Below, in pieces: positions 1-64,000 of a stretch of DNA of 64,000 nucleotides. The stretch comes from Halarcobacter sp. GTDB lineage: Bacteria; Campylobacterota; Campylobacteria; Campylobacterales; Arcobacteraceae. How positions within the stretch are numbered: position 1 is the stretch's first letter; each line of letters opens with the position of its first letter. The stretch is taken from positions 2,604,001 to 2,668,000 of the forward strand of contig NZ_OY780939.1 of assembly GCF_963675975.1 (NCBI RefSeq). The letters are read 5' to 3'. The position numbers and the translations under genes were made by a program. The notes below the pieces were generated by a model. That model had not been told where the DNA came from, made no database searches, and saw only the letters and a program-made list of their open reading frames with translations.

Positions 1-607
1 CACCAACTTGAACATAATACTTACCAACAGTAGCAGTTTCAGCTTTTTCCTGTTTTGTTTTTGCAATTTTGGCATGGAAACCTAAAACTGTAACTTTTAC
101 ATTAGCAGTACCTTTTCCCACCATATCTACTTCATGGGCAGCTTTATTTGATAAGTCAATTATTCTTCCACTAACAAAAGGTCCTCTGTCATTGATTCTA
201 ACAATTGTTGATTTTCCATTATCTAAATTATCTACTTTAACCATTGTATTCATTGGTAGTGTTTTATGTGCAGCTGTCATTGCATACATATTATAAACTT
301 CACCATTTGAAGTTTTTTTAGCATGAAAGTTTGGACCATACCATGAAGCAATTCCCCTTTGAACATCACCTACTTTTGCTAAAGTTGGATAATACCATTT
401 CCCTGCTATTTGGTATGGCCTCATAGTTGCTCTATGCATCGCTTTAGAGTTTCTAATCTTTTCTTTTGGAATATCTTTATAAGTTTTTGAAGAATTATTT
501 CCTGTATAGTAACTTATAGTTCTGCTTTTTTCTGAACATCCACTAAAAAAAATAATTGAAGATAAAGAAACAATCGTAAGTGGTAATTTATATTTATCTA
601 ATAACAA
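1..607 (-). CDS. rlpA: RlpA-like septal ring lytic transglycosylase lipoprotein (C-terminus outside window)
   Basis: Translating the minus strand from a TTG at 605-607 gives a lipoprotein signal with lipobox FFSGC, a linker, then the double-psi beta-barrel of RlpA with the motifs GIASWYGPNFHAKKTSNGE and INDRGPFVSGRIIDLS. RlpA cleaves glycan strands lacking stem peptides at division sites. The last visible residues (VGKYYVQVG) look like the start of a SPOR domain, which would continue beyond base 1. The TTG start is chosen because GGAGAT lies just upstream and no ATG precedes the signal peptide; it overlaps the end of the upstream transglycosylase gene by 14 nt, so the two are probably translationally coupled. 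Confidence 0.85.
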   Translation of the reverse strand, partial: MLLDKYKLPLTIVSLSSIIFFSGCSEKSRTISYYTGNNSSKTYKDIPKEKIRNSKAMHRATMRPYQIAGKWYYPTLAKVGDVQRGIASWYGPNFHAKKTSNGEVYNMYAMTAAHKTLPMNTMVKVDNLDNGKSTIVRINDRGPFVSGRIIDLSNKAAHEVDMVGKGTANVKVTVLGFHAKIAKTKQEKAETATVGKYYVQVG

Positions 608-1997
608 TACTATCTCCTATTCTTAAAAGTGTAGTTTTTAGCTTATTATCTCTCATAAGTTTTTTTACATTAATTTTATATTTCTTTGCTATAGAATATA
701 AAGAATCTCCATTTTTAACTATATATTTTTTAACTGTTTTTCTATCACTAAAAGTTGTAAAATCAACTTTTCCCAACATATCACTTGGTATAGGTAGAAC
801 AATCTTTTGTTTTATAGATAATCTTGAAGTTTTTAAATGGTTATGTGTTTTAATAAGTTTTAAAGGCACTTTATATTTTCTTGATATCCCATACAATGTA
901 TCTCCACGTCTTACCACATGAATTGCATATTTTGTATCTTCAATTAAACTACTGTTTTTGTTAAATAGTGTCAATTTATCATATGGGATATTGATTGAAT
1001 AATAGTTTTTAGAAGGTGGGATTATTGATTGTTTAATATGTTTATTTAAATCTAATAGCTCACTATAAGACATATCAATAACTTTTGCAATATTTCTAAG
1101 ATGTAAACCACCTTTTACAGGAACAGTTGCAATTGTTTTTGAAATTCCCATATTTAATAGATGTGAATTTTCATACTCTTTAATAAAATTTTTGGAATTG
1201 ATCATTCCCAATGAGATAATTTTTCTAATATATCTTCTACTCTCTCTTGGCAAATATTGTCTACCAAGATTTTTTTGTTCTCTTAGAAGATATTCTAACT
1301 CAGGTTCAATATCATATTTTTGAACCTCTCTATAAACATCTCTTAAACTATAAAATCTAACTCTTCTTTGTTGATAATCTCTAACTACTTTTCTATACTC
1401 TCTTATTTTTTTACTATTTTTTAATTCTGGATGTTTTTGAACATAAAGGTCAAGTATTGCTCTTGTTAATGCTTCAACAACTCTTCCCTCTCCACAATTA
1501 TATGCAATTGCAGCTAAGTACCATTTTCCAAATCTTTTATGTAATGCTTTTAAATATTTTGTTGCTGCTACAGTTGATTTTACTAAATCCATTCTCTCAT
1601 CAACGTACATATTGCTATTAAGTCCATATCTTTTACCTGTTGCATACATAAATTGCCAAAGCCCTGTTGCTCTTGCATTTGATCTTGCATCAATTGTAAA
1701 GTTTGATTCAGCCATAGCCATATATAAAAATGAATCAGGAATTGATTCTTCTCTTAAAATCTCTTTTATTCTTGGTATAAAAATAGAAGCATCTTCCATT
1801 TTTCGTATATAATGGTCTAAACTTGTTTTGTTTTGTAATCTCTCATACACTTCTTGCAGTTTATAATCTGTAATAAAAGATGGATTTATATCCAAATCCT
1901 CTAATATTTGTAAATCTCTTTGTGTAAAATTTGAACCCGTAAGTGTCGCATTTAAATAAGCAGAGAAAATTAAAAGAACAAATAATATTTTCCTCAA
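594..1997 (-). CDS. mltD: MltD-like membrane-bound lytic murein transglycosylase with two LysM domains
   Basis: 467 residues. A signal peptide (about residues 1-17) is followed by an SLT/goose-lysozyme domain (about 75-200) with the catalytic Glu97 in MAESNF, then ARATGLWQFM and AYNCGEG motifs, and two C-terminal LysM modules (about 365-405 and 423-466, each starting with a V-x-GD-LY-I pattern). This is the MltD architecture: it cleaves peptidoglycan with formation of 1,6-anhydromuramic ends, and LysM binds glycan. It sits directly upstream of the RlpA gene, so the two form a cell-wall remodelling pair. Confidence 0.9.
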   Translation of the reverse strand: MRKILFVLLIFSAYLNATLTGSNFTQRDLQILEDLDINPSFITDYKLQEVYERLQNKTSLDHYIRKMEDASIFIPRIKEILREESIPDSFLYMAMAESNFTIDARSNARATGLWQFMYATGKRYGLNSNMYVDERMDLVKSTVAATKYLKALHKRFGKWYLAAIAYNCGEGRVVEALTRAILDLYVQKHPELKNSKKIREYRKVVRDYQQRRVRFYSLRDVYREVQKYDIEPELEYLLREQKNLGRQYLPRESRRYIRKIISLGMINSKNFIKEYENSHLLNMGISKTIATVPVKGGLHLRNIAKVIDMSYSELLDLNKHIKQSIIPPSKNYYSINIPYDKLTLFNKNSSLIEDTKYAIHVVRRGDTLYGISRKYKVPLKLIKTHNHLKTSRLSIKQKIVLPIPSDMLGKVDFTTFSDRKTVKKYIVKNGDSLYSIAKKYKINVKKLMRDNKLKTTLLRIGDSIVIR

Positions 1998-2033
1998 ATT
2001 CTATCCTATTTCTTAAAATAGGTAATATTTTAT

Positions 2034-2822
2034 CTAAATAATTTTAGAAAACTGCTTAAATAAGGTTTTTGCATTGTTTGTAGTAAGATCTTCAACCTCT
2101 TGTCTTTCCATATGCAATAACTCTGAAATTTTATCTGCAACAAATGTAGTATAAAAAGGTTCATTTCTTTTCCCTCTATGAGGATGAGGAGTTAAATATG
2201 GTCCATCAGTTTCAATAATAATTTTTTCTTTTGGAATTTTAGGTAATATCTCTACAAGTTTTTTTGCATTTTTAAAAGTTAAAACCCCACCTATTCCAAA
2301 ATAAAAATTATGCTCTGCTAGGGGGAGTAAATGTTCACTAGCATTAAAACAGTGTAATACTCCACCTACTTCTTTGGCATTATGTTCAATAAGTATTTCT
2401 CTTGAATCATTAGATGCTTCTCTAATATGTACAATTAGAGGTTTATTTACTTTTTTTGCAAACTCAATTTGAGCTCTAAAAACCTCTTTTTGTTTATTTT
2501 TAGTATATTCTTTTTCAGCTTCATCTTCAGGGAGTCTAAAGTAATCTAACCCACATTCACCAATAGCAATACATTTAGGATGATTAACATATTTTTCTAA
2601 TACTCTCTCATCATATTGTTCCATATCATAAGGATGAGTTCCAACTGCAAAATATACCTCATCATATTTTTCTGCTAATTTTATAGCTTGAGGTAAATCA
2701 TCATAATCAGCACCTGGTATTAAAAAGCCTTTAACACCATGTTCTAATGCTCTTTTTATAACTTCATCTATATCTTCGTAATATTGTTTATTGTCTAAAT
2801 GACAGTGTGTATCAATAATTAT
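2034..2822 (-). CDS. TatD family metal-dependent hydrolase (DNase), non-AUG start
   Basis: The 262-residue product covers the whole TatD TIM-barrel: the metal motif DTHCHLD at the very N-terminus, GTHPYD, IGECGLDYFR, PLIVHIREA, VGGVLHCF and ETDGPYLTPHP. The first in-frame ATG is at 2624 and would delete about 66 residues including DTHCHLD. Reading upstream, the frame is open and the only position consistent with full-length TatD proteins is an ATA at 2820-2822 (encoding IIDTHCHLD), which overlaps the preceding gene's TAA as ATAA; AAAAGG lies 8 nt upstream. No ATG, GTG or TTG occurs between. TatD proteins act as 3'-5' exonucleases/deoxyribonucleases. Confidence 0.85.
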   Translation of the reverse strand: MIIDTHCHLDNKQYYEDIDEVIKRALEHGVKGFLIPGADYDDLPQAIKLAEKYDEVYFAVGTHPYDMEQYDERVLEKYVNHPKCIAIGECGLDYFRLPEDEAEKEYTKNKQKEVFRAQIEFAKKVNKPLIVHIREASNDSREILIEHNAKEVGGVLHCFNASEHLLPLAEHNFYFGIGGVLTFKNAKKLVEILPKIPKEKIIIETDGPYLTPHPHRGKRNEPFYTTFVADKISELLHMERQEVEDLTTNNAKTLFKQFSKII

Positions 2823-3124
2823 GAGAAAAACCTTTTTTCAATTAGATTTAGAAGCTCATTAACATCTGAAAAGTCTTCAGCTTTAATCCAAGCATCTATA
2901 CCAAAATTTTTAAAAGCATCATAATCGCTATCATCTTCAACTATAGCTATAGTTGCAAACTTGTCAGTACAAGCTTCATGTTTATTCTCTTCAAAATCAA
3001 ATATTGAATTAATATCTAAAATTGCAATTTGTGCTTCACCTGAACACCCACTTTGAAAATGTTCTATTGTATGCTTTGAATCGATTACAGAATCATCTAT
3101 ATCACAAAAAGTTACTAATGTCAT
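2819..3124 (-). CDS. Conserved-looking acidic hypothetical protein (101 aa)
   Basis: I do not recognise the family. The 101-residue product is acidic, soluble and has no signal or membrane segment; it begins TLVTFCDIDDSVIDS and has a D/E-rich centre (IVEDDSDYDAF). Its stop codon overlaps the proposed ATA start of tatD, and it lies downstream of hslU on the same strand with a 71-nt gap, so it is likely cotranscribed with tatD. Confidence 0.6.
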   Translation of the reverse strand: MTLVTFCDIDDSVIDSKHTIEHFQSGCSGEAQIAILDINSIFDFEENKHEACTDKFATIAIVEDDSDYDAFKNFGIDAWIKAEDFSDVNELLNLIEKRFFS

Positions 3125-3195
3125 CTCTATCTCCCTGTTGTTATTTCATAAATTTTATCTAAAAAAAAATAATAACAGTTTTAAACTGTATTTTT

Positions 3196-4524
3196 TTATA
3201 GAATATATCTTGCTGTATCTTCATTATCTACAATGTCATCAAGTTTTTCTTCAACTAATTCTTTTGTAATAATAACTTTTTCACCAGCTCTTTCATCAGC
3301 TTCATAAGAGATATCTTCTATCACTTTTTCAATTACAGTATGAAGTCTTCTAGCACCAATATCTTCAGTCTTTTCATTTGCACTTACAGAATATTTAGCA
3401 AAAGCTCTAATCGCATCATCAGTAAATTCTAACTCTACATCTTCAACTTTTAATAATGCTTGATATTGTCTCAATAAAGAGTTTTTTGTATTTGTTAATA
3501 TTTTATATAATGATTCTTCATCTAAATTATCTAATTCTACTCTTAAAGGGAATCTTCCTTGAAGTTCAGGTAATAAATCAGATGGTTTAGAAACATGAAA
3601 TGCACCTGCAGCTATAAATAAAATATGATCAGTTTTGATTTGTCCAAATTTTGTATGAACAGAACTTCCTTCAACAATTGGTAATAAATCTCTTTGAACA
3701 CCCTCTTTACTTGGGTCTTGATTTTGAGACTTCGTTCCCGTAGCAATTTTATCAATTTCATCTAAAAAGATTATTCCACCATTCTCTGCTCTTTTTATAG
3801 CTTCGATTTTAATAGCCTCTTGGTCTAAAAGTTTATCTCCAGCTACTTCTTTTAAAAGAACTTTTGCATCTTTGATTTTAACTTCTTTTTTAATCTTTTC
3901 TTTATTTAATCCACCTAACATTTTATTTAGGCTTTCTTGCATAGAAGTCATATCCATAGGCATTGATGAATCGATAATCTCTACATGGGTTTTTTTAGGA
4001 ACTTCAATTTCAATAACTCTTTCATCTAGTTCCCCTGAAAGTAGTTTTTCTTCCATTTTATTATATGTTTTTATAAAAGATTCTCTTGCACTTTCAGTAG
4101 CACCATCTGGTAGAGGTGGAACTAGTTTTTCAATTATCTGTTTATTAATCTCATCATCAATTTTATCTTTTATTTTTTCTTCAAACTCTCTTGTAACTAA
4201 GTTAATTGATTCAAAAACTAAATCTCTAATCATAGATTCAACATCTCGACCAACAAAACCAACCTCAGTATATTTTGATGCTTCAACTTTAATAAATGGT
4301 AATCCCATCATTTTTGCAAGTCTTCTTGCTATTTCAGTTTTACCTACACCAGTGCTTCCTATCATAAGGATATTTTTAGGCATAATCTCTTCTCTTAACT
4401 CAGGAGACACATTCATTCTTCTAAATCTATTTCTTAAAGCAAGAGCGATTGTTTTTTTAGCATCATTTTGACCAATAATATAATCATCTAAATAAGATAC
4501 AATCTGTTTTGGTGTTAATTCCAT
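3196..4524 (-). CDS. hslU: HslU, ATPase subunit of the HslVU protease
   Basis: 442 residues, normal HslU length. It begins with ELTPKQIVSYLDDYIIGQ, has Walker A GSTGVGKTEIAR (about 56-67), the EVGFVGRDVE pore loop, Walker B FLDEIDKIA and the C-terminal arginine finger/sensor-2 region GARRLHTVIEKV. HslU unfolds substrates and feeds them to HslV. It lies 6 nt downstream of hslV, which in turn follows rplI, so the three form one operon. Confidence 0.97.
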   Translation of the reverse strand: MELTPKQIVSYLDDYIIGQNDAKKTIALALRNRFRRMNVSPELREEIMPKNILMIGSTGVGKTEIARRLAKMMGLPFIKVEASKYTEVGFVGRDVESMIRDLVFESINLVTREFEEKIKDKIDDEINKQIIEKLVPPLPDGATESARESFIKTYNKMEEKLLSGELDERVIEIEVPKKTHVEIIDSSMPMDMTSMQESLNKMLGGLNKEKIKKEVKIKDAKVLLKEVAGDKLLDQEAIKIEAIKRAENGGIIFLDEIDKIATGTKSQNQDPSKEGVQRDLLPIVEGSSVHTKFGQIKTDHILFIAAGAFHVSKPSDLLPELQGRFPLRVELDNLDEESLYKILTNTKNSLLRQYQALLKVEDVELEFTDDAIRAFAKYSVSANEKTEDIGARRLHTVIEKVIEDISYEADERAGEKVIITKELVEEKLDDIVDNEDTARYIL

Positions 4525-4530
4525 TATATA

Positions 4531-5067
4531 TTAATCCTCTATCTCTAATATTTTAATATTTTGATTTGTATAAATACAAAGTTCACCTGCAATCATAAGT
4601 GACTCTTTTACTAAATCAACAGGTTTTAAATCAGAATGTTTAGCTAAAGCTCTAGCAGCAGAAATAGCAAAATTACCACCACTACCAATTGAGGCTATAC
4701 TTCCATCTTCAGGTTCAACAACATCACCAGTTCCAGAAAGAATAAAAATATTTTCTTTATTTAATACAATCATCATCGCCTCTAATCTTCTTAGAACCTT
4801 ATCTTTTCTCCACTCTTTTGAAAAAGCAACCACAGCTTTTAATAAATCACCTTTAGATGATTCTAAGTGTCCTTCAAACATATCAAAAAGGTTAAAAGCA
4901 TCAGCTGTACTACCTGCAAAACCAGCTAAAATTTGATCTTTATATAGTTTTCTAATCTTAGTTGCATTTCCTTTTAAAACTGCATTTCCAAAAGTAACTT
5001 GACCATCTCCACCTATTACAGCTTCGCCTTGACCTTTATATGCAAGTATCGTTGTTGCTTCAAACAT
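4531..5067 (-). CDS. hslV: HslV, peptidase subunit of the HslVU protease
   Basis: 178 residues. Starts [12 protein letters not shown]: removal of the first four residues would expose Thr5 as the N-terminal nucleophile, as in other HslV proteins (TTI motif). GDGQVTFGN, the FAGSTADAF segment and [14 protein letters not shown] are typical of the family. Forms dodecamers capped by HslU hexamers in the cytoplasm. Located between rplI (3-nt gap) and hslU (6-nt gap). Confidence 0.97.
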
Positions 5068-5070
5068 TAA

Positions 5071-5517
5071 TTATTCTCCAATTATATCTACTTTTAGTGT
5101 AGCATGAACTCCATGCCCTAATTTACAATCTACTTCAAAAATTCCTGTAGCTTTTATTTTATCTTTTAATGTAATAGCTTTTTTATCAATATCTATATTA
5201 AACTCTTCTTGTAAAGATTCACTAATCTCTTTATTAGTTACTGAACCAATTAAATGTCCATTTGCTCCAACTTTATGTTTGATTGTAAGTTTAGTTGCAT
5301 TTAATTTTTCTGCTAATTCATTAGCTTCTGCTATCTCTTTTGCTTCTTGAGCTGCTTTTATCTTTTGTTCTTCTGCATAATTTGCTAAAACTTCTTCAGT
5401 TGCATGAAGAGCAAAACCTTTTGCTATTAAAAAATTTTTACCATATCCATCTTTAACATCTTTTACGTCTCCTGCTTTACCAGTACCTTTTACATCTTTA
5501 ATTAATAATACTTTCAT
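5071..5517 (-). CDS. rplI: 50S ribosomal protein L9
   Basis: 148 residues with the bL9 N-domain (MKVLLIKDVKGTGKAGDVKDV and GYGKNFLIAKGFA), long connecting helix rich in A/E/K, and C-domain (VGANGHLIGSVTNKEI). Binds 23S rRNA near the L1 stalk. First gene of the rplI-hslV-hslU run; a roughly 250-bp leader region with inverted repeats lies upstream. Confidence 0.97.
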   Translation of the reverse strand: MKVLLIKDVKGTGKAGDVKDVKDGYGKNFLIAKGFALHATEEVLANYAEEQKIKAAQEAKEIAEANELAEKLNATKLTIKHKVGANGHLIGSVTNKEISESLQEEFNIDIDKKAITLKDKIKATGIFEVDCKLGHGVHATLKVDIIGE

Positions 5518-5581
5518 TAGATCTCCAATTTTTAAAAGTTGAGTATTTTACAATAAAGTATTTGAAGTGAGTATTAAGGTC

Positions 5582-5760
5582 TAAGATTAGAGTTAGCTTA
5601 AAAAAACATAATTGGTTTTTTAATCAAACAGAAAATTAACAATCTAATCTTACAATTTGATTAACGGTCATTTTAAAGATAAATCCATATCCTAGCTCAA
5701 TCAGTCTCCTCCTACTAATTTACTGAATGAGTTATACTCCTAAACTACTTTAAAATGACC
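5582..5760 (-). other. Nested inverted repeats in the leader of rplI (candidate structured RNA or cis element)
   Basis: The gap between the response regulator and rplI contains three nested or adjacent inverted repeats. A perfect 13-bp pair, GGTCATTTTAAAG at 5666-5678 and its complement at 5748-5760, encloses a 10-bp pair with one mismatch (5696-5705 with 5722-5731) whose 16-nt loop reads CTCCTCCTACTAATTT on the plus strand and therefore carries AGGAGGAG on the minus strand. A further 10-bp pair (5582-5591 with 5643-5652) lies nearer rplI. No T-run follows, so a simple terminator is unlikely. Strand is assigned by the neighbouring minus-strand genes and is an inference. Confidence 0.45.
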
Positions 5761-5767
5761 CAAAGAA

Positions 5768-6433
5768 CTATTGTATATTTATCTTATAACCACTTGTTCT
5801 ATTTGATATGATTATATCTTCTCCAATAATTTGTCTTATTTTATGAATATGAAATCTAATTGAACCATTTTTATTATTTGAATTAGCAGGATATACACCA
5901 TTTTCTAAATTTTTAGAACTTACAAAAAAACCTCTGTATTTTAGAAGATAAGCTATTATTTGAAGAGATTTTTGACCTATAAATATTTCTGATTTATTTT
6001 TTAAAATTTTTTTTCTAAAGATGTCATAAACTATATTATTTGAAATATTGATTAAATCTGAATGAACTTTATATTCTCTTCTAATTAATGCCTTTATTCT
6101 TAAAAGTAATTCACTCTCATCTATACTTTTAACAATACATTCATCACAACCATAAAGAAATGAAGCTTTCATTATATTAGGTCTTTTAGCAATAACAAGC
6201 TTCATTGTTTTATCTTTATATTCATTTAGAAGTTTAATAAACTTAAATCTAGAGATGTTTTTATCATCAATATCTATAATATATAAATCATAATGATTAT
6301 AATAAGTATATTCTAAAAACTCATTTGTTGTCTCACAAATATTTAAATCAAAACTATTTTTTTCTAAAATATTAATAATTCTTATAATAGAGGTACCATA
6401 ATCTTTTAAAACTAATACTCTTAAAGCTCTCAA
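5768..6433 (-). CDS. Orphan OmpR-family response regulator
   Basis: 221 residues: a receiver domain (1-115) with Asp11, the likely phosphoacceptor Asp54 in DLYIIDIDD and the conserved lysine in CIVKSID, then a winged-helix output domain (about 125-221) ending RFHIHKIRQIIGEDIIISNRTSGYKI. No histidine kinase is adjacent. It is followed after 8 nt by the inverted-repeat region upstream of rplI. The target is unknown. Confidence 0.8.
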   Translation of the reverse strand: MRALRVLVLKDYGTSIIRIINILEKNSFDLNICETTNEFLEYTYYNHYDLYIIDIDDKNISRFKFIKLLNEYKDKTMKLVIAKRPNIMKASFLYGCDECIVKSIDESELLLRIKALIRREYKVHSDLINISNNIVYDIFRKKILKNKSEIFIGQKSLQIIAYLLKYRGFFVSSKNLENGVYPANSNNKNGSIRFHIHKIRQIIGEDIIISNRTSGYKINIQ

Positions 6434-6511
6434 TATACTCTCCGTACATTTATATATCTTGAAAGTATTATAAAATATATCTATTAATTATTTGTTAGCT
6501 GATATAAAAAA

Positions 6512-7822
6512 TTATTCAATTTCTGGTAAATTGTAAGCAAGTACAATACCAATTACTCCTAGAATAGATAAAAATAAAATAACTCCTGCTAAACTAATAA
6601 TACTACTTAATGTTCCAATTAATCCACTAAAAAGTAAAACAATTCCAATTAGAGTATTACTAACAGCTACATAATCAGTTCTTTTATTTCCTTCTGCTAA
6701 ATCAACCAAATATGTTTTTCTTCCTATACGAATACCTTGATATCCAATACTAAGAACAAAATATAAAATAGGCATTACCCAAATTATTGAAAATAAAGAT
6801 GGGAAAAATATATCCATAAAAAAAATAAATATACCTAAAATACTACAAATCAAAGCTCCATATATCATAACTTTTCTACTTGAAACATCAGAAAACTTAC
6901 CCCAAATTGGAGCTGAAAATAAACTAGCCATTCCACTTGATAAAATAAATAATCCAAGTAAATAAGTATTTGAATCTGAATTTTTTTGTGCTAAAACAAC
7001 ATAAAAAGGAGCACTTAATACTGAACATAAAAACAATGCCCTAGTTATTACAAAAAGTCTAAAGTTTTTATCCGTTTTTAAAATAGATAATTTTTGAAAA
7101 GCAACAACAGCTGCATTTCCTCCTCCATCAGTTTCCCCTTCAAACTCTTTAATACGACTGTATACAATACCTGCTATTATCCAAAAAAGACCAGCTAAAC
7201 TTAATAAAACTGCAAAATTAGAAGGGGAAAATGGTTTCTCACCATTTATTAAAAAGTATATACCAAGAGCTATTACTAAAATACCAGCAGCACTTGCTGA
7301 CAAACCATTTAAAGCACCTCTTCTAGTTTTAGGAATTGTTTTTCCCACAACATCTTTTGCAGCAACTGAACTTAAACCTCTTGCTAAACTAAAAAGTATC
7401 AATAAACCTATAATCGCATAACCTGCTGTAAGTCCCTCTAAAGTAAGTGCAACTATAGCAATACCTATCATACATAAAGCTTGTCCAAAACTTCCCAATA
7501 CCCAAATATTTTTTCGTATGGGCATTTTTCTTATATATGCAGCTATAGCTAGTTGGGGTAATAAAGAACCCGATTCTCTTATTGGAACTAAAAAAGATAT
7601 TAAAAAAATTGGAACATTTAAACTTTCCATTATCCAAGGTAAAACAACTTTTGCATTAGCAACAGAATCTGCTAGTTTATTAAAAAAGTAACTTATAATG
7701 GTAATAAAAAAATTACCTGGAACTACTTTACAAGCACTTTCATCTATTGCTTTACAAACTCTGGCATCTTCTTCATTTACCAATTTTTCATATAAAGATT
7801 CAATTTTTACTTTTTTTGTCAT
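6512..7822 (-). CDS. MFS transporter
   Basis: 436 residues with about 12 hydrophobic segments beginning near residue 35 after a polar N-terminal tail, and an MFS-like repeat pattern (FSDVSSRKVMIYGA resembles the loop 2-3 motif in the second half). The substrate cannot be told from sequence. It lies 36 nt downstream of the YeiH-family gene on the same strand, so they may be cotranscribed. Confidence 0.75.
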   Translation of the reverse strand: MTKKVKIESLYEKLVNEEDARVCKAIDESACKVVPGNFFITIISYFFNKLADSVANAKVVLPWIMESLNVPIFLISFLVPIRESGSLLPQLAIAAYIRKMPIRKNIWVLGSFGQALCMIGIAIVALTLEGLTAGYAIIGLLILFSLARGLSSVAAKDVVGKTIPKTRRGALNGLSASAAGILVIALGIYFLINGEKPFSPSNFAVLLSLAGLFWIIAGIVYSRIKEFEGETDGGGNAAVVAFQKLSILKTDKNFRLFVITRALFLCSVLSAPFYVVLAQKNSDSNTYLLGLFILSSGMASLFSAPIWGKFSDVSSRKVMIYGALICSILGIFIFFMDIFFPSLFSIIWVMPILYFVLSIGYQGIRIGRKTYLVDLAEGNKRTDYVAVSNTLIGIVLLFSGLIGTLSSIISLAGVILFLSILGVIGIVLAYNLPEIE

Positions 7823-7858
7823 ATTTTTCCATTTATTTTTTTGTAGAAAAACAGTATA

Positions 7859-8824
7859 TTAAAATATAGCTATTAAAACAATTGAAAGCAATATTTGAAA
7901 TTTAAATATATATCCAGCTAAAACTAAAGCATCCCAACCACTCTCTTTAATAGCTTTAAAACTAATTTTTAATCCTATGGCACTCATTGCCAAAAGTAAA
8001 GATATTTTAGAAAGTAAAGATATATAATCTATTATATTTTGTGGCAAAATCTGAGTTGTTGCTATAATTGAAAAAAAGATAAATCCCAATATGAATATAG
8101 GCATTTTAAACCTTTTTGAACTAAGAGTATTTTTTGTATTATTCTTTGAAACAAAAAATATTAACCAAATAATTACAGGGGTCAAAAGTAGGATTCTTCC
8201 CATCTTAACAATTGTTGCACTCTGTCCTACAGTTTCATTTACACCAAACCCTGCTGCAACAGCATGCCCTACTGATTGTAGTGTATTACCTAATAAAATA
8301 CCTAATTCAACATCATTAAAACCTAATAACATTCCAATAAAAGGCAAAATAAAAAGTCCAGCTGTACCCAATAAATTTACAATCGCAATTGCTAAAGCAG
8401 ACTTTTCTTTGTTCAATTTAACAATATCTTTAGTTGCTGCAATAGCGGCACTACCACAAACAGCATTTCCAATACCTAAAATCAATCCTAATTTTTTATC
8501 AAAGTTTTGTTTTTTTGATACATATAAAGCAAAAAATATTGTAGCAATTAAAGAGATTACAATTATAAGAATTGTATTTGCCCCTAATGCTTTTAGTACA
8601 TTAAAATCTAAATTTATTCCCATTAAAGCGATAGAAAAAGAAAGAAGTGATTTTTCTGCAAATGTGATACCATGAGAAAATTTTGAAGGTATAGTGATAC
8701 TATTTCCTAAAATAGCACCTAAAATAATAGCAATAGCAACAGAACCCACAGGTATATAACCTGACAACACTGTTGCAATTATAGCAACAGCAATACATAA
8801 TAATAATCCATAAATTTTATTCAT
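7859..8824 (-). CDS. YeiH/UPF0324 family putative sulfate exporter-like membrane protein
   Basis: 321 residues, about 10 membrane segments. Family-typical stretches include GAILGNSI, FAEKSLLSFSIALMGINLDF, GIGNAVCGSAAIAATKDIV and GNTLQSVGHAVAAGFG. Members are inner-membrane proteins of uncertain transport function, often annotated as sulfate exporters. The upstream gap to the CBS protein is 57 nt on the same strand. Confidence 0.85.
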   Translation of the reverse strand: MNKIYGLLLCIAVAIIATVLSGYIPVGSVAIAIILGAILGNSITIPSKFSHGITFAEKSLLSFSIALMGINLDFNVLKALGANTILIIVISLIATIFFALYVSKKQNFDKKLGLILGIGNAVCGSAAIAATKDIVKLNKEKSALAIAIVNLLGTAGLFILPFIGMLLGFNDVELGILLGNTLQSVGHAVAAGFGVNETVGQSATIVKMGRILLLTPVIIWLIFFVSKNNTKNTLSSKRFKMPIFILGFIFFSIIATTQILPQNIIDYISLLSKISLLLAMSAIGLKISFKAIKESGWDALVLAGYIFKFQILLSIVLIAIF

Positions 8825-8881
8825 GGCGAATTATATAAAAAAAATTTATAATTAAAGCTTTTATAAATATAAATAAATCTT

Positions 8882-9526
8882 CTAACTCCAGATTTGTAAA
8901 GGGGGAGTATTTGCAACTGCTTTTAAAATATTTGCCCTTGAAACTATTCCTAAAAGATTATCATCTTGATCAACAATTGGAATTGCAGTTAAACTAAAAT
9001 CAACCATTACTTTTGCAACTCTTCTAATATCAGTTATTGGATCTGCTGCAATAACTTCTCCTAAATCAAAACTAGAAAGTGGTCTTCTTAAAGTTGCATT
9101 TACATATTCTAAATCATTTAGTATTGAATTTAAAATATGCTTTTGATTTACCATAGCAATTATTTTTCCATCTTCATTTGTATCTATAATAGGAATTTGT
9201 CTTATCTCTTTTTCTTCCATAAGATTATAAGCTTCTTGAAGAGTATTATCTTGATTTAATACAATAACTTCTCTTGTCATTAAATCTTTTACATGAAATA
9301 TTTGCTCAGAGGTATCAATATTTGCAATATTTCTATAGATTTGAGTAGCTTCTTCAACTTTATCATTTTCATAAAGTCTTTTTTTAGGTTTTGTTGAATG
9401 ATCTTTAGGCAGACCCTCATTTATATTGTTTCTAACCTTTGCAACAGAATCAACATTTGACATACTATAAAGATTGTCTACTGTACTTCTAAAACTAAGT
9501 CCATTGTTACTGTATATTGCAAACAT
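8882..9526 (-). CDS. Tandem CBS-domain protein
   Basis: 214 residues. A polar N-terminus (1-75) precedes two CBS motifs: about 80-140 (VKDLMTREVIVLNQDNTLQEAY, RQIPIIDTNEDGKIIAMV) and about 145-210 (TAIPIVDQDDNLLGIVSR). CBS pairs usually bind adenosyl nucleotides and gate a partner; no catalytic domain is present here, so it is a stand-alone sensor or regulator. A 23-nt gap separates it from the recombinase-like gene upstream. Confidence 0.8.
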   Translation of the reverse strand: MFAIYSNNGLSFRSTVDNLYSMSNVDSVAKVRNNINEGLPKDHSTKPKKRLYENDKVEEATQIYRNIANIDTSEQIFHVKDLMTREVIVLNQDNTLQEAYNLMEEKEIRQIPIIDTNEDGKIIAMVNQKHILNSILNDLEYVNATLRRPLSSFDLGEVIAADPITDIRRVAKVMVDFSLTAIPIVDQDDNLLGIVSRANILKAVANTPPLQIWS

Positions 9527-9549
9527 AGCTACTCTCTTTTTTTATTGTT

Positions 9550-10191
9550 TTAACTTGCTATATCTAAAGTGTTTGGCAAGTTATGTCTAATATTTCTTTT
9601 TTTAACATAGTTATTTAATCCAATATGATTATTATAACCTAAAAGTTTAGCAATTTTTCTAACAGATAAACCTACTGCTAATAACTCTTCTATTTTATCT
9701 CTTTGTTTATCAAATTTAGATTTTTGAATAGTACCTTTTGGCTTACCTAAACTTTCACCTTTTAATTTTTTAGCAGTAAGTGCTTCTTTTGTTCTTAAGC
9801 TCATTAAATCTTTTTCTAAATTAACAGTCATAGATATTACACCTAAAATCATTTGAGTTAACATATCTTTATCATCTACTAAGTCAAGATTTTGTTTTAC
9901 TACAATTATTCTAATTTTATTAGAAAGTAAAAATCTAACAATCTCTAAAATAGTTTCTATTGTTCTTCCAAAAACATTTAAATTATAAACTAAAAGTGTA
10001 GATGAAGATTCACAACTTTTTAAAAAATCCAACATATTTTTTTCATCATCTGGAGTATCAATTACTATCTCAATCTCCTTGTAAACTGAAATATTGTTTC
10101 TACTTTTATAGTCAGACAAACCTTTCTTTTGGGTTTTAGTATACGACTCATTATTATTATTAACTCTTACAAAACTGAAAATTTTAGACAT
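9550..10191 (-). CDS. Serine-recombinase-like protein with degenerate active site
   Basis: 213 residues with resolvase/invertase organisation: an N-terminal catalytic-fold domain (1-140), then KKLKGESLGKPKGTIQKSKF and a Hin-type helix-turn-helix (IEELLAVGLSVRKIAKLLGY). The usual YARVS start is FVRVN here, so the nucleophilic serine is Asn, and the usual DRLGR motif reads NVFGR, losing the Asp and first Arg. The Arg of the first motif is kept. A catalytically dead, DNA-binding derivative is the simplest reading. It is divergent from ubiX across a 236-bp AT-rich gap. Confidence 0.75.
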   Translation of the reverse strand: MSKIFSFVRVNNNNESYTKTQKKGLSDYKSRNNISVYKEIEIVIDTPDDEKNMLDFLKSCESSSTLLVYNLNVFGRTIETILEIVRFLLSNKIRIIVVKQNLDLVDDKDMLTQMILGVISMTVNLEKDLMSLRTKEALTAKKLKGESLGKPKGTIQKSKFDKQRDKIEELLAVGLSVRKIAKLLGYNNHIGLNNYVKKRNIRHNLPNTLDIAS

Positions 10192-10427
10192 CTTTATTCC
10201 TTTAACAAAATTATAAATTTATATATAAATATCATACAATATGTTTACTTATATATAGTTTTTTATTATACAAAATGATATACCTTTCCAACTTACACTT
10301 TTCTTAAATTTTGATTAAATTTATAAGAAATTTTATAATTTTTTTATTAGTTTTTTTTGACTTTTGAAAATAAAGGGATTTTTGGCTAATATCTAACTCT
10401 TAATAAAAACTAATGAAGGTTTTGAAA

Positions 10428-10982
10428 GTGAAATTAGTTGTAGCTATAACCGGTGCTAGTGGTGCAAAACTTGGACTTAAATTTATCCAAAACTTACCAG
10501 AAAGTATTGAAGTGTTTGCTGTTTTATCAAAAAGTGCTAAAAAAGCACTAAAGCTTGAAGAAGGTATTGATATTACAAAACTTTTCAAAGAAAATGAAAA
10601 GATTCATATATTTAAAGAAAATCAGATTGAAGCTCCTATTTCTTCGGGTTCATTTAAAACTGATAAGATGATAATACTACCTTGTTCTATGAATACTTTA
10701 GCAAAATGCTCTGTTGGTATTTCAGATAATCTAATCACAAGAGCTTTTACTGTAATGTTAAAAGAGAAAAGAGAAATAGTACTTGCCCCAAGAGAGATGC
10801 CTTTTTCAACCATTGCACTTGAAAACATGCATAAGCTTTCTCAACTAGGAGTAATAATTGCGCCTCCTGTTTTGGCGTACTATTCAAAACAAAACTCATT
10901 AGAGTTAATGGAAGACTTTATGATTGGTAAATGGTATGATTTACTTAGAATTGAGCATAATTTATATGAAAGATGGAAATAG
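10428..10982 (+). CDS. ubiX: UbiX-family flavin prenyltransferase
   Basis: About 184 residues. Begins KLVVAITGASGAKLG (FMN-binding Rossmann-like fold), with SSGSFKTDKMIILPCSMNTLAKCSVGISDNLITRA and the C-terminal REMPFSTIALENMHKLSQLGVIIAPP, all standard for UbiX/Pad1. It makes prenylated FMN for UbiD-type decarboxylases. I chose GTG 10428 over ATG 10413 because AAGG sits 8 nt before the GTG and the protein then starts where family members do; the ATG would add five residues. No ubiD is in the window. Confidence 0.9.
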   Translation: MKLVVAITGASGAKLGLKFIQNLPESIEVFAVLSKSAKKALKLEEGIDITKLFKENEKIHIFKENQIEAPISSGSFKTDKMIILPCSMNTLAKCSVGISDNLITRAFTVMLKEKREIVLAPREMPFSTIALENMHKLSQLGVIIAPPVLAYYSKQNSLELMEDFMIGKWYDLLRIEHNLYERWK

Positions 10983-10984
10983 AT

Positions 10985-11473
10985 ATGCAGGTTAACGATA
11001 ATACAACAACTTATAGAAAAGCAATATATAGTGGTACTTTTGATCCCATAACTAACGGTCATATGGACATTGTCAAAAGAGCTACATATATTTTTGATGA
11101 AGTGATTATAGCAGTTGCAAAAAGTGAAATGAAAAGTCCTATGTTTACACACGAACAAAGGGTAGCATTTGCCCAAGCAGCTACAAAAGATATGCCAAAA
11201 GTAAAAGTTATTGGATTTGATACTTTATTAGTTGATTTAGCAAGTGAACTTAAAATAAATACGATTATAAGAGGTCTAAGAGCTGTATCAGATTTTGAAT
11301 ATGAACTACAAATGGGATATGCAAACTCATCAATAAATAAAAAACTTGAAACACTTTATCTAATGCCTACATTAGAAAATGCTTTTGTTTCATCTACAAT
11401 TGTAAGAGAAATTATTCGATTTAATGGGAAATTTGAACACTTAGTTCCACAGAAGGTATTAGAATGTATGTAG
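10985..11473 (+). CDS. coaD: Phosphopantetheine adenylyltransferase
   Basis: About 162 residues with SGTFDPITNGHMDIV (nucleotidyltransferase TxGH motif), RGLRAVSDFEYELQM and the FVSSTIVREI signature. Catalyses the penultimate step of CoA synthesis. ATG 10985 follows GATGGA by 7 nt and is preferred over ATG 10973, which overlaps ubiX. Its 3' end overlaps tmk by 10 nt, so the run ubiX-coaD-tmk-hisS is an operon. Confidence 0.95.
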   Translation: MQVNDNTTTYRKAIYSGTFDPITNGHMDIVKRATYIFDEVIIAVAKSEMKSPMFTHEQRVAFAQAATKDMPKVKVIGFDTLLVDLASELKINTIIRGLRAVSDFEYELQMGYANSSINKKLETLYLMPTLENAFVSSTIVREIIRFNGKFEHLVPQKVLECM

Positions 11474-12030
11474 TAATTGAAGGTATAGATACAGCAGGGA
11501 AATCAACACAGCTTGATATACTAAAAGAAAACCACAAAGAGGCAATTTTTACAAAAGAACCAGGTGGTACAGAGATTGGGCTTAAACTAAGAGCTATGGC
11601 TTTAAATGGTGAAGCAAAGAGTAAAGTTGCAGAGATGTTTCTTTTTCTTGCAGATAGAGCAGAACATATTGAAGAGGTTATAAAACCTAATGAATATAAA
11701 ATAGTAATTAGTGATAGAAGTGTTATAAGTGGTATAGCTTATGCATCCAATATGCCTATAGAGATAGTAACTACACTAAATCTTATAGCAACATCAAACA
11801 CTTTACCATCACATGTTATCTTATTAGAATTATCTAAAGAGGAATTAACAAAACGATTAGAAGGTAAAACAAACGATTCTATAGAGTCTAGGGGTATTGA
11901 TTATCTACTAGATATACAAGATAGAATGAAAAGAACAATTAAACAATTAAATTTAAATTATATTTTTATAGATGCTAGTTTAAGCATAGAAGAGATTTCA
12001 AAAAAGATTGAGGATTTTATTAATGGCTAA
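11464..12030 (+). CDS. tmk: Thymidylate kinase
   Basis: 188 residues: P-loop GIDTAGKSTQ, FTKEPGGTEIGLKLR, the DR motif SDRSVISGIAYA, and a short LID region. Phosphorylates dTMP to dTDP. Slightly shorter than the E. coli enzyme, as usual in Campylobacterota. Overlaps coaD upstream and hisS downstream. Confidence 0.95.
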   Translation: MYVVIEGIDTAGKSTQLDILKENHKEAIFTKEPGGTEIGLKLRAMALNGEAKSKVAEMFLFLADRAEHIEEVIKPNEYKIVISDRSVISGIAYASNMPIEIVTTLNLIATSNTLPSHVILLELSKEELTKRLEGKTNDSIESRGIDYLLDIQDRMKRTIKQLNLNYIFIDASLSIEEISKKIEDFING

Positions 12031-13240
12031 TATTCAAAGCTTAAGAGGAATGAACGATATATTAGGTAGTGATAGTGAGTTATTTACATATTTTGTAGAA
12101 AATGCATCAAGAATTGCAAAAAATTATGGATTTACATATATAGAAACTCCTATTTTAGAAGAAACTGCACTTTTTAAAAGATCAGTTGGTGAGAGTTCTG
12201 ATATTGTAAATAAAGAGATGTATCAATTTATTGATAAAGGTGAAAATGACGTATGTTTAAGACCTGAAGGTACAGCAGGTGTGGTAAGAAGCTTTGTTGA
12301 AAATAAATTTGATAGAGCTGGAGGAACTTACAGATGGTACTATTATGGACCAATGTTTAGATATGAGAGACCTCAAAAAGGAAGACTAAGAGAGTTCCAC
12401 CAATTTGGTTGTGAAGTATTTGGTGTAAGCTCTGTTTATGAAGATGCAAATATCATTATGATGATAAAAGATATTCTAGATTTTTTCAAAATAGGATTCA
12501 AACTTGAACTAAATTCATTAGGTGATCAAAACTGTATGCCTGCGTATAGAGAAAAGCTGGTTAACTATTTAACAGATATAAAAGAAGATCTTTGTGAAGA
12601 CTGTAATAGAAGGATTGAGACAAATCCAATCAGAGTTTTAGATTGTAAAAATGAAAACTGTCAAAAACTATTATACAATGCTCCAAAAATCACAAATAAT
12701 CTTTGTGAAAAATGTGATACTGACTTTGAAAAATTAAAAGAGATTTTAGATTTCAATGATGTAGAATATGAGATTAATACAAACCTTGTTAGAGGTTTAG
12801 ATTACTATTCTCAAACTGCATTTGAGTTTACATCAAATGAGATTGGTGCTCAAAGTGCAATCGCAGGTGGTGGAAGATATGATAGACTTGTTGAATTCTT
12901 AGGTGGAAGAGTAACACCTGGAATAGGATTTGCAATTGGAATCGAACGGTTACTTGAATTAGTTAAAATGCAAGAAGATGAAAAAGATGTAATTTATCTT
13001 GGAGCATTATGTGAAGATGCATTAAATATTTTAACAAAAATTGCAAGCAAAAAAAGAAAAGATTCTAAAACATTTATTGAATATTCTGTTAGAGGATTTG
13101 GAAAACACTTTAATCTTGCAGAAAAACAAGGTGCAAATATAGTTGCACTAATTGGTGAAAATGAGATTAAAGATGGAACAATCTTTATCAAAGATTTAAA
13201 AACAAAAGAAGATAAAACTATAAAACTTGAGGATTTTTAA
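12023..13240 (+). CDS. hisS: Histidyl-tRNA synthetase
   Basis: 405 residues from ATG 12023 (AGG 9 nt upstream; a TTG at 12008 would add five residues inside tmk). Class II motifs are visible: RGMNDIL at the start, motif 2 YYGPMFRYERPQKGRLREF, the histidine loop RGLDYYSQTAFEF, GGRYDRL and motif 3 GIGFAIGIERLL, followed by an anticodon-binding domain. Two CxxC pairs occur between about 190 and 235 (CEDCNRR, CEKCDTD). Confidence 0.97.
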   Translation: MANIQSLRGMNDILGSDSELFTYFVENASRIAKNYGFTYIETPILEETALFKRSVGESSDIVNKEMYQFIDKGENDVCLRPEGTAGVVRSFVENKFDRAGGTYRWYYYGPMFRYERPQKGRLREFHQFGCEVFGVSSVYEDANIIMMIKDILDFFKIGFKLELNSLGDQNCMPAYREKLVNYLTDIKEDLCEDCNRRIETNPIRVLDCKNENCQKLLYNAPKITNNLCEKCDTDFEKLKEILDFNDVEYEINTNLVRGLDYYSQTAFEFTSNEIGAQSAIAGGGRYDRLVEFLGGRVTPGIGFAIGIERLLELVKMQEDEKDVIYLGALCEDALNILTKIASKKRKDSKTFIEYSVRGFGKHFNLAEKQGANIVALIGENEIKDGTIFIKDLKTKEDKTIKLEDF

Positions 13241-13242
13241 TT

Positions 13243-15039
13243 TTGGAAAATTATGGTATTAATATCTGGGCAGATGGTAATTTTATAATTGAAGATGGAG
13301 TAGTAAAGTTAAACTATGCATCTAAACCTTCACTAATAGATATGGTAAAAGATATTAGAGAAAAAGATTACAAAGGACCTTTACTTTTTAGATTCCCACA
13401 TCTAATAGAAAAACAGATAGATAAATTGTATAGCTTATATTCAAATGCAATAAAAGAGTATGATTATAAAGGAAAATTTAATGCTGTTTTCCCTCTAAAA
13501 GTTAATCAACTTCCAAATTTTGTATTACCCCTTGTGAAAGCTGGAGAAAAATACAATTATGGTTTAGAAGCAGGAAGTAAGGCTGAACTTTTCTTAGCAA
13601 TGACATATAATAAAATTGGTGCGCCAATTACAGTAAATGGATTTAAAGATAAAGAGATGATCCATTTAGGTTTTATTGCTAAAAAAATGGGACATGATAT
13701 TACAATTATAATTGAAGGTCTAAATGAGCTTGAAACAATAATTGAAGTTGAAAAAGAAACATCTCTTCCTACTCCAAATGTAGGACTTAGAGTAAGACTA
13801 TTTAATTCAGGTGGAGGAGCTTGGGCAAAATCTGGTGGAATTGATGCTAAATTTGGATTAAGTTCTACAGAGATTCTTGAGGCTTTTGAGATGTTAGAAG
13901 AGAATAACTTAGTAGATATTCTTACAATGATACATTTCCATATTGGTTCATCAATGGAAACAATTAAACCTTTAAAAAATGCCTTAAAAGAATCAGGACA
14001 TATTTATGCTGAACTAAAAAACTTAGGGGCTGTAAATTTATCTGCAATAAATATTGGTGGAGGTTTAGCAGTTGAATACTCTCAATTTCATAGAACTGCA
14101 CAATACCATCTTCAAGAGTTTGCAAATGATGTTATATTTACCCTTAAAAATATTGCCAAACAAAAAGGTGTTGAAGAGCCTAATATTTTCACTGAATCAG
14201 GAAGATTTATAAGTGCTAGTTCTACTGTACTAATTACTCCTGTATTAGAACTGTTTACAGCTGAATATGATGCTGAACATTTAAGATTAAAAGAAAAAAA
14301 CCCACCTTTAATTGAAGAGTTAAGAGATTTATATAATGATATGAATTCTAAAACAGCACTGGAATATATGCATGATAGTATTGATCACTTAGAATCTTTA
14401 TTAAAACTATTTGATTTAGGTTATATTGATTTAGAAGATAGAAGTAATGCTGAGATATTAAATAACCTTATTATCAAAAAAGCAATCTGGTTTTTAGAAG
14501 TTGATGATTATAAAGAGTTAAAAAGAATAGACAATAAAATTCAAGAAAAATATTTAGTTAATTTTTCTATATTTCAATCATTGCCTGATTTTTGGGGTAT
14601 TAAACAAGAGTTTCCTATGATGCCTATTACACATCTAGATAAAAAACCAACAAGAAGTGCTTCACTTTGGGATATTACTTGTGATAGTGACGGTGAGATT
14701 GGGTTTAATCCAGAAAAACCACTTTATCTACATGATGTAAATCTAAAATTAGAAGAATACTATTTAGGTTTCTTCCATGTTGGAGCATATCAAGATATTT
14801 TGGGTATGAGACATAACCTTTTTTCTCACCCTACTGAGATTAATGTAGTTTTTGAAGATGGAAAATTAAAACTTGAAAAAATATTAGAATCACAAAAAAT
14901 TATTGATATTTTAGAAGATATAGATCATGATACTAAAAATTTAAAAGAGGTATTAAAAACAAATTTAGATGACAAAACATATAAAATACTAAAAAAATAT
15001 TTACACGATAACAGTTATCTAAAGACAACATGGAGTTAG
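13243..15039 (+). CDS. speA: Biosynthetic arginine decarboxylase
   Basis: 598 residues, TTG start 2 nt after hisS. A PLP-dependent fold-type III enzyme: VFPLKVNQ carries the lysine that binds PLP, with LEAGSKAEL, HFHIGSS, INIGGGLAVEYS, ESGRFISA, and C-terminal WDITCDSDGEI and GFFHVGAYQDILGMRHNLF. Converts arginine to agmatine, the first step of one polyamine route. AGG of the hisS tail serves as ribosome site. Confidence 0.95.
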   Translation: MENYGINIWADGNFIIEDGVVKLNYASKPSLIDMVKDIREKDYKGPLLFRFPHLIEKQIDKLYSLYSNAIKEYDYKGKFNAVFPLKVNQLPNFVLPLVKAGEKYNYGLEAGSKAELFLAMTYNKIGAPITVNGFKDKEMIHLGFIAKKMGHDITIIIEGLNELETIIEVEKETSLPTPNVGLRVRLFNSGGGAWAKSGGIDAKFGLSSTEILEAFEMLEENNLVDILTMIHFHIGSSMETIKPLKNALKESGHIYAELKNLGAVNLSAINIGGGLAVEYSQFHRTAQYHLQEFANDVIFTLKNIAKQKGVEEPNIFTESGRFISASSTVLITPVLELFTAEYDAEHLRLKEKNPPLIEELRDLYNDMNSKTALEYMHDSIDHLESLLKLFDLGYIDLEDRSNAEILNNLIIKKAIWFLEVDDYKELKRIDNKIQEKYLVNFSIFQSLPDFWGIKQEFPMMPITHLDKKPTRSASLWDITCDSDGEIGFNPEKPLYLHDVNLKLEEYYLGFFHVGAYQDILGMRHNLFSHPTEINVVFEDGKLKLEKILESQKIIDILEDIDHDTKNLKEVLKTNLDDKTYKILKKYLHDNSYLKTTWS

Positions 15040-15041
15040 AT

Positions 15042-15818
15042 ATGAATGATGAAAAAGATATACATCAAAAGATAAAAGAAAAAATTTTAGAGGAACAAAA
15101 AGAGTTAGGTCTTTGGAAACAAATAAAAGAAGATTTTACTGTACCAAAACTAAACGACCCAGCTTTAGATTCAAGCTTTGAACTTTTTTTTAATTACCCA
15201 GGTGTTTGGGCAATAATTAATCATAGAATTGCAAATAAACTTTACAATAAAGGTTGGATAAAACTATCAAGGGCTTTAGTTGGTATTAGTTCTTTATTTA
15301 CAAAAACAGATATTCATCCAGCTGCAACTATTGGAAGAAGAGTTTTTATTGACCATGCTATTGGTGTTGTTATTGGAGCAACAGCAATTATTGAAGATGA
15401 TGTTTTAATCTATCAAGGTGTAACACTTGGAGGTGTTAGCTTAGATAAAGGGAAAAGACACCCTACAATTAGAGCTAACTCAGTAATAGGAAGTGGAGCA
15501 AAGGTTTTAGGAAATATAATCATTGGAAAAAATGGTAAAATTGGAGCAAACTCTGTAGTTATTTGTGATGTACCTAAAAACTCTACGGCTGTTGGTGTTC
15601 CAGCAAAAGTGATTAAAAGAGATGACAAAAATGGAAGACTTGACCACAGTGATCTTCCAGATATCAATAAAGAGATGTTCGAGTATTTATTAAAAAGAGT
15701 TGCCTTACTTGAACATGCAGTAAGAGATCATGATGGAATTGATTTAGCAAATGAAGACCATGATTTGGAATGTATTTACAAAAAATTTATTAGTGCGATG
15801 AACTCAATAGAAAAATAA
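15042..15818 (+). CDS. cysE: Serine O-acetyltransferase
   Basis: About 258 residues. An N-terminal helical region is followed by left-handed beta-helix hexapeptide repeats (TDIHPAATIGRRVFIDHAIG, VIGATAIIEDDVLIYQGVTLGG, IGSGAKVLGNIIIG, VPKNSTAVGVPAKVI). Makes O-acetylserine for cysteine synthesis. ATG 15042 has GGAG 6 nt upstream and is preferred to ATG 15030 inside speA. TAATG overlap with the next gene indicates coupling. Confidence 0.93.
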   Translation: MNDEKDIHQKIKEKILEEQKELGLWKQIKEDFTVPKLNDPALDSSFELFFNYPGVWAIINHRIANKLYNKGWIKLSRALVGISSLFTKTDIHPAATIGRRVFIDHAIGVVIGATAIIEDDVLIYQGVTLGGVSLDKGKRHPTIRANSVIGSGAKVLGNIIIGKNGKIGANSVVICDVPKNSTAVGVPAKVIKRDDKNGRLDHSDLPDINKEMFEYLLKRVALLEHAVRDHDGIDLANEDHDLECIYKKFISAMNSIEK

Positions 15819-16555
15819 TGACTTTTGAACTAATACTATTTGGGTTAACAGCTGGTTTTGTTTCTGGTTTCTTTGGATTAGGAGGAGGAACAGTTTTAAC
15901 TCCCATTTTAGTTATCGCAGGGTTTGCTATGAAAGAAGCAATTGCTATATCTATTATGCAAATGGTATTTAGTTCTATTTATGGATCTTTTCTAAACTCT
16001 AAAAAAGCAAAACATATATTTAAAGATGGGATAATACTAGGTATTGGTGGTTCTTTAGGTGGACTTTTAAATAGTTTTATCCACTCCTTAGTTTCTGATA
16101 TTTTTTTACAATATGTTTTTATTGTAATAATTATCTTCTCTATAATTAAAATATTTGTATCACCTGCTGAACATAATCAAGAGGTAAAACACCATAGTAA
16201 ACTAGTTTTAATCTTAGTTGGTTTTGTTGTAGGAGTGATTGCTATGAGTATTGGTGTAGGAGGAGCAATTATGCTTATACCTATATTAGTTAGCTTTATG
16301 AAATATCCTTTAAAATCAGCTACAAGTTTAAGTTTATTTTTTGTAATTTTCTCTTCTCTTGCAGGATTTACATCTTTAACTATAACTGGACAGATGCCTT
16401 TTCATGAAGGTTTAATTATAGGTTTAGCATCACTTGTAGGTGTATTTTTTGGGATAAAAACTAAAAATACTACAGGAGCTAAAAATTATAAAAAATCTAT
16501 ACTAGTAATGAATCTAATAATTTTATGTACTATGGTTTATAAAACAATATTATAA
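15818..16555 (+). CDS. TSUP family (TauE/SafE) anion permease
   Basis: 245 residues, 7-8 membrane segments, two repeats each beginning GxxxGxxGxGGG-like (FVSGFFGLGGGTVLTPILV and VIAMSIGVGGAIMLIPILV). The family exports or imports sulfite, sulfonates or other organosulfur anions; its coupling to cysE is compatible with a sulfur role, but this is inference. Its stop overlaps the convergent aconitase-like gene by 6 nt, leaving no room for a terminator between them. Confidence 0.85.
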   Translation: MTFELILFGLTAGFVSGFFGLGGGTVLTPILVIAGFAMKEAIAISIMQMVFSSIYGSFLNSKKAKHIFKDGIILGIGGSLGGLLNSFIHSLVSDIFLQYVFIVIIIFSIIKIFVSPAEHNQEVKHHSKLVLILVGFVVGVIAMSIGVGGAIMLIPILVSFMKYPLKSATSLSLFFVIFSSLAGFTSLTITGQMPFHEGLIIGLASLVGVFFGIKTKNTTGAKNYKKSILVMNLIILCTMVYKTIL

Positions 16556-19075
16556 AGAATCATTTAAAATATTTTTAAATAAAAGATTTAAAACTCCACC
16601 CTCTTTGTAGTGCTTTATCTCTTCAAAATTATCCAATCTACATTTTAACTCTATTGAGATATCAATATTTCCTTTTTTTATAGTTGCATCAAGAATAGAT
16701 TTTTCTTTTATATTCTCACTTGTAATTGTAAATTTTTCATCACCTTTTAATTTTAAAGATTCAATATCATCATCTATAAACTCTAAAGGTAAAATACCAA
16801 AATTAATCAAGTGCTTTCTATATTTTTCATCAAAAGATTTTGCAAGTATAACTTCTACTCCAATAATTTTTAAAGCTCTTATTGCCCAATATTTTGTTTT
16901 CCCTTTTCCAAACTCTTTTCCAGCAATTATAATTTGTGAAATATTTTTGCTTTTTGATTTTAAGGCTTTTTCAAAAATTGGAACAATCTCACTATTTTCA
17001 TAATCTATTGTATAAGCACCCTCTTTTGATATCATTAAATTCTTAATTGAACTTGTATCAAAAAGGTTTCTTATCATAACTTCAAAATTTCCACATCGAC
17101 TTTCAAAATCATTATACTCAAATGATTTTACACCTTTTTCTTCTAGATATCTAGCTGTAGGTGAATATAAAGATATATTTTTAGAAGGCAAAATTTGCTC
17201 TGTAGAGATATAATCACCAAATAAGGATAAAATTTCAGCATCTTCTATTTCAAAATTATGTTTAGCATCTCTTTCACTTATTATTTGTAAAGCTTGTATA
17301 TATGTAGAAGAAGGATTCCAATTATATACACCACTTAACTCAACATCTAAGTTTTGCCAAAATTCATTACCTTTATAGATATCTTTATAAATCTCTTTAT
17401 ATAAAGTATAATCAACTTTTCCAAGATAAGACACAACTTCCCTATTTGTTGGCCATATATCTTTAAGATAAACTGCTTTATTATCAATAATCTCTATAAT
17501 ATCATTTTCAAAATCAAATTTTACATTTCCAACCAAAGAAAAAAATACTACCAATGAAGAAGAAGTAATATAATTTGATTTTATTAAGTTACTACTGTTT
17601 TTCAAAAAATCTATATTCTGTGAACTTATAGAGCATAAATTTAGGTTGTTTTTTAATATATCTTTTTTTATATCCTCATCTATTTCATTTGTATTAAAAA
17701 TATAATTATCATATAAGATTTCAAAACCTAGTTCATCAATATATTTAATTAAATCTAAACTCTCCAAATGCTCTTTTTTTATATTTGTATCAATTACAAA
17801 TTTAGCATTTATATTTTTTTTAACTTTTATTCCTAATTCGACAGCTTTTTTTGCAAGTAGTAAAGAGTGAATTAAGTGATGAAGACTAAGTTTAGACGTA
17901 ATAAGTATAGATAAAACAATATCACCATCTTTTAAAAAATCTCCCTTTTTCATTAATGGAAAACTTTTTAAACTTGTCAAACACTCATTTAAATTTTTTT
18001 TATCTTTTATATTTGGATAAACAGATGATAAATCAAACTCAATAGTTTTATCATAATCCAGATTTTCATTACTGAAAAAAAGTTCTTGATTCTCTAAATA
18101 ACTTTTGATTAATTTTCCATAATCCTCATTGCCTCTTGTTTTATTAAAATATCTAATTGTTTTGTTATCTATTGCAAAATATGAACATGAAGCATTATAT
18201 TTAGGTGCTGCTACTGATATGAAAGATCTATCTTCTAAAGTCAAATATTCTAAACCTTCACCAAAAAACTCTACTAATTCACCGTTTATATTTGAAGCTT
18301 TTAGTTTTTCAATTAGATATGTTATCAAATCAGATGAAGTTACAGCATTATTAAGTTTGCCGAATATATTAATACCAATAACTTTGGGAAAATCTATTTT
18401 AATAGGTAAACCTAAAATAGCAAGCTGTGATTCTATACTATCAATTCTAAAACCAAGTACACCCAATGAATTTATCATTGTTGCATGGCTATCTGTACCT
18501 AATATAGTTTCGGGATATAAAAAAAACTTGTTTTCTTTTCTTTCAACATGTAAAATAGTTGAAAGAAACTCTAAATTTACTTGATTACATATCCCAGAAC
18601 CAGGAGGAATTATTCTTAAGTTTGTAAAATTCTTTGAGGCCCATTTTATAAAGTGATATTTTTCTTCAACTAGATTTATCTCTTTATCTTTTAAAGATTT
18701 ATCCTCTACTTCTAAAAAACTATTATCAATAATTAAATCTATTAATATTTGAGGATTTACTTTCTTTACATCCGCACCCAAAAGATTAACTTTATCTCTT
18801 AAAACTGCTAAATCGATAAATATTGGAAGTTCACTGAACTCTTCTAAGACTAATCTTGAAGGATAAAAGTTAATTTTATCACCTCTTCTATTTTCAAAAA
18901 TATTAATGATATTATTAAACTGCTCTTCACTAGTAGCTTTTCTTAAATTTGATTCTAATAAGATTTTTAAAACAATAGGAAGATTTTTTAATCTTTTATT
19001 ACTACTAAACACTTTTTTTAAATCATAAAAATAAAAAACTTCACCTTCTATTTCAAAACTATTTACAATATCCAA
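16550..19075 (-). CDS. Aconitase-family (AcnA/IRP type) protein lacking Fe-S cluster ligands
   Basis: 841 residues colinear with AcnA over its full length: PSRLVLEEFSELPIFIDLA, IPPGSGICNQVNLEFLS, ETILGTDSHATMINSLGVLG, VYLKDIWPTNREVVSY, SPTARYLEEKGV and IIAGKEFGKGKTKYWAIRAL. The catalytic motifs are broken: ITSCTNTSNP is ITSKLSLHHL, the GCTTCIGNSG segment with the other two cluster cysteines is replaced by YDNYIFNT, the TTDHISPAG motif reads STEQILPSK, and GSGSSRDWAAKG reads GKGKTKYWAIRA (catalytic Ser and substrate Arg lost). It should not hold a 4Fe-4S cluster or isomerise citrate. It follows the TetR gene by 13 nt, so its expression is likely under that repressor. Function unknown; an RNA-binding role like apo-aconitase is a hypothesis. 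Confidence 0.85.
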   Translation of the reverse strand: MDIVNSFEIEGEVFYFYDLKKVFSSNKRLKNLPIVLKILLESNLRKATSEEQFNNIINIFENRRGDKINFYPSRLVLEEFSELPIFIDLAVLRDKVNLLGADVKKVNPQILIDLIIDNSFLEVEDKSLKDKEINLVEEKYHFIKWASKNFTNLRIIPPGSGICNQVNLEFLSTILHVERKENKFFLYPETILGTDSHATMINSLGVLGFRIDSIESQLAILGLPIKIDFPKVIGINIFGKLNNAVTSSDLITYLIEKLKASNINGELVEFFGEGLEYLTLEDRSFISVAAPKYNASCSYFAIDNKTIRYFNKTRGNEDYGKLIKSYLENQELFFSNENLDYDKTIEFDLSSVYPNIKDKKNLNECLTSLKSFPLMKKGDFLKDGDIVLSILITSKLSLHHLIHSLLLAKKAVELGIKVKKNINAKFVIDTNIKKEHLESLDLIKYIDELGFEILYDNYIFNTNEIDEDIKKDILKNNLNLCSISSQNIDFLKNSSNLIKSNYITSSSLVVFFSLVGNVKFDFENDIIEIIDNKAVYLKDIWPTNREVVSYLGKVDYTLYKEIYKDIYKGNEFWQNLDVELSGVYNWNPSSTYIQALQIISERDAKHNFEIEDAEILSLFGDYISTEQILPSKNISLYSPTARYLEEKGVKSFEYNDFESRCGNFEVMIRNLFDTSSIKNLMISKEGAYTIDYENSEIVPIFEKALKSKSKNISQIIIAGKEFGKGKTKYWAIRALKIIGVEVILAKSFDEKYRKHLINFGILPLEFIDDDIESLKLKGDEKFTITSENIKEKSILDATIKKGNIDISIELKCRLDNFEEIKHYKEGGVLNLLFKNILNDSL

Positions 19076-19088
19076 ATATATAAACCCT

Positions 19089-19712
19089 TTACTTTTTTAT
19101 TCCATTAATTAATGAATCAAAAGAGATTTTATACAACTCTTTTATATTTTTTTTAATGTTAATATGTCCATCTATATATAAGATTGCTATGCCATGAATT
19201 AAAGCATGAATAGTTTGAGCTTGTAAAAAAGAGTTTTCTATTTTTAAAATCTCTTTCTCTTTCCCCTCTTCTAATAACATTATTAAAAGTGTAAAACTAT
19301 CTTCAATATTTTCATTGGCAAGAGTACAAGTAGTTTCTCTTATATCTTGATATTTCTCTCCAAATAAAACCCTATACAAATTTTGATTTTTTATTGCAAA
19401 GTTTAAATAAGAATCACCCATAGAATATAATCTTTCCAATACTGTTCCATTTGTTTTATTTAAAGTAGGAATCAAGGCTTCTTCAAAAAGATTAAATCCA
19501 TAAGCGATTACATTTTGTATTAAATCGTGTTTTGAAGAAAAGTGTCTATATATTGCACTTCTTGAAGTACCAAGTTTATCACCTAAAAACTTTAAGGTTA
19601 AAACCTCTATTCCTTCTTTTGAAATAGTCTCTAAAGATAGTTGCAACATCTCTTCTTTTAGATTTCCATGGTGATATTTTGATGATTTATTCAAACTAGT
19701 ACTTCTTTTCAT
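19089..19712 (-). CDS. TetR/AcrR family transcriptional regulator
   Basis: 207 residues. An N-terminal helix-turn-helix (about 25-65: VLTLKFLGDKLGTSRSAIYRHFSSKHDLI) precedes an all-helical ligand domain. Transcribed toward the aconitase-like gene and divergent from the flavodoxin-fold oxidoreductase; the 37-bp palindrome in the 89-bp gap is its probable operator, which would control both directions. Confidence 0.92.
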   Translation of the reverse strand: MKRSTSLNKSSKYHHGNLKEEMLQLSLETISKEGIEVLTLKFLGDKLGTSRSAIYRHFSSKHDLIQNVIAYGFNLFEEALIPTLNKTNGTVLERLYSMGDSYLNFAIKNQNLYRVLFGEKYQDIRETTCTLANENIEDSFTLLIMLLEEGKEKEILKIENSFLQAQTIHALIHGIAILYIDGHINIKKNIKELYKISFDSLINGIKK

Positions 19713-19744
19713 GAAGATATTATACCATAAGTTTTTTTTAAAAT

Positions 19745-19781
19745 GTTGACAATGTTAACATAATATGTTAACATTGTTAAC
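19745..19781. promoter_or_regulatory. 37-bp palindromic operator, probably for the TetR regulator
   Basis: Left arm GTTGACAATGTTAACATA (19745-19762), centre A, right arm TATGTTAACATTGTTAAC (19764-19781): 17 of 18 positions are complementary. It also contains repeated GTTAAC half-sites, so two TetR dimers could bind. It lies 33 nt upstream of the TetR start and 21 nt upstream of the oxidoreductase ATG. Confidence 0.8.
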
Positions 19782-19801
19782 TTAATTCTAAAAGGACACT
19801 T

Positions 19802-20356
19802 ATGAAGAATATATTAATAGTATTAGCTCATCCAAATGATAAATCATTAAACCACTACATTGCATCTCTTATAAAAGATGAGATGTCAAAAAAAAATGAT
19901 GTAGAATTTATAGATTTATATAAATCAGAATATCAACAAGGATTTTATAGCTTAGAAGACAAACAGACAAAAGAGAAAACATATTATCAAGAAAAGATTT
20001 CTAAAGCTGATGAAATAATATTTGTATTTCCATATTGGTGGGGTTCAATTCCAGCTATATTAAAAAACTGGATAGATTGGAATTTTTCTACGAATTTCGC
20101 ATATAAATATGAAAACTCTAGACCTGTTGGACTTCTAAAAAATAAAAAAGTTACAGTATTCACAACTACAGGTGCTCCAAAATTTTATTACGCAATAACA
20201 GGTGCAAATAGAAGACTTAAAAATATGTGGAAAGAGCAAATTATAAACTTTTGTGGTATGGAATTATTAAGTTTTAATATTTTTGAAGGGATTGATACAA
20301 AACTAAAAAATATAGATAAAATAAAAAATAATGTGATTAATATAATAAATAGATAA
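19802..20356 (+). CDS. Flavodoxin-fold NAD(P)H-dependent oxidoreductase (KefF/MdaB/NQO-like)
   Basis: 184 residues: LAHPNDKSLNHYIASLI at the N-terminus, FVFPYWWGSIPAILKNWIDW and TTTGAPKFYYAI are typical of FMN-dependent quinone or nitro reductases of this family. Ribosome site AAGGA 8 nt upstream. Divergent from the TetR gene, so probably induced when the repressor is released, for instance by quinones or electrophiles (inference). Confidence 0.85.
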   Translation: MKNILIVLAHPNDKSLNHYIASLIKDEMSKKNDVEFIDLYKSEYQQGFYSLEDKQTKEKTYYQEKISKADEIIFVFPYWWGSIPAILKNWIDWNFSTNFAYKYENSRPVGLLKNKKVTVFTTTGAPKFYYAITGANRRLKNMWKEQIINFCGMELLSFNIFEGIDTKLKNIDKIKNNVINIINR

Positions 20357-20416
20357 TATTAAAGAACACTACAATTTTATAAACTAATATTTTATATATA
20401 TTTAGTTTCATTTTTA

Positions 20417-20427
20417 TTTGGTATAAT
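20417..20427 (+). promoter_or_regulatory. Probable sigma70 extended -10 promoter of uvrA
   Basis: TTTTATTTGGTATAATGCACC has a perfect TATAAT (20422-20427) with a T-rich stretch before it, the usual Campylobacterota pattern without a clear -35. It lies 32 nt before the uvrA ATG. Confidence 0.6.
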
Positions 20428-20458
20428 GCACCCTTAATTTTAGTGAAGATGGAATATT

Positions 20459-23275
20459 ATGCAAGATACAATCAAAATATATAACGCAAAAGAAAATAAC
20501 TTAAAAAATATTAATTTAGAGATACCAAAAAATAAACTTGTTGTATTTACTGGACTTTCAGGGTCTGGTAAATCAACACTCGCTTTTGATACTTTATATG
20601 CAGAGGGGCAAAGAAGATATATAGAATCACTTTCAGCTTATGCTAGACAATTCTTAGACAAAGTAGGAAAACCTGATGTAGAAAGAATTGAAGGTTTAAC
20701 ACCTGCCATTGCAATTGATCAAAAAACTACTTCTAAAAATCCAAGGTCTACAGTTGGAACTATTACTGAAGTATATGACTACTTTAGACTTTTATATGCA
20801 AGAGTTGGTAATCAACACTGTCACAAATGTGGACAACCAATCTCTCAAATGAGTGCCTCTGATGTAATTGAACAAGTATTATCTTTGCCTGAAAATTCTA
20901 AAATTGTAATCTTAGCTCCATTAGTAAATAGAAAAAAAGGAACCTTTGCTGACTTACTTGAAAGTCTTAGAGGAAAAGGTTACGTAAGAGCCATGATTGA
21001 TGGAGTTATGGTAAGGCTTGATGAAGATATTGAACTTTCAAAAACTCAAATGCATACAATAAAAGTTGTAATAGATAGAGTTGTTGTAAAAGATGAAAAT
21101 AGAGATAGAATTGCACAAGATGTTGAAAAAGGTTTAAAAGAAAGCTTTGGAGAATTAGAAGTTGAAGTTATGAACAATCAAGAGGTTGGTTGTGAGAAAC
21201 ATATCCACTACTCTGAACATATGGCATGTTTTGATTGTAAAATCTCTTTTGAACCATTAGAGCCTTTATCTTTCTCTTTTAACTCACCTAAAGGTGCTTG
21301 TCCTTCATGTGATGGATTAGGAATAAGATATGCTTTAGATATGAAAAAAGTAGTAAATGAAGAGTTACCACTTGAAGATGGTGCCATTAAAATCATTTAT
21401 GGTTTCAATAAAGGATATTATTTTAAAATGTTAATTGCCTACTGTGAGGCAGCTTCAATAGATATTACTATTCCTTTTAAAGAGTTACCAGCTCACCAAC
21501 AAAAATCGGTTTTACATGGTGGTATAGAAGAAGCAAAATTTACTTGGAAAAAACATAGACTTACAAGAAAATGGGAAGGTGTTGTAAAAATTGCCTATGA
21601 TATGATAAAAGATGAAAAAGATATGGCTGAGTTTATGACTGAAAAAATCTGTTCTGATTGTAATGGAAACAGATTAAAGCCCTCTTCTCAAAGTGTTTTT
21701 GTAGCACAAAAAACCATCTCAGATATTATCAATAAACCCATCGAAGAAGCCCATGCCTTTTTCCAAGATGAAAAAAACTTTGAATACTTTAATGAGCAAG
21801 AAAAGATGATTTCAGCTCCTATTTTAAAAGAGATTAAAGAAAGAATCTTCTTTTTAAATGATGTTGGTCTTGGATATATTACTTTAGGAAGAGATGCAAG
21901 AACAATTTCTGGTGGAGAAGCACAAAGAATCCGTGTAGCTTCACAAATTGGTTCAGGACTTACAGGGGTTATGTATGTATTAGATGAACCATCAATTGGA
22001 TTACATGAAAGGGATACAAACAAACTTATTAAAACACTAAAAGCTTTACAAGAAAAAGGTAACAGTGTTATTGTTGTTGAACACGACAAAGAGACTATTG
22101 AAGCAGCAGATTTTGTAGTTGATATTGGACCAAAAGCTGGAAAATATGGTGGAGAGATTGTATTTGCTGGAACTTTAGATGAGATGCATAAAGCAAAAAC
22201 ACTGACAGCTAAATATGTAAATGGTGATAAAAAAATAGATTATGTTCACAACAGACCTCAAGAAGAGTTTATTGAGATTCAAAATGTAAATATAAACAAT
22301 ATCAAAAACCTTGATGTAAAAATTCCACTTAAAAACCTTGTTTCTATTACTGGTGTTTCAGGTAGTGGTAAATCATCACTTATTTTACAAACACTTTTAC
22401 CTGTGGCAAAAGAGCTTTTAAACCATGCAAAAAGAGTTAAAAAAGTTGATGGTGTAAGTATTGAAGGTTTAGAAAAACTTGACAAAGTTATATATTTAGA
22501 TCAAAGTCCTATTGGAAGAACTCCTAGAAGTAACCCTGCAACATATACAGGATTAATGGATGAGATTAGAACACTTTTTACAAAAACAAAAGAGGCACAA
22601 CTAAGAGGTTATAAAATTGGTAGATTCTCTTTTAATGTAAAAGGTGGAAGATGTGAGAAGTGTCAAGGTGAAGGTGAAATAAAAATTGAGATGCACTTTT
22701 TACCAGATATTATGGTTAAATGTGATGATTGTCAAGGTACAAGATATAATGCCCAAACTCTTGAAATCCTATATAAAGGTAAAAACATCTCTGATGTACT
22801 TAATATGAGTGTAGATGAAGCTTTAGAATTCTTTACAAAAGTGCCTAAAATAAAAGCAAAACTTCAAACACTATCAGATGTAGGACTTGGATATATTACT
22901 TTAGGACAAAATGCAGTAACACTTTCAGGTGGTGAAGCCCAAAGAATAAAACTAAGTAAAGAGTTAAGTAAAAAAGACACAGGAAACACTTTATATGTTC
23001 TTGATGAGCCAACAACTGGTCTTCACTTTGCAGATGTTGATAGATTAACAAAAGTATTGCACCACTTAGTTGAAGTTGGAAACTCAGTACTTGTAATTGA
23101 ACACAATCTTGATATTATTAAAAACTCAGATTGGGTTATAGATATAGGACCTGAAGGTGGAAGTAAAGGTGGTAAAATAGTTGATGAAGGTACACCTGAA
23201 CAATTAGCTAAAAACTATAAAAAAAGTGCTTCATATACAGGTTACTATTTAGATAAAGAGATAAACAAAAATTGA
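20459..23275 (+). CDS. uvrA: UvrA, excinuclease ABC subunit A
   Basis: 938 residues with both ABC modules: Walker [13 protein letters not shown] and GVSGSGKSSLI, signatures ISGGEAQRIRVA and LSGGEAQRIKLS, and zinc-binding CxxC pairs at CHKCGQ, CFDC/CPSC and CEKC/CDDC. Recognises DNA lesions with UvrB. It overlaps the DUF309 gene by 4 nt. Confidence 0.98.
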   Translation: MQDTIKIYNAKENNLKNINLEIPKNKLVVFTGLSGSGKSTLAFDTLYAEGQRRYIESLSAYARQFLDKVGKPDVERIEGLTPAIAIDQKTTSKNPRSTVGTITEVYDYFRLLYARVGNQHCHKCGQPISQMSASDVIEQVLSLPENSKIVILAPLVNRKKGTFADLLESLRGKGYVRAMIDGVMVRLDEDIELSKTQMHTIKVVIDRVVVKDENRDRIAQDVEKGLKESFGELEVEVMNNQEVGCEKHIHYSEHMACFDCKISFEPLEPLSFSFNSPKGACPSCDGLGIRYALDMKKVVNEELPLEDGAIKIIYGFNKGYYFKMLIAYCEAASIDITIPFKELPAHQQKSVLHGGIEEAKFTWKKHRLTRKWEGVVKIAYDMIKDEKDMAEFMTEKICSDCNGNRLKPSSQSVFVAQKTISDIINKPIEEAHAFFQDEKNFEYFNEQEKMISAPILKEIKERIFFLNDVGLGYITLGRDARTISGGEAQRIRVASQIGSGLTGVMYVLDEPSIGLHERDTNKLIKTLKALQEKGNSVIVVEHDKETIEAADFVVDIGPKAGKYGGEIVFAGTLDEMHKAKTLTAKYVNGDKKIDYVHNRPQEEFIEIQNVNINNIKNLDVKIPLKNLVSITGVSGSGKSSLILQTLLPVAKELLNHAKRVKKVDGVSIEGLEKLDKVIYLDQSPIGRTPRSNPATYTGLMDEIRTLFTKTKEAQLRGYKIGRFSFNVKGGRCEKCQGEGEIKIEMHFLPDIMVKCDDCQGTRYNAQTLEILYKGKNISDVLNMSVDEALEFFTKVPKIKAKLQTLSDVGLGYITLGQNAVTLSGGEAQRIKLSKELSKKDTGNTLYVLDEPTTGLHFADVDRLTKVLHHLVEVGNSVLVIEHNLDIIKNSDWVIDIGPEGGSKGGKIVDEGTPEQLAKNYKKSASYTGYYLDKEINKN

Positions 23276-23589
23276 CAAAAATTGAAGAGTTTATTGAGGT
23301 TGTAAAACAAGGTAAATATGTCCAAGCCCATGAGATTTTAGAGGATGATTGGCGATTTTATAGAAAAAAAGGTTTAAAACCTGAAGAAAAAGCCATACAA
23401 GGATTAATAAATGGTGCTACAGCTTTAGCACTATTTTTTATAAAAAAAAGACCAACAAGTTATGAAAAAGTTTGGAAAGTATTTGAAAAATATGAGCATT
23501 ATCTTAATATTGCCAATTTAGAAAACATAGAAAAATATATAGAAGCAAAAGAACTACTTCTGAAGATTAACTCTACAATAAAAAAGTAA
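23272..23589 (+). CDS. DUF309 family protein
   Basis: 105 residues with the DUF309 core QAHEILEDDWRFYRK followed by KAIQGLINGATALALF. Small helical protein of unknown function. The TTG start overlaps the uvrA stop (TTGA), with no better start nearby. Confidence 0.8.
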   Translation: MTKIEEFIEVVKQGKYVQAHEILEDDWRFYRKKGLKPEEKAIQGLINGATALALFFIKKRPTSYEKVWKVFEKYEHYLNIANLENIEKYIEAKELLLKINSTIKK

Positions 23590-23594
23590 AAACT

Positions 23595-23984
23595 TTATTC
23601 AGAAGTAGCTGCTTGAGCTTGTTCCTGTGCCAAATAATAAGCTTTTAATCTCATCATGTCATCTGTTGGATATTGGTTTTCAGCTTCTCCACGAACTGCT
23701 TTTACATAAAAATCTCTTGAAGCATCGTTAAAACCAAAATTCAGATTTGTTAATACAACTTCTTGATATTGCGAAACTTTAGCAGAAGAAACCTCATTTG
23801 TTTTAGATACTTCTGAAGAATCTGAAACTTCATCAATACCTTTTAAAAATGCATCTCTAGCTAATTGTTTTGCTTCGTTACCATTACTTAGTTTTGCAAT
23901 CTCATTCGAAGGTTGTACTTGTTGAATTAACAACTCATTATTATCAGCATATTGATTAATTGTTGGTATTAATCCATATTCCAT
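23595..23984 (-). CDS. Hypothetical protein (129 aa), soluble
   Basis: No signal or membrane segment. An acidic, Ser/Glu-rich middle (about 45-70) links an N-terminal segment to a more conserved-looking C-terminus (GFNDASRDFYVKAVRGEAENQYPTDDMM, given here in two overlapping parts of the same stretch: RDFYVKAVRGE and YPTDDMMRLKAYYLAQEQ). I cannot name the family. A good ribosome site (GGAGG) precedes the ATG. Convergent with DUF309, 5 nt apart. Confidence 0.65.
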   Translation of the reverse strand: MEYGLIPTINQYADNNELLIQQVQPSNEIAKLSNGNEAKQLARDAFLKGIDEVSDSSEVSKTNEVSSAKVSQYQEVVLTNLNFGFNDASRDFYVKAVRGEAENQYPTDDMMRLKAYYLAQEQAQAATSE

Positions 23985-24108
23985 AATAACCTCCTTATAG
24001 GATTCTTAAAAATATTATACAAAATTTTTTAATATTTTGTCAAAAAAAAATTAATTTTTATATATTTTTTGCTATTATTAGCTATTAATTTTTAAAAAAG
24101 GAGTCTTA

Positions 24109-24168
24109 TTGGAAGATAGTTCCCAGAGGTGCAGTTTATATAAAGAGGATAAAAAATGGAATTTTTAA
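24109..24168 (+). CDS. Short upstream ORF overlapping the CNNM gene start (19 aa)
   Basis: A TTG at 24109 sits 5 nt after a strong AAAAAAGGAG ribosome site and opens a 19-codon frame (starts EDSSQRCSLYKEDK) whose TAA at 24166-24168 lies 10 nt inside the downstream gene in another frame. The downstream gene has its own weaker GAGG site. This fits a translation-coupling leader peptide. Confidence 0.4.
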   Translation: MEDSSQRCSLYKEDKKWNF

Positions 24169-25208
24169 TATTTCTTTTTATCATTGTAATAGGCACATCG
24201 TTCTTATGTTCCGTTTTAGAATCTGTTATTCTATCAACAAACTATACTTATATATCTGTAATTGAAGAAAAAACACCAGCTACTGGTAAACTTCTTAAAG
24301 ATTTAAAAACAGATATTGATAAATCGATAGCTTCAATACTTATTTTAAATACTATTGCCAACACTTTAGGTGCAACAGCAATTGGGGTTCAAGCTCAAAA
24401 TGTATTTGAAGGCGATAAAACACTAGTAATGGTTATTTCAATTATATTAACATTTGCAATTTTATTTTTTGCAGAAATTATCCCAAAAACAATTGGAGCT
24501 GTATTTTGGAAAGAATTAGCACCAATCTCTGCAAGAATAATTAGAGTTTGTGTTTTCATTACTTACCCAATTATTTTAGTTACTCAATTTGTTACAAAAA
24601 AAATCAAAGGTAAAGATAGTAGTGAAACTTTATCAAGAGAGGAATTAATCCATACAACTCTACTTAGTGAAGAGGAAGGTGTTATTGGAGATTTAGAATC
24701 TGATATTATAGAAAATACTCTAACATTACATGAGATTAAAATAAAAGATATTTTAACTCCAAGATCTGTAATGTATGCAGTTGAAAAAAATACTACAATT
24801 AAAGATATTCTTGATGATAAAAGAACTTTTAAGTTTTCAAGAGTACCTGTTTATGAAGATACAATTGATAATATAATTGGTATTGTTTTAACAAAAAAAC
24901 TTTTCAAACAAGCAGTTAGAGATAGTAGTGCAACACTTGAATCAATTATGAAACCAGTGTTTACTTTAAATGAAAATATTCCTGTAGGAAAAGCATTAAA
25001 TAAATTTATCCAAAAGAAAGAACATATGTTTATTGTTCTTGATAATTATGACCAAACAGAAGGTATCATAACTTTAGAAGATTGTATTGAAACTCTTCTT
25101 GGATTAGAAATCATGGATGAATCTGATACAACAGCTGATATGAGAAGATTAGCACTAAATAAAATGAAAGCAAAAAGAAGAGAAAGAGGATTAAAACAAA
25201 GAGATTAA
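24156..25208 (+). CDS. CNNM/DUF21 and CBS-domain transporter-associated membrane protein (HlyC/CorC type)
   Basis: 350 residues: a three-to-four helix DUF21 membrane domain (1-170), then paired CBS domains (about 195-320; IKDILTPRSVMYAVEKN, FSRVPVYEDTIDNIIGIVL, EGIITLEDCIETLLG). It ends shortly after the CBS pair, so the C-terminal CorC/HlyC domain is absent. Family members take part in magnesium or cobalt efflux. Confidence 0.88.
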   Translation: MEFLIFLFIIVIGTSFLCSVLESVILSTNYTYISVIEEKTPATGKLLKDLKTDIDKSIASILILNTIANTLGATAIGVQAQNVFEGDKTLVMVISIILTFAILFFAEIIPKTIGAVFWKELAPISARIIRVCVFITYPIILVTQFVTKKIKGKDSSETLSREELIHTTLLSEEEGVIGDLESDIIENTLTLHEIKIKDILTPRSVMYAVEKNTTIKDILDDKRTFKFSRVPVYEDTIDNIIGIVLTKKLFKQAVRDSSATLESIMKPVFTLNENIPVGKALNKFIQKKEHMFIVLDNYDQTEGIITLEDCIETLLGLEIMDESDTTADMRRLALNKMKAKRRERGLKQRD

Positions 25209-25320
25209 TCTCTCTTTTCTCTACTTTTTACTCAACTTAAACTTATCACTTAACAAAAAAAAATTAATCAAAAAAATATTTTTTTATGTACAATTGTGTA
25301 TTAAACTAAAGGACACATAA

Positions 25321-25797
25321 ATGCTAAAAGATTATATTGATAAATTTAAAAGTACTACAATCTCTACACTTGATGAAAACACTGCTCCATTTACAAGTTA
25401 TGCACCATTTATAAAAAATAAAAGTAAATACTATGTATATATAAGTTCAATGGCAAAACATTATCATAATTTAGAATTAAACCCCCTAGCCTCTTTATTT
25501 TTCATTGAAGATGAATCTTTATGTGATAATATTTTTGGAAGAAAGCGTGTTGTATTACAATGTAAGGTCAAAAAATTAAAAAGAGATAAAGAAAGATTTG
25601 AATCTCTAGCAAAACAGTTTGAAGATAAACATGGTTCAACTATGAAAATGTTAAAAACTATGAAAGATTTTTCTTTTTTTGAATTTTCTCCTTATTATGG
25701 AGAAGCTATATTTGGCTTTGGAGAAGCATATAATATTGGTGGTGAAAACTTTGATGAATTAATTCAAAGAGAGAATCAAAAAGGGCATAATAAATAA
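25321..25797 (+). CDS. HugZ-like / pyridoxamine-phosphate-oxidase-fold protein
   Basis: 158 residues with the split-barrel pattern TISTLDENTAPFTSYAPFI, YVYISSMAKHYHNLELNP and the C-terminal FEFSPYYGEAIFGFGEAYNI, as in heme-degrading HugZ proteins of Helicobacter and Campylobacter; it ends QKGHNK, with a histidine that could correspond to the C-terminal heme ligand. Shorter than HugZ (about 250), so a related FMN/heme protein is possible. Confidence 0.7.
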   Translation: MLKDYIDKFKSTTISTLDENTAPFTSYAPFIKNKSKYYVYISSMAKHYHNLELNPLASLFFIEDESLCDNIFGRKRVVLQCKVKKLKRDKERFESLAKQFEDKHGSTMKMLKTMKDFSFFEFSPYYGEAIFGFGEAYNIGGENFDELIQRENQKGHNK

Positions 25798-25800
25798 AAA

Positions 25801-25825
25801 GTAGAAGTTACTAAATAACTTCTAC
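25801..25825. terminator. Bidirectional hairpin terminator
   Basis: GTAGAAGTTA, loop CTAAA, TAACTTCTAC: a perfect 10-bp stem between the convergent HugZ-like and MerR genes, flanked by A-run on the left and CATCTTTT on the right. It overlaps the last codons of the MerR gene. Confidence 0.7.
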
Positions 25826-26149
25826 ATCTTTTACTTCTACTCCAGATAGTTTTTCCATCCTTTTTTCAACAATATCTAAAAACTCTTTTCTATTTTTTTC
25901 ATCCATATTACTCTCTAACATTTCTGTAATATATTTAATACCATTTGCATTTATCTTTTTTACACTTGCCAAATAATGTACAAAAGATATAATTTTTACA
26001 TCATTAATTGAATACAATTTTTTTACTTCTTTTTTATAAGGTAGTAATCCTTTATCTTCATACATTTTTAGTGTTCTAGCTTTAGCAGTAAGTAGTTCTG
26101 CTATACTACTTAATGGTAAAACATCTTTATTGTTATCTAATAAAGCCAA
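25811..26149 (-). CDS. MerR-family regulator, HspR-like
   Basis: 112 residues. The N-terminal winged helix reads LSSIAELLTAKARTLKMYEDKGLLP, then KLYSINDVKIISFVHYLASVKKINANGIKYITEML. Length and spacing fit HspR-type repressors rather than metal-sensing MerR; no cysteines for metal binding. Confidence 0.75.
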   Translation of the reverse strand: MALLDNNKDVLPLSSIAELLTAKARTLKMYEDKGLLPYKKEVKKLYSINDVKIISFVHYLASVKKINANGIKYITEMLESNMDEKNRKEFLDIVEKRMEKLSGVEVKDVEVI

Positions 26150-26339
26150 GTCATTCCTTTTTTTTCGTAATTATAATAAATTTTTTATTAATTAAATGTA
26201 TAAAATAGCTTAAACTAAGATTTTTATAAGAATTTTATGATATAAGTATACATCATTTACGTAAATTTTTCACTTTTAGGTGTTGAATTTATTCCTCTAA
26301 CTTGATTTAAATTCTCAGTATAAAGGGTTTTAATAATAA

Positions 26340-26987
26340 ATGCGTCTTTTATCATTAAATATTAACAAAGAAGTTTTAGATTATATTATTGAAAATGAAC
26401 TATACATTTGTGATGATGTATCAGAAATTGATGATGCAATATATCATAGTGAAGTTAGATATTACAATATAATATTAGTAAAACACAACAACACTAAGTA
26501 TCTTAAACAAATACTTAAATATGTTAATCCTCGACAAACAGCAGTAATTTTCTTAGTAGATGAAATAAGTAAGGAAGAAGAATTAGAACTACTAAAAAAA
26601 GGTGCGATTGATGTACTTAAGGGCTCTATACCAAATGATTTACTTCTTGCAAAGATGAAATCAATTCATAGAGAAAATTTTGAAAACCAATATATTTTCA
26701 AAGACAAGTATCTAATAAACAAAGAGGAAAGATCTATCTCTGATAATAAGAATAATAAACTTGTTATCAATGGAAAACCGTTTAGTATATTAGAATACTT
26801 AATAAAAAATAGACATAGATCTGCAATTTCAAAAGAAGAACTTCTAGATGTTTTATGGGATGATCCAGAATGGGTTGTTAGAAACGTTGTTGAAGTAAAT
26901 ATAAATATTATTAGAAAAGGTATTCAAAATACTTTTGAAGAAAATTTTATTAATACTGTTAGACACAGAGGCTATCAAATAGTATAA
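26340..26987 (+). CDS. HsrA-like atypical (phosphorylation-independent) response regulator
   Basis: 215 residues. The C-terminal winged helix is close to Helicobacter HsrA/HP1043: INGKPFSILEYLI, ISKEELLDVLWDDPEWV, VVEVNINIIRKG and TVRHRGYQIV. The receiver-like N-terminus lacks the phosphoacceptor Asp (ILVKHNN at that position) and the acidic pair, as in HsrA. It lies 263 nt upstream of ectA on the same strand with a hairpin between, so it is a candidate regulator of the osmolyte genes; alternatively it is the genome's general HsrA homologue. Confidence 0.8.
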   Translation: MRLLSLNINKEVLDYIIENELYICDDVSEIDDAIYHSEVRYYNIILVKHNNTKYLKQILKYVNPRQTAVIFLVDEISKEEELELLKKGAIDVLKGSIPNDLLLAKMKSIHRENFENQYIFKDKYLINKEERSISDNKNNKLVINGKPFSILEYLIKNRHRSAISKEELLDVLWDDPEWVVRNVVEVNINIIRKGIQNTFEENFINTVRHRGYQIV

Positions 26988-26997
26988 AGCAAAACTT

Positions 26998-27022
26998 TAG
27001 GTAAGATTTAAAATCTTACCTA
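26998..27022 (+). terminator. Hairpin downstream of the HsrA-like gene
   Basis: TAGGTAAGATT, TAA, AATCTTACCTA: perfect 11-bp stem starting 11 nt after the stop codon. No long T-run follows (ATAAATAATAC), so termination efficiency is uncertain. Confidence 0.55.
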
Positions 27023-27189
27023 TAAATAATACTACAAATTCAAAACTTATAAATTTCCATATTTTCATAAACTAACTATAGCTACTACAAGCACGTACAT
27101 TACACACATTTTTAACAAAAATATTACATTTTAATTACAACTACTTTAAGCTTTAGTAAAGTTTATTACGTTATATTTTCACACAACAT

Positions 27190-27228
27190 ATGTTAAACAA
27201 TTACATATTCAGTGTAATTATTTAACAT
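27190..27228. promoter_or_regulatory. Palindromic operator upstream of ectA
   Basis: Arms ATGTTAAACAATTACA (27190-27205) and TGTAATTATTTAACAT (27213-27228) pair at 15 of 16 positions around a 7-bp centre. It ends 22 nt before the ectA TTG. Its inner 17 bp (TTACATATTCAGTGTAA, 27201-27217) recur upstream of proV with one change. Confidence 0.75.
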
Positions 27229-27250
27229 AAAAAATGAAAAAGGATTAATT

Positions 27251-27754
27251 TTGTCTGACAAAAAGATATATATTAGAAAACCGAAAAAAGAGTTTTCAAA
27301 AAAAATCTTTCAGCTAGTTAAGAGTTGTAGTAATTTGGATTTAAACTCCGAATACCTATATTTATTACAATCTACTCACTTCAAAGAGTGTTGTTCAATC
27401 GCACTTTGTGATGATAAAGTAGTAGGTTTTGTATCTGGATACAAAATTCCAAATAATGAAAATGCACTATTTATTTGGCAAGTTGCAATAGATGAAAACT
27501 TTAGAGGTTTAGGTTTAGCTAACAAACTAATTACTAATACTTTAAAAAGAAAAGTAAATAGTGATGTTAACTATATACATACTACAGTTTCACCTGATAA
27601 CAAATCTTCTATTAGAATGTTTGAAAAACTTGCTAAAAAGTTAAATACACAAATGAAAAGTAAAAAGTTTTTCAAAAAAGAAGATTTCATTGATGCTCAT
27701 GAAGAAGAAACTTTATATGAGATTGGGCCAATTAAAAAACAAAAGGAAAAATAA
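27251..27754 (+). CDS. ectA: L-2,4-diaminobutyrate acetyltransferase
   Basis: 167 residues, GNAT fold. YIRKPKKEF at the start, WQVAIDENFRGLGLANKLI (acetyl-CoA site) and TTVSPDNKSSIRMFEKLAKKL are typical EctA motifs. First pathway-specific acetylation in ectoine synthesis. TTG start with AAGGA 7 nt upstream. Overlaps ectB by 1 nt. Confidence 0.95.
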   Translation: MSDKKIYIRKPKKEFSKKIFQLVKSCSNLDLNSEYLYLLQSTHFKECCSIALCDDKVVGFVSGYKIPNNENALFIWQVAIDENFRGLGLANKLITNTLKRKVNSDVNYIHTTVSPDNKSSIRMFEKLAKKLNTQMKSKKFFKKEDFIDAHEEETLYEIGPIKKQKEK

Positions 27755-29034
27755 TGAGAATATTTGAAAATTTAGAGTCTGAAGTAAGAGGATATATTAG
27801 AAGTTTCCCTACTATATTTGAGACTTCTAAAGGTGCTACATTAACAAATGAACAAGGTGAAGAGTATATAGACTTTTTTGCAGGAGCTGGTACTTTAAAC
27901 TATGGACATAATAATGAACATATTCAAGAAGCATTAATAGATTATATTAAAAAAGATGGAGTTGTACATGGTTTAGATATGGCTACATCTGCTAAAAAAG
28001 ATTTTCTTCAAACTTTTAATGACACCATTTTAGTACCAAGAAACTTAGATTATAAAATACAATTTACAGGACCAACAGGTACAAATGCAGTAGAGACTGC
28101 TCTTAAACTTGCAAGACTTGTAAAAGGACGAAGTAATGTTGTATCTTTTACAAATGGTTTTCATGGTCTAACTCAAGGGTCATCTTCTGTAACAGGAAAT
28201 AATGACTACAGAGACGAAAGTTATATAAGTAGAACAAATGCTAGTTTTATGCCTTTTGATGGATATTTTGGAGATATGAATACTATGGCCTTCTTTAGAA
28301 AGTTCTTAGAAGATAGTAGTAGTGGTCTTGATATTCCTGCTGCTGTTATAGTTGAAACTATACAAGGTGAAGGTGGTATCAATGTAGCTTCAAAAGAGTG
28401 GCTTCAAGAGCTTGAATCAATTTGTAGAGAATATGATATTTTATTAATTATTGATGATATTCAAGTTGGAAATGGTAGAAGTGGTGAGTTTTTCTCATTT
28501 GAATTTGCAGGTATCAATCCAGATATTGTAACAATTTCAAAATCTATTGGAGGGGGACTTCCAATGGCTATTGTATTACTAAAATCTGATTTAGACCAAT
28601 GGAAGCCAGGTGAACATACAGGTACATTTAGAGGTAACAATTTAGCTTTCGTTGCTGCAAAAGTTGCAATTGAGAAGTATTGGAACAATGATGATCTATC
28701 AAATGCAGTAAAATATAAAGAGAAAATCCTAAAAAGTAGACTTGAAGAGATTGCACAAAAATTCAAAGATGATTTAGAAGTTGAAGTAAGAGGTAGAGGA
28801 TTAGCCTATGGTTTTGATATCAAAGGGGATAATTCAGTAGCTTCAGATATATCTCAATACTCATTTGAAGAAAAACTAATTGTTGAAACATGCGGAAGTG
28901 AAGATCAAATTGTAAAATTTTTACCTCCGCTAATTATTGATGAAGATACATTGGTTGAAGGTTTAAATAGATTTGAAACAGCAATTGAAAAATTACTAAA
29001 AGATAAAAAAGAAAAATTAACAGAGGAGTTTTAA
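27754..29034 (+). CDS. ectB: L-2,4-diaminobutyrate aminotransferase
   Basis: 426 residues, class III PLP aminotransferase. FENLESEVRGYIRSFPTIF is the EctB N-terminus; GPTGTNAVETALKLAR, FTNGFHGLTQGSSSVTGN, IIDDIQVGNGRSG and SKSIGGGLPMAIVL (PLP lysine) follow. Forms diaminobutyrate from aspartate semialdehyde. Confidence 0.97.
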   Translation: MRIFENLESEVRGYIRSFPTIFETSKGATLTNEQGEEYIDFFAGAGTLNYGHNNEHIQEALIDYIKKDGVVHGLDMATSAKKDFLQTFNDTILVPRNLDYKIQFTGPTGTNAVETALKLARLVKGRSNVVSFTNGFHGLTQGSSSVTGNNDYRDESYISRTNASFMPFDGYFGDMNTMAFFRKFLEDSSSGLDIPAAVIVETIQGEGGINVASKEWLQELESICREYDILLIIDDIQVGNGRSGEFFSFEFAGINPDIVTISKSIGGGLPMAIVLLKSDLDQWKPGEHTGTFRGNNLAFVAAKVAIEKYWNNDDLSNAVKYKEKILKSRLEEIAQKFKDDLEVEVRGRGLAYGFDIKGDNSVASDISQYSFEEKLIVETCGSEDQIVKFLPPLIIDEDTLVEGLNRFETAIEKLLKDKKEKLTEEF

Positions 29035-29037
29035 AAG

Positions 29038-29430
29038 ATGATAGTAAGAGATATAAAAGATATTATAGGTTCGCAAAAAGAAGTACATGCACATGAAGGT
29101 CAATGGAGTAGTAGAAGAATGCTTTTAAAAGATGATAATATGGGATTTTCTTTCCATGAAACTATAATAAAAGCAAATACTAAAACACATATTCACTACC
29201 AAAACCATTTAGAAGCTGTTTATTGTGTAGCTGGTAATGGGAAGATAGAAGATTTAAAAACTGGAAAAGTTCATGATATTTATGATGGTGTTATGTATGC
29301 ACTAAATGAACATGATGACCATAATTTATATGGTGGAAGTGAAGATATGAGATTAATTTGTGTATTCAATCCTCCAATTAAAGGAACTGAGAACCATGAT
29401 GAAAATGGAGTATACCCTTTAGAAGATTAG
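29038..29430 (+). CDS. ectC: Ectoine synthase
   Basis: 130 residues, cupin fold. IVRDIKDIIGSQKEVHA, WSSRRMLLKDDNMGFSFHETII and the cupin HIHYQNHLEAVYCVAGNGKIED, ending LICVFNPPIKGTENHDE, are diagnostic. Closes the ectoine ring. 3-nt gap from ectB. No ectD hydroxylase is seen. Confidence 0.97.
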   Translation: MIVRDIKDIIGSQKEVHAHEGQWSSRRMLLKDDNMGFSFHETIIKANTKTHIHYQNHLEAVYCVAGNGKIEDLKTGKVHDIYDGVMYALNEHDDHNLYGGSEDMRLICVFNPPIKGTENHDENGVYPLED

Positions 29431-29433
29431 AAT

Positions 29434-29736
29434 ATGAAGTATATTTATATAGCTAATTATTTATTAACTACAAGAGAGGATAAATTTGAATTTATCAAAT
29501 ATATCCACTCTTTTAGAAGATTCAAAATTATCAATCAAAAAGTTGTTTTAAATGACAATTCACTTATATTGGAATTAAGTGATGACTCTTCAATTAAAAT
29601 TGCAAAAAAAACATCTGAACTTTTTTTTAAAAATAGGAAAAAAATAGATGTTCATATAATAGATAAAATTGCAATAAATACTAAAGAGATGTATATATAT
29701 AAAAATGACAAACTTTTTAAAAAAATCTACATATAA
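29434..29736 (+). CDS. Unrecognised 100-aa protein inside the ectoine operon
   Basis: Starts 3 nt after ectC and 62 nt before the aspartokinase. Begins MKYIYIANYLLTTREDKF; basic, Lys/Ile rich, no signal peptide. The alternating pattern (VVLNDNSLILELSDDSSIKIAKKT) suggests a small DNA-binding or beta-rich fold, possibly LytTR-like, but this is only an impression. Its fixed position suggests an operon-specific role. Confidence 0.65.
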   Translation: MKYIYIANYLLTTREDKFEFIKYIHSFRRFKIINQKVVLNDNSLILELSDDSSIKIAKKTSELFFKNRKKIDVHIIDKIAINTKEMYIYKNDKLFKKIYI

Positions 29737-29798
29737 AACTTATAAAAGTTATAAATCAATCAAAAATAAAAACATTCAAAAAATAAAAAGGAAAAATA

Positions 29799-31169
29799 AT
29801 GGATATTAAAGTTTGTAAATTTGGAGGTAGTTCAGTAAAAGACCCATCCCAGATTAAAAAAGTTTTTAATATTGTAAAAGATGATAAAAAAAGAAGAGTT
29901 GTTGTAGTATCAGCTCCAGGAAGAGATGAAACTTATGATGAAAAGATTACAGATCACCTTTTAAATCTAGCAACAAATGGTAACCATTTTTTTGAACAAA
30001 AAGTTCATATCAATCCTAAACAAAGTTATGATGTAATTATTAATAAATTTAAAAAACTTTGTGATGATTTAAAAATAGAAAAAACTAGTATATTGAAAGA
30101 TTTAAAAGCTGATTTAGATAATAAAAATTTATCTGGAGTTAAAAAAGAAGCATTTTTCTTATCACGTGGGGAACACTATAATGCAAAAATAATTAATGAA
30201 TATTTTAAAATTAGTGGATTAAACTCTAAACTAAAACTTCCAGAAGATTTTAAATTTATTTTAAATGAAAACTTCTGCGATGGAAGAATAGAGAGAGAAT
30301 CATATAAAAATATTGAAAGTAGTTTCTCATTTAAAGAAGATGAAATATATATTGTCCCTGGTTTTTATGGAGTTACAAAAAACAATGAAATAGCTGTTAT
30401 GAGTAGAGGTGGTTCTGACTTAACAGGTGGAGAGATAGCTTATGCATTAGATGCAGACTTATACGAAAACTGGACAGATACAAATGGTGTATATGAAGTT
30501 GACCCACGTATAATAAATGATGCAAATGTGATTCCTAGACTTACTTTCAAAGAGATTAGATTATTAAGTTCAAAAGGTTTTAATGTATTTCACTTTAATG
30601 CAATGTTAAACTGTAAAAAAAGTAAAATACCAATCAATATTAGAAATACAAACAATCCTTTAGATAAAGGTACTATGATTTTAAATGAAAGAGTACCTAT
30701 GGAAGACCTTGTAGGTATCGCTAAGCTAGATAATATGGCTTCTATTCATATACAAAAAAATATGTTAGGCGATGAGATTGGATTTACAGCAGAGTTATTA
30801 AGAATATTTGAAGAGTATCATGTAAATACTTATCATTATCCTACAGATAAAGATGATATTGCTATTTTAGTTGACCAAGAAGACTTAAAAGGTAATATAA
30901 ACAATCTAAGAAGACAAATTGAAAAAAGATTAAAAACAAATAGAATAACTGTAACATATAACTTATCTATAATTACTCTTGTGGGTATTGGATTAAAAGA
31001 GAATGCCTTTGCTCTTGTAGATGCAATTACTGCACTTAAAGATAACAATATTACATTTGAGATGTTTGATATGAGTCCTTCAAAAATATCTTTTCATATT
31101 GGTGTGTCACAAAATATTGCTGATGCAGCATTAAAAACACTTCATAAAAAGCTTATAAAAGGGAAATAA
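29799..31169 (+). CDS. Ectoine-type aspartokinase (Ask_Ect)
   Basis: 456 residues. KFGGSSVKDPSQIKKV (kinase N-terminus), SRGGSDLTGGEIAYALDADLYENWTDTNGVYEVDPR, then two ACT domains from about residue 300. The class dedicated to ectoine clusters supplies aspartyl phosphate without tight lysine/threonine control. Preceded by GGAAAA; probably part of the ect transcript. A strong hairpin follows. Confidence 0.93.
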   Translation: MDIKVCKFGGSSVKDPSQIKKVFNIVKDDKKRRVVVVSAPGRDETYDEKITDHLLNLATNGNHFFEQKVHINPKQSYDVIINKFKKLCDDLKIEKTSILKDLKADLDNKNLSGVKKEAFFLSRGEHYNAKIINEYFKISGLNSKLKLPEDFKFILNENFCDGRIERESYKNIESSFSFKEDEIYIVPGFYGVTKNNEIAVMSRGGSDLTGGEIAYALDADLYENWTDTNGVYEVDPRIINDANVIPRLTFKEIRLLSSKGFNVFHFNAMLNCKKSKIPINIRNTNNPLDKGTMILNERVPMEDLVGIAKLDNMASIHIQKNMLGDEIGFTAELLRIFEEYHVNTYHYPTDKDDIAILVDQEDLKGNINNLRRQIEKRLKTNRITVTYNLSIITLVGIGLKENAFALVDAITALKDNNITFEMFDMSPSKISFHIGVSQNIADAALKTLHKKLIKGK

Positions 31170-31174
31170 ATTTA

Positions 31175-31203
31175 ATTTAAGAAGAGATTATCTCTTCTTA
31201 AAT
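31175..31203. terminator. Strong bidirectional terminator between ask and proX
   Basis: ATTTAAGAAGAGA, loop TTA, TCTCTTCTTAAAT: perfect 13-bp stem that fills the gap between the convergent operons. A/T-rich arms give T-runs for both strands. Confidence 0.85.
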
Positions 31204-32175
31204 CTATTTAGCAGCTTTTGCTTCTTTTATCCAAGAATTTACTTTATCTTGATTTTTTTCAATCCACATTTTAACGTGTCTATCAATATCTTTTTCTTTT
31301 TTCTGACCATTTGTCATAAGCATATTTTGACCACTTACATCATTTACGTCAAGTTTAACTATATCAAAAAGTTTTGAAATGTCTTTATATTTTTTTACAC
31401 TTGCATTTGCAACAATTTTTTGTGAATTTACAGCAAAACCATAATCTGCACCATTTGACAATTTTGTAGATGACTGATTTGGGTTAGCTGAGTGTGTAAC
31501 TTGTAAAAATACTACATCTTTACCAGGAATTAATTTCCCACTTACCCAATATGGAGTCCAAGTATAATATAAAATTGGTTTACCCGTTTTATAGTTTGCA
31601 ATTGTATCAGCAATAAGAGCTGAATACTCACCTTGATTATGTTGAATTGTACCTCTTAAATCAAACGCGTCTAATTGATGCTCTATAACTTTTTCACATC
31701 CCCAACCTGCATTACAACCTGTTAAGTCTGCTTTTCCATCATTGTTAAGATCAAAAAGTTTTGCAATTTTTGGATCTTTTAAATCATTAATATATTTAAT
31801 ATTATATTTATCTGCAGTTTTTTTATCTATTAGATAACCTTGGGCACAACCTGAAATATATTCAGAAAATTTAGCAAATTTATCTTTTCCTAAAGCTTCA
31901 ATTTTTCCATTATGTAGTGGATCCCAACCTGCTGCCATAAAATATACATCATCACTTTTTGCATTGTTTGCAATAGTTTGATATGCAATATCATAAGATA
32001 CATCATTTGTAGTCTCTACTTCATACCCCATCTTTTCTAATAGTTGTACAACAATCTTCATTTGAAACGATTCTTCTGCAATTGAAGTTTTAACTGCAGT
32101 AATTTTTGTAGCAAATAGTGAAGTTGATACAAGTATCGATGCTAAAGCACCAATAATAAATTTTTTATTTAACAT
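31204..32175 (-). CDS. proX: Glycine betaine/proline ABC transporter substrate-binding protein
   Basis: 323 residues with signal peptide (LASILVSTSLFA). OpuAC-type pattern: SFQMKIVVQLLEKMGYEV, YFMAAGWDPLHNGKIE, KPILYYTWTPYWVSGKLIPGKDVVFLQV. Periplasmic protein feeding ProWV; 2-nt gap from proW. The aromatic residues W and Y in these motifs are the usual betaine-binding cage. Confidence 0.93.
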   Translation of the reverse strand: MLNKKFIIGALASILVSTSLFATKITAVKTSIAEESFQMKIVVQLLEKMGYEVETTNDVSYDIAYQTIANNAKSDDVYFMAAGWDPLHNGKIEALGKDKFAKFSEYISGCAQGYLIDKKTADKYNIKYINDLKDPKIAKLFDLNNDGKADLTGCNAGWGCEKVIEHQLDAFDLRGTIQHNQGEYSALIADTIANYKTGKPILYYTWTPYWVSGKLIPGKDVVFLQVTHSANPNQSSTKLSNGADYGFAVNSQKIVANASVKKYKDISKLFDIVKLDVNDVSGQNMLMTNGQKKEKDIDRHVKMWIEKNQDKVNSWIKEAKAAK

Positions 32176-32177
32176 TA

Positions 32178-33200
32178 TTATTTCTCCTTTTTTAATGTTT
32201 TATAAATTAATCCAACTGGTCCTTTTTCATACCATTTGTTTTTAATACTTTTTTCTTTTTGTCCCATAGCCTGAGTTAATCTATCTAAAATTACAGCTAA
32301 AAGAACAATACCTAAACCACCAACGGCTGCAAGACCAATATCAAGTCGTCCAATACCTCTTAGTACCATTTGACCTAAACCTCCAACAGCAATCATTGAG
32401 GCAATAACAACCATAGACAAAGCTAACATAAGAGTTTGATTTATACCCGCCATAATTGTAGGCATAGCAACAGGAATCTGAACCTTCCATAACATCTGTC
32501 TAGAACTAGCTCCAAAAGATCTAGAAGCTTCAATCAAATCTTCAGGAACTTGTCGAATTCCAAGGTTTGTAAGTCTAATCAATGGGGGTAAAGCAAAAAT
32601 AATAGTTACAATAACCCCAGGAACATTTCCAATTCCAAATAACATTACAATTGGAATAAGATATACAAAGGCTGGTGTTGTCTGCATTGCATCTAATATT
32701 GGTCTAATTATTTTATCAGCTCTATCACTTTTTGCAGTCCAGATTCCAAGAGGTAATCCTATTATAATAGAAAAGAGAACTGCTGTAATTACTAAGGCTA
32801 ATGTAATCATAGACTCTTCCCAAGCACCAATAAATCCTATAATTAGGAATGAAACAAAAGTTCCTACTGCTAATTTTTTTGTTGAAAATTGTAATGCCAT
32901 CAAAACAAAAAATATAATTACTACATAAGGAGACAAATATAACAAGAAATCTTGAATAGATGTTAATACTATATCAATAGGTGCTTTTGCAGCTAAAAAC
33001 AGATCTCTAAAATTTGTCACTAACCAATCAATACCATCATTTGTCCATTGGTCAAATGGAATAATTGAATCATCAAAGGGATGAAAAATATCAAAACTCT
33101 TTGAATCATCCACATCTGCAGGTGTTGTATTTGACCAATCTACAGATGATTCTTTATTTTCTTGTGCTGTAGAAGCATTTCCCCATGGATCACTACTCAT
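32178..33200 (-). CDS. proW: Glycine betaine/proline ABC transporter permease
   Basis: 340 residues. A polar N-terminus with [17 protein letters not shown], then 6-7 membrane segments and the permease loop [34 protein letters not shown] (shown as separate motifs: [15 protein letters not shown] and [17 protein letters not shown]). Overlaps the proV end by 8 nt. Confidence 0.95.
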
Positions 33201-34410
33201 GTTCTACTCCTTCATCAAATACTTTTAATAATCTACTTTTAGAGATTGTTCCTTTATATTTACCTTTTTCATCAATAACTGCTGTAGGATATACATGTTC
33301 AGCAATATCTGTAATAAACTCGGAAATTTGTAAGTTCTCATCAATTGGCTTTTCATCGATTATAGCATCATGAATAGTACCACCTAATTTTTTTTGCTCT
33401 TTTAAAGAATCTAAAGTTAACAATCCAATATATTTACCACTTTTTTCAACAAAATATGCATAATCATCATCAAAATCAGAAATATATTGTAAAGCAGTTT
33501 TTACACCTGTTCCTTCTTTATTTACAATTGTAGAACGAACTTTTTTAGCTATATGTGAAGCATTTAGAACAGATGTCACATCAACACCTTTAAAAAATGA
33601 CTTAATATAATCATTAGCAGGATTATTGATAATATCCTCAGGTGTTCCTATTTGAGAAATCTCTCCATTTTGCATAATAGCTATTCTATCACCTATTCTA
33701 ATAGCTTCGTCTAAATCATGGGAGATAAAAACAATAGTTCTTTTTGAATTACTTTGCAACTCTAAAAGTTCATCTTGCATTTCAGTTCTAATAAGAGGAT
33801 CAAGTGCTGAAAAAGCTTCATCCATTAGCATAATATCTGGATTATTTGCTAAAGCTCTTGCAAGACCTACTCTTTGTTGCATACCTCCACTTAACTCATC
33901 AGGATAAGATAAGCCGTGATTTTTTAATCCCACTTGCTCCAATGCAGCTTGTGCAGCTTCATATCTACTCTCTTTATCAACCCCACTTAACTCTAAACCA
34001 AAAGATACATTATCTAGAATATTCATATGGGGCATCAATGCAAAAGATTGAAAAACCATAGATATCTTTTTTCGTCTAATATCTATAAGCTCTTTATCAC
34101 TTAAATTTGTAACATCCGTTTCATCAATGTAAATTTTGCCAGAAGTTGGCTCTATAAGACGATTCAGTAACCTAACTAATGTTGACTTTCCTGAACCTGA
34201 AAGTCCCATTATAACAAAGATTTCACCTTCATATATTTCAAAACTAGCATCTTGAACACCAATAGTCATACCAGTTTTTTTAAAGATTTCATCTTTACTT
34301 TTTCCACTGTCTAGCATTTTTAAAGCTTTCTTGGGTTCATCACCAAAAACTTTAAAAACATTCTTAACAATTAATTTTTTATTTTTTTCAGAATTAATTT
34401 GCAACTCCAT
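33193..34410 (-). CDS. proV: Glycine betaine/proline ABC transporter ATP-binding protein
   Basis: 405 residues. Walker [16 protein letters not shown], signature [15 protein letters not shown], Walker [14 protein letters not shown], and paired CBS domains at the C-terminus (about 280-400), which in OpuA sense ionic strength. First gene of the proVWX operon; promoter region contains the motif shared with ectA. Confidence 0.96.
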
Positions 34411-34420
34411 TTAAATTTTT

Positions 34421-34437
34421 TTACACTTAATATGTAA
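34421..34437. promoter_or_regulatory. proV copy of the ectA operator motif
   Basis: On the minus strand this reads TTACATATTAAGTGTAA, differing from the ectA motif (27201-27217) at one base. It has TTACA/TGTAA arms and lies 10 nt upstream of the proV ATG, so a bound protein would block ribosome or polymerase progress. Confidence 0.6.
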
Positions 34438-34603
34438 TTTTGTATCAACTATTATGTACAAATTTAACTTAATAGAATATAAAAGAAAACTGTACAAATG
34501 TTGATAAACTGTATATTAAATGTATATTTTTGTATTGTTTTATACAGATAGTTATTAATTATTTAAGTTATGATTTATTTTATTGTAAGAGAGTAGAGAA
34601 GTT

Positions 34604-35248
34604 TTACTTATCTTCTTCTACTTTTTTTTCTAGGTCAGTTTGTGATAGTTCGTCAATTTTTTTATCAATTAAACTAAGAGTTCTTTCTTGTGTTTTATAT
34701 GAAATTTCAGGTAATTCTCCACCCCACATTTTTTCAGCTTCTTCAAAACCAGTTACTACACCAGCTCTTGCTTCTTTTAAAGCTTCAAGATCATTTCCAG
34801 CTAATCCAATAACAAAAGAGCTAACTCTGTCAGAAGTTTCATTAATACTAAAAAATCCTTCATCTTCCACTAATTCTTTTGCTTCTTCTGGATTTAATTC
34901 AGTAATTGGTTTTCCTTCATATCCAATAGATGAAAGACTAAAACCATTTTCTAAATCTTTTCCTGATAAAAAATCATATATGTCACTATTGTTAATCATA
35001 TTTAACAATGCACTTTGCGCATTTGTATTTGTTTGACTAAACTCTGCACTTTTTATATTTAAATATACTTTTAAACTCTCCATAGATATTGAAACTTGAA
35101 CAGCAGAACTATGTATTTTGTTTTCAGCCATTGTTTTATTTTCATCTAAAACATTATTATTTTTAGATTTATCATTAGAAAATTCATTATTAATCAAATC
35201 ACTAGCTTTGTAGGCATTGTAATAGTTTTCTGTATTTACCGTACTCAT
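34604..35248 (-). CDS. Hypothetical protein (214 aa), Campylobacterota type
   Basis: Soluble, acidic, no signal peptide. Begins STVNTENYYNAYKASD and contains VIGLAGNDLEALKEARAGV and AEKMWGGELPEISYKTQERT, a pattern I associate with Campylobacterota proteins often mislabelled hydrogenase-4 component G; function unknown. It is monocistronic, with about 190 nt to proV on one side. Confidence 0.7.
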   Translation of the reverse strand: MSTVNTENYYNAYKASDLINNEFSNDKSKNNNVLDENKTMAENKIHSSAVQVSISMESLKVYLNIKSAEFSQTNTNAQSALLNMINNSDIYDFLSGKDLENGFSLSSIGYEGKPITELNPEEAKELVEDEGFFSINETSDRVSSFVIGLAGNDLEALKEARAGVVTGFEEAEKMWGGELPEISYKTQERTLSLIDKKIDELSQTDLEKKVEEDK

Positions 35249-35417
35249 AGCAATTCCTTTCTAAATTTATTTACTAATTATATTAATACATTTCTTAATT
35301 TTATCTTAATTTTAATCTTTATTTAAGTTAAATACATTTTTTTTACATTTTTTAAATATTTTTAGCAAATTGTTATTATTTTTTTATATAATCATAAAAA
35401 ATTAGGATTTTTATTAT

Positions 35418-37214
35418 ATGCAAAGATTTTTTATTTTATTTTTTGTATTTATTTATATCAATGCCAATGATACTATTGATTTAAATTTAGTTAAAATTGA
35501 CTTAAGTGAAAGAATAGATACAAAATTTGAGCAAATAAATACAATAAAAAAATCACTTAAACACAAAAATAAATTGTTTATCAGTGAGTATCTTCTTAAA
35601 AAATATTATAAAAATCATGACTATAATCCTTTTTTTGTAGATTTATTTAGTATAAAACCTATAGCTTATACATTGATTGATTCAATTAAAAACGATCAAG
35701 TGTTAAAACCTCAATTAAATTCATACTTTGATATAACTAATATAAGCAGTTTAATAGATGAAACAGAACTAAATCCTACAAGTGAAAATCTAATAAAATT
35801 AGATAACAAACTAATATCTGTTTATCATAAATATATGTTACTTTTATCAAGAGGTGCAATTGATTGGGAAAAATTCCAAGCTGAACTTGAAAAGATTAAA
35901 GATGAAGAAGAGATTATATATTATTGGGAAAAATATTTTCCAAGAAAAAATATTAGAAAGCTATTATATGAAGCTGTTAAAAATGATGATATAAATGTGG
36001 CATTTTCTAAAGTTGACTATACATTTCCAAAAGCAAAAATTTTATCAAATAAAATATTACAACTTGAAAAACTGTTAAAAGATGGTGGTTATACAAAAAT
36101 TCCAAATTTAAAAAGAACATTAAAAAAAGGAAACTATTATCCAGAGATTGCTCTTTTAAAAAAAAGATTACAAGAAGATGATTATATAAACATAAATTTT
36201 GACTGTAAAAATGAAGAAAATCTTGAGGTAGTAAAAATTGATAAAAACACTTCATCTATTAATTTAACTTCTGATTTAAATGATGATTGTGAAAAGCTTT
36301 TTGATGAAACACTTTATCTAAATATAAAAAAATTCCAAAAACATAATGGTTTAGAGTCAGATGGAATTATTGGTAAAAAAACTATCAATGCACTAAACAA
36401 ACCTATACAAGAACAAATTAATACTATGAGAATGAATCTTGAAAGAATGAGATGGATGCCAAGAGATCTTGGAGAAAAATATATAATTGTAAATATCGCA
36501 GACTTTAGTATGAAAATGTACTCAGATAATAATAAAATTTTGGAAATGGAAGTAATTGTAGGAGATAAAAAACATCCTACTCCTGTTTTTAGCCATAGAT
36601 TGTCAGAAATAATCTTAAATCCATATTGGAGAATACCTCAAAGTATAGTGCAAAAAGAGATTATCCCAAATCTAGTACAAAACCCTAATTATCTCCAAGA
36701 AGAAGATATAAATATACATGAAAACTGGGATCATGATTCAACTATTTATGAAAATTCTGGAATAGATTGGAGCATTTTCTTAAATAATGAAATTATGGCA
36801 GATGACGAATATGCACCAATGAGATTTATACAAATCCCTGGAGATAAAAATCCCCTCGGAAGAATTAAATTTTTATTTCCAAATAGATACTCTGTATATC
36901 TACATGACACACCATATAAAAACCTTTTTAATGAAACAAATAGAGCCTTTTCCCATGGTTGCATTAGATTATCAAAACCAAAAGAGCTATTAAAAGCAAT
37001 TGCCGAAGAAGAAACAAAAATAGATTTAAATAAATCAGAAGAGATATTAAAAGAAAAAGATAGAGTTGATATTGAATTAGATAAAAAAATACCCGTGCAT
37101 ATTGTATATTTAACCTCATGGATTGATGATAATGGGATAATTCAATTTAGAAATGATATATATAATTTAGATAAAATACAAGAAAGAATTCTATATAATC
37201 AAGAAATTTATTAA
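35418..37214 (+). CDS. YcbB-type L,D-transpeptidase
   Basis: 598 residues: signal peptide (FILFFVFIYINA), an N-terminal scaffold domain, a peptidoglycan-binding module (about 290-335, KKFQKHNGLESDGIIGKKTI) and the YkuD catalytic domain with SHGCIRLS, Cys515 being the nucleophile. Makes 3-3 cross-links or attaches proteins to peptidoglycan. The stop overlaps the convergent neighbour by 4 nt. Confidence 0.92.
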   Translation: MQRFFILFFVFIYINANDTIDLNLVKIDLSERIDTKFEQINTIKKSLKHKNKLFISEYLLKKYYKNHDYNPFFVDLFSIKPIAYTLIDSIKNDQVLKPQLNSYFDITNISSLIDETELNPTSENLIKLDNKLISVYHKYMLLLSRGAIDWEKFQAELEKIKDEEEIIYYWEKYFPRKNIRKLLYEAVKNDDINVAFSKVDYTFPKAKILSNKILQLEKLLKDGGYTKIPNLKRTLKKGNYYPEIALLKKRLQEDDYININFDCKNEENLEVVKIDKNTSSINLTSDLNDDCEKLFDETLYLNIKKFQKHNGLESDGIIGKKTINALNKPIQEQINTMRMNLERMRWMPRDLGEKYIIVNIADFSMKMYSDNNKILEMEVIVGDKKHPTPVFSHRLSEIILNPYWRIPQSIVQKEIIPNLVQNPNYLQEEDINIHENWDHDSTIYENSGIDWSIFLNNEIMADDEYAPMRFIQIPGDKNPLGRIKFLFPNRYSVYLHDTPYKNLFNETNRAFSHGCIRLSKPKELLKAIAEEETKIDLNKSEEILKEKDRVDIELDKKIPVHIVYLTSWIDDNGIIQFRNDIYNLDKIQERILYNQEIY

Positions 37215-38332
37215 GGTTTTAATACTTCTATTTTTTCTTTAATAGCAGAGACTTGATTTTTATTTAAATAGTATTTTTCCTCTTTTAAATATTTCATAAA
37301 CCTAACTTCTGCATTTGTAAAGCCATCAAGCTCTTTTTCTTTTATAGATATCTCTTTTTTAGTAAGTCTAACACGTCTTAGTTTTCCATTTTGATTTTTA
37401 ACATAATAAACAATATCAAACTCTTTTGAATTTATTTTCTCAATTGTAATAAAAATACTTTCTATATAATCACTATATGAAGGTACAAGAGATAAAAATT
37501 CATCAACATCCATAAAACCTATATAAAGTTTAGTATAAATATCAAAATATAAAGATAGCTTTTTATTTTTGAAAAAATTTATATTAATAAAGTTTTGATT
37601 TTTTACTCTGCATCTTTTCAAAATCCATTCTAAAGTTTGAAAATAGATAAACTTTGAATGTTCTATTGTATAAGCTTCAATATATTTTTTATCTTTATAC
37701 TTAGTTACAAAACCATTTTTCTTTCTATTAAAAACTAACTTTTTTAATAATTCATCATCTTCTAAATCTTTTGTAATCCAAATAGTACAAAAAGATGGAA
37801 ATCTTTTTAAACCTACAGTACCTTCTGTCAGAACTATAAGGGCTCTAATATGGATGTTTGGAAAAAGCACTTTTAAAAGTGCATACTTCTTATCTAATCT
37901 TTTATTTAAACTTACTGTTTTTTTGGATGTACTCATCTCAACAAAATATAAAGCATCTTCGGTAAAAAATAGAGCATCAAACTCACTAATATCTTTATAA
38001 TTTGATTTGTAAACAATTTGTAAACTTCTATCTATCATCAAACCTGTTTTATAAAATTTATCAATTTTATTTTGGTGTGGTCCTTTTAGTACAAATTGAG
38101 TAATTGAGTCATTTTTTGAGGCATAATCTAATAAAAATTCATAAATAATATTTTCATAAACTTCACCCTTGAAACTGTTATATGCAGCCATATTTTCTAC
38201 TGATATATCGTGTGTTCCAGATTTTAAAAGTGGTTTTATATTTTTTGATGAATACTTATAGAAAAAAAGATTCTCTTCAATATTTGATATGTCTAAATTT
38301 TTTATTTCGTCTGTTATTTTTAAATGTTGCAA
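37211..38332 (-). CDS. Hypothetical protein (373 aa) with possible PD-(D/E)XK nuclease-like core
   Basis: Not recognised as a named family. Around residues 135-165 the order SEFDALFF, short turn, ALYFVEMSTSKK resembles the D...ExK strand pair of PD-(D/E)XK nucleases, followed by a helix (LNKRLDKKYALLKVL) and strand IRALIVLTEG. The C-terminal half is Lys-rich. No membrane segment. The nuclease idea is inference from this local pattern. Confidence 0.55.
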   Translation of the reverse strand: MQHLKITDEIKNLDISNIEENLFFYKYSSKNIKPLLKSGTHDISVENMAAYNSFKGEVYENIIYEFLLDYASKNDSITQFVLKGPHQNKIDKFYKTGLMIDRSLQIVYKSNYKDISEFDALFFTEDALYFVEMSTSKKTVSLNKRLDKKYALLKVLFPNIHIRALIVLTEGTVGLKRFPSFCTIWITKDLEDDELLKKLVFNRKKNGFVTKYKDKKYIEAYTIEHSKFIYFQTLEWILKRCRVKNQNFININFFKNKKLSLYFDIYTKLYIGFMDVDEFLSLVPSYSDYIESIFITIEKINSKEFDIVYYVKNQNGKLRRVRLTKKEISIKEKELDGFTNAEVRFMKYLKEEKYYLNKNQVSAIKEKIEVLKP

Positions 38333-38454
38333 TTTGTTAAAACTTTCTTCTTTACATCCCTAGTTTACTGATTATATCTAAAGTATTGCTATTTGTAAAG
38401 TATAATTTAAACAAATAAAAATATAATGTATATTAAAGGAATCTATAGTCAAAA

Positions 38455-38976
38455 ATGAAACATTATATTATATTAATCATATCTCTAACGTTTTTTTTAG
38501 GTTGTAGTGTAAAAAATACACAAACAAATATATCTAATATAAATATAACAAAAACAAAAATTGATATGCTTACTTCAGAAATTAACTCCTTAAATGAGTA
38601 TATAGATAAAGAAGAAGCCCGTAGTCTTGCTTTTGATACGGTAACTTATTCAAAATATTTAGCTCAAAAATATGAAGTTGTTAAGCCTGCACTTTTTCAT
38701 AATTTACTTATTAATTTAAAAATAAAAGACAGAGGTTTATGTTACCACTATGCAAATGATTTATTAAAATATTTAAATACAAAAAAATATAAAAGTTTTA
38801 AACTAATCAAAATCGTTTCTAGTCCAGGGGAATACTTTGAACATACAAGTCTTGCAGTAACAACACATAGAAACAAATTTGATGAAAGTATTGTTTTAGA
38901 TGCTTGGAGAGATTCGGGAGAACTTTACTTTTCAAAAATTAAAGATGATAAAAAATATGATTGGGAGCTTCGATAA
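38455..38976 (+). CDS. Lipoprotein with transglutaminase/papain-like Cys-His-Asp pattern
   Basis: 173 residues. Lipobox FFLGC puts the lipidated residue at Cys17. The order GLCYHYA (Cys96), EHTSLAV (His130) and VLDAWRDSG (Asp149) matches the Cys-His-Asp triad spacing of transglutaminase-like peptidases and acyltransferases. Likely periplasmic or outer-membrane bound. Its TAA overlaps the SDR ATG by 1 nt. Confidence 0.7.
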   Translation: MKHYIILIISLTFFLGCSVKNTQTNISNINITKTKIDMLTSEINSLNEYIDKEEARSLAFDTVTYSKYLAQKYEVVKPALFHNLLINLKIKDRGLCYHYANDLLKYLNTKKYKSFKLIKIVSSPGEYFEHTSLAVTTHRNKFDESIVLDAWRDSGELYFSKIKDDKKYDWELR

Positions 38977-39665
38977 TGAAAAAAAATATACTAATTACAG
39001 GTTGTAGTTCAGGTTTAGGTTTAGCCTTAACTCAATACTATCTTGATAATGATTTTGCGGTTTATGGTATTAGTAGAAATAAACCAAATATAGATAATAA
39101 AAACTTTATTTTCAAAGAATTTGATTTATCAAAATTAGATTCTATTGGTACTAAACTTACACCATTTATAGATGAAATTGGTGAAATTGAAATTGTATAT
39201 CTAAATGCTGGAATATTAGGTGATATAAAAGAGATGAAACATCAAGCAGTAGATGATATAAAAAAGGCTTTGGATATTAATGTATTTGCAAATAAAGAAC
39301 TTCTTGATATCTTATCACAACAAAAAGTGAGTAATATAATTGCTATCTCATCTGGGGCAGCTAAAAATGGTTCTAAAGGTTGGGGAGCATATTCTTTATC
39401 AAAAGCAACACTAAATATGCTAATAAACCTATATTCTAAAGAGATGTTAGAAACAAAAATTTTAGCAGTTGCTCCAGGTGTTATTGAAACACCTATGACT
39501 GATGTAATAAGATTTGATGTGGATGATTCTATTTTTACATCAGCAAAAATATTAAAAAGTGGAGAGATTCAACAACCTCTTGATGCGGCTATGAGATTAG
39601 ATAATGTAGTAAAAAGAGCCAATGAGTTTGAAAGTGGCTCTTTTATTGATGTTAGAAATATATAA
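38976..39665 (+). CDS. Short-chain dehydrogenase/reductase
   Basis: 229 residues from ATG 38976 (TAATG junction). Classical SDR: ILITGCSSGLGLAL (cofactor site), LNAGILGD, AISSGAAKNGSKGWGAYSLSKATL (Ser, YxxxK catalytic residues) and VAPGVIETPM. Substrate unknown. Confidence 0.9.
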   Translation: MKKNILITGCSSGLGLALTQYYLDNDFAVYGISRNKPNIDNKNFIFKEFDLSKLDSIGTKLTPFIDEIGEIEIVYLNAGILGDIKEMKHQAVDDIKKALDINVFANKELLDILSQQKVSNIIAISSGAAKNGSKGWGAYSLSKATLNMLINLYSKEMLETKILAVAPGVIETPMTDVIRFDVDDSIFTSAKILKSGEIQQPLDAAMRLDNVVKRANEFESGSFIDVRNI

Positions 39666-39684
39666 AAGCTAGGCTTTTATATAT
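39658..39684. terminator. Bidirectional terminator hairpin
   Basis: ATATATAAAAGC, loop TAG, GCTTTTATATAT: perfect 12-bp stem spanning the stop codons of the convergent SDR and MFS genes. Confidence 0.75.
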
Positions 39685-40915
39685 TCTCTTTTTTGATTTT
39701 TTTGATATTAAAAATCATTAGAATTGATACAATTAATGCTATTATAAAAAATCCTGCAAATACATATAATGTTTGAGCATAACTTCCTGTCATATCTTTT
39801 ACAATAGAGATAATTAAAGGTCCAACAAGTCCAGCTGCAGCCCAAGCTGTTAAAATATATCCATGAATAGCACCTAACTCTTTTGTTCCAAAAATATCAC
39901 CAATATATGCAGGGATTGAAGCAAATCCTCCCCCATAACAAGTCATAATAAAATATAAAACAAACTGAAATAATACAATCTCAGTAATTGAAGGTAACAT
40001 ATAAAAAGCTACAATTTGTGTTGCAAAAAAGATTACATAAACAGCAGGTCTAGTTATAATATCAGAAATAGATGCCCAAAGAATTCTTCCTGCACCATTA
40101 AATATTCCCATAAGTCCAACAGCTGCAGCTGCAGCAATAGCTGAAATACCAACAACCTCTTGTAAAAGTGGAGATGCTACACCAATAATTGCGATACCAC
40201 AAGTGATATTAATAAATAACATAATCCAAAGTCCATAAAATCTTGGTGTTTTTATAGCTTCTTTTAGACTTAAATTAGCTAAATCTTCTTTTATTTTCTT
40301 TTTACCCTCTTCTACTTTTTTCTTAAACTTTTTAGGCATATAACCCTCTTCTGGTTTTTGAAGATATAAAGCAGATAAAAACATTACTACAAAATAGATA
40401 ATACCTAAGATAAAAAAGGTACTTGCAATCCCAACTTTTTCGATTAGGATTTTGATTGTAGGTCCCCAAATTGCAGATGCAAAACCAAATCCCATAATAG
40501 CCAAACCAGTAGCCATACCTCTTTTATCAGGAAACCATCTAACAAGTGTTGATACAGGAGAAATATATCCTATTCCTAATCCACAACCACCTAATACTCC
40601 ATAAAAAAAGTATAAAAGAAGTTTTGATTCCATCATTATTGCAAGACCTGAACCAATTGTTCCTAAACCAAAAAGTGAAGCAGCTATTAAAGCAGCAACT
40701 CTTGGTCCATTTTTTTCAACAAATTTCCCCATAAGTGCAGCAGATAATCCTAAAAAGAATATTGCAATACTAAAAGAGATAGTTACATCAGTTAAACTCC
40801 AAGATAATTGTTCTTGAATAGGTTTAACATATACACTCCATGCATAAACAGAACCAATACAAATATGTACACCAACAGCAGCTAAAGCCATCAACCAACG
40901 ATTTTTCTCAATCAT
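39677..40915 (-). CDS. OFA-family MFS transporter (oxalate/formate antiporter-like)
   Basis: 412 residues, 12 membrane segments. Family features: NRWLMALAAVGVHICIGSVYAWSVYVKPI, VRWFPDKRGMATGLAIMGFGFAS and FGTKELGAIHGYILTAWAAAGLVGP (each part of longer conserved loops). Members exchange small carboxylates such as lactate, formate or oxalate; the substrate here is open. Confidence 0.85.
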   Translation of the reverse strand: MIEKNRWLMALAAVGVHICIGSVYAWSVYVKPIQEQLSWSLTDVTISFSIAIFFLGLSAALMGKFVEKNGPRVAALIAASLFGLGTIGSGLAIMMESKLLLYFFYGVLGGCGLGIGYISPVSTLVRWFPDKRGMATGLAIMGFGFASAIWGPTIKILIEKVGIASTFFILGIIYFVVMFLSALYLQKPEEGYMPKKFKKKVEEGKKKIKEDLANLSLKEAIKTPRFYGLWIMLFINITCGIAIIGVASPLLQEVVGISAIAAAAAVGLMGIFNGAGRILWASISDIITRPAVYVIFFATQIVAFYMLPSITEIVLFQFVLYFIMTCYGGGFASIPAYIGDIFGTKELGAIHGYILTAWAAAGLVGPLIISIVKDMTGSYAQTLYVFAGFFIIALIVSILMIFNIKKIKKENI

Positions 40916-41005
40916 CTACAATCCTACAATATAAATTAATTCGCGATTTTATTAAATTTTAATAATAATCAGCTAAAAAAGAAAATTTAAAAATTATACT
41001 CAAGA

Positions 41006-41221
41006 TTATTTAGAGTATTTTTTTAAAAACAATTCTTTATCTTCTTTAAAAAGCATTACACAATTTTTACAAATACATGCTTTCATCCTAAACTCAGTGG
41101 GTATTAACTCTCTTAACTCAAGGGGAACCTTAATATGATTACACCAGCAGTCATTATTTGGGATATGAGCTTCACATTTATTTTCTTCTTTACAAAAAGG
41201 ACAAACTCTTGAATCAACCAT
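41006..41221 (-). CDS. Cysteine-rich CWC family protein
   Basis: 71 residues with CPFCKEENKC, DCWCNHIKVP and CICKNCVMLF: eight cysteines including the CWC signature, probably a small zinc-binding protein. Overlaps the downstream end of the methyltransferase gene by 8 nt. Confidence 0.8.
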   Translation of the reverse strand: MVDSRVCPFCKEENKCEAHIPNNDCWCNHIKVPLELRELIPTEFRMKACICKNCVMLFKEDKELFLKKYSK

Positions 41222-42131
41222 TATTTTCCTTTTTAAATATCAAATTTTTTAAACTCTTTTCATCATCATTTGAAGGGAAATTTTCCAGATTATCTAATCT
41301 TTTTACAAATTTAAAATCCAAAGCATTTTCTTCAAATATATTTTTTATAAAAGTTGTATCAAGTTCAGGAGCATTTAAACAAGATAATACAACACAATCA
41401 TCACTTGCTAACTCATTTAACCTTCTAATTATCTTCTCATAATCTTTAGTTGCAGCAAAACTTCCTTTTTGAAAAGAAGGTGGGTCAATTATTATCACAT
41501 CATATGGTGCAAATTTTTTTATTTTGCTCCATGATTTTAAAATATTAAAAGGTAAAAACTTTACTTTTTTTGTATCCAAATTATTTAGATGATGGTTTTC
41601 TCTTCCTGTTGATAAAGCACCTTTTGCCATATCAACATTTACAACTTGTTTTGCACCACCAGCAAGAGCATATACAGAAAAAGCACAAGTATAAGAAAAA
41701 AGATTTAATACATTTTTATCTTTTGATATCTCTTTTATATACTCTCTACCTATTTTCATATCAGGGAAAAGCCCTAAATTTCTATTATCAAAATTGATGC
41801 TAAACTTTAAACCATTTTCATAAATATAGTTTTTTTCTTCTAATTTCCCTTGTAATATTTCATGGGGTTGTTTATCTAAATAGCGTTTTTGGATTACTAA
41901 AGTTTTGAAATTGTATGCTTTAAATATATTATTAAAAAGTTCAATTAGCTCTTTTTCATCTTCATACTCTTTATAAAAACATATAAGAAGAATAGTGTCG
42001 ATACTATCTACAGTAAGTGATTCATAAAAGTTATAAAAGTTCCCTCTTCCATGAAAAACTCTTTTAAACTCTTTTGTTTTATATTCTAAATTTTTTTCTA
42101 TTATTTGATTTAATTTTTCTATTTTATTCAA
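41214..42131 (-). CDS. RlmI-like class I SAM-dependent rRNA methyltransferase
   Basis: 305 residues. SAM motif I VLNLFSYTCAFSVYALAGGA, VNVDMAKGALSTGRENHHLN and the DPPSFQKGSF catalytic motif. The region before the Rossmann fold is short and lacks an obvious PUA domain, so the exact rRNA target is unclear. Overlaps the Gre gene by 8 nt. Confidence 0.8.
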   Translation of the reverse strand: MNKIEKLNQIIEKNLEYKTKEFKRVFHGRGNFYNFYESLTVDSIDTILLICFYKEYEDEKELIELFNNIFKAYNFKTLVIQKRYLDKQPHEILQGKLEEKNYIYENGLKFSINFDNRNLGLFPDMKIGREYIKEISKDKNVLNLFSYTCAFSVYALAGGAKQVVNVDMAKGALSTGRENHHLNNLDTKKVKFLPFNILKSWSKIKKFAPYDVIIIDPPSFQKGSFAATKDYEKIIRRLNELASDDCVVLSCLNAPELDTTFIKNIFEENALDFKFVKRLDNLENFPSNDDEKSLKNLIFKKENNG

Positions 42132-42606
42132 AATTGTACATCTCTACTTTTAAAACTTCATATTCTACTGTTTCATTGTTGATTTCAAACTCAAACTCAT
42201 CACCAACTTTTTTCCCAAGCAATACTCTACCAAGGGGTGAAATATTTGATATAAAATTGTTTGAAGGATTTGTTTCAAAAGTACCAACAATAATATACTC
42301 TTTTGTTTGTTCTGTATCTAAATTTTCTAGAATAACTTTTGAACCAAAATTAACTTTATCATGGGGGATTTTTGTAGTTTCTATTACTTTTGTATTATTG
42401 ATAATTTTTTCTAAAAATCTAAGTCTTTTATCAATATTTCGAATCTGTTCTTTAGCTGAGATATATTCTGCATTTTCACTTCTGTCACCATGTTGTGCAG
42501 CTATCTCTTTCTCTTTTACCCAATAAGGTTTTTCAATTTGGGCAAGATTTTTAAACTCTTTAACAAAGTTTTTATATCCATATTCTGTAATTAAACTATT
42601 TTCCAT
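42124..42606 (-). CDS. greB: Transcript cleavage factor GreB-like
   Basis: 160 residues: N-terminal coiled coil with the acidic tip AAQHGDRSENAEYISAKEQ (GDRSENAEY is the GreB version, GreA usually has GDLSENAEY), then the FKBP-like C-domain with SPLGRVLLGKKVGDEFEF. Rescues arrested RNA polymerase. Confidence 0.85.
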   Translation of the reverse strand: MENSLITEYGYKNFVKEFKNLAQIEKPYWVKEKEIAAQHGDRSENAEYISAKEQIRNIDKRLRFLEKIINNTKVIETTKIPHDKVNFGSKVILENLDTEQTKEYIIVGTFETNPSNNFISNISPLGRVLLGKKVGDEFEFEINNETVEYEVLKVEMYNFE

Positions 42607-42649
42607 AGTGGAATTATAGTTTAATTACTGCTAGTTTAATATTAAACTA

Positions 42650-43216
42650 TTAAACTGCTCCCATAAGTTGTTTAGAACTTTCTCCTACAAAAGTTAACAT
42701 CTCTTCATAAGTTTTTGATTCCTCTTCTATATCACTAGAAGATAATTCATCATATACAGCTTCGATTTTTTCTTCTTGTTTTTTAAGTGCTTTCATATCA
42801 CTTTTATCTAAATCAGCTAAATCTAATAGCTCATTCCATACAGAACTCTCATCAAGTGGAATTGCAGTGAATTTTACACCTTCATACTCAAAAGTACCCG
42901 CTTTTTCTAAGTCAGTAACATATAATAAATATAAACCACCAGCTACGAAGAAACCTTTGTATTTTTCCATCATTGGAGCTAATGCATGAAAGCTTTCTAA
43001 TTCAGCAGCAAAAAATTTGATTGTTTCACCCTCAGTTATCATAATAACTTGCTTCGCTTGAATTTTTGGAGGTAATTTTCTATCTGGAGAGATTTGTTTA
43101 CCAGGTTCAATAATTAAAGCCCCTCTATATCCATAAGTACCATCACTTAAATCACCTTGAAAAGAAGGTTGCCACGCTAATTCATTCTCTTTAATAAACT
43201 CAATAGGAGTTGCCAT
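42650..43216 (-). CDS. Hypothetical protein (188 aa)
   Basis: Soluble, acidic C-terminal coiled-coil region (KKQEEKIEAVYDELSSSDIEEE). N-terminus reads ATPIEFIKENELAWQPSFQGD. No motif I can name. Good ribosome site (AAGGAAA) before the ATG; sits between gre and the glutamate synthase-like gene. Confidence 0.65.
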   Translation of the reverse strand: MATPIEFIKENELAWQPSFQGDLSDGTYGYRGALIIEPGKQISPDRKLPPKIQAKQVIMITEGETIKFFAAELESFHALAPMMEKYKGFFVAGGLYLLYVTDLEKAGTFEYEGVKFTAIPLDESSVWNELLDLADLDKSDMKALKKQEEKIEAVYDELSSSDIEEESKTYEEMLTFVGESSKQLMGAV

Positions 43217-43265
43217 TTTATTTCCTTGTAAATAATATTACTTTTGAGAATGCAAGAACTGTTCC

Positions 43266-44825
43266 CTAATTCATAAATCTTTCGTACTCTTTTGGATAAG
43301 GCTCTGTTAATAAATCTCCAGCTTTCATAGGTGTAAATATTTCATCATATCTTTTATATTTAGTTTCATCTAATCTTCTAAAAATATGTGTTCTATTTAG
43401 TTTAGATGGCTTATCTAACCCAGCAGATGCAAGTATCTCAATAAAACTTTCAACTGTCAACTCATGAAAATTTGCTACCCTTTGTTTTTTATCTTCTACA
43501 ACTAAACCTCTAGTTAATCTTTTATCTTGTGTTGCTACACCTGTTGGGCAAGTATTTTTGTTGCATTGTAGGGATTGAATACACCCTAAAGACAACATCA
43601 TACCCCTAGCACTTGCACATAAATCTGCCCCAAGAGCTAAAGCTTTTGTTATATCCATACCATTTAGAACTTTTCCAGAAGCAACTACTTTTATATCATC
43701 TTTTAATCCAAAACCAACTAAACAATCAATAACAAAAACCAAAGCTTCTCTTAATGGCATACCTACAGAATTTGTATATTCTAAAGGAGCAGCACCAGTA
43801 CCACCCTCACCTCCATCAACAGTGATAAAATCAGGTTTAATATCCAAACTCACCATTGCTTTACAAATATCTATAAACTCCTCTTTTCTTCCAACACTTA
43901 ATTTAAAGCCAACTGGTTTTCCACCACTTAAATCCCTTAGTTTTTTGATAAATTTTATTAACCCCTCAGGTGTAGAAAAACTTGTATGTGTAGGAGGAGA
44001 ATCAACTCTTGTATGTGCCTGAACACCTCTATCTTCTGCAATTTCTGGTGTATTTTTATTAGCTGGAAGTATACCTCCATGTCCAGGTTTTGCACCTTGT
44101 GAAAGTTTTAGCTCTATCATTTTTACATTTTCATTATTTGCTTTTTGGGTAAATTTTTCTTCATGGAAGTTTCCATTTTCATCTCTACATCCAAAATATC
44201 CAGTACCTATTTGCCAGATTAAATCACAGTTTGTAGTAAGATGATAACGACTTAATCCACCCTCACCTGTATTTAAAGCAAAATCACCTATTTTTGCTCC
44301 ATGCCCTAAAGCTAATACTGCATTTGCACTCAAAGCACCAAAACTCATAGCAGATATATTTAGAAGTGAAGAGGCATAAGGTTTTTTACAATCTTTTGAA
44401 CCAATCATTACCCTTGGATTTTGCTCTAAAGTCGAAGCTTTTATAGCTTTTAATGAGTGGCCTATCCATTCGTATCCTGGTTCATAAACATCTAATTTTG
44501 TACCAAAAGGGATTGTACTTTGGACACGTTTTGATCTTCTGTAAACTACACCTCTTTGTTGTCTGTTTATAGGAACACCATCAATGTCTGATTCGATAAA
44601 ATATTGCCTAATAGGTGGTCTTAATTCTTCTAAAACCCATCTCATACGACCTAAAACTGGAAAGTTTCTCCACAAAGAGTGCTTTGTTTGTTTTAAATCA
44701 TAGAATCCTAATACAACCAAGAATAAAAAGATTAAAGCTAACCATAAAAAGTATAAATTTAGTATTGATAAAATAGAAACAATAACTGCTCCTATTATGA
44801 TGAAGTCTTTAAAAAATTTAGGCAT
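43266..44825 (-). CDS. FMN-binding glutamate synthase family protein
   Basis: 519 residues. Two N-terminal membrane segments (10-45), then the glutamate synthase FMN/3Fe-4S barrel: NISAMSFGALSANAV, NTGEGGLSRYHL, KLSQGAKPGHGG, ITVDGGEGGTGAAP and the cluster cysteines in LGCIQSLQCNKNTCPTGVATQ. Stand-alone barrels like this lack the amidotransferase domain; the electron donor and product are uncertain. Confidence 0.88.
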   Translation of the reverse strand: MPKFFKDFIIIGAVIVSILSILNLYFLWLALIFLFLVVLGFYDLKQTKHSLWRNFPVLGRMRWVLEELRPPIRQYFIESDIDGVPINRQQRGVVYRRSKRVQSTIPFGTKLDVYEPGYEWIGHSLKAIKASTLEQNPRVMIGSKDCKKPYASSLLNISAMSFGALSANAVLALGHGAKIGDFALNTGEGGLSRYHLTTNCDLIWQIGTGYFGCRDENGNFHEEKFTQKANNENVKMIELKLSQGAKPGHGGILPANKNTPEIAEDRGVQAHTRVDSPPTHTSFSTPEGLIKFIKKLRDLSGGKPVGFKLSVGRKEEFIDICKAMVSLDIKPDFITVDGGEGGTGAAPLEYTNSVGMPLREALVFVIDCLVGFGLKDDIKVVASGKVLNGMDITKALALGADLCASARGMMLSLGCIQSLQCNKNTCPTGVATQDKRLTRGLVVEDKKQRVANFHELTVESFIEILASAGLDKPSKLNRTHIFRRLDETKYKRYDEIFTPMKAGDLLTEPYPKEYERFMN

Positions 44826-44875
44826 AAATTATCTCACTTTTTATTTTATTATATAATTTATACCTTTTTTGGAAG

Positions 44876-45175
44876 TTAAACCTTTTTGTATTTGTGTGTT
44901 AGTCTAACAAAATCGTAAAAATCACTTAACATCAAGTAACGTATTTGTATATCTTCAAATTTTTTATGAACTATTTCAATTCCTTCATTATAAAGTCTAA
45001 CATCCTCAACAAACTCATGGGGATATTCTAGTTTTTCCTCTTTTATTGTAGGAAAACACTCCATAAATTGAGCAAATAGTTTATTTACTGTTTCCTCTTG
45101 CTCTTTAGTTGGAGATTTTAAAAACCCTTTTAAAGTCTCAAACTCTTCACAAATCTCTACTAAACACTTGTGCAT
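44876..45175 (-). CDS. Hypothetical protein (99 aa)
   Basis: Helical, soluble; starts HKCLVEICEEFETLKGFL, no named motif. Overlaps the ArsC-like gene by 16 nt, so the two are translationally linked. Confidence 0.6.
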   Translation of the reverse strand: MHKCLVEICEEFETLKGFLKSPTKEQEETVNKLFAQFMECFPTIKEEKLEYPHEFVEDVRLYNEGIEIVHKKFEDIQIRYLMLSDFYDFVRLTHKYKKV

Positions 45176-45582
45176 GAATCACTGCTTTGACAAGTACCAA
45201 TCTCTTTTTTAGTATCTAACTCTTGATTTAAGGCACTGTTTAATTTAGGAATGTCAAAACCACATATTTTTGTATCATCAACTTGGATAAGTGGTCTTTT
45301 TATAAGAATTGGTTCTTTTATCATAAGTTCTACTAACTCATCTTTTGAATACTTTTCTATATTTATCTCGCCACTTTTAACTTGCGGGGCAAATTGATTT
45401 ATTATCTGATTTTTTTCTAAGCCCTCAAAAAAACTATTCAGTGTAGTAGTATCCCAGTTTGTTGAAAGCATCGATTTTACTTCAAACTCAATGCCATTTG
45501 CCATTAATAGCTCTTTTTGTTTTTTATTACCTGCACATCCGGGTTTTTCATAAAATGTAATACTCTTTTTTACATAAAACAT
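45160..45582 (-). CDS. ArsC/Spx-like thioredoxin-fold protein (nitrogenase-associated type)
   Basis: 140 residues: ITFYEKPGCAGNKKQKELL with the ArsC-like active-site cysteine, then EPILIKRPLIQVDDTKICGF (R-P-L motif). The C-terminus adds a Cys-containing tail (GTCQSSDSCTSV). Resembles the ArsC-related nitrogenase-associated family; no nif genes are in the window. Confidence 0.75.
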   Translation of the reverse strand: MFYVKKSITFYEKPGCAGNKKQKELLMANGIEFEVKSMLSTNWDTTTLNSFFEGLEKNQIINQFAPQVKSGEINIEKYSKDELVELMIKEPILIKRPLIQVDDTKICGFDIPKLNSALNQELDTKKEIGTCQSSDSCTSV

Positions 45583-45591
45583 TTTTGCTCC

Positions 45592-46155
45592 TTAATCCAT
45601 ATAGGGTATATCTAAATTTGCATCTCTATCACTAGCTGTAAAATCAAAACTTGTCTCAACGATAAGTTTAACAAGAGATTTTTCTATAACTTTTACTTGT
45701 AACTTATGATAATTGTTGTTTGAGATATTGTTCTCTATCTCCATTTTATAATATCCTAAAATAATAGGATGAATTTTTTCTTGATTTTTTAATAATTCAT
45801 CTAAAAAAAGTTTTAATTTAGAGATATCATATTCATCTATTTTTTTTAGTTTTCTAACCAAATTTCTAACAAATTGTTTTGGCTGGTAACCTTCACTCAT
45901 ATCTAATAACTTCGACGCTGCATAAAGGTCTGCATCTTGTGCTGAATAATTATATAGATACCTAAAATGGTCACAAACTAAATTTACATATTTTGGATAA
46001 TGTTTCAAAACAAAAACCAACTCTTTTAAGTCTCCATCAATCAATACTTGAAAAAGTGTAGCTGTTCTTTTCTCTATTTTATCCCAATGGTTTCCATCCT
46101 CTTTAAAATCACCAAGAAACCTATCGTATACGTTTAAATCATAATTTTCTTCCAT
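45592..46155 (-). CDS. Hypothetical protein, paralogue of the 55.6-56.3 kb MoxR-locus protein
   Basis: 187 residues. KIEKRTATLFQVLIDGDLKEL aligns with KIRNRTRMLFRSLVDDDFTEL, and EYDISKLKLFLDELL...ILGYY with EFDHSELKEYLEKII...ILDYY of the product at 55648-56349; the relation covers about 150 residues. No known domain. Lies 9 nt upstream of the ArsC-like gene, on the same strand. Confidence 0.65.
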   Translation of the reverse strand: MEENYDLNVYDRFLGDFKEDGNHWDKIEKRTATLFQVLIDGDLKELVFVLKHYPKYVNLVCDHFRYLYNYSAQDADLYAASKLLDMSEGYQPKQFVRNLVRKLKKIDEYDISKLKLFLDELLKNQEKIHPIILGYYKMEIENNISNNNYHKLQVKVIEKSLVKLIVETSFDFTASDRDANLDIPYMD

Positions 46156-46243
46156 AAAATTGTATATGCAATAATCATACCTTTTATTGATAGTGGTATA
46201 GAAATTGTATATAATACCCTTTCGAATTATAAAAAGGTTAATT

Positions 46244-47431
46244 ATGCTATCAAAATATTCATTTGGAACTTACAGAACAACATATCAAAATCCCCTACAT
46301 AAAGAAGCTCTAGCATTTGCACTTGACAATGGTATCACACATATTGATACCTCTTCAAACTATATGCATGGTGAAGCAGAGATTTTAATAGGACAAATGT
46401 TAGAAAATAGAAATAGAGAAGATTTTACAATTGTTACTAAAGGTGGTTACATACAAGGTGAACTTTTAAAACAAGCTCAAAATGGATATGAGATTGATGA
46501 GTTGGTTAAATACGACCAAGATTGTTATCACTCAATCTCTCAATCGTTTATAGACCAAGAGATTCACAATAGTTTAAAAAGACTAAAAACAGACTATATT
46601 GATGTTTATTTACTTCACAATCCAGAGTATTACCTGATGAAAGAGATTAAAGCAGGTATGAGTGAAGAGCAGATTTTACACCATCACAAAATCATGCAAG
46701 TAAGAATCAAAAATGCTTTTGCCCTACTTGAACAAAGAGTAAAAGATGGGAAAATAAAAGCTTATGGTATCAGTTCAAACTCATTTTCAAAAAAAAGAAG
46801 TGATATTCACTTTTTAGAATATAAACATCTAATTGGTTACGCAAAAGAGTTAGCAGGAGAAAACCATAACTTTAAAGTAATACAACTTCCTATGAATATG
46901 TTTGAACACGATGGAATCAATGCAGCCAAATGGGCACACGAAAATGGTCTAGAAGTTCATGTAAACAGACCCCTAAATGCTATTTATAAAGATGATATGA
47001 TAAGACTTGCAAGTTATAGTGAGTGTATCAATTATGACACTCTTTTAAGTCAAGTAAGAGAGATACCAAATGATGCTTTCCAAGAAGCTTTAGAACAACT
47101 TCTAGGTATAGAAAATGAATACAGATGGGCAGGAGATGTGGATGATATAGTTGAGTATCAAGTTATCCCGTATATTGTAAATACAATCCAACTAGACCCT
47201 ATATATTTCCAACTAGTTGATAACTTTTTAGATGGTTATAAAAACAATGTAAAATCAAAAATCTCTAAAAAAGTTAGTGAAGAGTTAGAGATAAAAGAGC
47301 CTATAGATTTATATGCTTTAAAATACTTAGAAGAGCAAGAGTTTGTTACAAGAATACTTGTGGGTATGAGGGATAAGAGGTATGTTCAAAAGGTGTTGGC
47401 TTATAATGGTGTAGAGGTGAAGAAAAAATAG
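46244..47431 (+). CDS. Aldo/keto reductase
   Basis: 395 residues from ATG 46244 (AAAGG upstream; ATG 46205 would add 13 residues with no ribosome site). FALDNGITHIDTSSNYMHGEAE (catalytic Asp/Tyr region), TKGGYIQGE, KRLKTDYIDVYLLHNP, and C-terminal RILVGMRDKRYVQKVL. Longer than common family members, with an inserted helical segment. Last gene before the cassette-like array. Confidence 0.85.
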   Translation: MLSKYSFGTYRTTYQNPLHKEALAFALDNGITHIDTSSNYMHGEAEILIGQMLENRNREDFTIVTKGGYIQGELLKQAQNGYEIDELVKYDQDCYHSISQSFIDQEIHNSLKRLKTDYIDVYLLHNPEYYLMKEIKAGMSEEQILHHHKIMQVRIKNAFALLEQRVKDGKIKAYGISSNSFSKKRSDIHFLEYKHLIGYAKELAGENHNFKVIQLPMNMFEHDGINAAKWAHENGLEVHVNRPLNAIYKDDMIRLASYSECINYDTLLSQVREIPNDAFQEALEQLLGIENEYRWAGDVDDIVEYQVIPYIVNTIQLDPIYFQLVDNFLDGYKNNVKSKISKKVSEELEIKEPIDLYALKYLEEQEFVTRILVGMRDKRYVQKVLAYNGVEVKKK

Positions 47432-47592
47432 ATTTTTTATTTTTTATTTGTTGATTTAAAAAGGTTTTTGAGTATAAAGAATTAATTAAAATGCAAAAAG
47501 ATACAACTTTATTTAAAGATATTCTATTTTTTGATGTTTTTGAATAAATATAGCTAAATATACTCTTACTATAATAAATAATAAATAATTGG

Positions 47593-47639
47593 ATTTAAGT
47601 ACTTTATTTATATAATATACATTCAATAAATAGTTATGA
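47593..47639 (+). repeat. Promoter-like repeat, copy A
   Basis: ATTTAAGTACTTTATTTATA followed by TAATATACATTCAATAAATAGTTAT. Contains a TATAAT-type -10. Nearly identical copies precede units 4, 7 and (more diverged) 6. Homology with copy C extends upstream to about 47455. Confidence 0.8.
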
Positions 47640-48018
47640 TAATAATCGTGCAGTTATTTGAGAAACACAAAATAAGAATTTTATTAATTTACAATATGAT
47701 CAGTATAATTTTGTTATTGATTATATCTCGAGGGAGATCTATTATTTACGCAAGTGGCCCGGCAGGGTTGGTAGAAGGCTTAATTAAAATACTCGTCGTA
47801 ATATTTGCATTTTTTCTATTGATATGAAGTTTGACATTAAGCATACTTACTTACTCTTCTATTGCTTAATGGAATAATGAGTTTTGACGCTTGTAATAAT
47901 AATTACAGGTATTGCCGAAATTGGACAATTTATATTCAATAATTTGGTCTCAGCTGCATGTACCAATTTAACATTAATTGATATAAGTCAAGAAAGAAGC
48001 AGAATATATGAAACCTAA
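47636..48018 (+). pseudogene. Decayed small membrane protein gene (possibly VanZ-like), cassette unit 1
   Basis: An ATG at 47636 gives 63 residues with two hydrophobic stretches ending at 47827. A second frame from 47824 (MKFDIKHTYLLFYCLME) hits two adjacent stops at 47875-47880, then continues VLTLVIIITGIAEIGQFIF to a TAA at 48016-48018 that lies inside the unit end ACCTAAC. GIAEIGQFIF and the later LTLIDI faintly recall VanZ. A frameshifted, stop-interrupted gene is the likely reading; the family call is weak. Confidence 0.35.
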
Positions 48019-48084
48019 CAAATCAAAGGAGATCAATCAAAAACTCGCGGGCGGCTTTTTGATTGCTCATTTTAAATGTTATCT
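48013..48084 (+). repeat. attC-like recombination site, unit 1/2 junction
   Basis: 72 bp from ACCTAAC (fits RYYYAAC) to GTTATCT. The inner part folds on itself: ATCAATCAAAAAC at 48032-48044 pairs with GCTTTTTGATTGCT around a short GC-rich loop (TCGCGGGCG), with an offset of extra bases toward the ends as in attC bulges. Size is within the 57-141 bp range known for attC. Confidence 0.65.
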
Positions 48085-48136
48085 TAATTTTAGAAAACTA
48101 AATTTTACAAAATTTGATATATATTAGAGGGACTTT

Positions 48137-48826
48137 ATGCAAAAAGATATGCTTAATTTTTTAAATAATGAATTTTATAAAACAATGATTAAAAATAGAG
48201 GTGTAAGAGGTTTTCCTTTTTCAATTAAAAGTTTTTTTGCAATACTTGGCTCAGTATTTTTATTTTCTATAGTATTAAATAACATTTCTGAATTTTGTTT
48301 AGAATACGAGACAAGAAAAGCTCCTTTCTATATACTTTTATCTTTATTTATATTGTCAGGTGTGTATTTATTGATTAAAAGTTTTATTCCAATATACTTT
48401 TATTTTATAAGTAAATCATGGATTAAAATTATTGCAAATATTAATGATATTTACATTTCAGAGGTGAGGTTTGTTTATTCAATAATGAACGGTTATAATG
48501 TTTGGCATCCAAAAATTAATTATAGTTTTAAAGTTAATGGAACTATCTATAAAGGGAATAGATTATCCTTTGAAAATGAAAAGTTTGAATATAAATTAGA
48601 TCCTAACAGTAGTTCTAGATATCATAAGCCTAATTTTGATTTTGGGAATTGGGTCGAAACAAAAAAAGTTGAAATTTATTACAATCCTAAAAACCCTAAT
48701 CAATCAGTTATTTACAGAAAATTGAATGTGTTTAGTTTTATTGTTTATTCATTTATAGCTATTTTATTTTTATTAGTTTTTAGTACAATTTTTTTAAAAT
48801 TTATCTATTATTGCTATATAGTTTAG
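48137..48826 (+). CDS. DUF3592 membrane protein, cassette unit 2
   Basis: 229 residues. Two membrane helices near 27-47 and 65-90, a soluble beta-rich domain with INYSFKVNGTIYKGNRLSF and VEIYYNPKNPNQSVIYRKL (DUF3592 pattern), and a C-terminal helix. Function unknown. Preceded by GAGGG ribosome site. Confidence 0.75.
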   Translation: MQKDMLNFLNNEFYKTMIKNRGVRGFPFSIKSFFAILGSVFLFSIVLNNISEFCLEYETRKAPFYILLSLFILSGVYLLIKSFIPIYFYFISKSWIKIIANINDIYISEVRFVYSIMNGYNVWHPKINYSFKVNGTIYKGNRLSFENEKFEYKLDPNSSSRYHKPNFDFGNWVETKKVEIYYNPKNPNQSVIYRKLNVFSFIVYSFIAILFLLVFSTIFLKFIYYCYIV

Positions 48827-48840
48827 AAAAAGGATTTAAG

Positions 48841-48949
48841 TGATAATAAACTACACTCCACTGGGATTTAATTTTCACTCACATTTCAAATCAGTGAAGC
48901 CAGTAAAATTACCCTGCACTAACTTATGGGCTCATTTCAAACGTTAGTC
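48841..48949 (+). repeat. Candidate recombination site, unit 2/3 junction
   Basis: 109 bp from TGATAAT to GTTAGTC. The 3' half contains CACTAAC and GGGCTCATTTCAAACGTTAG, resembling the right end of site 1 (GCTCATTTTAAATGTTAT). Internal complementarity TTCACT/AGTGAA (around 48875-48897). Left boundary is weak. Confidence 0.45.
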
Positions 48950-48965
48950 TATAAAAAGAGAAAAA

Positions 48966-49514
48966 ATGGCAATAAAAATATTTTACTTAATTATTCTGTA
49001 TTCATTGTTTTCATTTATTATTTATTATATTACAGATTTTAGATTGAGAGAAAACTTTAATCATATTGTATTAATTATTGAAATTTTTATAGTTTTTCTT
49101 TTTTCTATATTTTTATGGATCAATATAAAGAATAGAAATATTAAGTATATGATAGATTCAGTCAGCTCATTTTTTGGATATGCTGGTGTGATTATGATAT
49201 TTTTTGGATTATTGCATTTTTCACTCATCTATCCTACGGCTTTTTTGATGCATAAACTAATTGAGCAACCTTTTAAAGAAAAGTTTGTAGTGGTAAATAA
49301 GAATATAGGTGCTTATCAATCTCCATGCACTTTCAAAATTGAATTAAAAAATAAAGACATATCAACAATAGCTTGTGTATCACAAGGAGCCTATAAAAAA
49401 ATCAAATTGAAAGACCAAGCTATAGTTGAAGGTTATAAGTCATTCTTTGGTTCTATTGTTAACAAAGTAAAAATTGACCATAAAACTAACAAAACAGTGG
49501 AGCCAATAAATTAA
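48966..49514 (+). CDS. Membrane protein of unknown function, cassette unit 3
   Basis: 182 residues: about four hydrophobic segments in residues 3-100, then a soluble tail (TFKIELKNKDISTIACVSQG). No family recognised. Good AGAGAAAA ribosome site. The unit's end motif AACTAAC (49484-49490) lies within its last codons. Confidence 0.65.
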   Translation: MAIKIFYLIILYSLFSFIIYYITDFRLRENFNHIVLIIEIFIVFLFSIFLWINIKNRNIKYMIDSVSSFFGYAGVIMIFFGLLHFSLIYPTAFLMHKLIEQPFKEKFVVVNKNIGAYQSPCTFKIELKNKDISTIACVSQGAYKKIKLKDQAIVEGYKSFFGSIVNKVKIDHKTNKTVEPIN

Positions 49515-49681
49515 ACTTTTATAATAATCGTCAGTTTCACACCAGTTTAAATAAAATGATACTAAAAAATACAATGAGTCATTATATCAAGTAATTTTTT
49601 ACTTTTAACATACATTATTTATATTAAAGTGCTAAGTATCAATATAAAATAAACTCTTTTAAAAATATAATAAATAACTAT

Positions 49682-49728
49682 ATTTAAGTACTTTATTTAT
49701 ATAATATATATTCAATTAATAGTTATAC
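49682..49728 (+). repeat. Promoter-like repeat, copy B
   Basis: ATTTAAGTACTTTATTTATA plus TAATATATATTCAATTAATAGTTATAC; differs from copy A at only a few bases and ends in the unit 4 start GTTATAC. Confidence 0.8.
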
Positions 49729-49740
49729 GGAGAGGAAAAT

Positions 49741-50292
49741 ATGAATAGAAAATCAATACTTTTACTTTTAATTTTTGCAATATCAGTTTTTGGTCAAAAC
49801 TTAAAAGATGAAAATTTAATGCAAGGGATACCGAAAGGTTTTAAACTTGGATTTAAAGATTATAATAAGAAAACTCATATTAGTTTAATTGAGTTTATTC
49901 CTAAAGGTGAAACTGTACAAAATTGGTCACAAATGATTACAACTAATATTTATCATAGAAATATTAACTTATCAGCAAAAGAGTATATTCAATATATGAA
50001 TTCTTCATGGAAGAAAAGTTGTCAAGACAACTATACAAAATTTTTACCAGATGGGAAAGAAAATGGTTATGAATATGCACTATTTATGGCATATTGTAAA
50101 AAAAATAAAATGACAAATAAAGAAGAATTTACATATTTCAAAGCTATTAAAGGAAATGATAGTTTTTATGTTGTACAAAAAGCTTTTTCATACAGTCCTA
50201 CAAAAGAAGAAGTTATTGCATCGATGAAATATCTACAAAATGTATTCATATGTGATACAAGACTGGATAATTGTCCGAAAGTAGTTAAGTAG
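49741..50292 (+). CDS. Secreted protein of unknown function, cassette unit 4
   Basis: 183 residues with signal peptide (ILLLLIFAISVFGQ). The mature part contains KGFKLGFKDYNKKTHISLIEF, FIPKGETVQNWSQMITTNI and paired cysteines near the C-terminus (FICDTRLDNCPK). The ETVQNWSQM pattern is reminiscent of uncharacterised secreted proteins in other proteobacteria. GGAGAGG ribosome site. Stop codon overlaps GTATAAC. Confidence 0.7.
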   Translation: MNRKSILLLLIFAISVFGQNLKDENLMQGIPKGFKLGFKDYNKKTHISLIEFIPKGETVQNWSQMITTNIYHRNINLSAKEYIQYMNSSWKKSCQDNYTKFLPDGKENGYEYALFMAYCKKNKMTNKEEFTYFKAIKGNDSFYVVQKAFSYSPTKEEVIASMKYLQNVFICDTRLDNCPKVVK

Positions 50293-50425
50293 TATAACAA
50301 AACCTTGTAAAGAAAAAACAAAAGTATACTGCGGATAATTTAAACTTTTTAGAACAAAAAGCTAAAATGAAAACTGAAACAATCAAGTGGACTTGTAACC
50401 TTGTTTTTAAAGTCCAACGTTATGT
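50292..50425 (+). repeat. 134-bp junction element, unit 4/5 (attC-like)
   Basis: From GTATAAC to GTTATGT. It is homologous to the element at 52088-52221 and has exactly the same length: TAACAAA, then AAAGAAAAA, AGTATACT, GCG, TTTAAACT and AATCAAGTG occur in the same order. Its 3' end AAAGTCCAACGTTATG is attC-like. Confidence 0.6.
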
Positions 50426-50439
50426 ATAAGAAATAGAAT

Positions 50440-50784
50440 ATGAACAAAAAAATTTCAGAATTTATACCTTTTACAATGTCTTTTCTAAGTGGAGTGATAT
50501 TCTTTAATTGGAAAAGTGAGTGGATTGATAATATACAAGTCAATTTTATATTGATGGCATTAACTGTTATTATATTTTTGACATTAAGTATAATCTATGG
50601 AAACTTTCATATCAAAAAACACGGTAAGAATATTGTTATATGGCTAGGAGTTACTTTATCAAGTTTACTTGCCTTAATACAGGTATTTATTTTATTTATG
50701 GGAAGTATGGTACGGTATCTTCTAAAAGATACGAAGAGATTAATCAAAAAAGTGTCAGATACTATTTTACATAACATCATATAA
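50440..50784 (+). CDS. Small membrane protein, cassette unit 5
   Basis: 114 residues, three membrane helices (about 10-22, 33-52, 64-87), basic tail KDTKRLIKKVSDTILHN. Unknown family. The final codons contain the unit end ACATAAC and the repeat AAAAAAGTGTCAGA. Confidence 0.6.
   Translation: MNKKISEFIPFTMSFLSGVIFFNWKSEWIDNIQVNFILMALTVIIFLTLSIIYGNFHIKKHGKNIVIWLGVTLSSLLALIQVFILFMGSMVRYLLKDTKRLIKKVSDTILHNII
50742..50768 (+). repeat. 27-nt dispersed repeat, copy 1
   Basis: AATCAAAAAAGTGTCAGA followed by TACTATTTT; 25 of 27 bases match the copy at 52389-52415. The core resembles half of the palindrome GTGTCAGACAC. Confidence 0.6.
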
Positions 50785-50822
50785 TTTTTACTATCTTATT
50801 AGAAAAACATAATATAATTTTA

Positions 50823-50865
50823 AATATTATTTATATATAATATATTAGATAATTAATAGTTACAT
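50823..50865 (+). repeat. Promoter-like repeat, diverged copy D
   Basis: Contains ATATTATTTATATATAATAT and ends ATTAATAGTTACAT, matching copies A-C in order (T-rich, TATAAT-like, then ATAGTTA) but with more differences. Ends in the unit 6 start GTTACAT. Confidence 0.55.
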
Positions 50866-50881
50866 AAAGGAGACATAAGTA

Positions 50882-51313
50882 ATGGAAGAATATGAATATG
50901 CAGGTTTTTGGGTAAGGGTTGCAGCATCAATAATTGATACAATTATATTAGCAATGTTAACACTACCAATAACTATGATGATTTATGGTGATTCAATGTG
51001 GGAAAATGAATCTTTTATAATGGGACCAGCAGATTTTTTAATAAACTATGTTTTGCCAGCTCTTGCTGTAATATTATTTTGGCTTTATAAATCTGCAACT
51101 CCAGGGAAAATGATTCTTAAATTAAAAGTTCTTAATTCAGAAGATGGACAAGCATTATCTGTTGGACAAGCCATTGTGAGATACTTAGGTTATTTTATAG
51201 CAATGATTCCACTTTTTATAGGAATTATTTGGGTAGGCTTTGATAAAAGAAAACAAGGTTGGCATGACAAATTAGCAAAAACAGTTGTTGTAAGAAACAA
51301 AAAAATAATGTAA
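50882..51313 (+). CDS. RDD family membrane protein, cassette unit 6
   Basis: 143 residues. YAGFWVRVAASIIDTIILAML (R and D of RDD), second helix near 55-72, SATPGKMILKLKVL, then IPLFIGIIWVGFDKRKQGWHDKLAKTVVV. RDD proteins are small membrane proteins, some acting in ion exchange. GGAG 11 nt upstream of ATG. Confidence 0.88.
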   Translation: MEEYEYAGFWVRVAASIIDTIILAMLTLPITMMIYGDSMWENESFIMGPADFLINYVLPALAVILFWLYKSATPGKMILKLKVLNSEDGQALSVGQAIVRYLGYFIAMIPLFIGIIWVGFDKRKQGWHDKLAKTVVVRNKKIM

Positions 51314-51380
51314 TATATAAAGTACAGAAAAAGGTTTTTGAGAAATAAATATATTTTAAAATGCCTACACTCTCTTTGAG

Positions 51381-51468
51381 AAAAAGCAACCAGACACGTT
51401 ATTGAAGTTAAAGTTCTCTACACATTTGTAATTCTTTTTTGCCTTCAAAACTCTGTGGGTTGCTTTTT
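51381..51468 (+). other. Long-loop hairpin within junction 6/7
   Basis: AAAAAGCAACC (51381-51391) and GGTTGCTTTTT (51458-51468) are perfectly complementary, with about 66 nt between them. The right arm continues into ATTTTACTTTTT, so it could terminate transcription. The same stretch is missing from the otherwise similar region upstream of unit 1, so it looks like an insertion. Confidence 0.5.
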
Positions 51469-51593
51469 ATTTTACTTTTTCCAATAAATAAGTAACTAGA
51501 AAAATCTTATTTTGGAGAATATCAAATAGTTTTGATGTTTTTTAATAAATATACCAAAATAACCTCTTACTACAATATATAATAAATAAGTGG

Positions 51594-51640
51594 ATTTAAG
51601 TATTTCATTTATATAATGTACATTCAATAAATAGTTAGAC
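51594..51640 (+). repeat. Promoter-like repeat, copy C
   Basis: ATTTAAGTATTTCATTTATA, then TAATGTACATTCAATAAATAGTTAGAC. Similarity to copy A extends about 60 bp upstream (TTTTGATGTTTTT-AATAAATATA) and again at AAAAAGGTTTTTGAG (51328). Confidence 0.8.
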
Positions 51641-51682
51641 ATCGTGTTGAAAATAGCAATTTTAAAAAGGAAAATAAATAAT

Positions 51683-52093
51683 ATGAAAGATTTTTATAGT
51701 ACACGATATTTTCCAAAAGATATGCATACTGCATTAGGGTTTGATTCTATTCAAGGATATCTTGAAATGGCACATTGGTATCATAAAGGATATGTTAAAT
51801 TTGCAGATAATCATAAAAATAAAGATGAACATTGGAGTATATTATTTATTTTAAATCAACTTGAAGATGAAGGTTATATAAAAACAGAATAGATTGAATA
51901 CAAAAATGAGGATAAAGAAGATTATTTGGAGTTAAAACAAATTTCTTTAACAACTTCTGGACATAAACTTTTGGATGAATTAAGAGAAAAAAGTAAACGA
52001 GGTCAATTAAAAAAAAGAGTTACAAATATAATTTGGACAATAACAACTGCAATTATTACTACATTGATAGTTTTAAAGATAAAAGGTGTCTAA
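51683..52093 (+). pseudogene. Winged-helix-like gene interrupted by an in-frame amber codon, cassette unit 7
   Basis: 69 codons from ATG 51683 (KDFYSTRYFPKD; FILNQLEDEGYIKTE) end at TAG 51890-51892; the same frame continues for 66 codons (ISLTTSGHKLLDELREKS, then a membrane helix TNIIWTITTAIITTLIVL) to TAA 52091-52093 inside the unit end GTCTAAC. The split domain looks like DUF2513-type winged helix (EDEGYI ... LTTSGHKLLD). Either a pseudogene, a sequencing error or a shorter functional product. Confidence 0.6.
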
Positions 52094-52221
52094 CAAATCA
52101 TTGGAAAGAAAAACGAGAGTATACTTGCGATTTTAAACTAATATTTTGTAAACTAAATTTAAAAGTAGGATTGAAGAATCAAGTGTAAAATGCTGAAATT
52201 ACAAACTTTTAAGTGTTGATT
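52088..52221 (+). repeat. 134-bp junction element, unit 7/8 (attC-like)
   Basis: From GTCTAAC (fits RYYYAAC) to GTTGATT. Same length as, and alignable with, the element at 50292-50425. The start TAACAAATCATTGG and mid-motif AGTATACTTGCG are shared. Overlaps the stop codon of unit 7. Confidence 0.6.
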
Positions 52222-52447
52222 AAACAGACATAAAAGATTAAAGGTTCAAATCATTTTGCCTACTTGTTCCTCAAGTTAACCATTATAGATAAGGAGAAAT
52301 CAGTGCCATTAACCTCTCAAAGAACAATTGGTACAGACTAAAAAGAAATTGAGTTGCAACTTACCTAATGAATATCACAATGCAATAAAATCAAAAAAGT
52401 GTCAGACTCTATTTTCATAAATAAAATAATTAGGAGTAAAATAAATA
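52222..52447 (+). other. 226-bp leader before the DUF262 pair
   Basis: No gene of normal size. A strong site AAGGAG at 52291 precedes a GTG (52303) that opens only 12 codons (PLTSQRTIGTD) and, after the stop, 8 more in frame (KEIELQLT), which looks like a gene remnant or leader peptide. It also holds the second 27-nt repeat. Confidence 0.35.
52389..52415 (+). repeat. 27-nt dispersed repeat, copy 2
   Basis: AATCAAAAAAGTGTCAGA followed by CTCTATTTT, two mismatches to 50742-50768. Located 33 nt before the DUF262 start. Confidence 0.6.
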
Positions 52448-53755
52448 ATGGCATTATTAAAAGATGAATTAGAAATTTCAAAAATAATAGATATACTTAA
52501 AATAAATTTAACTTTACCTTCATATCAAAGACCATATAGTTGGAGTATAAACTCTTGTAATACTTTATTTTTTGATATATATGAAGCATTTAATAGTGGT
52601 ATTGATGAATATCGTATTGGGACTATTATTTTACATAAAGAAAATTCTGGAAAATATAATATTGTTGATGGGCAACAAAGGCTTACTACATTATCAATTC
52701 TTCTTTATTCGTTAGGAAATATAAATCAAAAACTTTTAAAAGAAAAATATAGCAAACTTTCAAATAATGCAATTATTCTAAATTATAGAATTCTATCAAA
52801 ACGAATCAAGGAAATAGATGAAAGAAAAATCAAAAAATTTAAAGAATATCTTTTAAAGAAATGTACCATAGTAAAGATAGTCACAAATACAGAACAAGAA
52901 GCATTTCAATTTTTTGATTCACAAAATTCACGAGGAAAAGAACTTGCTCCTCATGATTTACTAAAATCTTACCATCTAAGAGAAATGAAAAATGAAAATG
53001 AAGAAGAAAAAATTAAAATTATTAATTGTTGGGAAAATATTAAACAAGAATATTTATATGATTTATTTAAAAACTATCTGTATCCATTAATAAATTGGTA
53101 TAAAAGAAAAGATGGTCTTGGTTATTCTTCAAGTAAAATTAATTATTTTAAAGGGATAAAAGGGGCAAATAATTATAATTATTCTATATATCACAAAGCT
53201 AGCAATTTATATATAGAACAAATCAATTCAAATGGAGTAAATGAATTAATTTCATCAAATTGCATTAATCAATTTCAATTAACACAACCCTTAATTGCAG
53301 GAAGAAGATTTTTTAATTATTCACTTCATTATGGAAAATTATTAGAGAAAATACAGGAGCAAATCAATCATTTACATGAAAAAAGTACAATTCCAAGTAA
53401 ACGCTCAGGTGACATCTATATTAAACAGTTATACGAATGCTCTTTATTATTCTATGCCGATAGATTTGGGCTTGAAAATTTAAGCTCTTACGTAATGCAT
53501 TTACTTTATTCATGGTGTTATTCATTACGATTAACGATGAATGCTGTATATCAGCAAACAATTAATAAATATGCAAAGGGCCAACATGATAGAGTAAATT
53601 TGGGGATTGATATGTTTACAAAAATAAATGAAATGTCAGACCCAGAAGAATTGAAAATGATTTTACTTACAAAGCCTGATATTCATAAAAATAATAAAAG
53701 TAAGTACAAAGCAATATATGAATTTATCTTTGACTGGAATGGATGGAAAAAATGA
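52448..53755 (+). CDS. DUF262 (GmrSD N-terminal type) protein, cassette unit 8
   Basis: 435 residues. LPSYQRPYSWSINSC near residue 25 and IVDGQQRLTTLSILLYSL near 75 are the DUF262 ParB/Srx-fold signature; AFQFFDSQNSRGKELAPHDLLKSYHL follows in two parts (FDSQNSRGKEL, PHDLLKSYHL). No HNH motif is visible in the C-terminal half. DUF262 domains are nucleotide-dependent nuclease parts of GmrSD/BrxU-type restriction systems. AGGAG 11 nt before ATG; coupled to the next gene. Confidence 0.85.
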   Translation: MALLKDELEISKIIDILKINLTLPSYQRPYSWSINSCNTLFFDIYEAFNSGIDEYRIGTIILHKENSGKYNIVDGQQRLTTLSILLYSLGNINQKLLKEKYSKLSNNAIILNYRILSKRIKEIDERKIKKFKEYLLKKCTIVKIVTNTEQEAFQFFDSQNSRGKELAPHDLLKSYHLREMKNENEEEKIKIINCWENIKQEYLYDLFKNYLYPLINWYKRKDGLGYSSSKINYFKGIKGANNYNYSIYHKASNLYIEQINSNGVNELISSNCINQFQLTQPLIAGRRFFNYSLHYGKLLEKIQEQINHLHEKSTIPSKRSGDIYIKQLYECSLLFYADRFGLENLSSYVMHLLYSWCYSLRLTMNAVYQQTINKYAKGQHDRVNLGIDMFTKINEMSDPEELKMILLTKPDIHKNNKSKYKAIYEFIFDWNGWKK

Positions 53756-55560
53756 CAGATGATTTAATTATAATTCCTGTCTCTGATATTTTTGTTAACA
53801 ATAACTATATTATACCGATTTATCAGCGTAATTATGCATGGCTTGAAGTACAAATTGAGCAGTTGATTGAGGATATTGAAAGCTCTATTTATAATAATGA
53901 CAAAAGCTATTTCTTAGGAAATTTGATTGTTAACCAAGCAAATAATAATTTATATCAAGTGATTGATGGTCAACAACGATTAACTACACTGTATCTTCTT
54001 CAAAAATATTTAGGCCTTGAATTTCCAAAAGAATCTTTACGATTTGAAGCACGTGAAAACTCAAATCGTACTCTTTCTTCAATCGGATCTGAAATTAATT
54101 ATTTAAGTGAAGAATTATTAACACAAGAAATTTTAACTGGATTTAAAATAATTGAAAATTATTTTAAAAATCAGACAATTAATAAAGATAATTTTCTTCA
54201 GAAATTAAAACAAGTATTTCTCATTCTAGTACAAGTTCCACAAAATATTGATCTAAATCATTACTTCGAAATTATGAATACTCGTGGAGAACAATTAGAA
54301 TTACATGAAATAGCTAAAGCTAAATTATTAGATGCACTTAAAAATAAAGATGATCAGACAATTGCATCAATGATTTGGGAAAAATGTTCAGATATAAATT
54401 CCTATGTACAAATGAATTTTGACATTAAAGTACGTAAAAAAATATTTACTGAAGATTGGAGTAGTATTCATAAATCAATCTCTGATTTTGATTCATTAAA
54501 AAATAGAATTTCAATAGATGATACATCAATGGATAAAAAATTATTACATGATATTCTAAAGGAAAATAAAATAATAGATAATTCTTCCATAAATTTTGAA
54601 TATGAAAATGAGCACTTTGAGTCAACTATTTCATTTCCTAACTTTTTATTGCAAGTAAATGCAGTTATCGAAAAATCAATTGAAGATGAAACTAGTCTTG
54701 ATGATAAATTTTTTCTTAAAAAACTATCATGGGCGTGGGAAACACCTACTAAAGCAAAAGAATTCATATTTAAATTATTAGAATGTCGGGTTTTATTTGA
54801 TAAATATATATTAAAACGTGAATTTGCTAGAGACTATAAAGAAACAGGAAAATGGTCATTACAACGTTTAGAGAAATATCATGATAATAAAAAAAATAGT
54901 GATAAACCTAAATATGTTGGAACTTTAGTAAATGAAGTAATTGATAATAAAAGACTAAGAACCCTTCAATCTTGCTTACGAATAACTTATACATCACCGA
55001 AAACTATGCATTGGATTACATTAGTTTTATCAAATTTATTAAAAAAAGAAGATACTAACATAACAATCTTATTAGAAAATTATTGTAAAAAGAAAGTTAA
55101 AAATTCTAATTATCAAAATAGTAGTGGTTTTGGAGTAAAACGAATTGTATTTACTTATCTAGATTATTTAATTTATCGAGATGGCTATTCTTTGTATAAC
55201 AAAAAAATTGTAGTATCCCTACAAGATGATTGGCAATTTCAATTTAGAAGTTCTATTGAGCATTTTCATCCTCAAAATCCGACAGAGATAAGATATTGGG
55301 AACAAGATGATCTAAACAGTTTTGGTAATTTAGCCTTAATAACAGTTTGGGGGAATTCGAAGTTTTCTAATTTACCACCTGTTGGTAAAATTAATTCTTA
55401 TCCCAGTATTATTAATCAAAGTCCAAAACTAATAATTATGGAAGAAATGACAAAATTTGATGATGAAGGATGGACAGAAGATAAGGCAAAAAAACATAAA
55501 AACGAAATGTTCACTATCCTCGATAATGAAATTAATAAAAGTTATAAGAATATAAGTTAG
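53752..55560 (+). CDS. DUF262-DUF1524 (GmrSD-like) protein with HNH motif, cassette unit 8
   Basis: 602 residues from ATG 53752, which forms ATGA with the upstream stop (ATG 53743 would add three residues). PIYQRNYAWLEVQIEQLI and VIDGQQRLTTLYLLQ mark DUF262; YFEIMNTRGEQLELHEIAK is the second DUF262 motif. The C-terminus has the DUF1524 HNH pattern: IEHFHPQNP (His504) and SFGNLALIT...GNSKFSNLPP. Together with the first protein it resembles a split GmrSD-type IV restriction or related anti-phage system; this role is inferred. Confidence 0.85.
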   Translation: MTDDLIIIPVSDIFVNNNYIIPIYQRNYAWLEVQIEQLIEDIESSIYNNDKSYFLGNLIVNQANNNLYQVIDGQQRLTTLYLLQKYLGLEFPKESLRFEARENSNRTLSSIGSEINYLSEELLTQEILTGFKIIENYFKNQTINKDNFLQKLKQVFLILVQVPQNIDLNHYFEIMNTRGEQLELHEIAKAKLLDALKNKDDQTIASMIWEKCSDINSYVQMNFDIKVRKKIFTEDWSSIHKSISDFDSLKNRISIDDTSMDKKLLHDILKENKIIDNSSINFEYENEHFESTISFPNFLLQVNAVIEKSIEDETSLDDKFFLKKLSWAWETPTKAKEFIFKLLECRVLFDKYILKREFARDYKETGKWSLQRLEKYHDNKKNSDKPKYVGTLVNEVIDNKRLRTLQSCLRITYTSPKTMHWITLVLSNLLKKEDTNITILLENYCKKKVKNSNYQNSSGFGVKRIVFTYLDYLIYRDGYSLYNKKIVVSLQDDWQFQFRSSIEHFHPQNPTEIRYWEQDDLNSFGNLALITVWGNSKFSNLPPVGKINSYPSIINQSPKLIIMEEMTKFDDEGWTEDKAKKHKNEMFTILDNEINKSYKNIS

Positions 55561-55605
55561 TAAAAATATGATAATTAATTGAACACACTACTATATAATC
55601 AACAG

Positions 55606-55634
55606 TTTAAGTGAGATTCTTTACCTCACTTAAA
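55606..55634. terminator. Bidirectional terminator after the DUF262 pair
   Basis: TTTAAGTGAG, loop ATTCTTTAC, CTCACTTAAA: perfect 10-bp stem between convergent genes, immediately after the last cassette end motif AATCAAC (55597-55603). Confidence 0.65.
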
Positions 55635-55647
55635 GTTTTAAAATCAT

Positions 55648-56349
55648 CTACCCTAACTTCCCCACTAACTTCTCCAACCCCTTCTTCTGCAAAATATGCA
55701 ACCCACAATCCTCTATCCACTCCATAGCTTTCTCTTGATAATAATCCAATATTATCTTATGAACAGATTCTTTTATACCTATAATCTTTTCCAAATACTC
55801 TTTTAACTCACTATGGTCAAATTCTTCAAAACTTTGAAGTTTGAAATATAAAGCTTCTAATAAACTATCGTCTATAAACTCTTTTGCTTTTTCTAAAAAC
55901 TTTGTTGCTTCTATTTCATCTGCAACTATGTCATTCCACTTTCTTCCTGTTTTTAACTGATCTATTGCCACAGGTAAAAATACTGGAACTAAATCTAATA
56001 CTTTGTTTAATTCAGTAAAATCATCATCAACTAAACTTCTAAAAAGCATCCTTGTTCTGTTTCTTATTTTTACTCTTAGATTATCGTTTTGGATTACATC
56101 ATTATGTAGTAGTTGAAATCTTTTTAGTGCTGGTAGTTTGGAGTGATTGAAAGCCATGATTGATACTAGGGGTTCTTTGTCGGCTATTTGTTCCTCCCTT
56201 GAGCCATTTGGTCTACAAAATGCCCAATAGAGTCTTGCTTCCATATCTTCGTGATTTAAATATTTTTCATCACCTAAGCTTTCAAAATCCTCTTCATCTT
56301 TTAGTAGTTCGACCTCATCTTTATAGGTCAAATTGAATAACTCTTCCAA
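55648..56349 (-). CDS. Unknown protein of the MoxR-VWA locus
   Basis: About 233 residues from TTG 56349 (GAGG 10 nt upstream; TTG 56358 is an alternative with poor spacing). Helical, acidic, no named domain: LYWAFCRPNGSREEQ, IRNRTRMLFRSLVDDDF, FDHSELKEYLEKII. Its start overlaps the VWA gene, and a paralogue is at 45592-46155. Probably the third partner of the ATPase-VWA pair. Confidence 0.7.
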   Translation of the reverse strand: MEELFNLTYKDEVELLKDEEDFESLGDEKYLNHEDMEARLYWAFCRPNGSREEQIADKEPLVSIMAFNHSKLPALKRFQLLHNDVIQNDNLRVKIRNRTRMLFRSLVDDDFTELNKVLDLVPVFLPVAIDQLKTGRKWNDIVADEIEATKFLEKAKEFIDDSLLEALYFKLQSFEEFDHSELKEYLEKIIGIKESVHKIILDYYQEKAMEWIEDCGLHILQKKGLEKLVGKLG

Positions 56350-57550
56350 ATCTTTCAAACCTCGTAATATTTTTCTTTTCGCTTACAACAAAAAGTGTTG
56401 TACAAACTAAAGCTTCAGTTATGTCAAACTCACCATCAGTTAAAACCATCAAAAGATTATCACTTTTTATATCACTTGACTTTTTTAAGTATCTAAGAAC
56501 CTCATCGAAGTCTGTTCCCCCATCACTTTTAGGAATAAACAAATCATCTTCAATCAAAGGATTAAAAGAATCAAAGTTTATAATATGCTCCTCTTTTACC
56601 TTTAAATCAAAAGGAAGTACAGTTACTTTGTACTCATAAAAACCATCACATACGTCTTTTACTACACCTAAGAACTTTTTGTATTCATCAAGTGTTACAC
56701 TAGAACTACTATCAAGGGCAATATAAACCTCTATAAGCTCATCACTTTTTTTACTTCCTGGAAGATAAAGCCCACTATGAATAAACCTTTTATTTGGCCT
56801 TTCATAAGTAGTTGTTTTTTCAAATAATGATGAGATAAGATACTCTTTTAACATATCTTGTAAAGATATCTCAGGCTTGATTAGAGTATCTATCTCTATT
56901 TGCATCCCAATATATTCTCTTGAAGTCTTTTTAGCTATTGATAAAGCTTGGATTATGATACCATCAAGTTTTTCTCTCTCACCTTCGTTGGTTTTCTCAT
57001 CATTAACCTCTTCTATATCCATTTTTGATTCATCATAGATATGTGCTTTTAAATCCCCTTTTTCATTTGGGGTTGTTTTTATCTCTTGCTCTTTTTTCTC
57101 TTCACTGCTTGAGTCTTCGTTTTCCTCTTCTTGATTCTCTTTATATAAAATCTCATAAACCTCTTCAACACACTTGTCTTTTAAATCTAAATCTAATACT
57201 TCATCAACAGGCATATTACCTACATTTGAGAAAGTTGACATAATAAGATTTACAACCAAATCACAAGCTTGATTCCAAAGCTTTTTCTCTCTAGTTTTTT
57301 GTCTATATGGGTGTTTTAAAACTATATGCAATAAAGCATGAGCATAAAGGTAAGTTATCTCTTCACTTGAATATCTTTCAAGCTTTTTTAAATCAATATG
57401 TATCTCACTACCATTTGTTTGGAAAGCAGAGTTTTTATTCTCTTGGTATATTGTAGGTATAGATAGTGCTAATACTGATAAAAAGGGATGGTTAAACAAA
57501 AAATTAATTCTAATTTTTTGAAAAACCTCATCATATGATGTACTCACCAT
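56321..57550 (-). CDS. DUF2201-type VWA-like protein with putative metallopeptidase N-domain
   Basis: About 409 residues (ATG 57550, GGAG upstream; ATG 57571 possible). N-terminal domain has TYLYAHALLHIVLKHPYR (HxxxH-like, DUF2201_N), a Glu/Lys-rich linker about 150-200, and a C-terminal VWA-like fold with MIDAS-type YIALDSSSSVT, SDGGTDFDEVL and MVLTDGEFD. Such proteins act with MoxR AAA ATPases as chaperone-like pairs. Overlaps moxR by 20 nt. Confidence 0.85.
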   Translation of the reverse strand: MVSTSYDEVFQKIRINFLFNHPFLSVLALSIPTIYQENKNSAFQTNGSEIHIDLKKLERYSSEEITYLYAHALLHIVLKHPYRQKTREKKLWNQACDLVVNLIMSTFSNVGNMPVDEVLDLDLKDKCVEEVYEILYKENQEEENEDSSSEEKKEQEIKTTPNEKGDLKAHIYDESKMDIEEVNDEKTNEGEREKLDGIIIQALSIAKKTSREYIGMQIEIDTLIKPEISLQDMLKEYLISSLFEKTTTYERPNKRFIHSGLYLPGSKKSDELIEVYIALDSSSSVTLDEYKKFLGVVKDVCDGFYEYKVTVLPFDLKVKEEHIINFDSFNPLIEDDLFIPKSDGGTDFDEVLRYLKKSSDIKSDNLLMVLTDGEFDITEALVCTTLFVVSEKKNITRFERFGRVIQFDL

Positions 57551-58538
57551 ATTGCTCCATCCAAGCATCAAATGCTTCTAGTTCAGCTATATCCTCATCT
57601 TTTACAATAAGGTCTTTTATAAGCATCACATTAAACTCAACTGGCAGGTGTTTTACATACTCAAAAAGATTTACTGCCTGATGGCTCTCTTTGTACTTCT
57701 CTATAATAGCTGCACATAGGGCATATAATGCACTTGGCTCTTCAGGGACTGCTTCACTTTGCCCTTCAAGGATTGCATCGATATTTGGTAGAGTTTTATA
57801 TACTTTTACAAAAGAGATAAACTCTATTCCAGCTCCATATCCAACTGTACCATAGATTATTGGGTGAAGTTGATTTATCTCTTCATTTTTCTGGATTATA
57901 TTTGAAAGCATATTCCAAGCTCTAGGTGTACAAAAAGCAGGATTTGTTTCAGTTGAACCTGGAACTTCTGAGCTTAATAAATCTGGTCTAAATCCTAAAA
58001 ATCCAATTACAAATGGATGAATCTCATTTTTAATAGCCCAAACTTTAAAGTCATCATATTTTGCTTCAAGTACAATATGAACCATTCTATTGATAAGTGG
58101 ACTAGGAAGTTTAAATACAATCCCTTTATCATCTATTTTATTTCCAGCACAAATTATTCTCCAACCTTTAGGAAGTGTGTACTCTCCTATTTTTCTATCA
58201 AGTACTAGTTGATAAATAGCAGCTTGTACTGATAGTGGAGCTGAGTTTAACTCATCTAAAAACAATATCCCTTTTGAGTCTTCATCATTTGGTAAGAAAA
58301 TTGGTGGCATCCATTTTGTTTGCTCATTGCTAATAGTTGGTATCCCTCTTAAATCAACTGCATCAAGTTGAGAAAGTCTTACATCTATGAGTTCCAAGTC
58401 ACTCTTTTGGGCGATATCATTTACAATATATGATTTTCCAATACCTGGGCTTCCATGGATAAAGCAAGGGATATCTGCTTCTAGTAGTGCCTGTAATTGT
58501 TTATATAATTCTGAAGTTCCAATTGCTGGTGTAATCAT
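57531..58538 (-). CDS. MoxR-type AAA+ ATPase
   Basis: 335 residues: Walker A IHGSPGIGKSYIV, Walker B GILFLDELNSAP, sensor-1 region IICAGNKIDDKG and arginine-containing PSPLINRMVHIV. MoxR ATPases remodel or insert cofactors into partner complexes with VWA proteins. Followed by the VWA gene and the unknown protein; preceded by a 62-residue ORF 8 nt upstream. Confidence 0.88.
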   Translation of the reverse strand: MITPAIGTSELYKQLQALLEADIPCFIHGSPGIGKSYIVNDIAQKSDLELIDVRLSQLDAVDLRGIPTISNEQTKWMPPIFLPNDEDSKGILFLDELNSAPLSVQAAIYQLVLDRKIGEYTLPKGWRIICAGNKIDDKGIVFKLPSPLINRMVHIVLEAKYDDFKVWAIKNEIHPFVIGFLGFRPDLLSSEVPGSTETNPAFCTPRAWNMLSNIIQKNEEINQLHPIIYGTVGYGAGIEFISFVKVYKTLPNIDAILEGQSEAVPEEPSALYALCAAIIEKYKESHQAVNLFEYVKHLPVEFNVMLIKDLIVKDEDIAELEAFDAWMEQYGEYII

Positions 58539-58546
58539 TTATCTTC

Positions 58547-58735
58547 CTATGAAAGTTTGGCGTTTTTTAATAGTTTGTTTAACTCTTCATTAAACTTTGA
58601 AACCAAATCTAATACTTTTGATTTATCTTCATTGTTTAATTTAAATTTAGAGTCGATTGTCTCAAATGTTTTTAAATTTGACGTAAAAATATTTTGCATC
58701 AAGTCTTGTTTGATTTTATCTTCTAACAAGCCCAT
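58547..58735 (-). CDS. Small helical protein (62 aa)
   Basis: LEDKIKQDLMQNIFTSNLKTF and a Lys/Leu-rich C-terminus; probably all helical. Overlaps the end of the hemerythrin gene by 13 nt and precedes moxR by 8 nt, so it belongs to the same transcript. Family unknown. Confidence 0.55.
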   Translation of the reverse strand: MGLLEDKIKQDLMQNIFTSNLKTFETIDSKFKLNNEDKSKVLDLVSKFNEELNKLLKNAKLS

Positions 58736-59127
58736 TTATCACCTTTTTTTAAATATGCAGTTAAATCACTGTCCATACTTAAAAGATGTAAATCAAACCA
58801 GTCTCCTATTTTTTCATTGAAATATGCTTTTAACATCTTTTTACCAAAAATTGTGTTTGCATTTTTAATAAAATAATCCATCTCTGCAAGAACTTTTCTA
58901 TGTTCATCTTTGTGTTCCCTAGCTCTTGGATAATTGTATTTATCCATTAAGTCTTCTTCTATTTTAAAATGGATTTTACTGTGTACTAAAAGCGAAATAA
59001 GTTTTTGTATATAACTATTTGTGTCTGTTTTATCTACACTATTATAAATATCCAAAAACTCTTTATGTAAAGTATCTATCTCCTCATGATTCAATAGATG
59101 TTTACTCTCCTCAAATGATTTCATCAC
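58723..59127 (-). CDS. Bacteriohemerythrin
   Basis: 134 residues with the four-helix hemerythrin iron ligands in order: HLLNHEEIDTLH, LLVHSKIHFKIEEDLM, REHKDEHRKVL, and WFDLHLLSMDSDL. Binds O2 through a di-iron site. AAGGAGAATG junction gives a strong ribosome site. First gene of the hemerythrin-MoxR-VWA run. Confidence 0.9.
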   Translation of the reverse strand: MMKSFEESKHLLNHEEIDTLHKEFLDIYNSVDKTDTNSYIQKLISLLVHSKIHFKIEEDLMDKYNYPRAREHKDEHRKVLAEMDYFIKNANTIFGKKMLKAYFNEKIGDWFDLHLLSMDSDLTAYLKKGDKWAC

Positions 59128-59172
59128 ATTCTCCTTCGTTGAAGGAGTTTATGCAATTTTTATTCCATGATT

Positions 59173-60468
59173 TTATTTTTTAGAATAGTATAAGGCCCCT
59201 AAAGTAAGTAAGAAGTATATAAATAAAATAAAAAACATCTGTTTTATCTCATTTAAAAATTCATAATATAAAATAAAGCCTGTGCCTAAAGTCAAAACAA
59301 AAATAGCAATACTTAGTAAAACAGTTGAAGAGTTTGTCTCTTTTCTAATCTTAAAATTTGAAAGGGTAATTATCAAAGAGACTACTAGAAAAGTTATACT
59401 TCCAAACTCTAAAAGTAGTTGTAAGGTACCACTTAAAATAAGACAAAATGCCAATATAGCCATAGTCCATATTGCTTTAGTTGGTATTTTATTTCCATCT
59501 CTTTTAGCTAAGAATTTCGGCATCAAACCATCATGGGCAATAATAGACATCTGTCTTGAAGCACCAAACACTGTACCACTAATAGCACTACTTGTTGCTA
59601 ATAAAGCACCAATAATTACTAAGTCATTTCCCCAATGCCCTAATACTTTATTTGCACCTGAAGCCAAAGCATACTCTTTATTTGCAATGATGTCATCAAA
59701 AGATATAGCTAAAATAGCACCAATAGCTATAACCACATATATTAAAATAGCTAAACCAATAGCACTATATATTGCTCTAGGAATATTTTTTTGAGGATTT
59801 TCCATCTCTTCTACTGCATTAATAATCAACTCAAAACCTTCATAAGCTACAAAAGTTATAGATGAAACAATTAAAATTGCATAAAGTGTTACCTCTGTAT
59901 TATCCTCAATTAGTTTTGGTATGGTTGTTTGGCTGTTATTTATTAAAACAAAAGAGATAACCACTAAGATTACCAATTTAGTATAAACCATAATATCTTC
60001 TAATTTTCCCATACCTTTTACACTCCAAATATTAATAAGTGTAAAAACAAGTAGTATTGCCCCTGCAACTAATTTTCTTATAAAACCTTCATCACTAAAA
60101 TCAAAACCACTAATTGCATAAGAGGAAAAAGTATAAGAATAAAGTGATAAAGTACTTACATAGCCAAATACAACCCACCATCCAATCAAAGCAGCGATAA
60201 ATCTTGAATTTGAAAAAGTTTTTTTTACAAAACTATATGCAGCCCCTTCATCTTTGTAGTAAAGTCCAAGTTTTATATATGAATATGCTGCTAAAGCTGC
60301 AATACACCCACCTATAATAATTGCAATTGGAGTATAAACTCCAATCATAGAAACAGAAATTCCAAGTATCGTAAATATACCACCGCCAACCATTCCACCT
60401 AAGGCTATTGCGATTAATTCTAACAATCCTAAACTTTTATCTCGGGGTCTATGTATAGTGTGTTTCAT
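59173..60468 (-). CDS. APC family amino acid permease
   Basis: 431 residues, about 12 membrane helices. LIAIALGGMVGGGIFTILG (TM1 unwound glycines), FVAYEGFELIINAVEEMENP and GAILATSSAISGTVFGASRQ are APC hallmarks. Substrate unknown. Confidence 0.88.
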   Translation of the reverse strand: MKHTIHRPRDKSLGLLELIAIALGGMVGGGIFTILGISVSMIGVYTPIAIIIGGCIAALAAYSYIKLGLYYKDEGAAYSFVKKTFSNSRFIAALIGWWVVFGYVSTLSLYSYTFSSYAISGFDFSDEGFIRKLVAGAILLVFTLINIWSVKGMGKLEDIMVYTKLVILVVISFVLINNSQTTIPKLIEDNTEVTLYAILIVSSITFVAYEGFELIINAVEEMENPQKNIPRAIYSAIGLAILIYVVIAIGAILAISFDDIIANKEYALASGANKVLGHWGNDLVIIGALLATSSAISGTVFGASRQMSIIAHDGLMPKFLAKRDGNKIPTKAIWTMAILAFCLILSGTLQLLLEFGSITFLVVSLIITLSNFKIRKETNSSTVLLSIAIFVLTLGTGFILYYEFLNEIKQMFFILFIYFLLTLGALYYSKK

Positions 60469-60539
60469 AAAAATCCAATTAGTAATATAATAAAATGCAA
60501 TTATATTCAGTTTATATAAATAAAGAATAAAGGAAGAAT

Positions 60540-61232
60540 TTGAAATTTGATAAATTATACAAAGGAAAATTGATAAAAAGATATAAAAGGTTTCTTGCTG
60601 ATATTATACTTGAAAATGGTGAAGAGATAACAGCGCATGTTCCAAATAGTGGAGCTATGACAAGCTGTATAGAACCAAACTGTGATGTATGGGTTACTTT
60701 TCATGATAATCCAAAAAGAAAATTAAAATACACTTTAGAGCTAACAAAGATGGGTGAAAATCTAATTTGCACTAATACGGGTGTTGCAAATAAACTAGGA
60801 ATAGAAGCCATTGAAGATGGAACTATAAAAGAGCTTCAAGGATATAGTTCTTTAAAACCTGAACAAAAATATGGCCAAAACAGTAGAATAGATATACTTC
60901 TAGAAAATGATGATAAAAAATGTTTTGTGGAGATAAAAAGCGTTAGTCTTAGAATTGATGAGATGTTAGCTTTCCCTGATGCGGTGACTTCAAGGGGAGA
61001 AAAACATTTAAATGAACTTTGCCAGATGGTAAATCAAGGACATAGAGCTGTGATGTTATATATTATTCAAAGAACTGATGATTTACCTTTTAGAATAGCA
61101 AATGAAATTGATAAAAAATATGCCCAAACTTTTAAAGATGTTTTATCAAAAGGTGTAGAAGTTTTAGTATATCAATCAAGCATATCTTTAGAAGAGATAA
61201 AAATAAATAAACAGTGCAAAATAGAATTATAA
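60540..61232 (+). CDS. sfsA: SfsA, sugar fermentation stimulation protein homologue
   Basis: 230 residues with KGKLIKRYKRFLADI, HVPNSGAMTSCIEP, NSRIDILLE, CFVEIKSVSL and FPDAVTSRGEKHLNEL, all conserved in SfsA, whose core resembles a PD-(D/E)XK nuclease. TTG start with AAAGGAAG upstream. Confidence 0.92.
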   Translation: MKFDKLYKGKLIKRYKRFLADIILENGEEITAHVPNSGAMTSCIEPNCDVWVTFHDNPKRKLKYTLELTKMGENLICTNTGVANKLGIEAIEDGTIKELQGYSSLKPEQKYGQNSRIDILLENDDKKCFVEIKSVSLRIDEMLAFPDAVTSRGEKHLNELCQMVNQGHRAVMLYIIQRTDDLPFRIANEIDKKYAQTFKDVLSKGVEVLVYQSSISLEEIKINKQCKIEL

Positions 61233-61314
61233 GTTTTACTTAACTTATTTTTTAAAATTATAATAAGTTTTAATAATATATAATTGCTAAAAAATTATAA
61301 AGGCAAGTTATATT

Positions 61315-61515
61315 ATGAATAAATTTGACAAGTTTAGAAACTTTTGCAGAAAGTTTAGAGTTATTTTAGGGATTGTGTTAATTGGTATAGGAATTTATAC
61401 AGGAATTTATTGGTTTTATTTAGGAATTATTCCATTAATAGCAGGACTTACTAACTTCTGTCCTACTTGTATGATTACTAAAAAATGTACTCCTAAACAT
61501 TTACAACATAGTTAA
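61315..61515 (+). CDS. DUF2892 (YgaP-like) membrane protein
   Basis: 66 residues: FRVILGIVLIGIGIYTGIYWF and LGIIPLIAGLTNFCPTCMIT form two membrane helices with the family CPxC-type motif. AAAGGC ribosome site. Overlaps the convergent dehydrogenase stop by 4 nt. Confidence 0.8.
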   Translation: MNKFDKFRNFCRKFRVILGIVLIGIGIYTGIYWFYLGIIPLIAGLTNFCPTCMITKKCTPKHLQHS

Positions 61516-62618
61516 TTAGGAACTATTCTATATATATTTCCACTATCTGTGGAGATATATATAAGTCCATCGGGAGATTCTATTACATCTCTTATTCTTT
61601 CATCTAAATCATTTAGTAATCTTTCCTCTCTTAGTACATTAAAATTATTATCTAAGATTATCCTATTTAAGTGGGTTAGTTTTAAAGCACCAATAAAAAT
61701 ATCTCCTTTAAAAGCTGGAAACTTATTTCCATTGTAAACTATTAAAGAGCTTGGAGCAATTGATGGATCATAATACTTTATAGGTTGCATCATTCCATCT
61801 TTGTGAGTACCTTCCCCTACTGATAAAGGGTTCCAATACTCTTTTCCATAAGATATAGTAGGCCAGCCGTAATTTTGACCTTTGTATATAACATTTATTT
61901 CATCTCCACCTCTAGGACCATGTTCACTACTAAAAATAGTTTTTCTGTGTCTATCATAAAATATACCTTGGGGATTTCTATGTCCATAAGAATATATTTC
62001 AGGTAACTTTTCATATTGATTTATAAAAGGATTATCTTTAGGAATTGTACCATCAATATTTAATCTTATAATTGTTCCTGCATGATTACTTAAATCTTGA
62101 GCATTTGGTCTATAACCTCTTTCTCCAACACTAAAAAAAAGATGTCCCTCTTCATCAAAAGTTATTCTACTTCCAAAGTGTCTTGATGTGCCAGAATTAG
62201 ATTTAGTTACTAATATATCTTTCCATTCATATAAATCATTGTATCTGTATTTTGCCTTTGCAAGTGCTGTTACAATATCATTTCCATACTCTTTTACATA
62301 AGTGAAAAATATTGTTTGATCACTTTTAAAGTTTGGAGATACTGCTACATCTAGAAGTCCTCCTTGTCCTCTATTCACTACATAAGGAGTATTTTTAAAA
62401 TATTTTGTTACTCTACTTTTTAAGTTATAGGTTGCAATATTTCCATTTTTCATTGCGAAAATAATCTCATCCTTTGAAATAAAATCCAATGCCCAAATTA
62501 CATCATTTTCACTAATTACTCTTTCAAGTTTTAAATTCATATTTTCACTAGAGAATCGCAAGATTGTTTGAGAACATAAAAATATAGGAAATAAAATAGC
62601 TATAAAATATTTTTTCAT
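61512..62618 (-). CDS. PQQ-type sugar dehydrogenase (glucose/sorbosone dehydrogenase family), secreted
   Basis: 368 residues with signal peptide (AILFPIFLCSQ). Six-bladed propeller motifs: GQGGLLDVAVSPNF, RFGSRITFDEEGHLFFSVGERG (parts HFGSRI, LFFSVGERGY), YGHRNPQGIFYD, EHGPRGGDEINVI and GQNYGWPTISYG. Likely periplasmic Asd/YliI-like aldose dehydrogenase. Confidence 0.9.
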   Translation of the reverse strand: MKKYFIAILFPIFLCSQTILRFSSENMNLKLERVISENDVIWALDFISKDEIIFAMKNGNIATYNLKSRVTKYFKNTPYVVNRGQGGLLDVAVSPNFKSDQTIFFTYVKEYGNDIVTALAKAKYRYNDLYEWKDILVTKSNSGTSRHFGSRITFDEEGHLFFSVGERGYRPNAQDLSNHAGTIIRLNIDGTIPKDNPFINQYEKLPEIYSYGHRNPQGIFYDRHRKTIFSSEHGPRGGDEINVIYKGQNYGWPTISYGKEYWNPLSVGEGTHKDGMMQPIKYYDPSIAPSSLIVYNGNKFPAFKGDIFIGALKLTHLNRIILDNNFNVLREERLLNDLDERIRDVIESPDGLIYISTDSGNIYRIVPN

Positions 62619-62693
62619 AAAATACTCCTTTTTATTATTATTCTATTATATTTTAATATCCTTATATTTATAATAAAAAATAGTATTAATCTT

Positions 62694-63428
62694 CTAACAT
62701 TTTATATTGTATTTATCAACTATTTCTATAATATCTTTACCTAATTGATTTAATTTTTCAAAAGAGAGTCTATCTTTTGTACCTGATATTCCTACCGCAC
62801 CAACTAAAATATTTTCATGGTTAAAAATTGGTACTCCAACACAACGCATATTATCTTGATATTCGCTATTGTCTATAGAATATCCATTTATTAAAACTTC
62901 ATCTATAGTTTTTTTAAAAGACTTTAAATCAGTTATAGTATTGTTTGTATAAGGTTCTAATTTTAAATTGTCTAAACTATAATTTCCAAAAGCTAAAATA
63001 GATTTACCTAAAGCATTTGTATGTAAAGGAGCTTGTAAACCTACACTGTTTCTAGTTTTGATTTCTCTATTTGAATAATCTATTTGGTTTAGATATAAAA
63101 GTTTATTATTATCAATTATTCCAAGATATGAACACTCTTTAGTTTCTTCATATATCTCTTCTAACAAAGGTTTAGTTTTTTGAATAAGTAGTTCTATTCT
63201 AGTTTTTTTAGATTCGATATTTTCTAAATTTTTTGGAAGAATTTCATTGCTATTATCTAAATAAAGTATATACTCTTCATCTTTTAAAGTTTGAAGTATC
63301 CTTGACATAGTACTTTTATTTATTGATAATCTATCACATAAAAGTGTGGCTGATATTGGTTTTCCATAATTTACAATCTCTTTATAAACCTGTAAACCTT
63401 TTGATAGTGATTTTAACTGTTGAGACAT
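62694..63428 (-). CDS. IclR-family transcriptional regulator
   Basis: 244 residues: N-terminal winged helix (ISATLLCDRLSINKSTMSRIL) and C-terminal GAF-like effector domain (LGKSILAFGNY, MRCVGVPIFNHENILVGAVGIS). It lies between the dehydrogenase and DJ-1 genes on one strand, next to a 26-bp palindrome. Confidence 0.92.
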   Translation of the reverse strand: MSQQLKSLSKGLQVYKEIVNYGKPISATLLCDRLSINKSTMSRILQTLKDEEYILYLDNSNEILPKNLENIESKKTRIELLIQKTKPLLEEIYEETKECSYLGIIDNNKLLYLNQIDYSNREIKTRNSVGLQAPLHTNALGKSILAFGNYSLDNLKLEPYTNNTITDLKSFKKTIDEVLINGYSIDNSEYQDNMRCVGVPIFNHENILVGAVGISGTKDRLSFEKLNQLGKDIIEIVDKYNIKC

Positions 63429-63440
63429 AAAAATCCTTGA

Positions 63441-63466
63441 TGCAAAACTAAATGTTTAGTTTTGCA
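63441..63466. promoter_or_regulatory. 26-bp perfect palindrome upstream of the IclR gene
   Basis: TGCAAAACTAAA, centre TG, TTTAGTTTTGCA: 12-bp perfect arms, 13 nt before the IclR ATG and 7 nt after the DJ-1 stop. Candidate IclR operator; it could also end the DJ-1 transcript, but no T-run follows on the minus strand. Confidence 0.65.
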
Positions 63467-63472
63467 CAAGTT

Positions 63473-64000
63473 TTATAAAAGTTCATTAAATTTTGCAAGC
63501 CATTCTGGGTGAGCTGGCCAAGCTGCTGCTGTAACTAGATTTCCATCTACATAAGCAGATTCAAATCCAATATCGACCCACGCTCCACCATTTCTATCTA
63601 CTTCTGGTGCACAAGCAGGATAACAAGAACAAGTTTTATCCTTGATTACATCAGCTGCAGCTAAAACTTGAATTCCATGGCAGATTGATGCAATTGGTTT
63701 ATCTTTATCATTAAAATCTTTTACAATATCTAAAACTCTTTGATTTAATCTAATATATTCAGGTGCTCTACCACCAGGTATTACAAGTGCAGCGTATGTT
63801 GTTTCATCTATTTCATCAAATGTAGCATTTAAAGTAAAATTGTGACCTGGCTTCTCTGTATATGTTTGATCACCTTCAAAATCATGAATTGCAGTTTTAA
63901 TTTGATCTCCAGCTTTTTTATCAGGACAAATTACATCAACTTGATACCCTAACATTTTTAAACATTGGAAAGGAACCATAAGTTCATAATCTTCAACAAA
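63473..64000 (-). CDS. DJ-1/PfpI family protein (N-terminus outside window)
   Basis: The frame is open to base 64000 (FVEDYEL before an internal ATG at 63979), so the true start lies beyond the edge. [15 protein letters not shown] and [16 protein letters not shown] (Cys of the nucleophile elbow in CHG) identify the PfpI/DJ-1 fold; the C-terminus has [11 protein letters not shown]. Possibly a protease-, glyoxalase- or amidase-like member. Confidence 0.88.

Follow-up and report, generated by a model that had tools for sequence, protein, structure and literature searches.

In the usual picture, an integron has one integrase, one attI and one array. What, then, is a block of co-oriented gene units with paired boundary motifs that has no integrase beside it? 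The block in question occupies 47.5–55.6 kb of the window, the 64,000-nt stretch of DNA analysed here, which corresponds to bases 2,604,001–2,668,000 of a complete 3.27-Mb chromosome. Several of the named records nearest to the integrase of this genome are Arcobacter sp., which places it in the Arcobacter family. The block is an integron cassette array of a single orientation without a local integrase. It is real but decaying, and it counts by definition as a CALIN, a category for which IntegronFinder 2.0 by default takes at least two attC sites (PMC9024848). Beyond this, the 8-kb block is very probably a beheaded integron array that retains several attI heads, of which sequence comparison makes three clear and one (head 3) probable, and its best supported reading is that of a relic of chromosomal integron platforms.

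The original prediction proposed eight plus-strand units in one orientation, each opening with GTTR and carrying the reverse complement of its first 7-mer, exact or with one or two mismatches, at the end of the gene. This arrangement is borne out, with starts of the GTTA type, and the pairing exceeds chance. When the start 7-mer of each of the 8 units is compared with the sequence up to 40 nt from the stop codon of its gene, exact 7/7 pairs are found in three (49722/50292, 50419/50769 and 51634/52088), 6/7 pairs in three further units (so that six of the eight agree in at least 6 bases) and 5/7 pairs in the remaining two. The probability of at least three exact pairs is 0.003 when starts are permuted against stops and 5e-5 when stop regions elsewhere in the window serve as the control; neither control matches the observed pairing. 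Three of the four exact pairs originally listed therefore stand. The fourth, 52215/55597, is ruled out as a cassette boundary because 52215 falls within the long attC of cassette F (52088–52288); the aligned R′ of that site is ATTATAG at 52282, and its best partner is ATATAAT at 55593 (6/7).

The kind of array was thus correctly recognized, but several of the eight starts are repeated attI heads and not starts paired with an attC. A 108-nt repeat at 47529, 49618 and 51530, absent from the original prediction, recurs on the minus strand at 2,701,027–2,701,138, adjoining guaA, where it precedes a clean array with canonical attC sites. It aligns to the interval between intI and the first cassette of intact integrons in two relatives (G063 and G056), and the alignment extends as far as the start codon of intI. 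Because of this alignment the repeat is taken as an attI head, and the units at 47633, 49722 and 51634 (probably also 50859) start at attI, not at attC. Scored with a head model of 11 sequences, the window heads among them, head 1 (47529–47639, GTTA crossover at 47633) obtains 59.4 bits, head 2 with part of the intI–attI spacer (49601–49728, GTTA at 49722) 50.1 bits and head 4 (51530–51640, GTTA at 51634) 68 bits. Head 2 is 88% identical over 83 nt to the guaA-locus head, and head 4 is 83% identical to it over 112 nt (E 9e-24). The probable head 3 (50809–50865, GTTA at 50859) is of a second type, and its assignment draws on alignments of 46–54 nt. It is 87% identical over 46 nt to the attI that adjoins intI in L160 (Arcobacter sp. 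SZUA-449; E 1e-8) and also matches heads in L078, L183, L184 and L038 by blastn; in the same chromosome, this type precedes single-cassette loci.

All four heads carry TATAAT 22–23 nt ahead of the GTTA crossover (22 nt in head 1), and a gene starts 19–49 nt behind heads 2, 3 and 4. The heads may function as promoters through this promoter-like element. A consensus promoter scan performs no better than shuffles in the AT-rich DNA of the window and is not taken as evidence. Leftward of the crossover the heads have the intI–attI spacer in common for ~100–270 nt or more, and the sharing ends at the crossover. Conserved stretches upstream of the heads (element E1 and a 'tail') might mark the left edge of a mobile platform or might simply be dispersed repeats of an ordinary kind. 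Ahead of head 2, about 8 intI codons are kept on the minus strand (49579–49600), as aligned to the intI 5′ ends of G063, G056 and G060. Compared with G060, the intI start codon is absent between two TTTTTTAC repeats, as if it had been deleted between them. With three or four attI heads kept, one of them with a 5′ remnant of intI, the array looks like tandem beheaded platforms. Heads 1 and 4 share 86–90% identity (90% for head 1 as delimited above), compared with 82% between head 1 and its positional counterpart in the sister genome G068. This closer mutual relationship suggests that heads were copied or converted within the lineage.

The cassettes and their attC sites, all on the plus strand, are in various states of preservation. 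The attC sites were scored with a covariance model of 17 sites from the same genome and its relatives, none of them from the window. Behind head 1, cassette A holds a short ORF of 63 aa with no family, a doubtful gene (47636–47827), and ends in the best-preserved attC of the window (48012–48085; 50.6 bits, with E-values of 1e-8 within the window and 6e-7 across the genome). Cassette B encodes a 229-aa DUF3592 protein (48137–48826; PF12158, 35.5 bits) and has an attC with an eroded R″ (48880–48950; 38.3 bits). The ORF of cassette C (182 aa, no family; 48966–49514) runs into a truncated attC reduced to its R″–L″ half (49483–49513; 17.3 bits), which is 96% identical over 28 nt to an attC half in L038. 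The ORF of cassette D (183 aa; 49741–50292) starts 19 nt past the GTTA of head 2 and is followed by a long-type attC (50290–50426) whose R″ pairs exactly with the unit-start 7-mer and which is 71–87% identical to the long attC of G068, G063, G032 and G099. In cassette E, a 114-aa ORF (50440–50784) contains ACATAAC at 50769, the partner of its unit start. Head 3 leads to the gene of an RDD-family membrane protein (143 aa; 50882–51313; PF06271, 101 bits). Head 4 leads to the gene of cassette F (51683–52093), an ORF with an in-frame TAG at 51890 and a weak DUF2513 match in the domain search. Its long-type attC (52088–52288) is decayed, with ~75 extra nt and R′ ATTATAG; the R″ pairs exactly with the unit start, and identity to the long attC of G099, G068, G032 and L017 is 73–80%. 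This long type, found in decayed form after genes D and F, is common to G068, G063, G032, G099 and the array of the genome's own IntI. Cassette G carries two overlapping genes, one for a 435-aa GmrSD_N/DUF7834 protein (52448–53755; PF03235 110 bits, PF25202 214 bits; PADLOC HEC-06) and one for a 605-aa, type IV restriction-like GmrSD_N/GmrSD_C protein (53743–55560; PF03235 103.5 bits, PF07510 50.7 bits). The right end of the array (55593–55636) comprises the eroded R″-like ATATAAT, a terminator hairpin (55606–55634) and the conserved flank. Behind each of genes C, E and RDD comes a head, and any attC still present in the gap is truncated or eroded.

On the bottom strand, the attC at 48012 folds clearly better than shuffles (z -3.1); the same signal is absent or weak at 48880, 50290 and 52086, the folds of the 48880 site and of the long attC of cassette F being no better than shuffles. 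Since one attC alone folds clearly better, most of the array may be immobile. An Rfam scan of 46–57 kb gave no matches. The covariance search that had been proposed as a check thus finds two close, co-oriented attC at 48012–48085 and 48880–48950 with a clade-built model. The earlier reading as a CALIN-type array with diverged, AT-rich attC is upheld by this model free of window sequence, by the replacement of the block in G068 and by the integrons of the genome and family; as a plain attC cluster the locus is misdescribed.

The array is without an integrase only locally. By tblastn there is no intI homology in window positions 45001–58600, so that at this locus no intI adjoins the attI sites, three of which score with the head model and match, by blastn, attI that adjoin intI in relatives, the fourth being indicated by blastn. 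The genome as a whole does have an integrase: a whole-genome search finds one full-length IntI (320 aa) at 2,179,658–2,180,611 (TIGR02249, 401.8 bits against a cut-off of 265), 471 kb from the window array and with its own attI and attC cassettes (L017). This complete integron has the attI core TAATAAATAGTTA and attC types in common with the window; it differs in its intact intI and in an attI that is 58–66% identical to the window heads. The window heads lie at 2,651.6, 2,653.7, 2,654.8 and 2,655.6 kb of the chromosome, and others occur at 2,701.0 and 2,696.1 kb (guaA array), 2,180.8 kb (intact intI), 2,136.3, 2,237.2 and 1,944.4 kb. The heads at 2,237.2 and 1,944.4 kb are each followed by a single cassette closed by one attC, encoding a 297-aa protein and a TIR-domain protein; lone attC loci are also present. 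The chromosome therefore has about ten attI heads at six loci, a sole one of them adjoining the intact intI and some with a single defence-like cassette.

Comparison of the locus among relatives, a further check that had been suggested, shows that the block is not fixed. In genus members with both flanks the flanking genes are 3.3 to 10.1 kb apart. The left-flank protein of the sister G068 is 94% identical, and homology of this genome to the window covers 47001–47639, including the attI crossover, and resumes at 55636; between these points the heads alone match. Its block is wholly different at the species level and consists of a head, a dCTPase-type anti-phage gene, an attC, a second gene, an attC, transporters, one more gene and a remnant attC. 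Such gain and loss is what a cassette array would produce, and the difference could also come from homologous recombination or replacement, or from differential loss from a longer ancestral array. Orthologues of head 1 are found at the same locus in G068 (L077:1464-1549) and G060 (L081). In G060 a broken intI 5′ end (codons 1–71) stands beside the head at the window locus, and an intact IntI is found at the guaA locus. The broken intI of G060 and the different block of G068 indicate that the window locus once held a complete integron whose content has turned over. Since intI is absent here both in this genome (G000) and in G068, part of the turnover may be the work of an IntI elsewhere. Gene D has matches in 8 of the 104 family genomes and the RDD gene in 4, this genome included in both counts; within 1.5 kb of the other copies of the two genes in the family there is no recognizable attC or head.

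Tandem heads are found well beyond this genome. Among the 104 family genomes, heads are present in 50, attC in 53 and an intI match (in many cases broken) in 30; heads and an intI match coincide in 19, an overlap counted by hand, and weak single head matches near the cut-off may be due to chance. Adjacent head pairs within 10 kb number 14, in 11 of the 104 genomes, as counted by hand with the window included and its fourth head left out; all are co-oriented (sign test, P = 1e-4). In G012, G062, G086 and G065 the tandem heads have attC sites between them.

These observations are best accommodated by a relic of chromosomal integron platforms. Three or four platforms, each with an attI and a promoter-like element and at least once with intI, would have been brought into tandem at an old integron site, either through ordinary duplication or through the action of IntI on circles bounded by attI. 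The latter is plausible because IntI1 excises attI–ORF–attI units efficiently (PMC12901181). Later deletions would have taken intI and pieces of attC, and the heads would have been retained because each drives the cassette behind it. The retained heads may still take cassettes from the distant IntI in trans; that the remaining IntI loads the orphan heads in this way to the present day is possible, if somewhat doubtful.

A different origin for the tandem heads, which we regard as a real possibility though an unlikely one, is that they are mobile attI-bounded units resembling delta-attI-type cassettes, excised and inserted by IntI, and not platforms decayed in place. IntI1 excises delta-attI cassettes as well as attI–ORF–attI units in assays (PMC12901181), a head in G012 follows an attC plus ~145 nt, and intI is missing between the heads at most of the tandem loci read. 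On the other hand, the intI piece at head 2 and those between the heads of both G042 loci, the only tandem loci read with a fragment so placed, point to whole platforms that lost intI, and no common left boundary of a mobile unit was found. A broader scheme of 'one integrase, many docks', in which the distant IntI loads and empties all heads in trans and the head is duplicated and moved as an attI-bounded unit, as a habit of the whole family, can be entertained only tentatively. A plain CALIN, in which the distant IntI inserted cassettes at a secondary site and the 108-nt repeats are cassette promoters instead of attI, is improbable. The intact IntI and the lone attC loci elsewhere in the genome would fit it, and off-target insertion has been proposed as an origin of CALINs (PMC8618304). 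However, in the G063 and G056 integrons the counterpart of the repeats is the stretch that separates intI from the first cassette, head 2 has intI codons, and the match to the sister ends at the attI crossover. An ordinary variable island, whether defence or genomic, in which GTT/AAC pairs arose by chance and no integron took part, could have a GmrSD-type pair in its cargo, and many short inverted repeats are expected in AT-rich DNA, but this reading is contradicted by the attC model matches, the attI heads, the above-chance pairing and the sister comparison and is scarcely credible.

The relic of tandem platforms resembles several known systems without coinciding with any. Integrons in Campylobacterota are known at the phylum level (PMC8618304), and ancestral integrons with a lost intI are known in Xanthomonas (PMC12444791). 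Like a CALIN in the sense of IntegronFinder, the window array has at least two close, co-oriented attC and no nearby integrase; unlike one, it still contains three or four attI heads as well as a remnant of intI, and most of its attC are eroded. The sedentary chromosomal integron at ilvD in Xanthomonas, with its inactivated intI, is likewise an ancestral platform at a conserved locus; there, intI has been lost in many lineages, arrays persist and CALINs are found at other fixed loci (PMC12444791). The window differs in having several attI heads in one array, and its genome in having heads without intI scattered over the chromosome. Delta-attI cassettes of mobile integrons (class 1 and 2) appear to share with the window an attI-derived site behind an ORF and a second attI downstream of the first, and mostly retain 14–18 nt of attI, with one type retaining 244 nt (PMC12901181). 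In contrast, the putative docking sites of the window are heads of ~110–130 nt with a promoter-like element, and such heads occur in chromosomal arrays of 11 or more genomes from a single family. Searches of the open-access literature turned up no account of attI heads in tandem in Arcobacteraceae, an absence that is not proof. As far as that literature shows, what is new here is the occurrence of full attI heads in tandem within chromosomal arrays across a family, and of about ten heads per one intact intI in one genome.

In the Arcobacter family, attI heads thus outlive and outnumber intI (50/104 as compared with 30/104 genomes, 19 having both). The finding bears on the spread of defence genes in these bacteria, since the cargo includes anti-phage-type genes: the GmrSD pair in the window, the dCTPase of the sister and the TIR protein elsewhere. 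If a remote IntI can still load cassettes into orphan heads, one enzyme could serve several loading sites in a genome. Such an arrangement, if true, would explain how arrays stay variable after the loss of intI.

At the window locus, the cassette F gene (51683-52093), located behind attI head 4, has an in-frame TAG at 51890 that breaks its reading frame, and it is probably a pseudogene. The first cassette at the same locus in the sister genome G068 (L077:1572-3311) encodes a dCTPase-type anti-phage protein with a PADLOC score of 482.7 bits. In L017, the locus carrying the only intact IntI of the source genome G000, two overlapping genes lie between attC sites (L017:2764-3412, by inspection only), one for a nucleotidyltransferase-like protein of 98 aa and the other for a HEPN-like protein of 119 aa. 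Judged likewise by inspection alone, the pair resembles a toxin-antitoxin cassette.

Heads, the attI sites with a promoter-like element, also precede single cassettes in G000. A minus-strand mini-array adjoining an agmatinase-like gene (L184, G000:C1:1938000-1947000, 5433-6420) consists of a head without intI, one cassette and one attC, the cassette encoding a TIR-domain protein (PADLOC spbK, 145.9 bits). The second, also on the minus strand (L183, G000:C1:2230000-2240000, 6204-7258), adjoins an lpdA-like gene and comprises a head, an attC and one cassette specifying a 297-aa protein of no family. A conserved intergenic element of ~65-75 nt, 81-85% identical between copies, is found upstream of heads (window 51381-51460, L184:6959-7032, L183:8083-8147 and L197:2055-2127). 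The L197 copy, in G060, sits beside an RDD homologue, and the element is possibly an ordinary dispersed repeat.

In the family genome G042, the same intI fragment (codons 1-109) and head occur at two loci, L175 and L176, which are ~95% identical over this region. A clean minus-strand cassette array behind a beheaded integron adjoins guaA in G000 (L038, G000:C1:2690001-2710000, 6100-11300). Because heads or intI also adjoin guaA in G068, G060, G063, G032, G065 and G079, it looks like the recurrent integron site of the family.

What the first reader, a model, noticed from the sequence alone, without database searches (positions are those of the whole stretch)
52448..55560. Two-gene DUF262 pair as cassette cargo, candidate anti-phage system
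The first protein has only a DUF262 domain, the second DUF262 plus an HNH-type DUF1524; they are coupled by ATGA. Both carry the DGQQR motif. Known GmrSD systems use these two domains to cut modified phage DNA. A split arrangement with a duplicated DUF262, carried as the terminal unit of a cassette-like array and bounded by GTTGATT/AATCAAC, is unusual.
Basis: partly seen in the sequence, partly recalled or inferred. Interest (0 to 1): 0.65.

Follow-up and report, generated by a model that had tools for sequence, protein, structure and literature searches.

The report
TgvAB-like two-gene anti-phage restriction system
Two joined genes encode a matched pair of proteins that most likely cut chemically modified phage DNA; this is a new member of a recently described, widespread bacterial defence family rather than a new kind of system.

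Summary
The pair is real: 52448-53755 (435 aa) and 53743-55560 (605 aa), overlapping by ATGA. Protein 1 is not DUF262 alone. It is GmrSD_N plus DUF7834. Protein 2 is GmrSD_N plus the His-Me nuclease GmrSD_C. All published GmrSD motifs are present.

The split layout is not unusual. Intact, adjacent A+B pairs occur at 65 of 80 genome loci examined. Over 92 pairs the gap never exceeds 15 nt and the A and B trees match (r=0.945). [quoted passage not shown] A Vibrio hsdM-hsdS-A-B-hsdR locus carries the named TgvB residues H571 and N602 and aligns with both window proteins over most of their length. I read the pair as a divergent TgvAB-type defence module, probably acquired horizontally.

The cassette claim holds only in part. 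The pair ends an intI-less array with attI-like repeats; intI lies about 476 kb away. The element before the pair does not fold like an attC, and GTTGATT/AATCAAC is not a supported boundary.

Verdict: new member of a known kind. Anti-phage activity is inferred, not shown.

The parts
52448..53755 (+). Gene A (TgvA-type): GmrSD_N (DUF262, aa 13-176) plus DUF7834 (aa 187-420); motifs Q27-R28, D74-G-Q-Q-R78, F156..N160; no nuclease domain
   Evidence: Pfam 1.8e-31 and 3.2e-63; motif residues invariant in 44 aligned sequences; AlphaFold pLDDT 91, SspE Z 15.3, DndI 13.5, BrxU 7.8
53743..55560 (+). Gene B (TgvB-type): GmrSD_N (aa 14-196) plus His-Me/HNH GmrSD_C (aa 459-591); motifs Q28-R29, D75-G-Q-Q-R79, F175..N179, H507, N538
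   Evidence: Pfam 2.1e-29 and 2.2e-13; motif residues invariant in 42 aligned sequences; H507-N538 spacing 31 equals TgvB H571-N602; Foldseek top hits DndI, SspE, BrxU
53743..53755 (+). Overlap of A and B: ATG at 53743 and a second ATG at 53752 forming ATGA with the stop of A (translational coupling inferred)
   Evidence: sequence; 67 of 92 homologous pairs overlap or abut, the rest are 1-15 nt apart
52088..52288 (+). Degenerate attC-like element upstream of the pair; its two ends resemble the attC beside intI, but it does not fold better than shuffles
   Evidence: 3' half match CTTGTTCCTCAAGTTAACCATTA at 52263; alignment by eye; z -0.15 against z -2.71 for the intI-locus attC
55606..55634 (.).
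   Evidence: the scan lists it on the - strand; fold z -3.43
51530..51637 (+). attI-like repeat (third copy; others 47529-47636 and 49618-49725), related to the sequence beside intI
   Evidence: family D1; alignment

Best explanation
[quoted passage not shown] Proposed mechanism: protein B (DUF262 + His-Me nuclease) is the DNA-cutting subunit. Protein A (DUF262 + DUF7834, no nuclease) is its obligate partner, supplying a second nucleotide-binding/hydrolysing DUF262 module and a helical body. Together they recognise base-modified (probably sugar-hydroxymethylated or otherwise hypermodified) invading DNA, switch state with NTP binding and hydrolysis through the two DGQQR sites, and B cuts the DNA through H507/N538. 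Shown here: genes, domains, motifs, strict pairing, A/B co-evolution, homology to a TgvAB orthologue, predicted fold. Inferred from published relatives: need for both subunits, NTP dependence, cleavage of modified phage DNA. Unknown: which modification this clade recognises.
For: Domains. Motif residues invariant in 44 A-type and 42 B-type sequences. Homology to a Vibrio hsdM-hsdS-A-B-hsdR locus (Pfam), whose B has H571 and N602, the residues named for TgvB in PMC11411939 (section 9 read): A 26% over 388 aa, E 2e-24; B 25% over 619 aa, E 6e-31. That Vibrio A protein also has DUF7834 (2.2e-43). 92 intact adjacent pairs, gap at most 15 nt, mirror-tree r 0.945 against at most 0.253 in 1000 permutations. 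Immediate neighbours: Methylase_S 9 of 130 and HSDR_N 6 of 130. Nearest relatives sit beside GajB (L087), an mREase_IV/REase match (L090), DUF1016-type PDC-S02 (L096) and Mrr_cat (L031). Folds closest to SspE, DndI and BrxU. No full-length A homologue in 15 congeners, and best relatives in Firmicutes, fit lateral acquisition.
Against: No experiment. Identity to the TgvAB proxy is low (25-26%) and the window clade is far from it in both trees (tree distances 6.8-7.6), so the substrate may differ. The proxy is an unnamed Vibrio-genus genome, not V. cholerae VC1767/VC1766. In the window the neighbours are not defence genes and there is no type I RM operon. Neighbour enrichment is modest against distal genes of the same loci (Methylase_S 9/130 vs at most 1/86, p 0.044; HSDR_N p 0.16), and the distal genes also include defence families.
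Confidence: 0.85

Rival explanations
1. The pair is a defence nuclease of the same fold but senses something other than hypermodified phage bases, for example a host-type mark such as phosphorothioate (as SspE/DndI), or acts mainly against plasmids.
For: Best structural matches are the phosphorothioate sensors SspE (Z 15.3) and DndI (Z 13.5), ahead of BrxU (Z 7.8). A single-chain DUF262-DUF1524 protein, PFLU4242, causes plasmid-dependent fitness cost in Pseudomonas (passages of PMC8544851). The window clade is distant from TgvAB.
Against: The genes next to the pair in the window are not a dnd/ssp operon (one search gave Pfam results for 8 neighbouring proteins; the genome was not searched for dnd/ssp). 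The two-gene layout with DUF7834 is that of TgvAB, for which protection is reported against phages with modified cytosines.
Confidence: 0.2
2. The pair is a genuine mobile integron cassette: integrase-excisable cargo bounded by attC sites.
For: IntI in the genome; attI-like repeats and attC-like elements upstream; same site holds variable contents in relatives, with attI-like sequence in three of them and an intI fragment in one; own-start/own-end 7-mers match exactly for 3 of 6 upstream cassettes.
Against: No attC with a proper fold on either side (z -0.15 before the pair; only a terminator-like hairpin after it); the exact GTTGATT/AATCAAC match has about 10% chance probability; no second copy of the pair in an integron was looked for systematically.
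Confidence: 0.25
3. Decaying or non-functional passenger: an acquired defence gene pair without expression or activity.
For: Last position in a degenerate array with a remnant gene just upstream (51644-51892); promoter scan no better than shuffles (41 vs 37.6); in 10 of 80 homologous loci one gene is interrupted, truncated or not found.
Against: Both window ORFs are intact and keep all motif residues.
Confidence: 0.15

Closest known systems
TgvAB (V. cholerae VPI-2, VC1767/VC1766; PMC11411939)
   Same: Two adjacent genes; first DUF262 without nuclease, second DUF262 + DUF1524; QR, DGQQR, FxxxN and H..N motifs; the proxy A protein also carries DUF7834.
   Different: 25-26% identity to a Vibrio orthologue proxy; not embedded in a type I RM operon; sits at the end of an integron-like array; substrate untested.
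GrwAB (V. cholerae WASA, PMC12137116)
   Same: Two-protein GmrSD system, both with DUF262, one with DUF1524; both required.
   Different: There the nuclease is the first gene and the partner has a long multi-domain C-terminus (as described in PMC12137116 and PMC12409362); here the nuclease is second and the partner is 435 aa with one C-terminal domain.
Single-chain GmrSD enzymes (Eco94GmrSD, BrxU) and original two-subunit GmrS/GmrD
   Same: Same two Pfam domains and motifs; BrxU fold.
   Different: One chain, or one domain per subunit; here an extra nuclease-less DUF262 partner accompanies the nuclease.
SspE / DndI (phosphorothioate-sensing)
   Same: Closest solved folds for both proteins; weak sequence match to SspE.
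   Different: Single protein acting with ssp/dnd modification genes (from the literature); none next to this pair.
PADLOC HEC-06 and Orf5 models
   Same: Best PADLOC hits for both proteins (4.6e-32; 3.7e-24), through the DUF262 region.
   Different: Those models describe single proteins of about 530-600 positions; the window pair matches them only in part.

Membership tests
GmrSD-family type IV restriction enzymes | DUF262/GmrSD_N with QR, DGQQR, FxxxN | tested here: met
   Both proteins; residues invariant in alignments
GmrSD-family type IV restriction enzymes | DUF1524/GmrSD_C His-Me nuclease with catalytic His and metal-binding Asn | tested here: met
   PF07510 2.2e-13 in protein 2; H507 and N538
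GmrSD-family type IV restriction enzymes | Cleaves modified but not unmodified DNA, NTP-dependent | not testable with these tools
   needs biochemistry or phage assays
TgvAB two-protein systems | Adjacent pair: nuclease-less DUF262 protein followed by DUF262+DUF1524 protein | tested here: met
   same pair intact at 65 of 80 genome loci
TgvAB two-protein systems | Homology of both proteins to TgvA and TgvB | tested here: met
   Against an orthologue proxy with H571/N602 in an hsdM-hsdS-A-B-hsdR locus: E 2e-24 and 6e-31. The V. cholerae sequences themselves were not obtained
TgvAB two-protein systems | Embedded in a type I RM operon (origin of the name; the paper also counts homologues outside such operons) | tested here: not met
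   Window neighbours are cassette genes and a convergent MoxR/VWA cluster; not treated as defining because PMC11411939 reports tgvAB alone far more often than the five-gene cluster
TgvAB two-protein systems | Both subunits needed for anti-phage activity | not testable with these tools
   supported only indirectly by strict pairing and matched trees
GrwAB | Nuclease protein encoded first, partner with extended multi-domain C-terminus | tested here: not met
   nuclease is second; partner is 435 aa with one C-terminal domain
Original GmrS/GmrD pair | One single-domain protein each (GmrS DUF262, GmrD DUF1524) | tested here: not met
   second protein carries both domains
Integron gene cassette | attC at the 3' end of the gene unit, folding as a hairpin with R/L boxes | tested here: inconclusive
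   Only a terminator-like hairpin follows the pair; AATCAAC/GTTGATT match has about 10% chance probability; element before the pair z -0.15
Integron gene cassette | Integron integrase in the genome and attI-like platform at the array | tested here: met
   IntI 401 bits, about 476 kb away; attI-like repeats

The most novel reading that the evidence does not exclude
The window clade (with Neobacillus, Clostridium and pNY3A relatives) is a functionally distinct branch of two-protein GmrSD systems in which A, through DUF7834, sets the specificity, so that it senses a base modification different from that seen by TgvAB; and integrons in this genus capture and reshuffle such type IV restriction operons as two-gene cassettes.
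Probability: 0.15. Interest if true: 0.55.

Novelty: new member of a known kind. Interest (0 to 1): 0.3.

Why it matters
It turns a vague 'DUF262 pair' into a member of a defined, widespread two-gene module (A with DUF7834, B with nuclease) whose partner protein has no agreed role. PMC11411939 leaves open why TgvB alone is not enough. The strict pairing, matched trees and DUF7834 assignment offer a handle: a compact, divergent pair for swapping A subunits between clades and testing whether A sets specificity. It also places such a module at an integron-like hotspot, outside the type I RM operons where TgvAB was first seen.

Tried and rejected
Naive attC scanner (R box + L box complementarity): hit rate in the window region and intI locus (9-10 per 10 kb) was only about 2-5 times that of five control regions of the same genome and did not single out true attCs; not used. 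Rfam found nothing in 45000-57000. NCBIfam had no model for either protein. Phage records: 5 weak partial matches only. Direct repeats in pNY3A around the pair (L031 9485 and 13977) were not pursued. Search for the V. cholerae TgvAB sequences in 227 Vibrio-genus genomes found no 4-Mb genome whose B has H571/N602; a 5.0-Mb genome's locus (L284/L297) was used as proxy. A paper search for integrons in this clade returned noise. No paper in the library holds DUF7834 or PF25202. Considered and rejected: 'unusual split arrangement'; GrwAB membership (gene order, partner architecture); GmrS/GmrD split (second protein has both domains). No PADLOC model named for TgvAB was seen among the hits shown.

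Full report
WHAT IS THERE. Two + strand ORFs, 52448-53755 (435 aa, protein A) and 53743-55560 (605 aa, protein B), overlap; B can start at 53743 or at the ATG of the ATGA at 53752. Pfam: A = GmrSD_N (1.8e-31) plus DUF7834/PF25202 (3.2e-63, aa 187-420); B = GmrSD_N (2.1e-29) plus GmrSD_C (2.2e-13). These two genes are the only PF03235 matches in the genome.

MOTIFS. In A: Q27-R28, D74-G-Q-Q-R78, F156..N160; in B: Q28-R29, D75-G-Q-Q-R79, F175..N179, H507 and N538. All are invariant in alignments of 44 A-type and 42 B-type proteins. Profile comparison shows A and B share only the DUF262 part (207 columns, 99.8% probability), so A is a paralogous DUF262 protein with a different body.

A CONSERVED MODULE. 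Plasmid search: 1012 records match A, 868 of them over at least 80% of its length, 907 from Klebsiella; 968 match B. In the five plasmid loci opened, A and B are adjacent. The genome scan returned the 80 best loci. An intact adjacent pair (A over 1100 nt, B over 1500 nt) is present in 65 of 80. Of the other 15, by inspection, four run off the contig (L113, L123, L129, L158), one was excluded only by its called start codon (L133), and in ten one gene is split, truncated or not found (L088, L098, L099, L100, L112, L141, L145, L152, L155, L159). With 4 viral-contig loci, 5 plasmid loci, 15 + 2 Vibrio loci and the window this makes 92 pairs: 67 overlap or abut, 25 are 1-15 nt apart, none is further. 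A and B tree distances correlate at r = 0.945; 1000 permutations gave at most 0.253. Shared host phylogeny contributes to this, but the window's own clade mixes Neobacillus, Clostridium, IMG/VR contigs and the plasmid pNY3A in both trees.

COMPARISON WITH TgvAB. PMC11411939 (abstract, section 9 and passages read) describes TgvA (DUF262) and TgvB (DUF262 + DUF1524). Both are needed against Tevenvirinae; DGQQR mutants of either and H571A or N602A of TgvB abolish protection. I searched 227 Vibrio-genus genomes (19 with an A-type match at E 1e-30 or better, 43 with a B-type match at 1e-12 or better). One locus, L297, has HsdM, HsdS, A (470 aa), B (663 aa), HsdR in that order by Pfam, and its B has H571 and N602 exactly (read from L284, the same gene). 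This is the five-gene layout of VC1769-65, so I use it as a TgvAB orthologue proxy; it is not V. cholerae itself. Window A aligns to it at 26% over 388 aa (2e-24), window B at 25% over 619 aa (6e-31), and its A also has DUF7834 (2.2e-43). The window pair thus has TgvAB architecture but lies far from it in both trees. GrwAB (PMC12137116 passages; PMC12409362 passages) is another two-protein system with the opposite gene order and a longer partner.

FOLD. AlphaFold models are confident (A pLDDT 91, pTM 0.75; B pLDDT 87.8, pTM 0.69). Foldseek against PDB gives DndI, SspE and BrxU for both, BrxU only weakly. The aligner gives A: SspE Z 15.3, DndI 13.5, BrxU 7.8, then ParB-like folds near 5-6. A aligns to SspE 2-602 of 771, which suggests that DUF7834 corresponds to the helical middle of GmrSD enzymes without the nuclease domain (inference; large rmsd). 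BrxU is reported as an intertwined dimer that ATP converts to monomers (passages of PMC8565348). I infer that A/B may form the equivalent hetero-assembly.

DEFENCE CONTEXT. Of 130 immediate neighbours at 65 loci, the commonest Pfam families are Methylase_S (9), ResIII (8), SWI2_SNF2 (6) and HSDR_N (6). PADLOC likewise ranks type I specificity subunits first. Genes about 4 kb or more away in 43 of the same loci (86 proteins) show at most one Methylase_S (Fisher p 0.044 for Methylase_S, 0.16 for HSDR_N), yet still include MmeI, N6_Mtase and GajB, so these are defence-rich regions as a whole. Among the nearest relatives of the window pair, neighbours are GajB (L087), an mREase_IV/REase match (L090), DUF1016-type PDC-S02 (L096) and Mrr_cat (L031). 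No tested neighbour of L088, L089 or L098 matched PADLOC. In the window itself no neighbour is a defence gene.

ORIGIN. No full-length A homologue occurs in 15 congeneric genomes; their matches are partial DUF262 matches. The best relatives are Neobacillus niacini (72%), Clostridium moniliforme (70%, A split) and other Firmicutes. Lateral acquisition is likely.

THE 'CASSETTE' SETTING. The genome has one full integron integrase (TIGR02249, 401 bits) at 2179658-2180599, about 476 kb from the pair. Next to it lie an attI-like sequence and an attC that folds well (z -2.71). The window has three related attI-like repeats (47529, 49618, 51530) and attC 3'-half matches at 50400 and 52263. In congeners the same interval between the aldo/keto reductase gene and the MoxR-associated gene holds different genes. 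attI-like ends are present in three of the six congener regions fetched (G002, G007, G001) and a 72-codon intI fragment in one (G001). So the site is an old integron platform. GTTGATT lies inside the attC-like stretch. Whether the pair moved as a cassette is open.

CONCLUSION. The pair is most likely a functional TgvAB-type type IV restriction system, a new and divergent member of a known kind. What remains open is its target modification, the role of A, and whether integrase can move it.

Noticed in passing
window 47529-47636, 49618-49725, 51530-51637: Three attI-like ~108-nt repeats in an array without intI; an integron array with several attI-like copies is odd and might provide repeated cassette promoters or insertion points.
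   Followed up: partly
L078, L079, L080, L081, L082, L083 (same site in six congeners): The interval between the aldo/keto reductase gene and the MoxR-associated gene is a genus-wide hotspot with different gene contents; attI-like ends in G002, G007 and G001, and an intI N-terminal fragment (72 codons, 69% identity) in G001.
   Followed up: partly
L031 (CP079755.1, 'Klebsiella grimontii' pNY3A): GC 32% against 51% for a K. pneumoniae plasmid locus, and Firmicutes-looking genes nearby: the replicon may belong to a Firmicute and be mislabelled. AT-rich direct repeats at 9485 and 13977 flank a unit with the A+B pair.
   Followed up: no
L084 5681-14350 (Aliarcobacter cibarius plasmid pACIB): Tight four-gene row: PD-(D/E)XK nuclease, A, B, UvrD helicase with a PD-(D/E)XK match; possibly a larger compound system around an A+B pair.
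   Followed up: no
L223-L226 (IMG/VR contigs of 174-180 kb): Large viral contigs encode a short match to the DUF262 N-terminus (residues 24-82, 33%); could be a phage-borne DUF262 fragment worth checking as a decoy or inhibitor.
   Followed up: no
L089 1503-2618: A second A-type gene (371 aa, DGQQR) without a B partner found in the same Neobacillus locus as an intact pair.
   Followed up: no
window 51644-51892: Short remnant ORF in the unit just before the pair (82 aa from a GTG; the downstream frame is interrupted).
   Followed up: no
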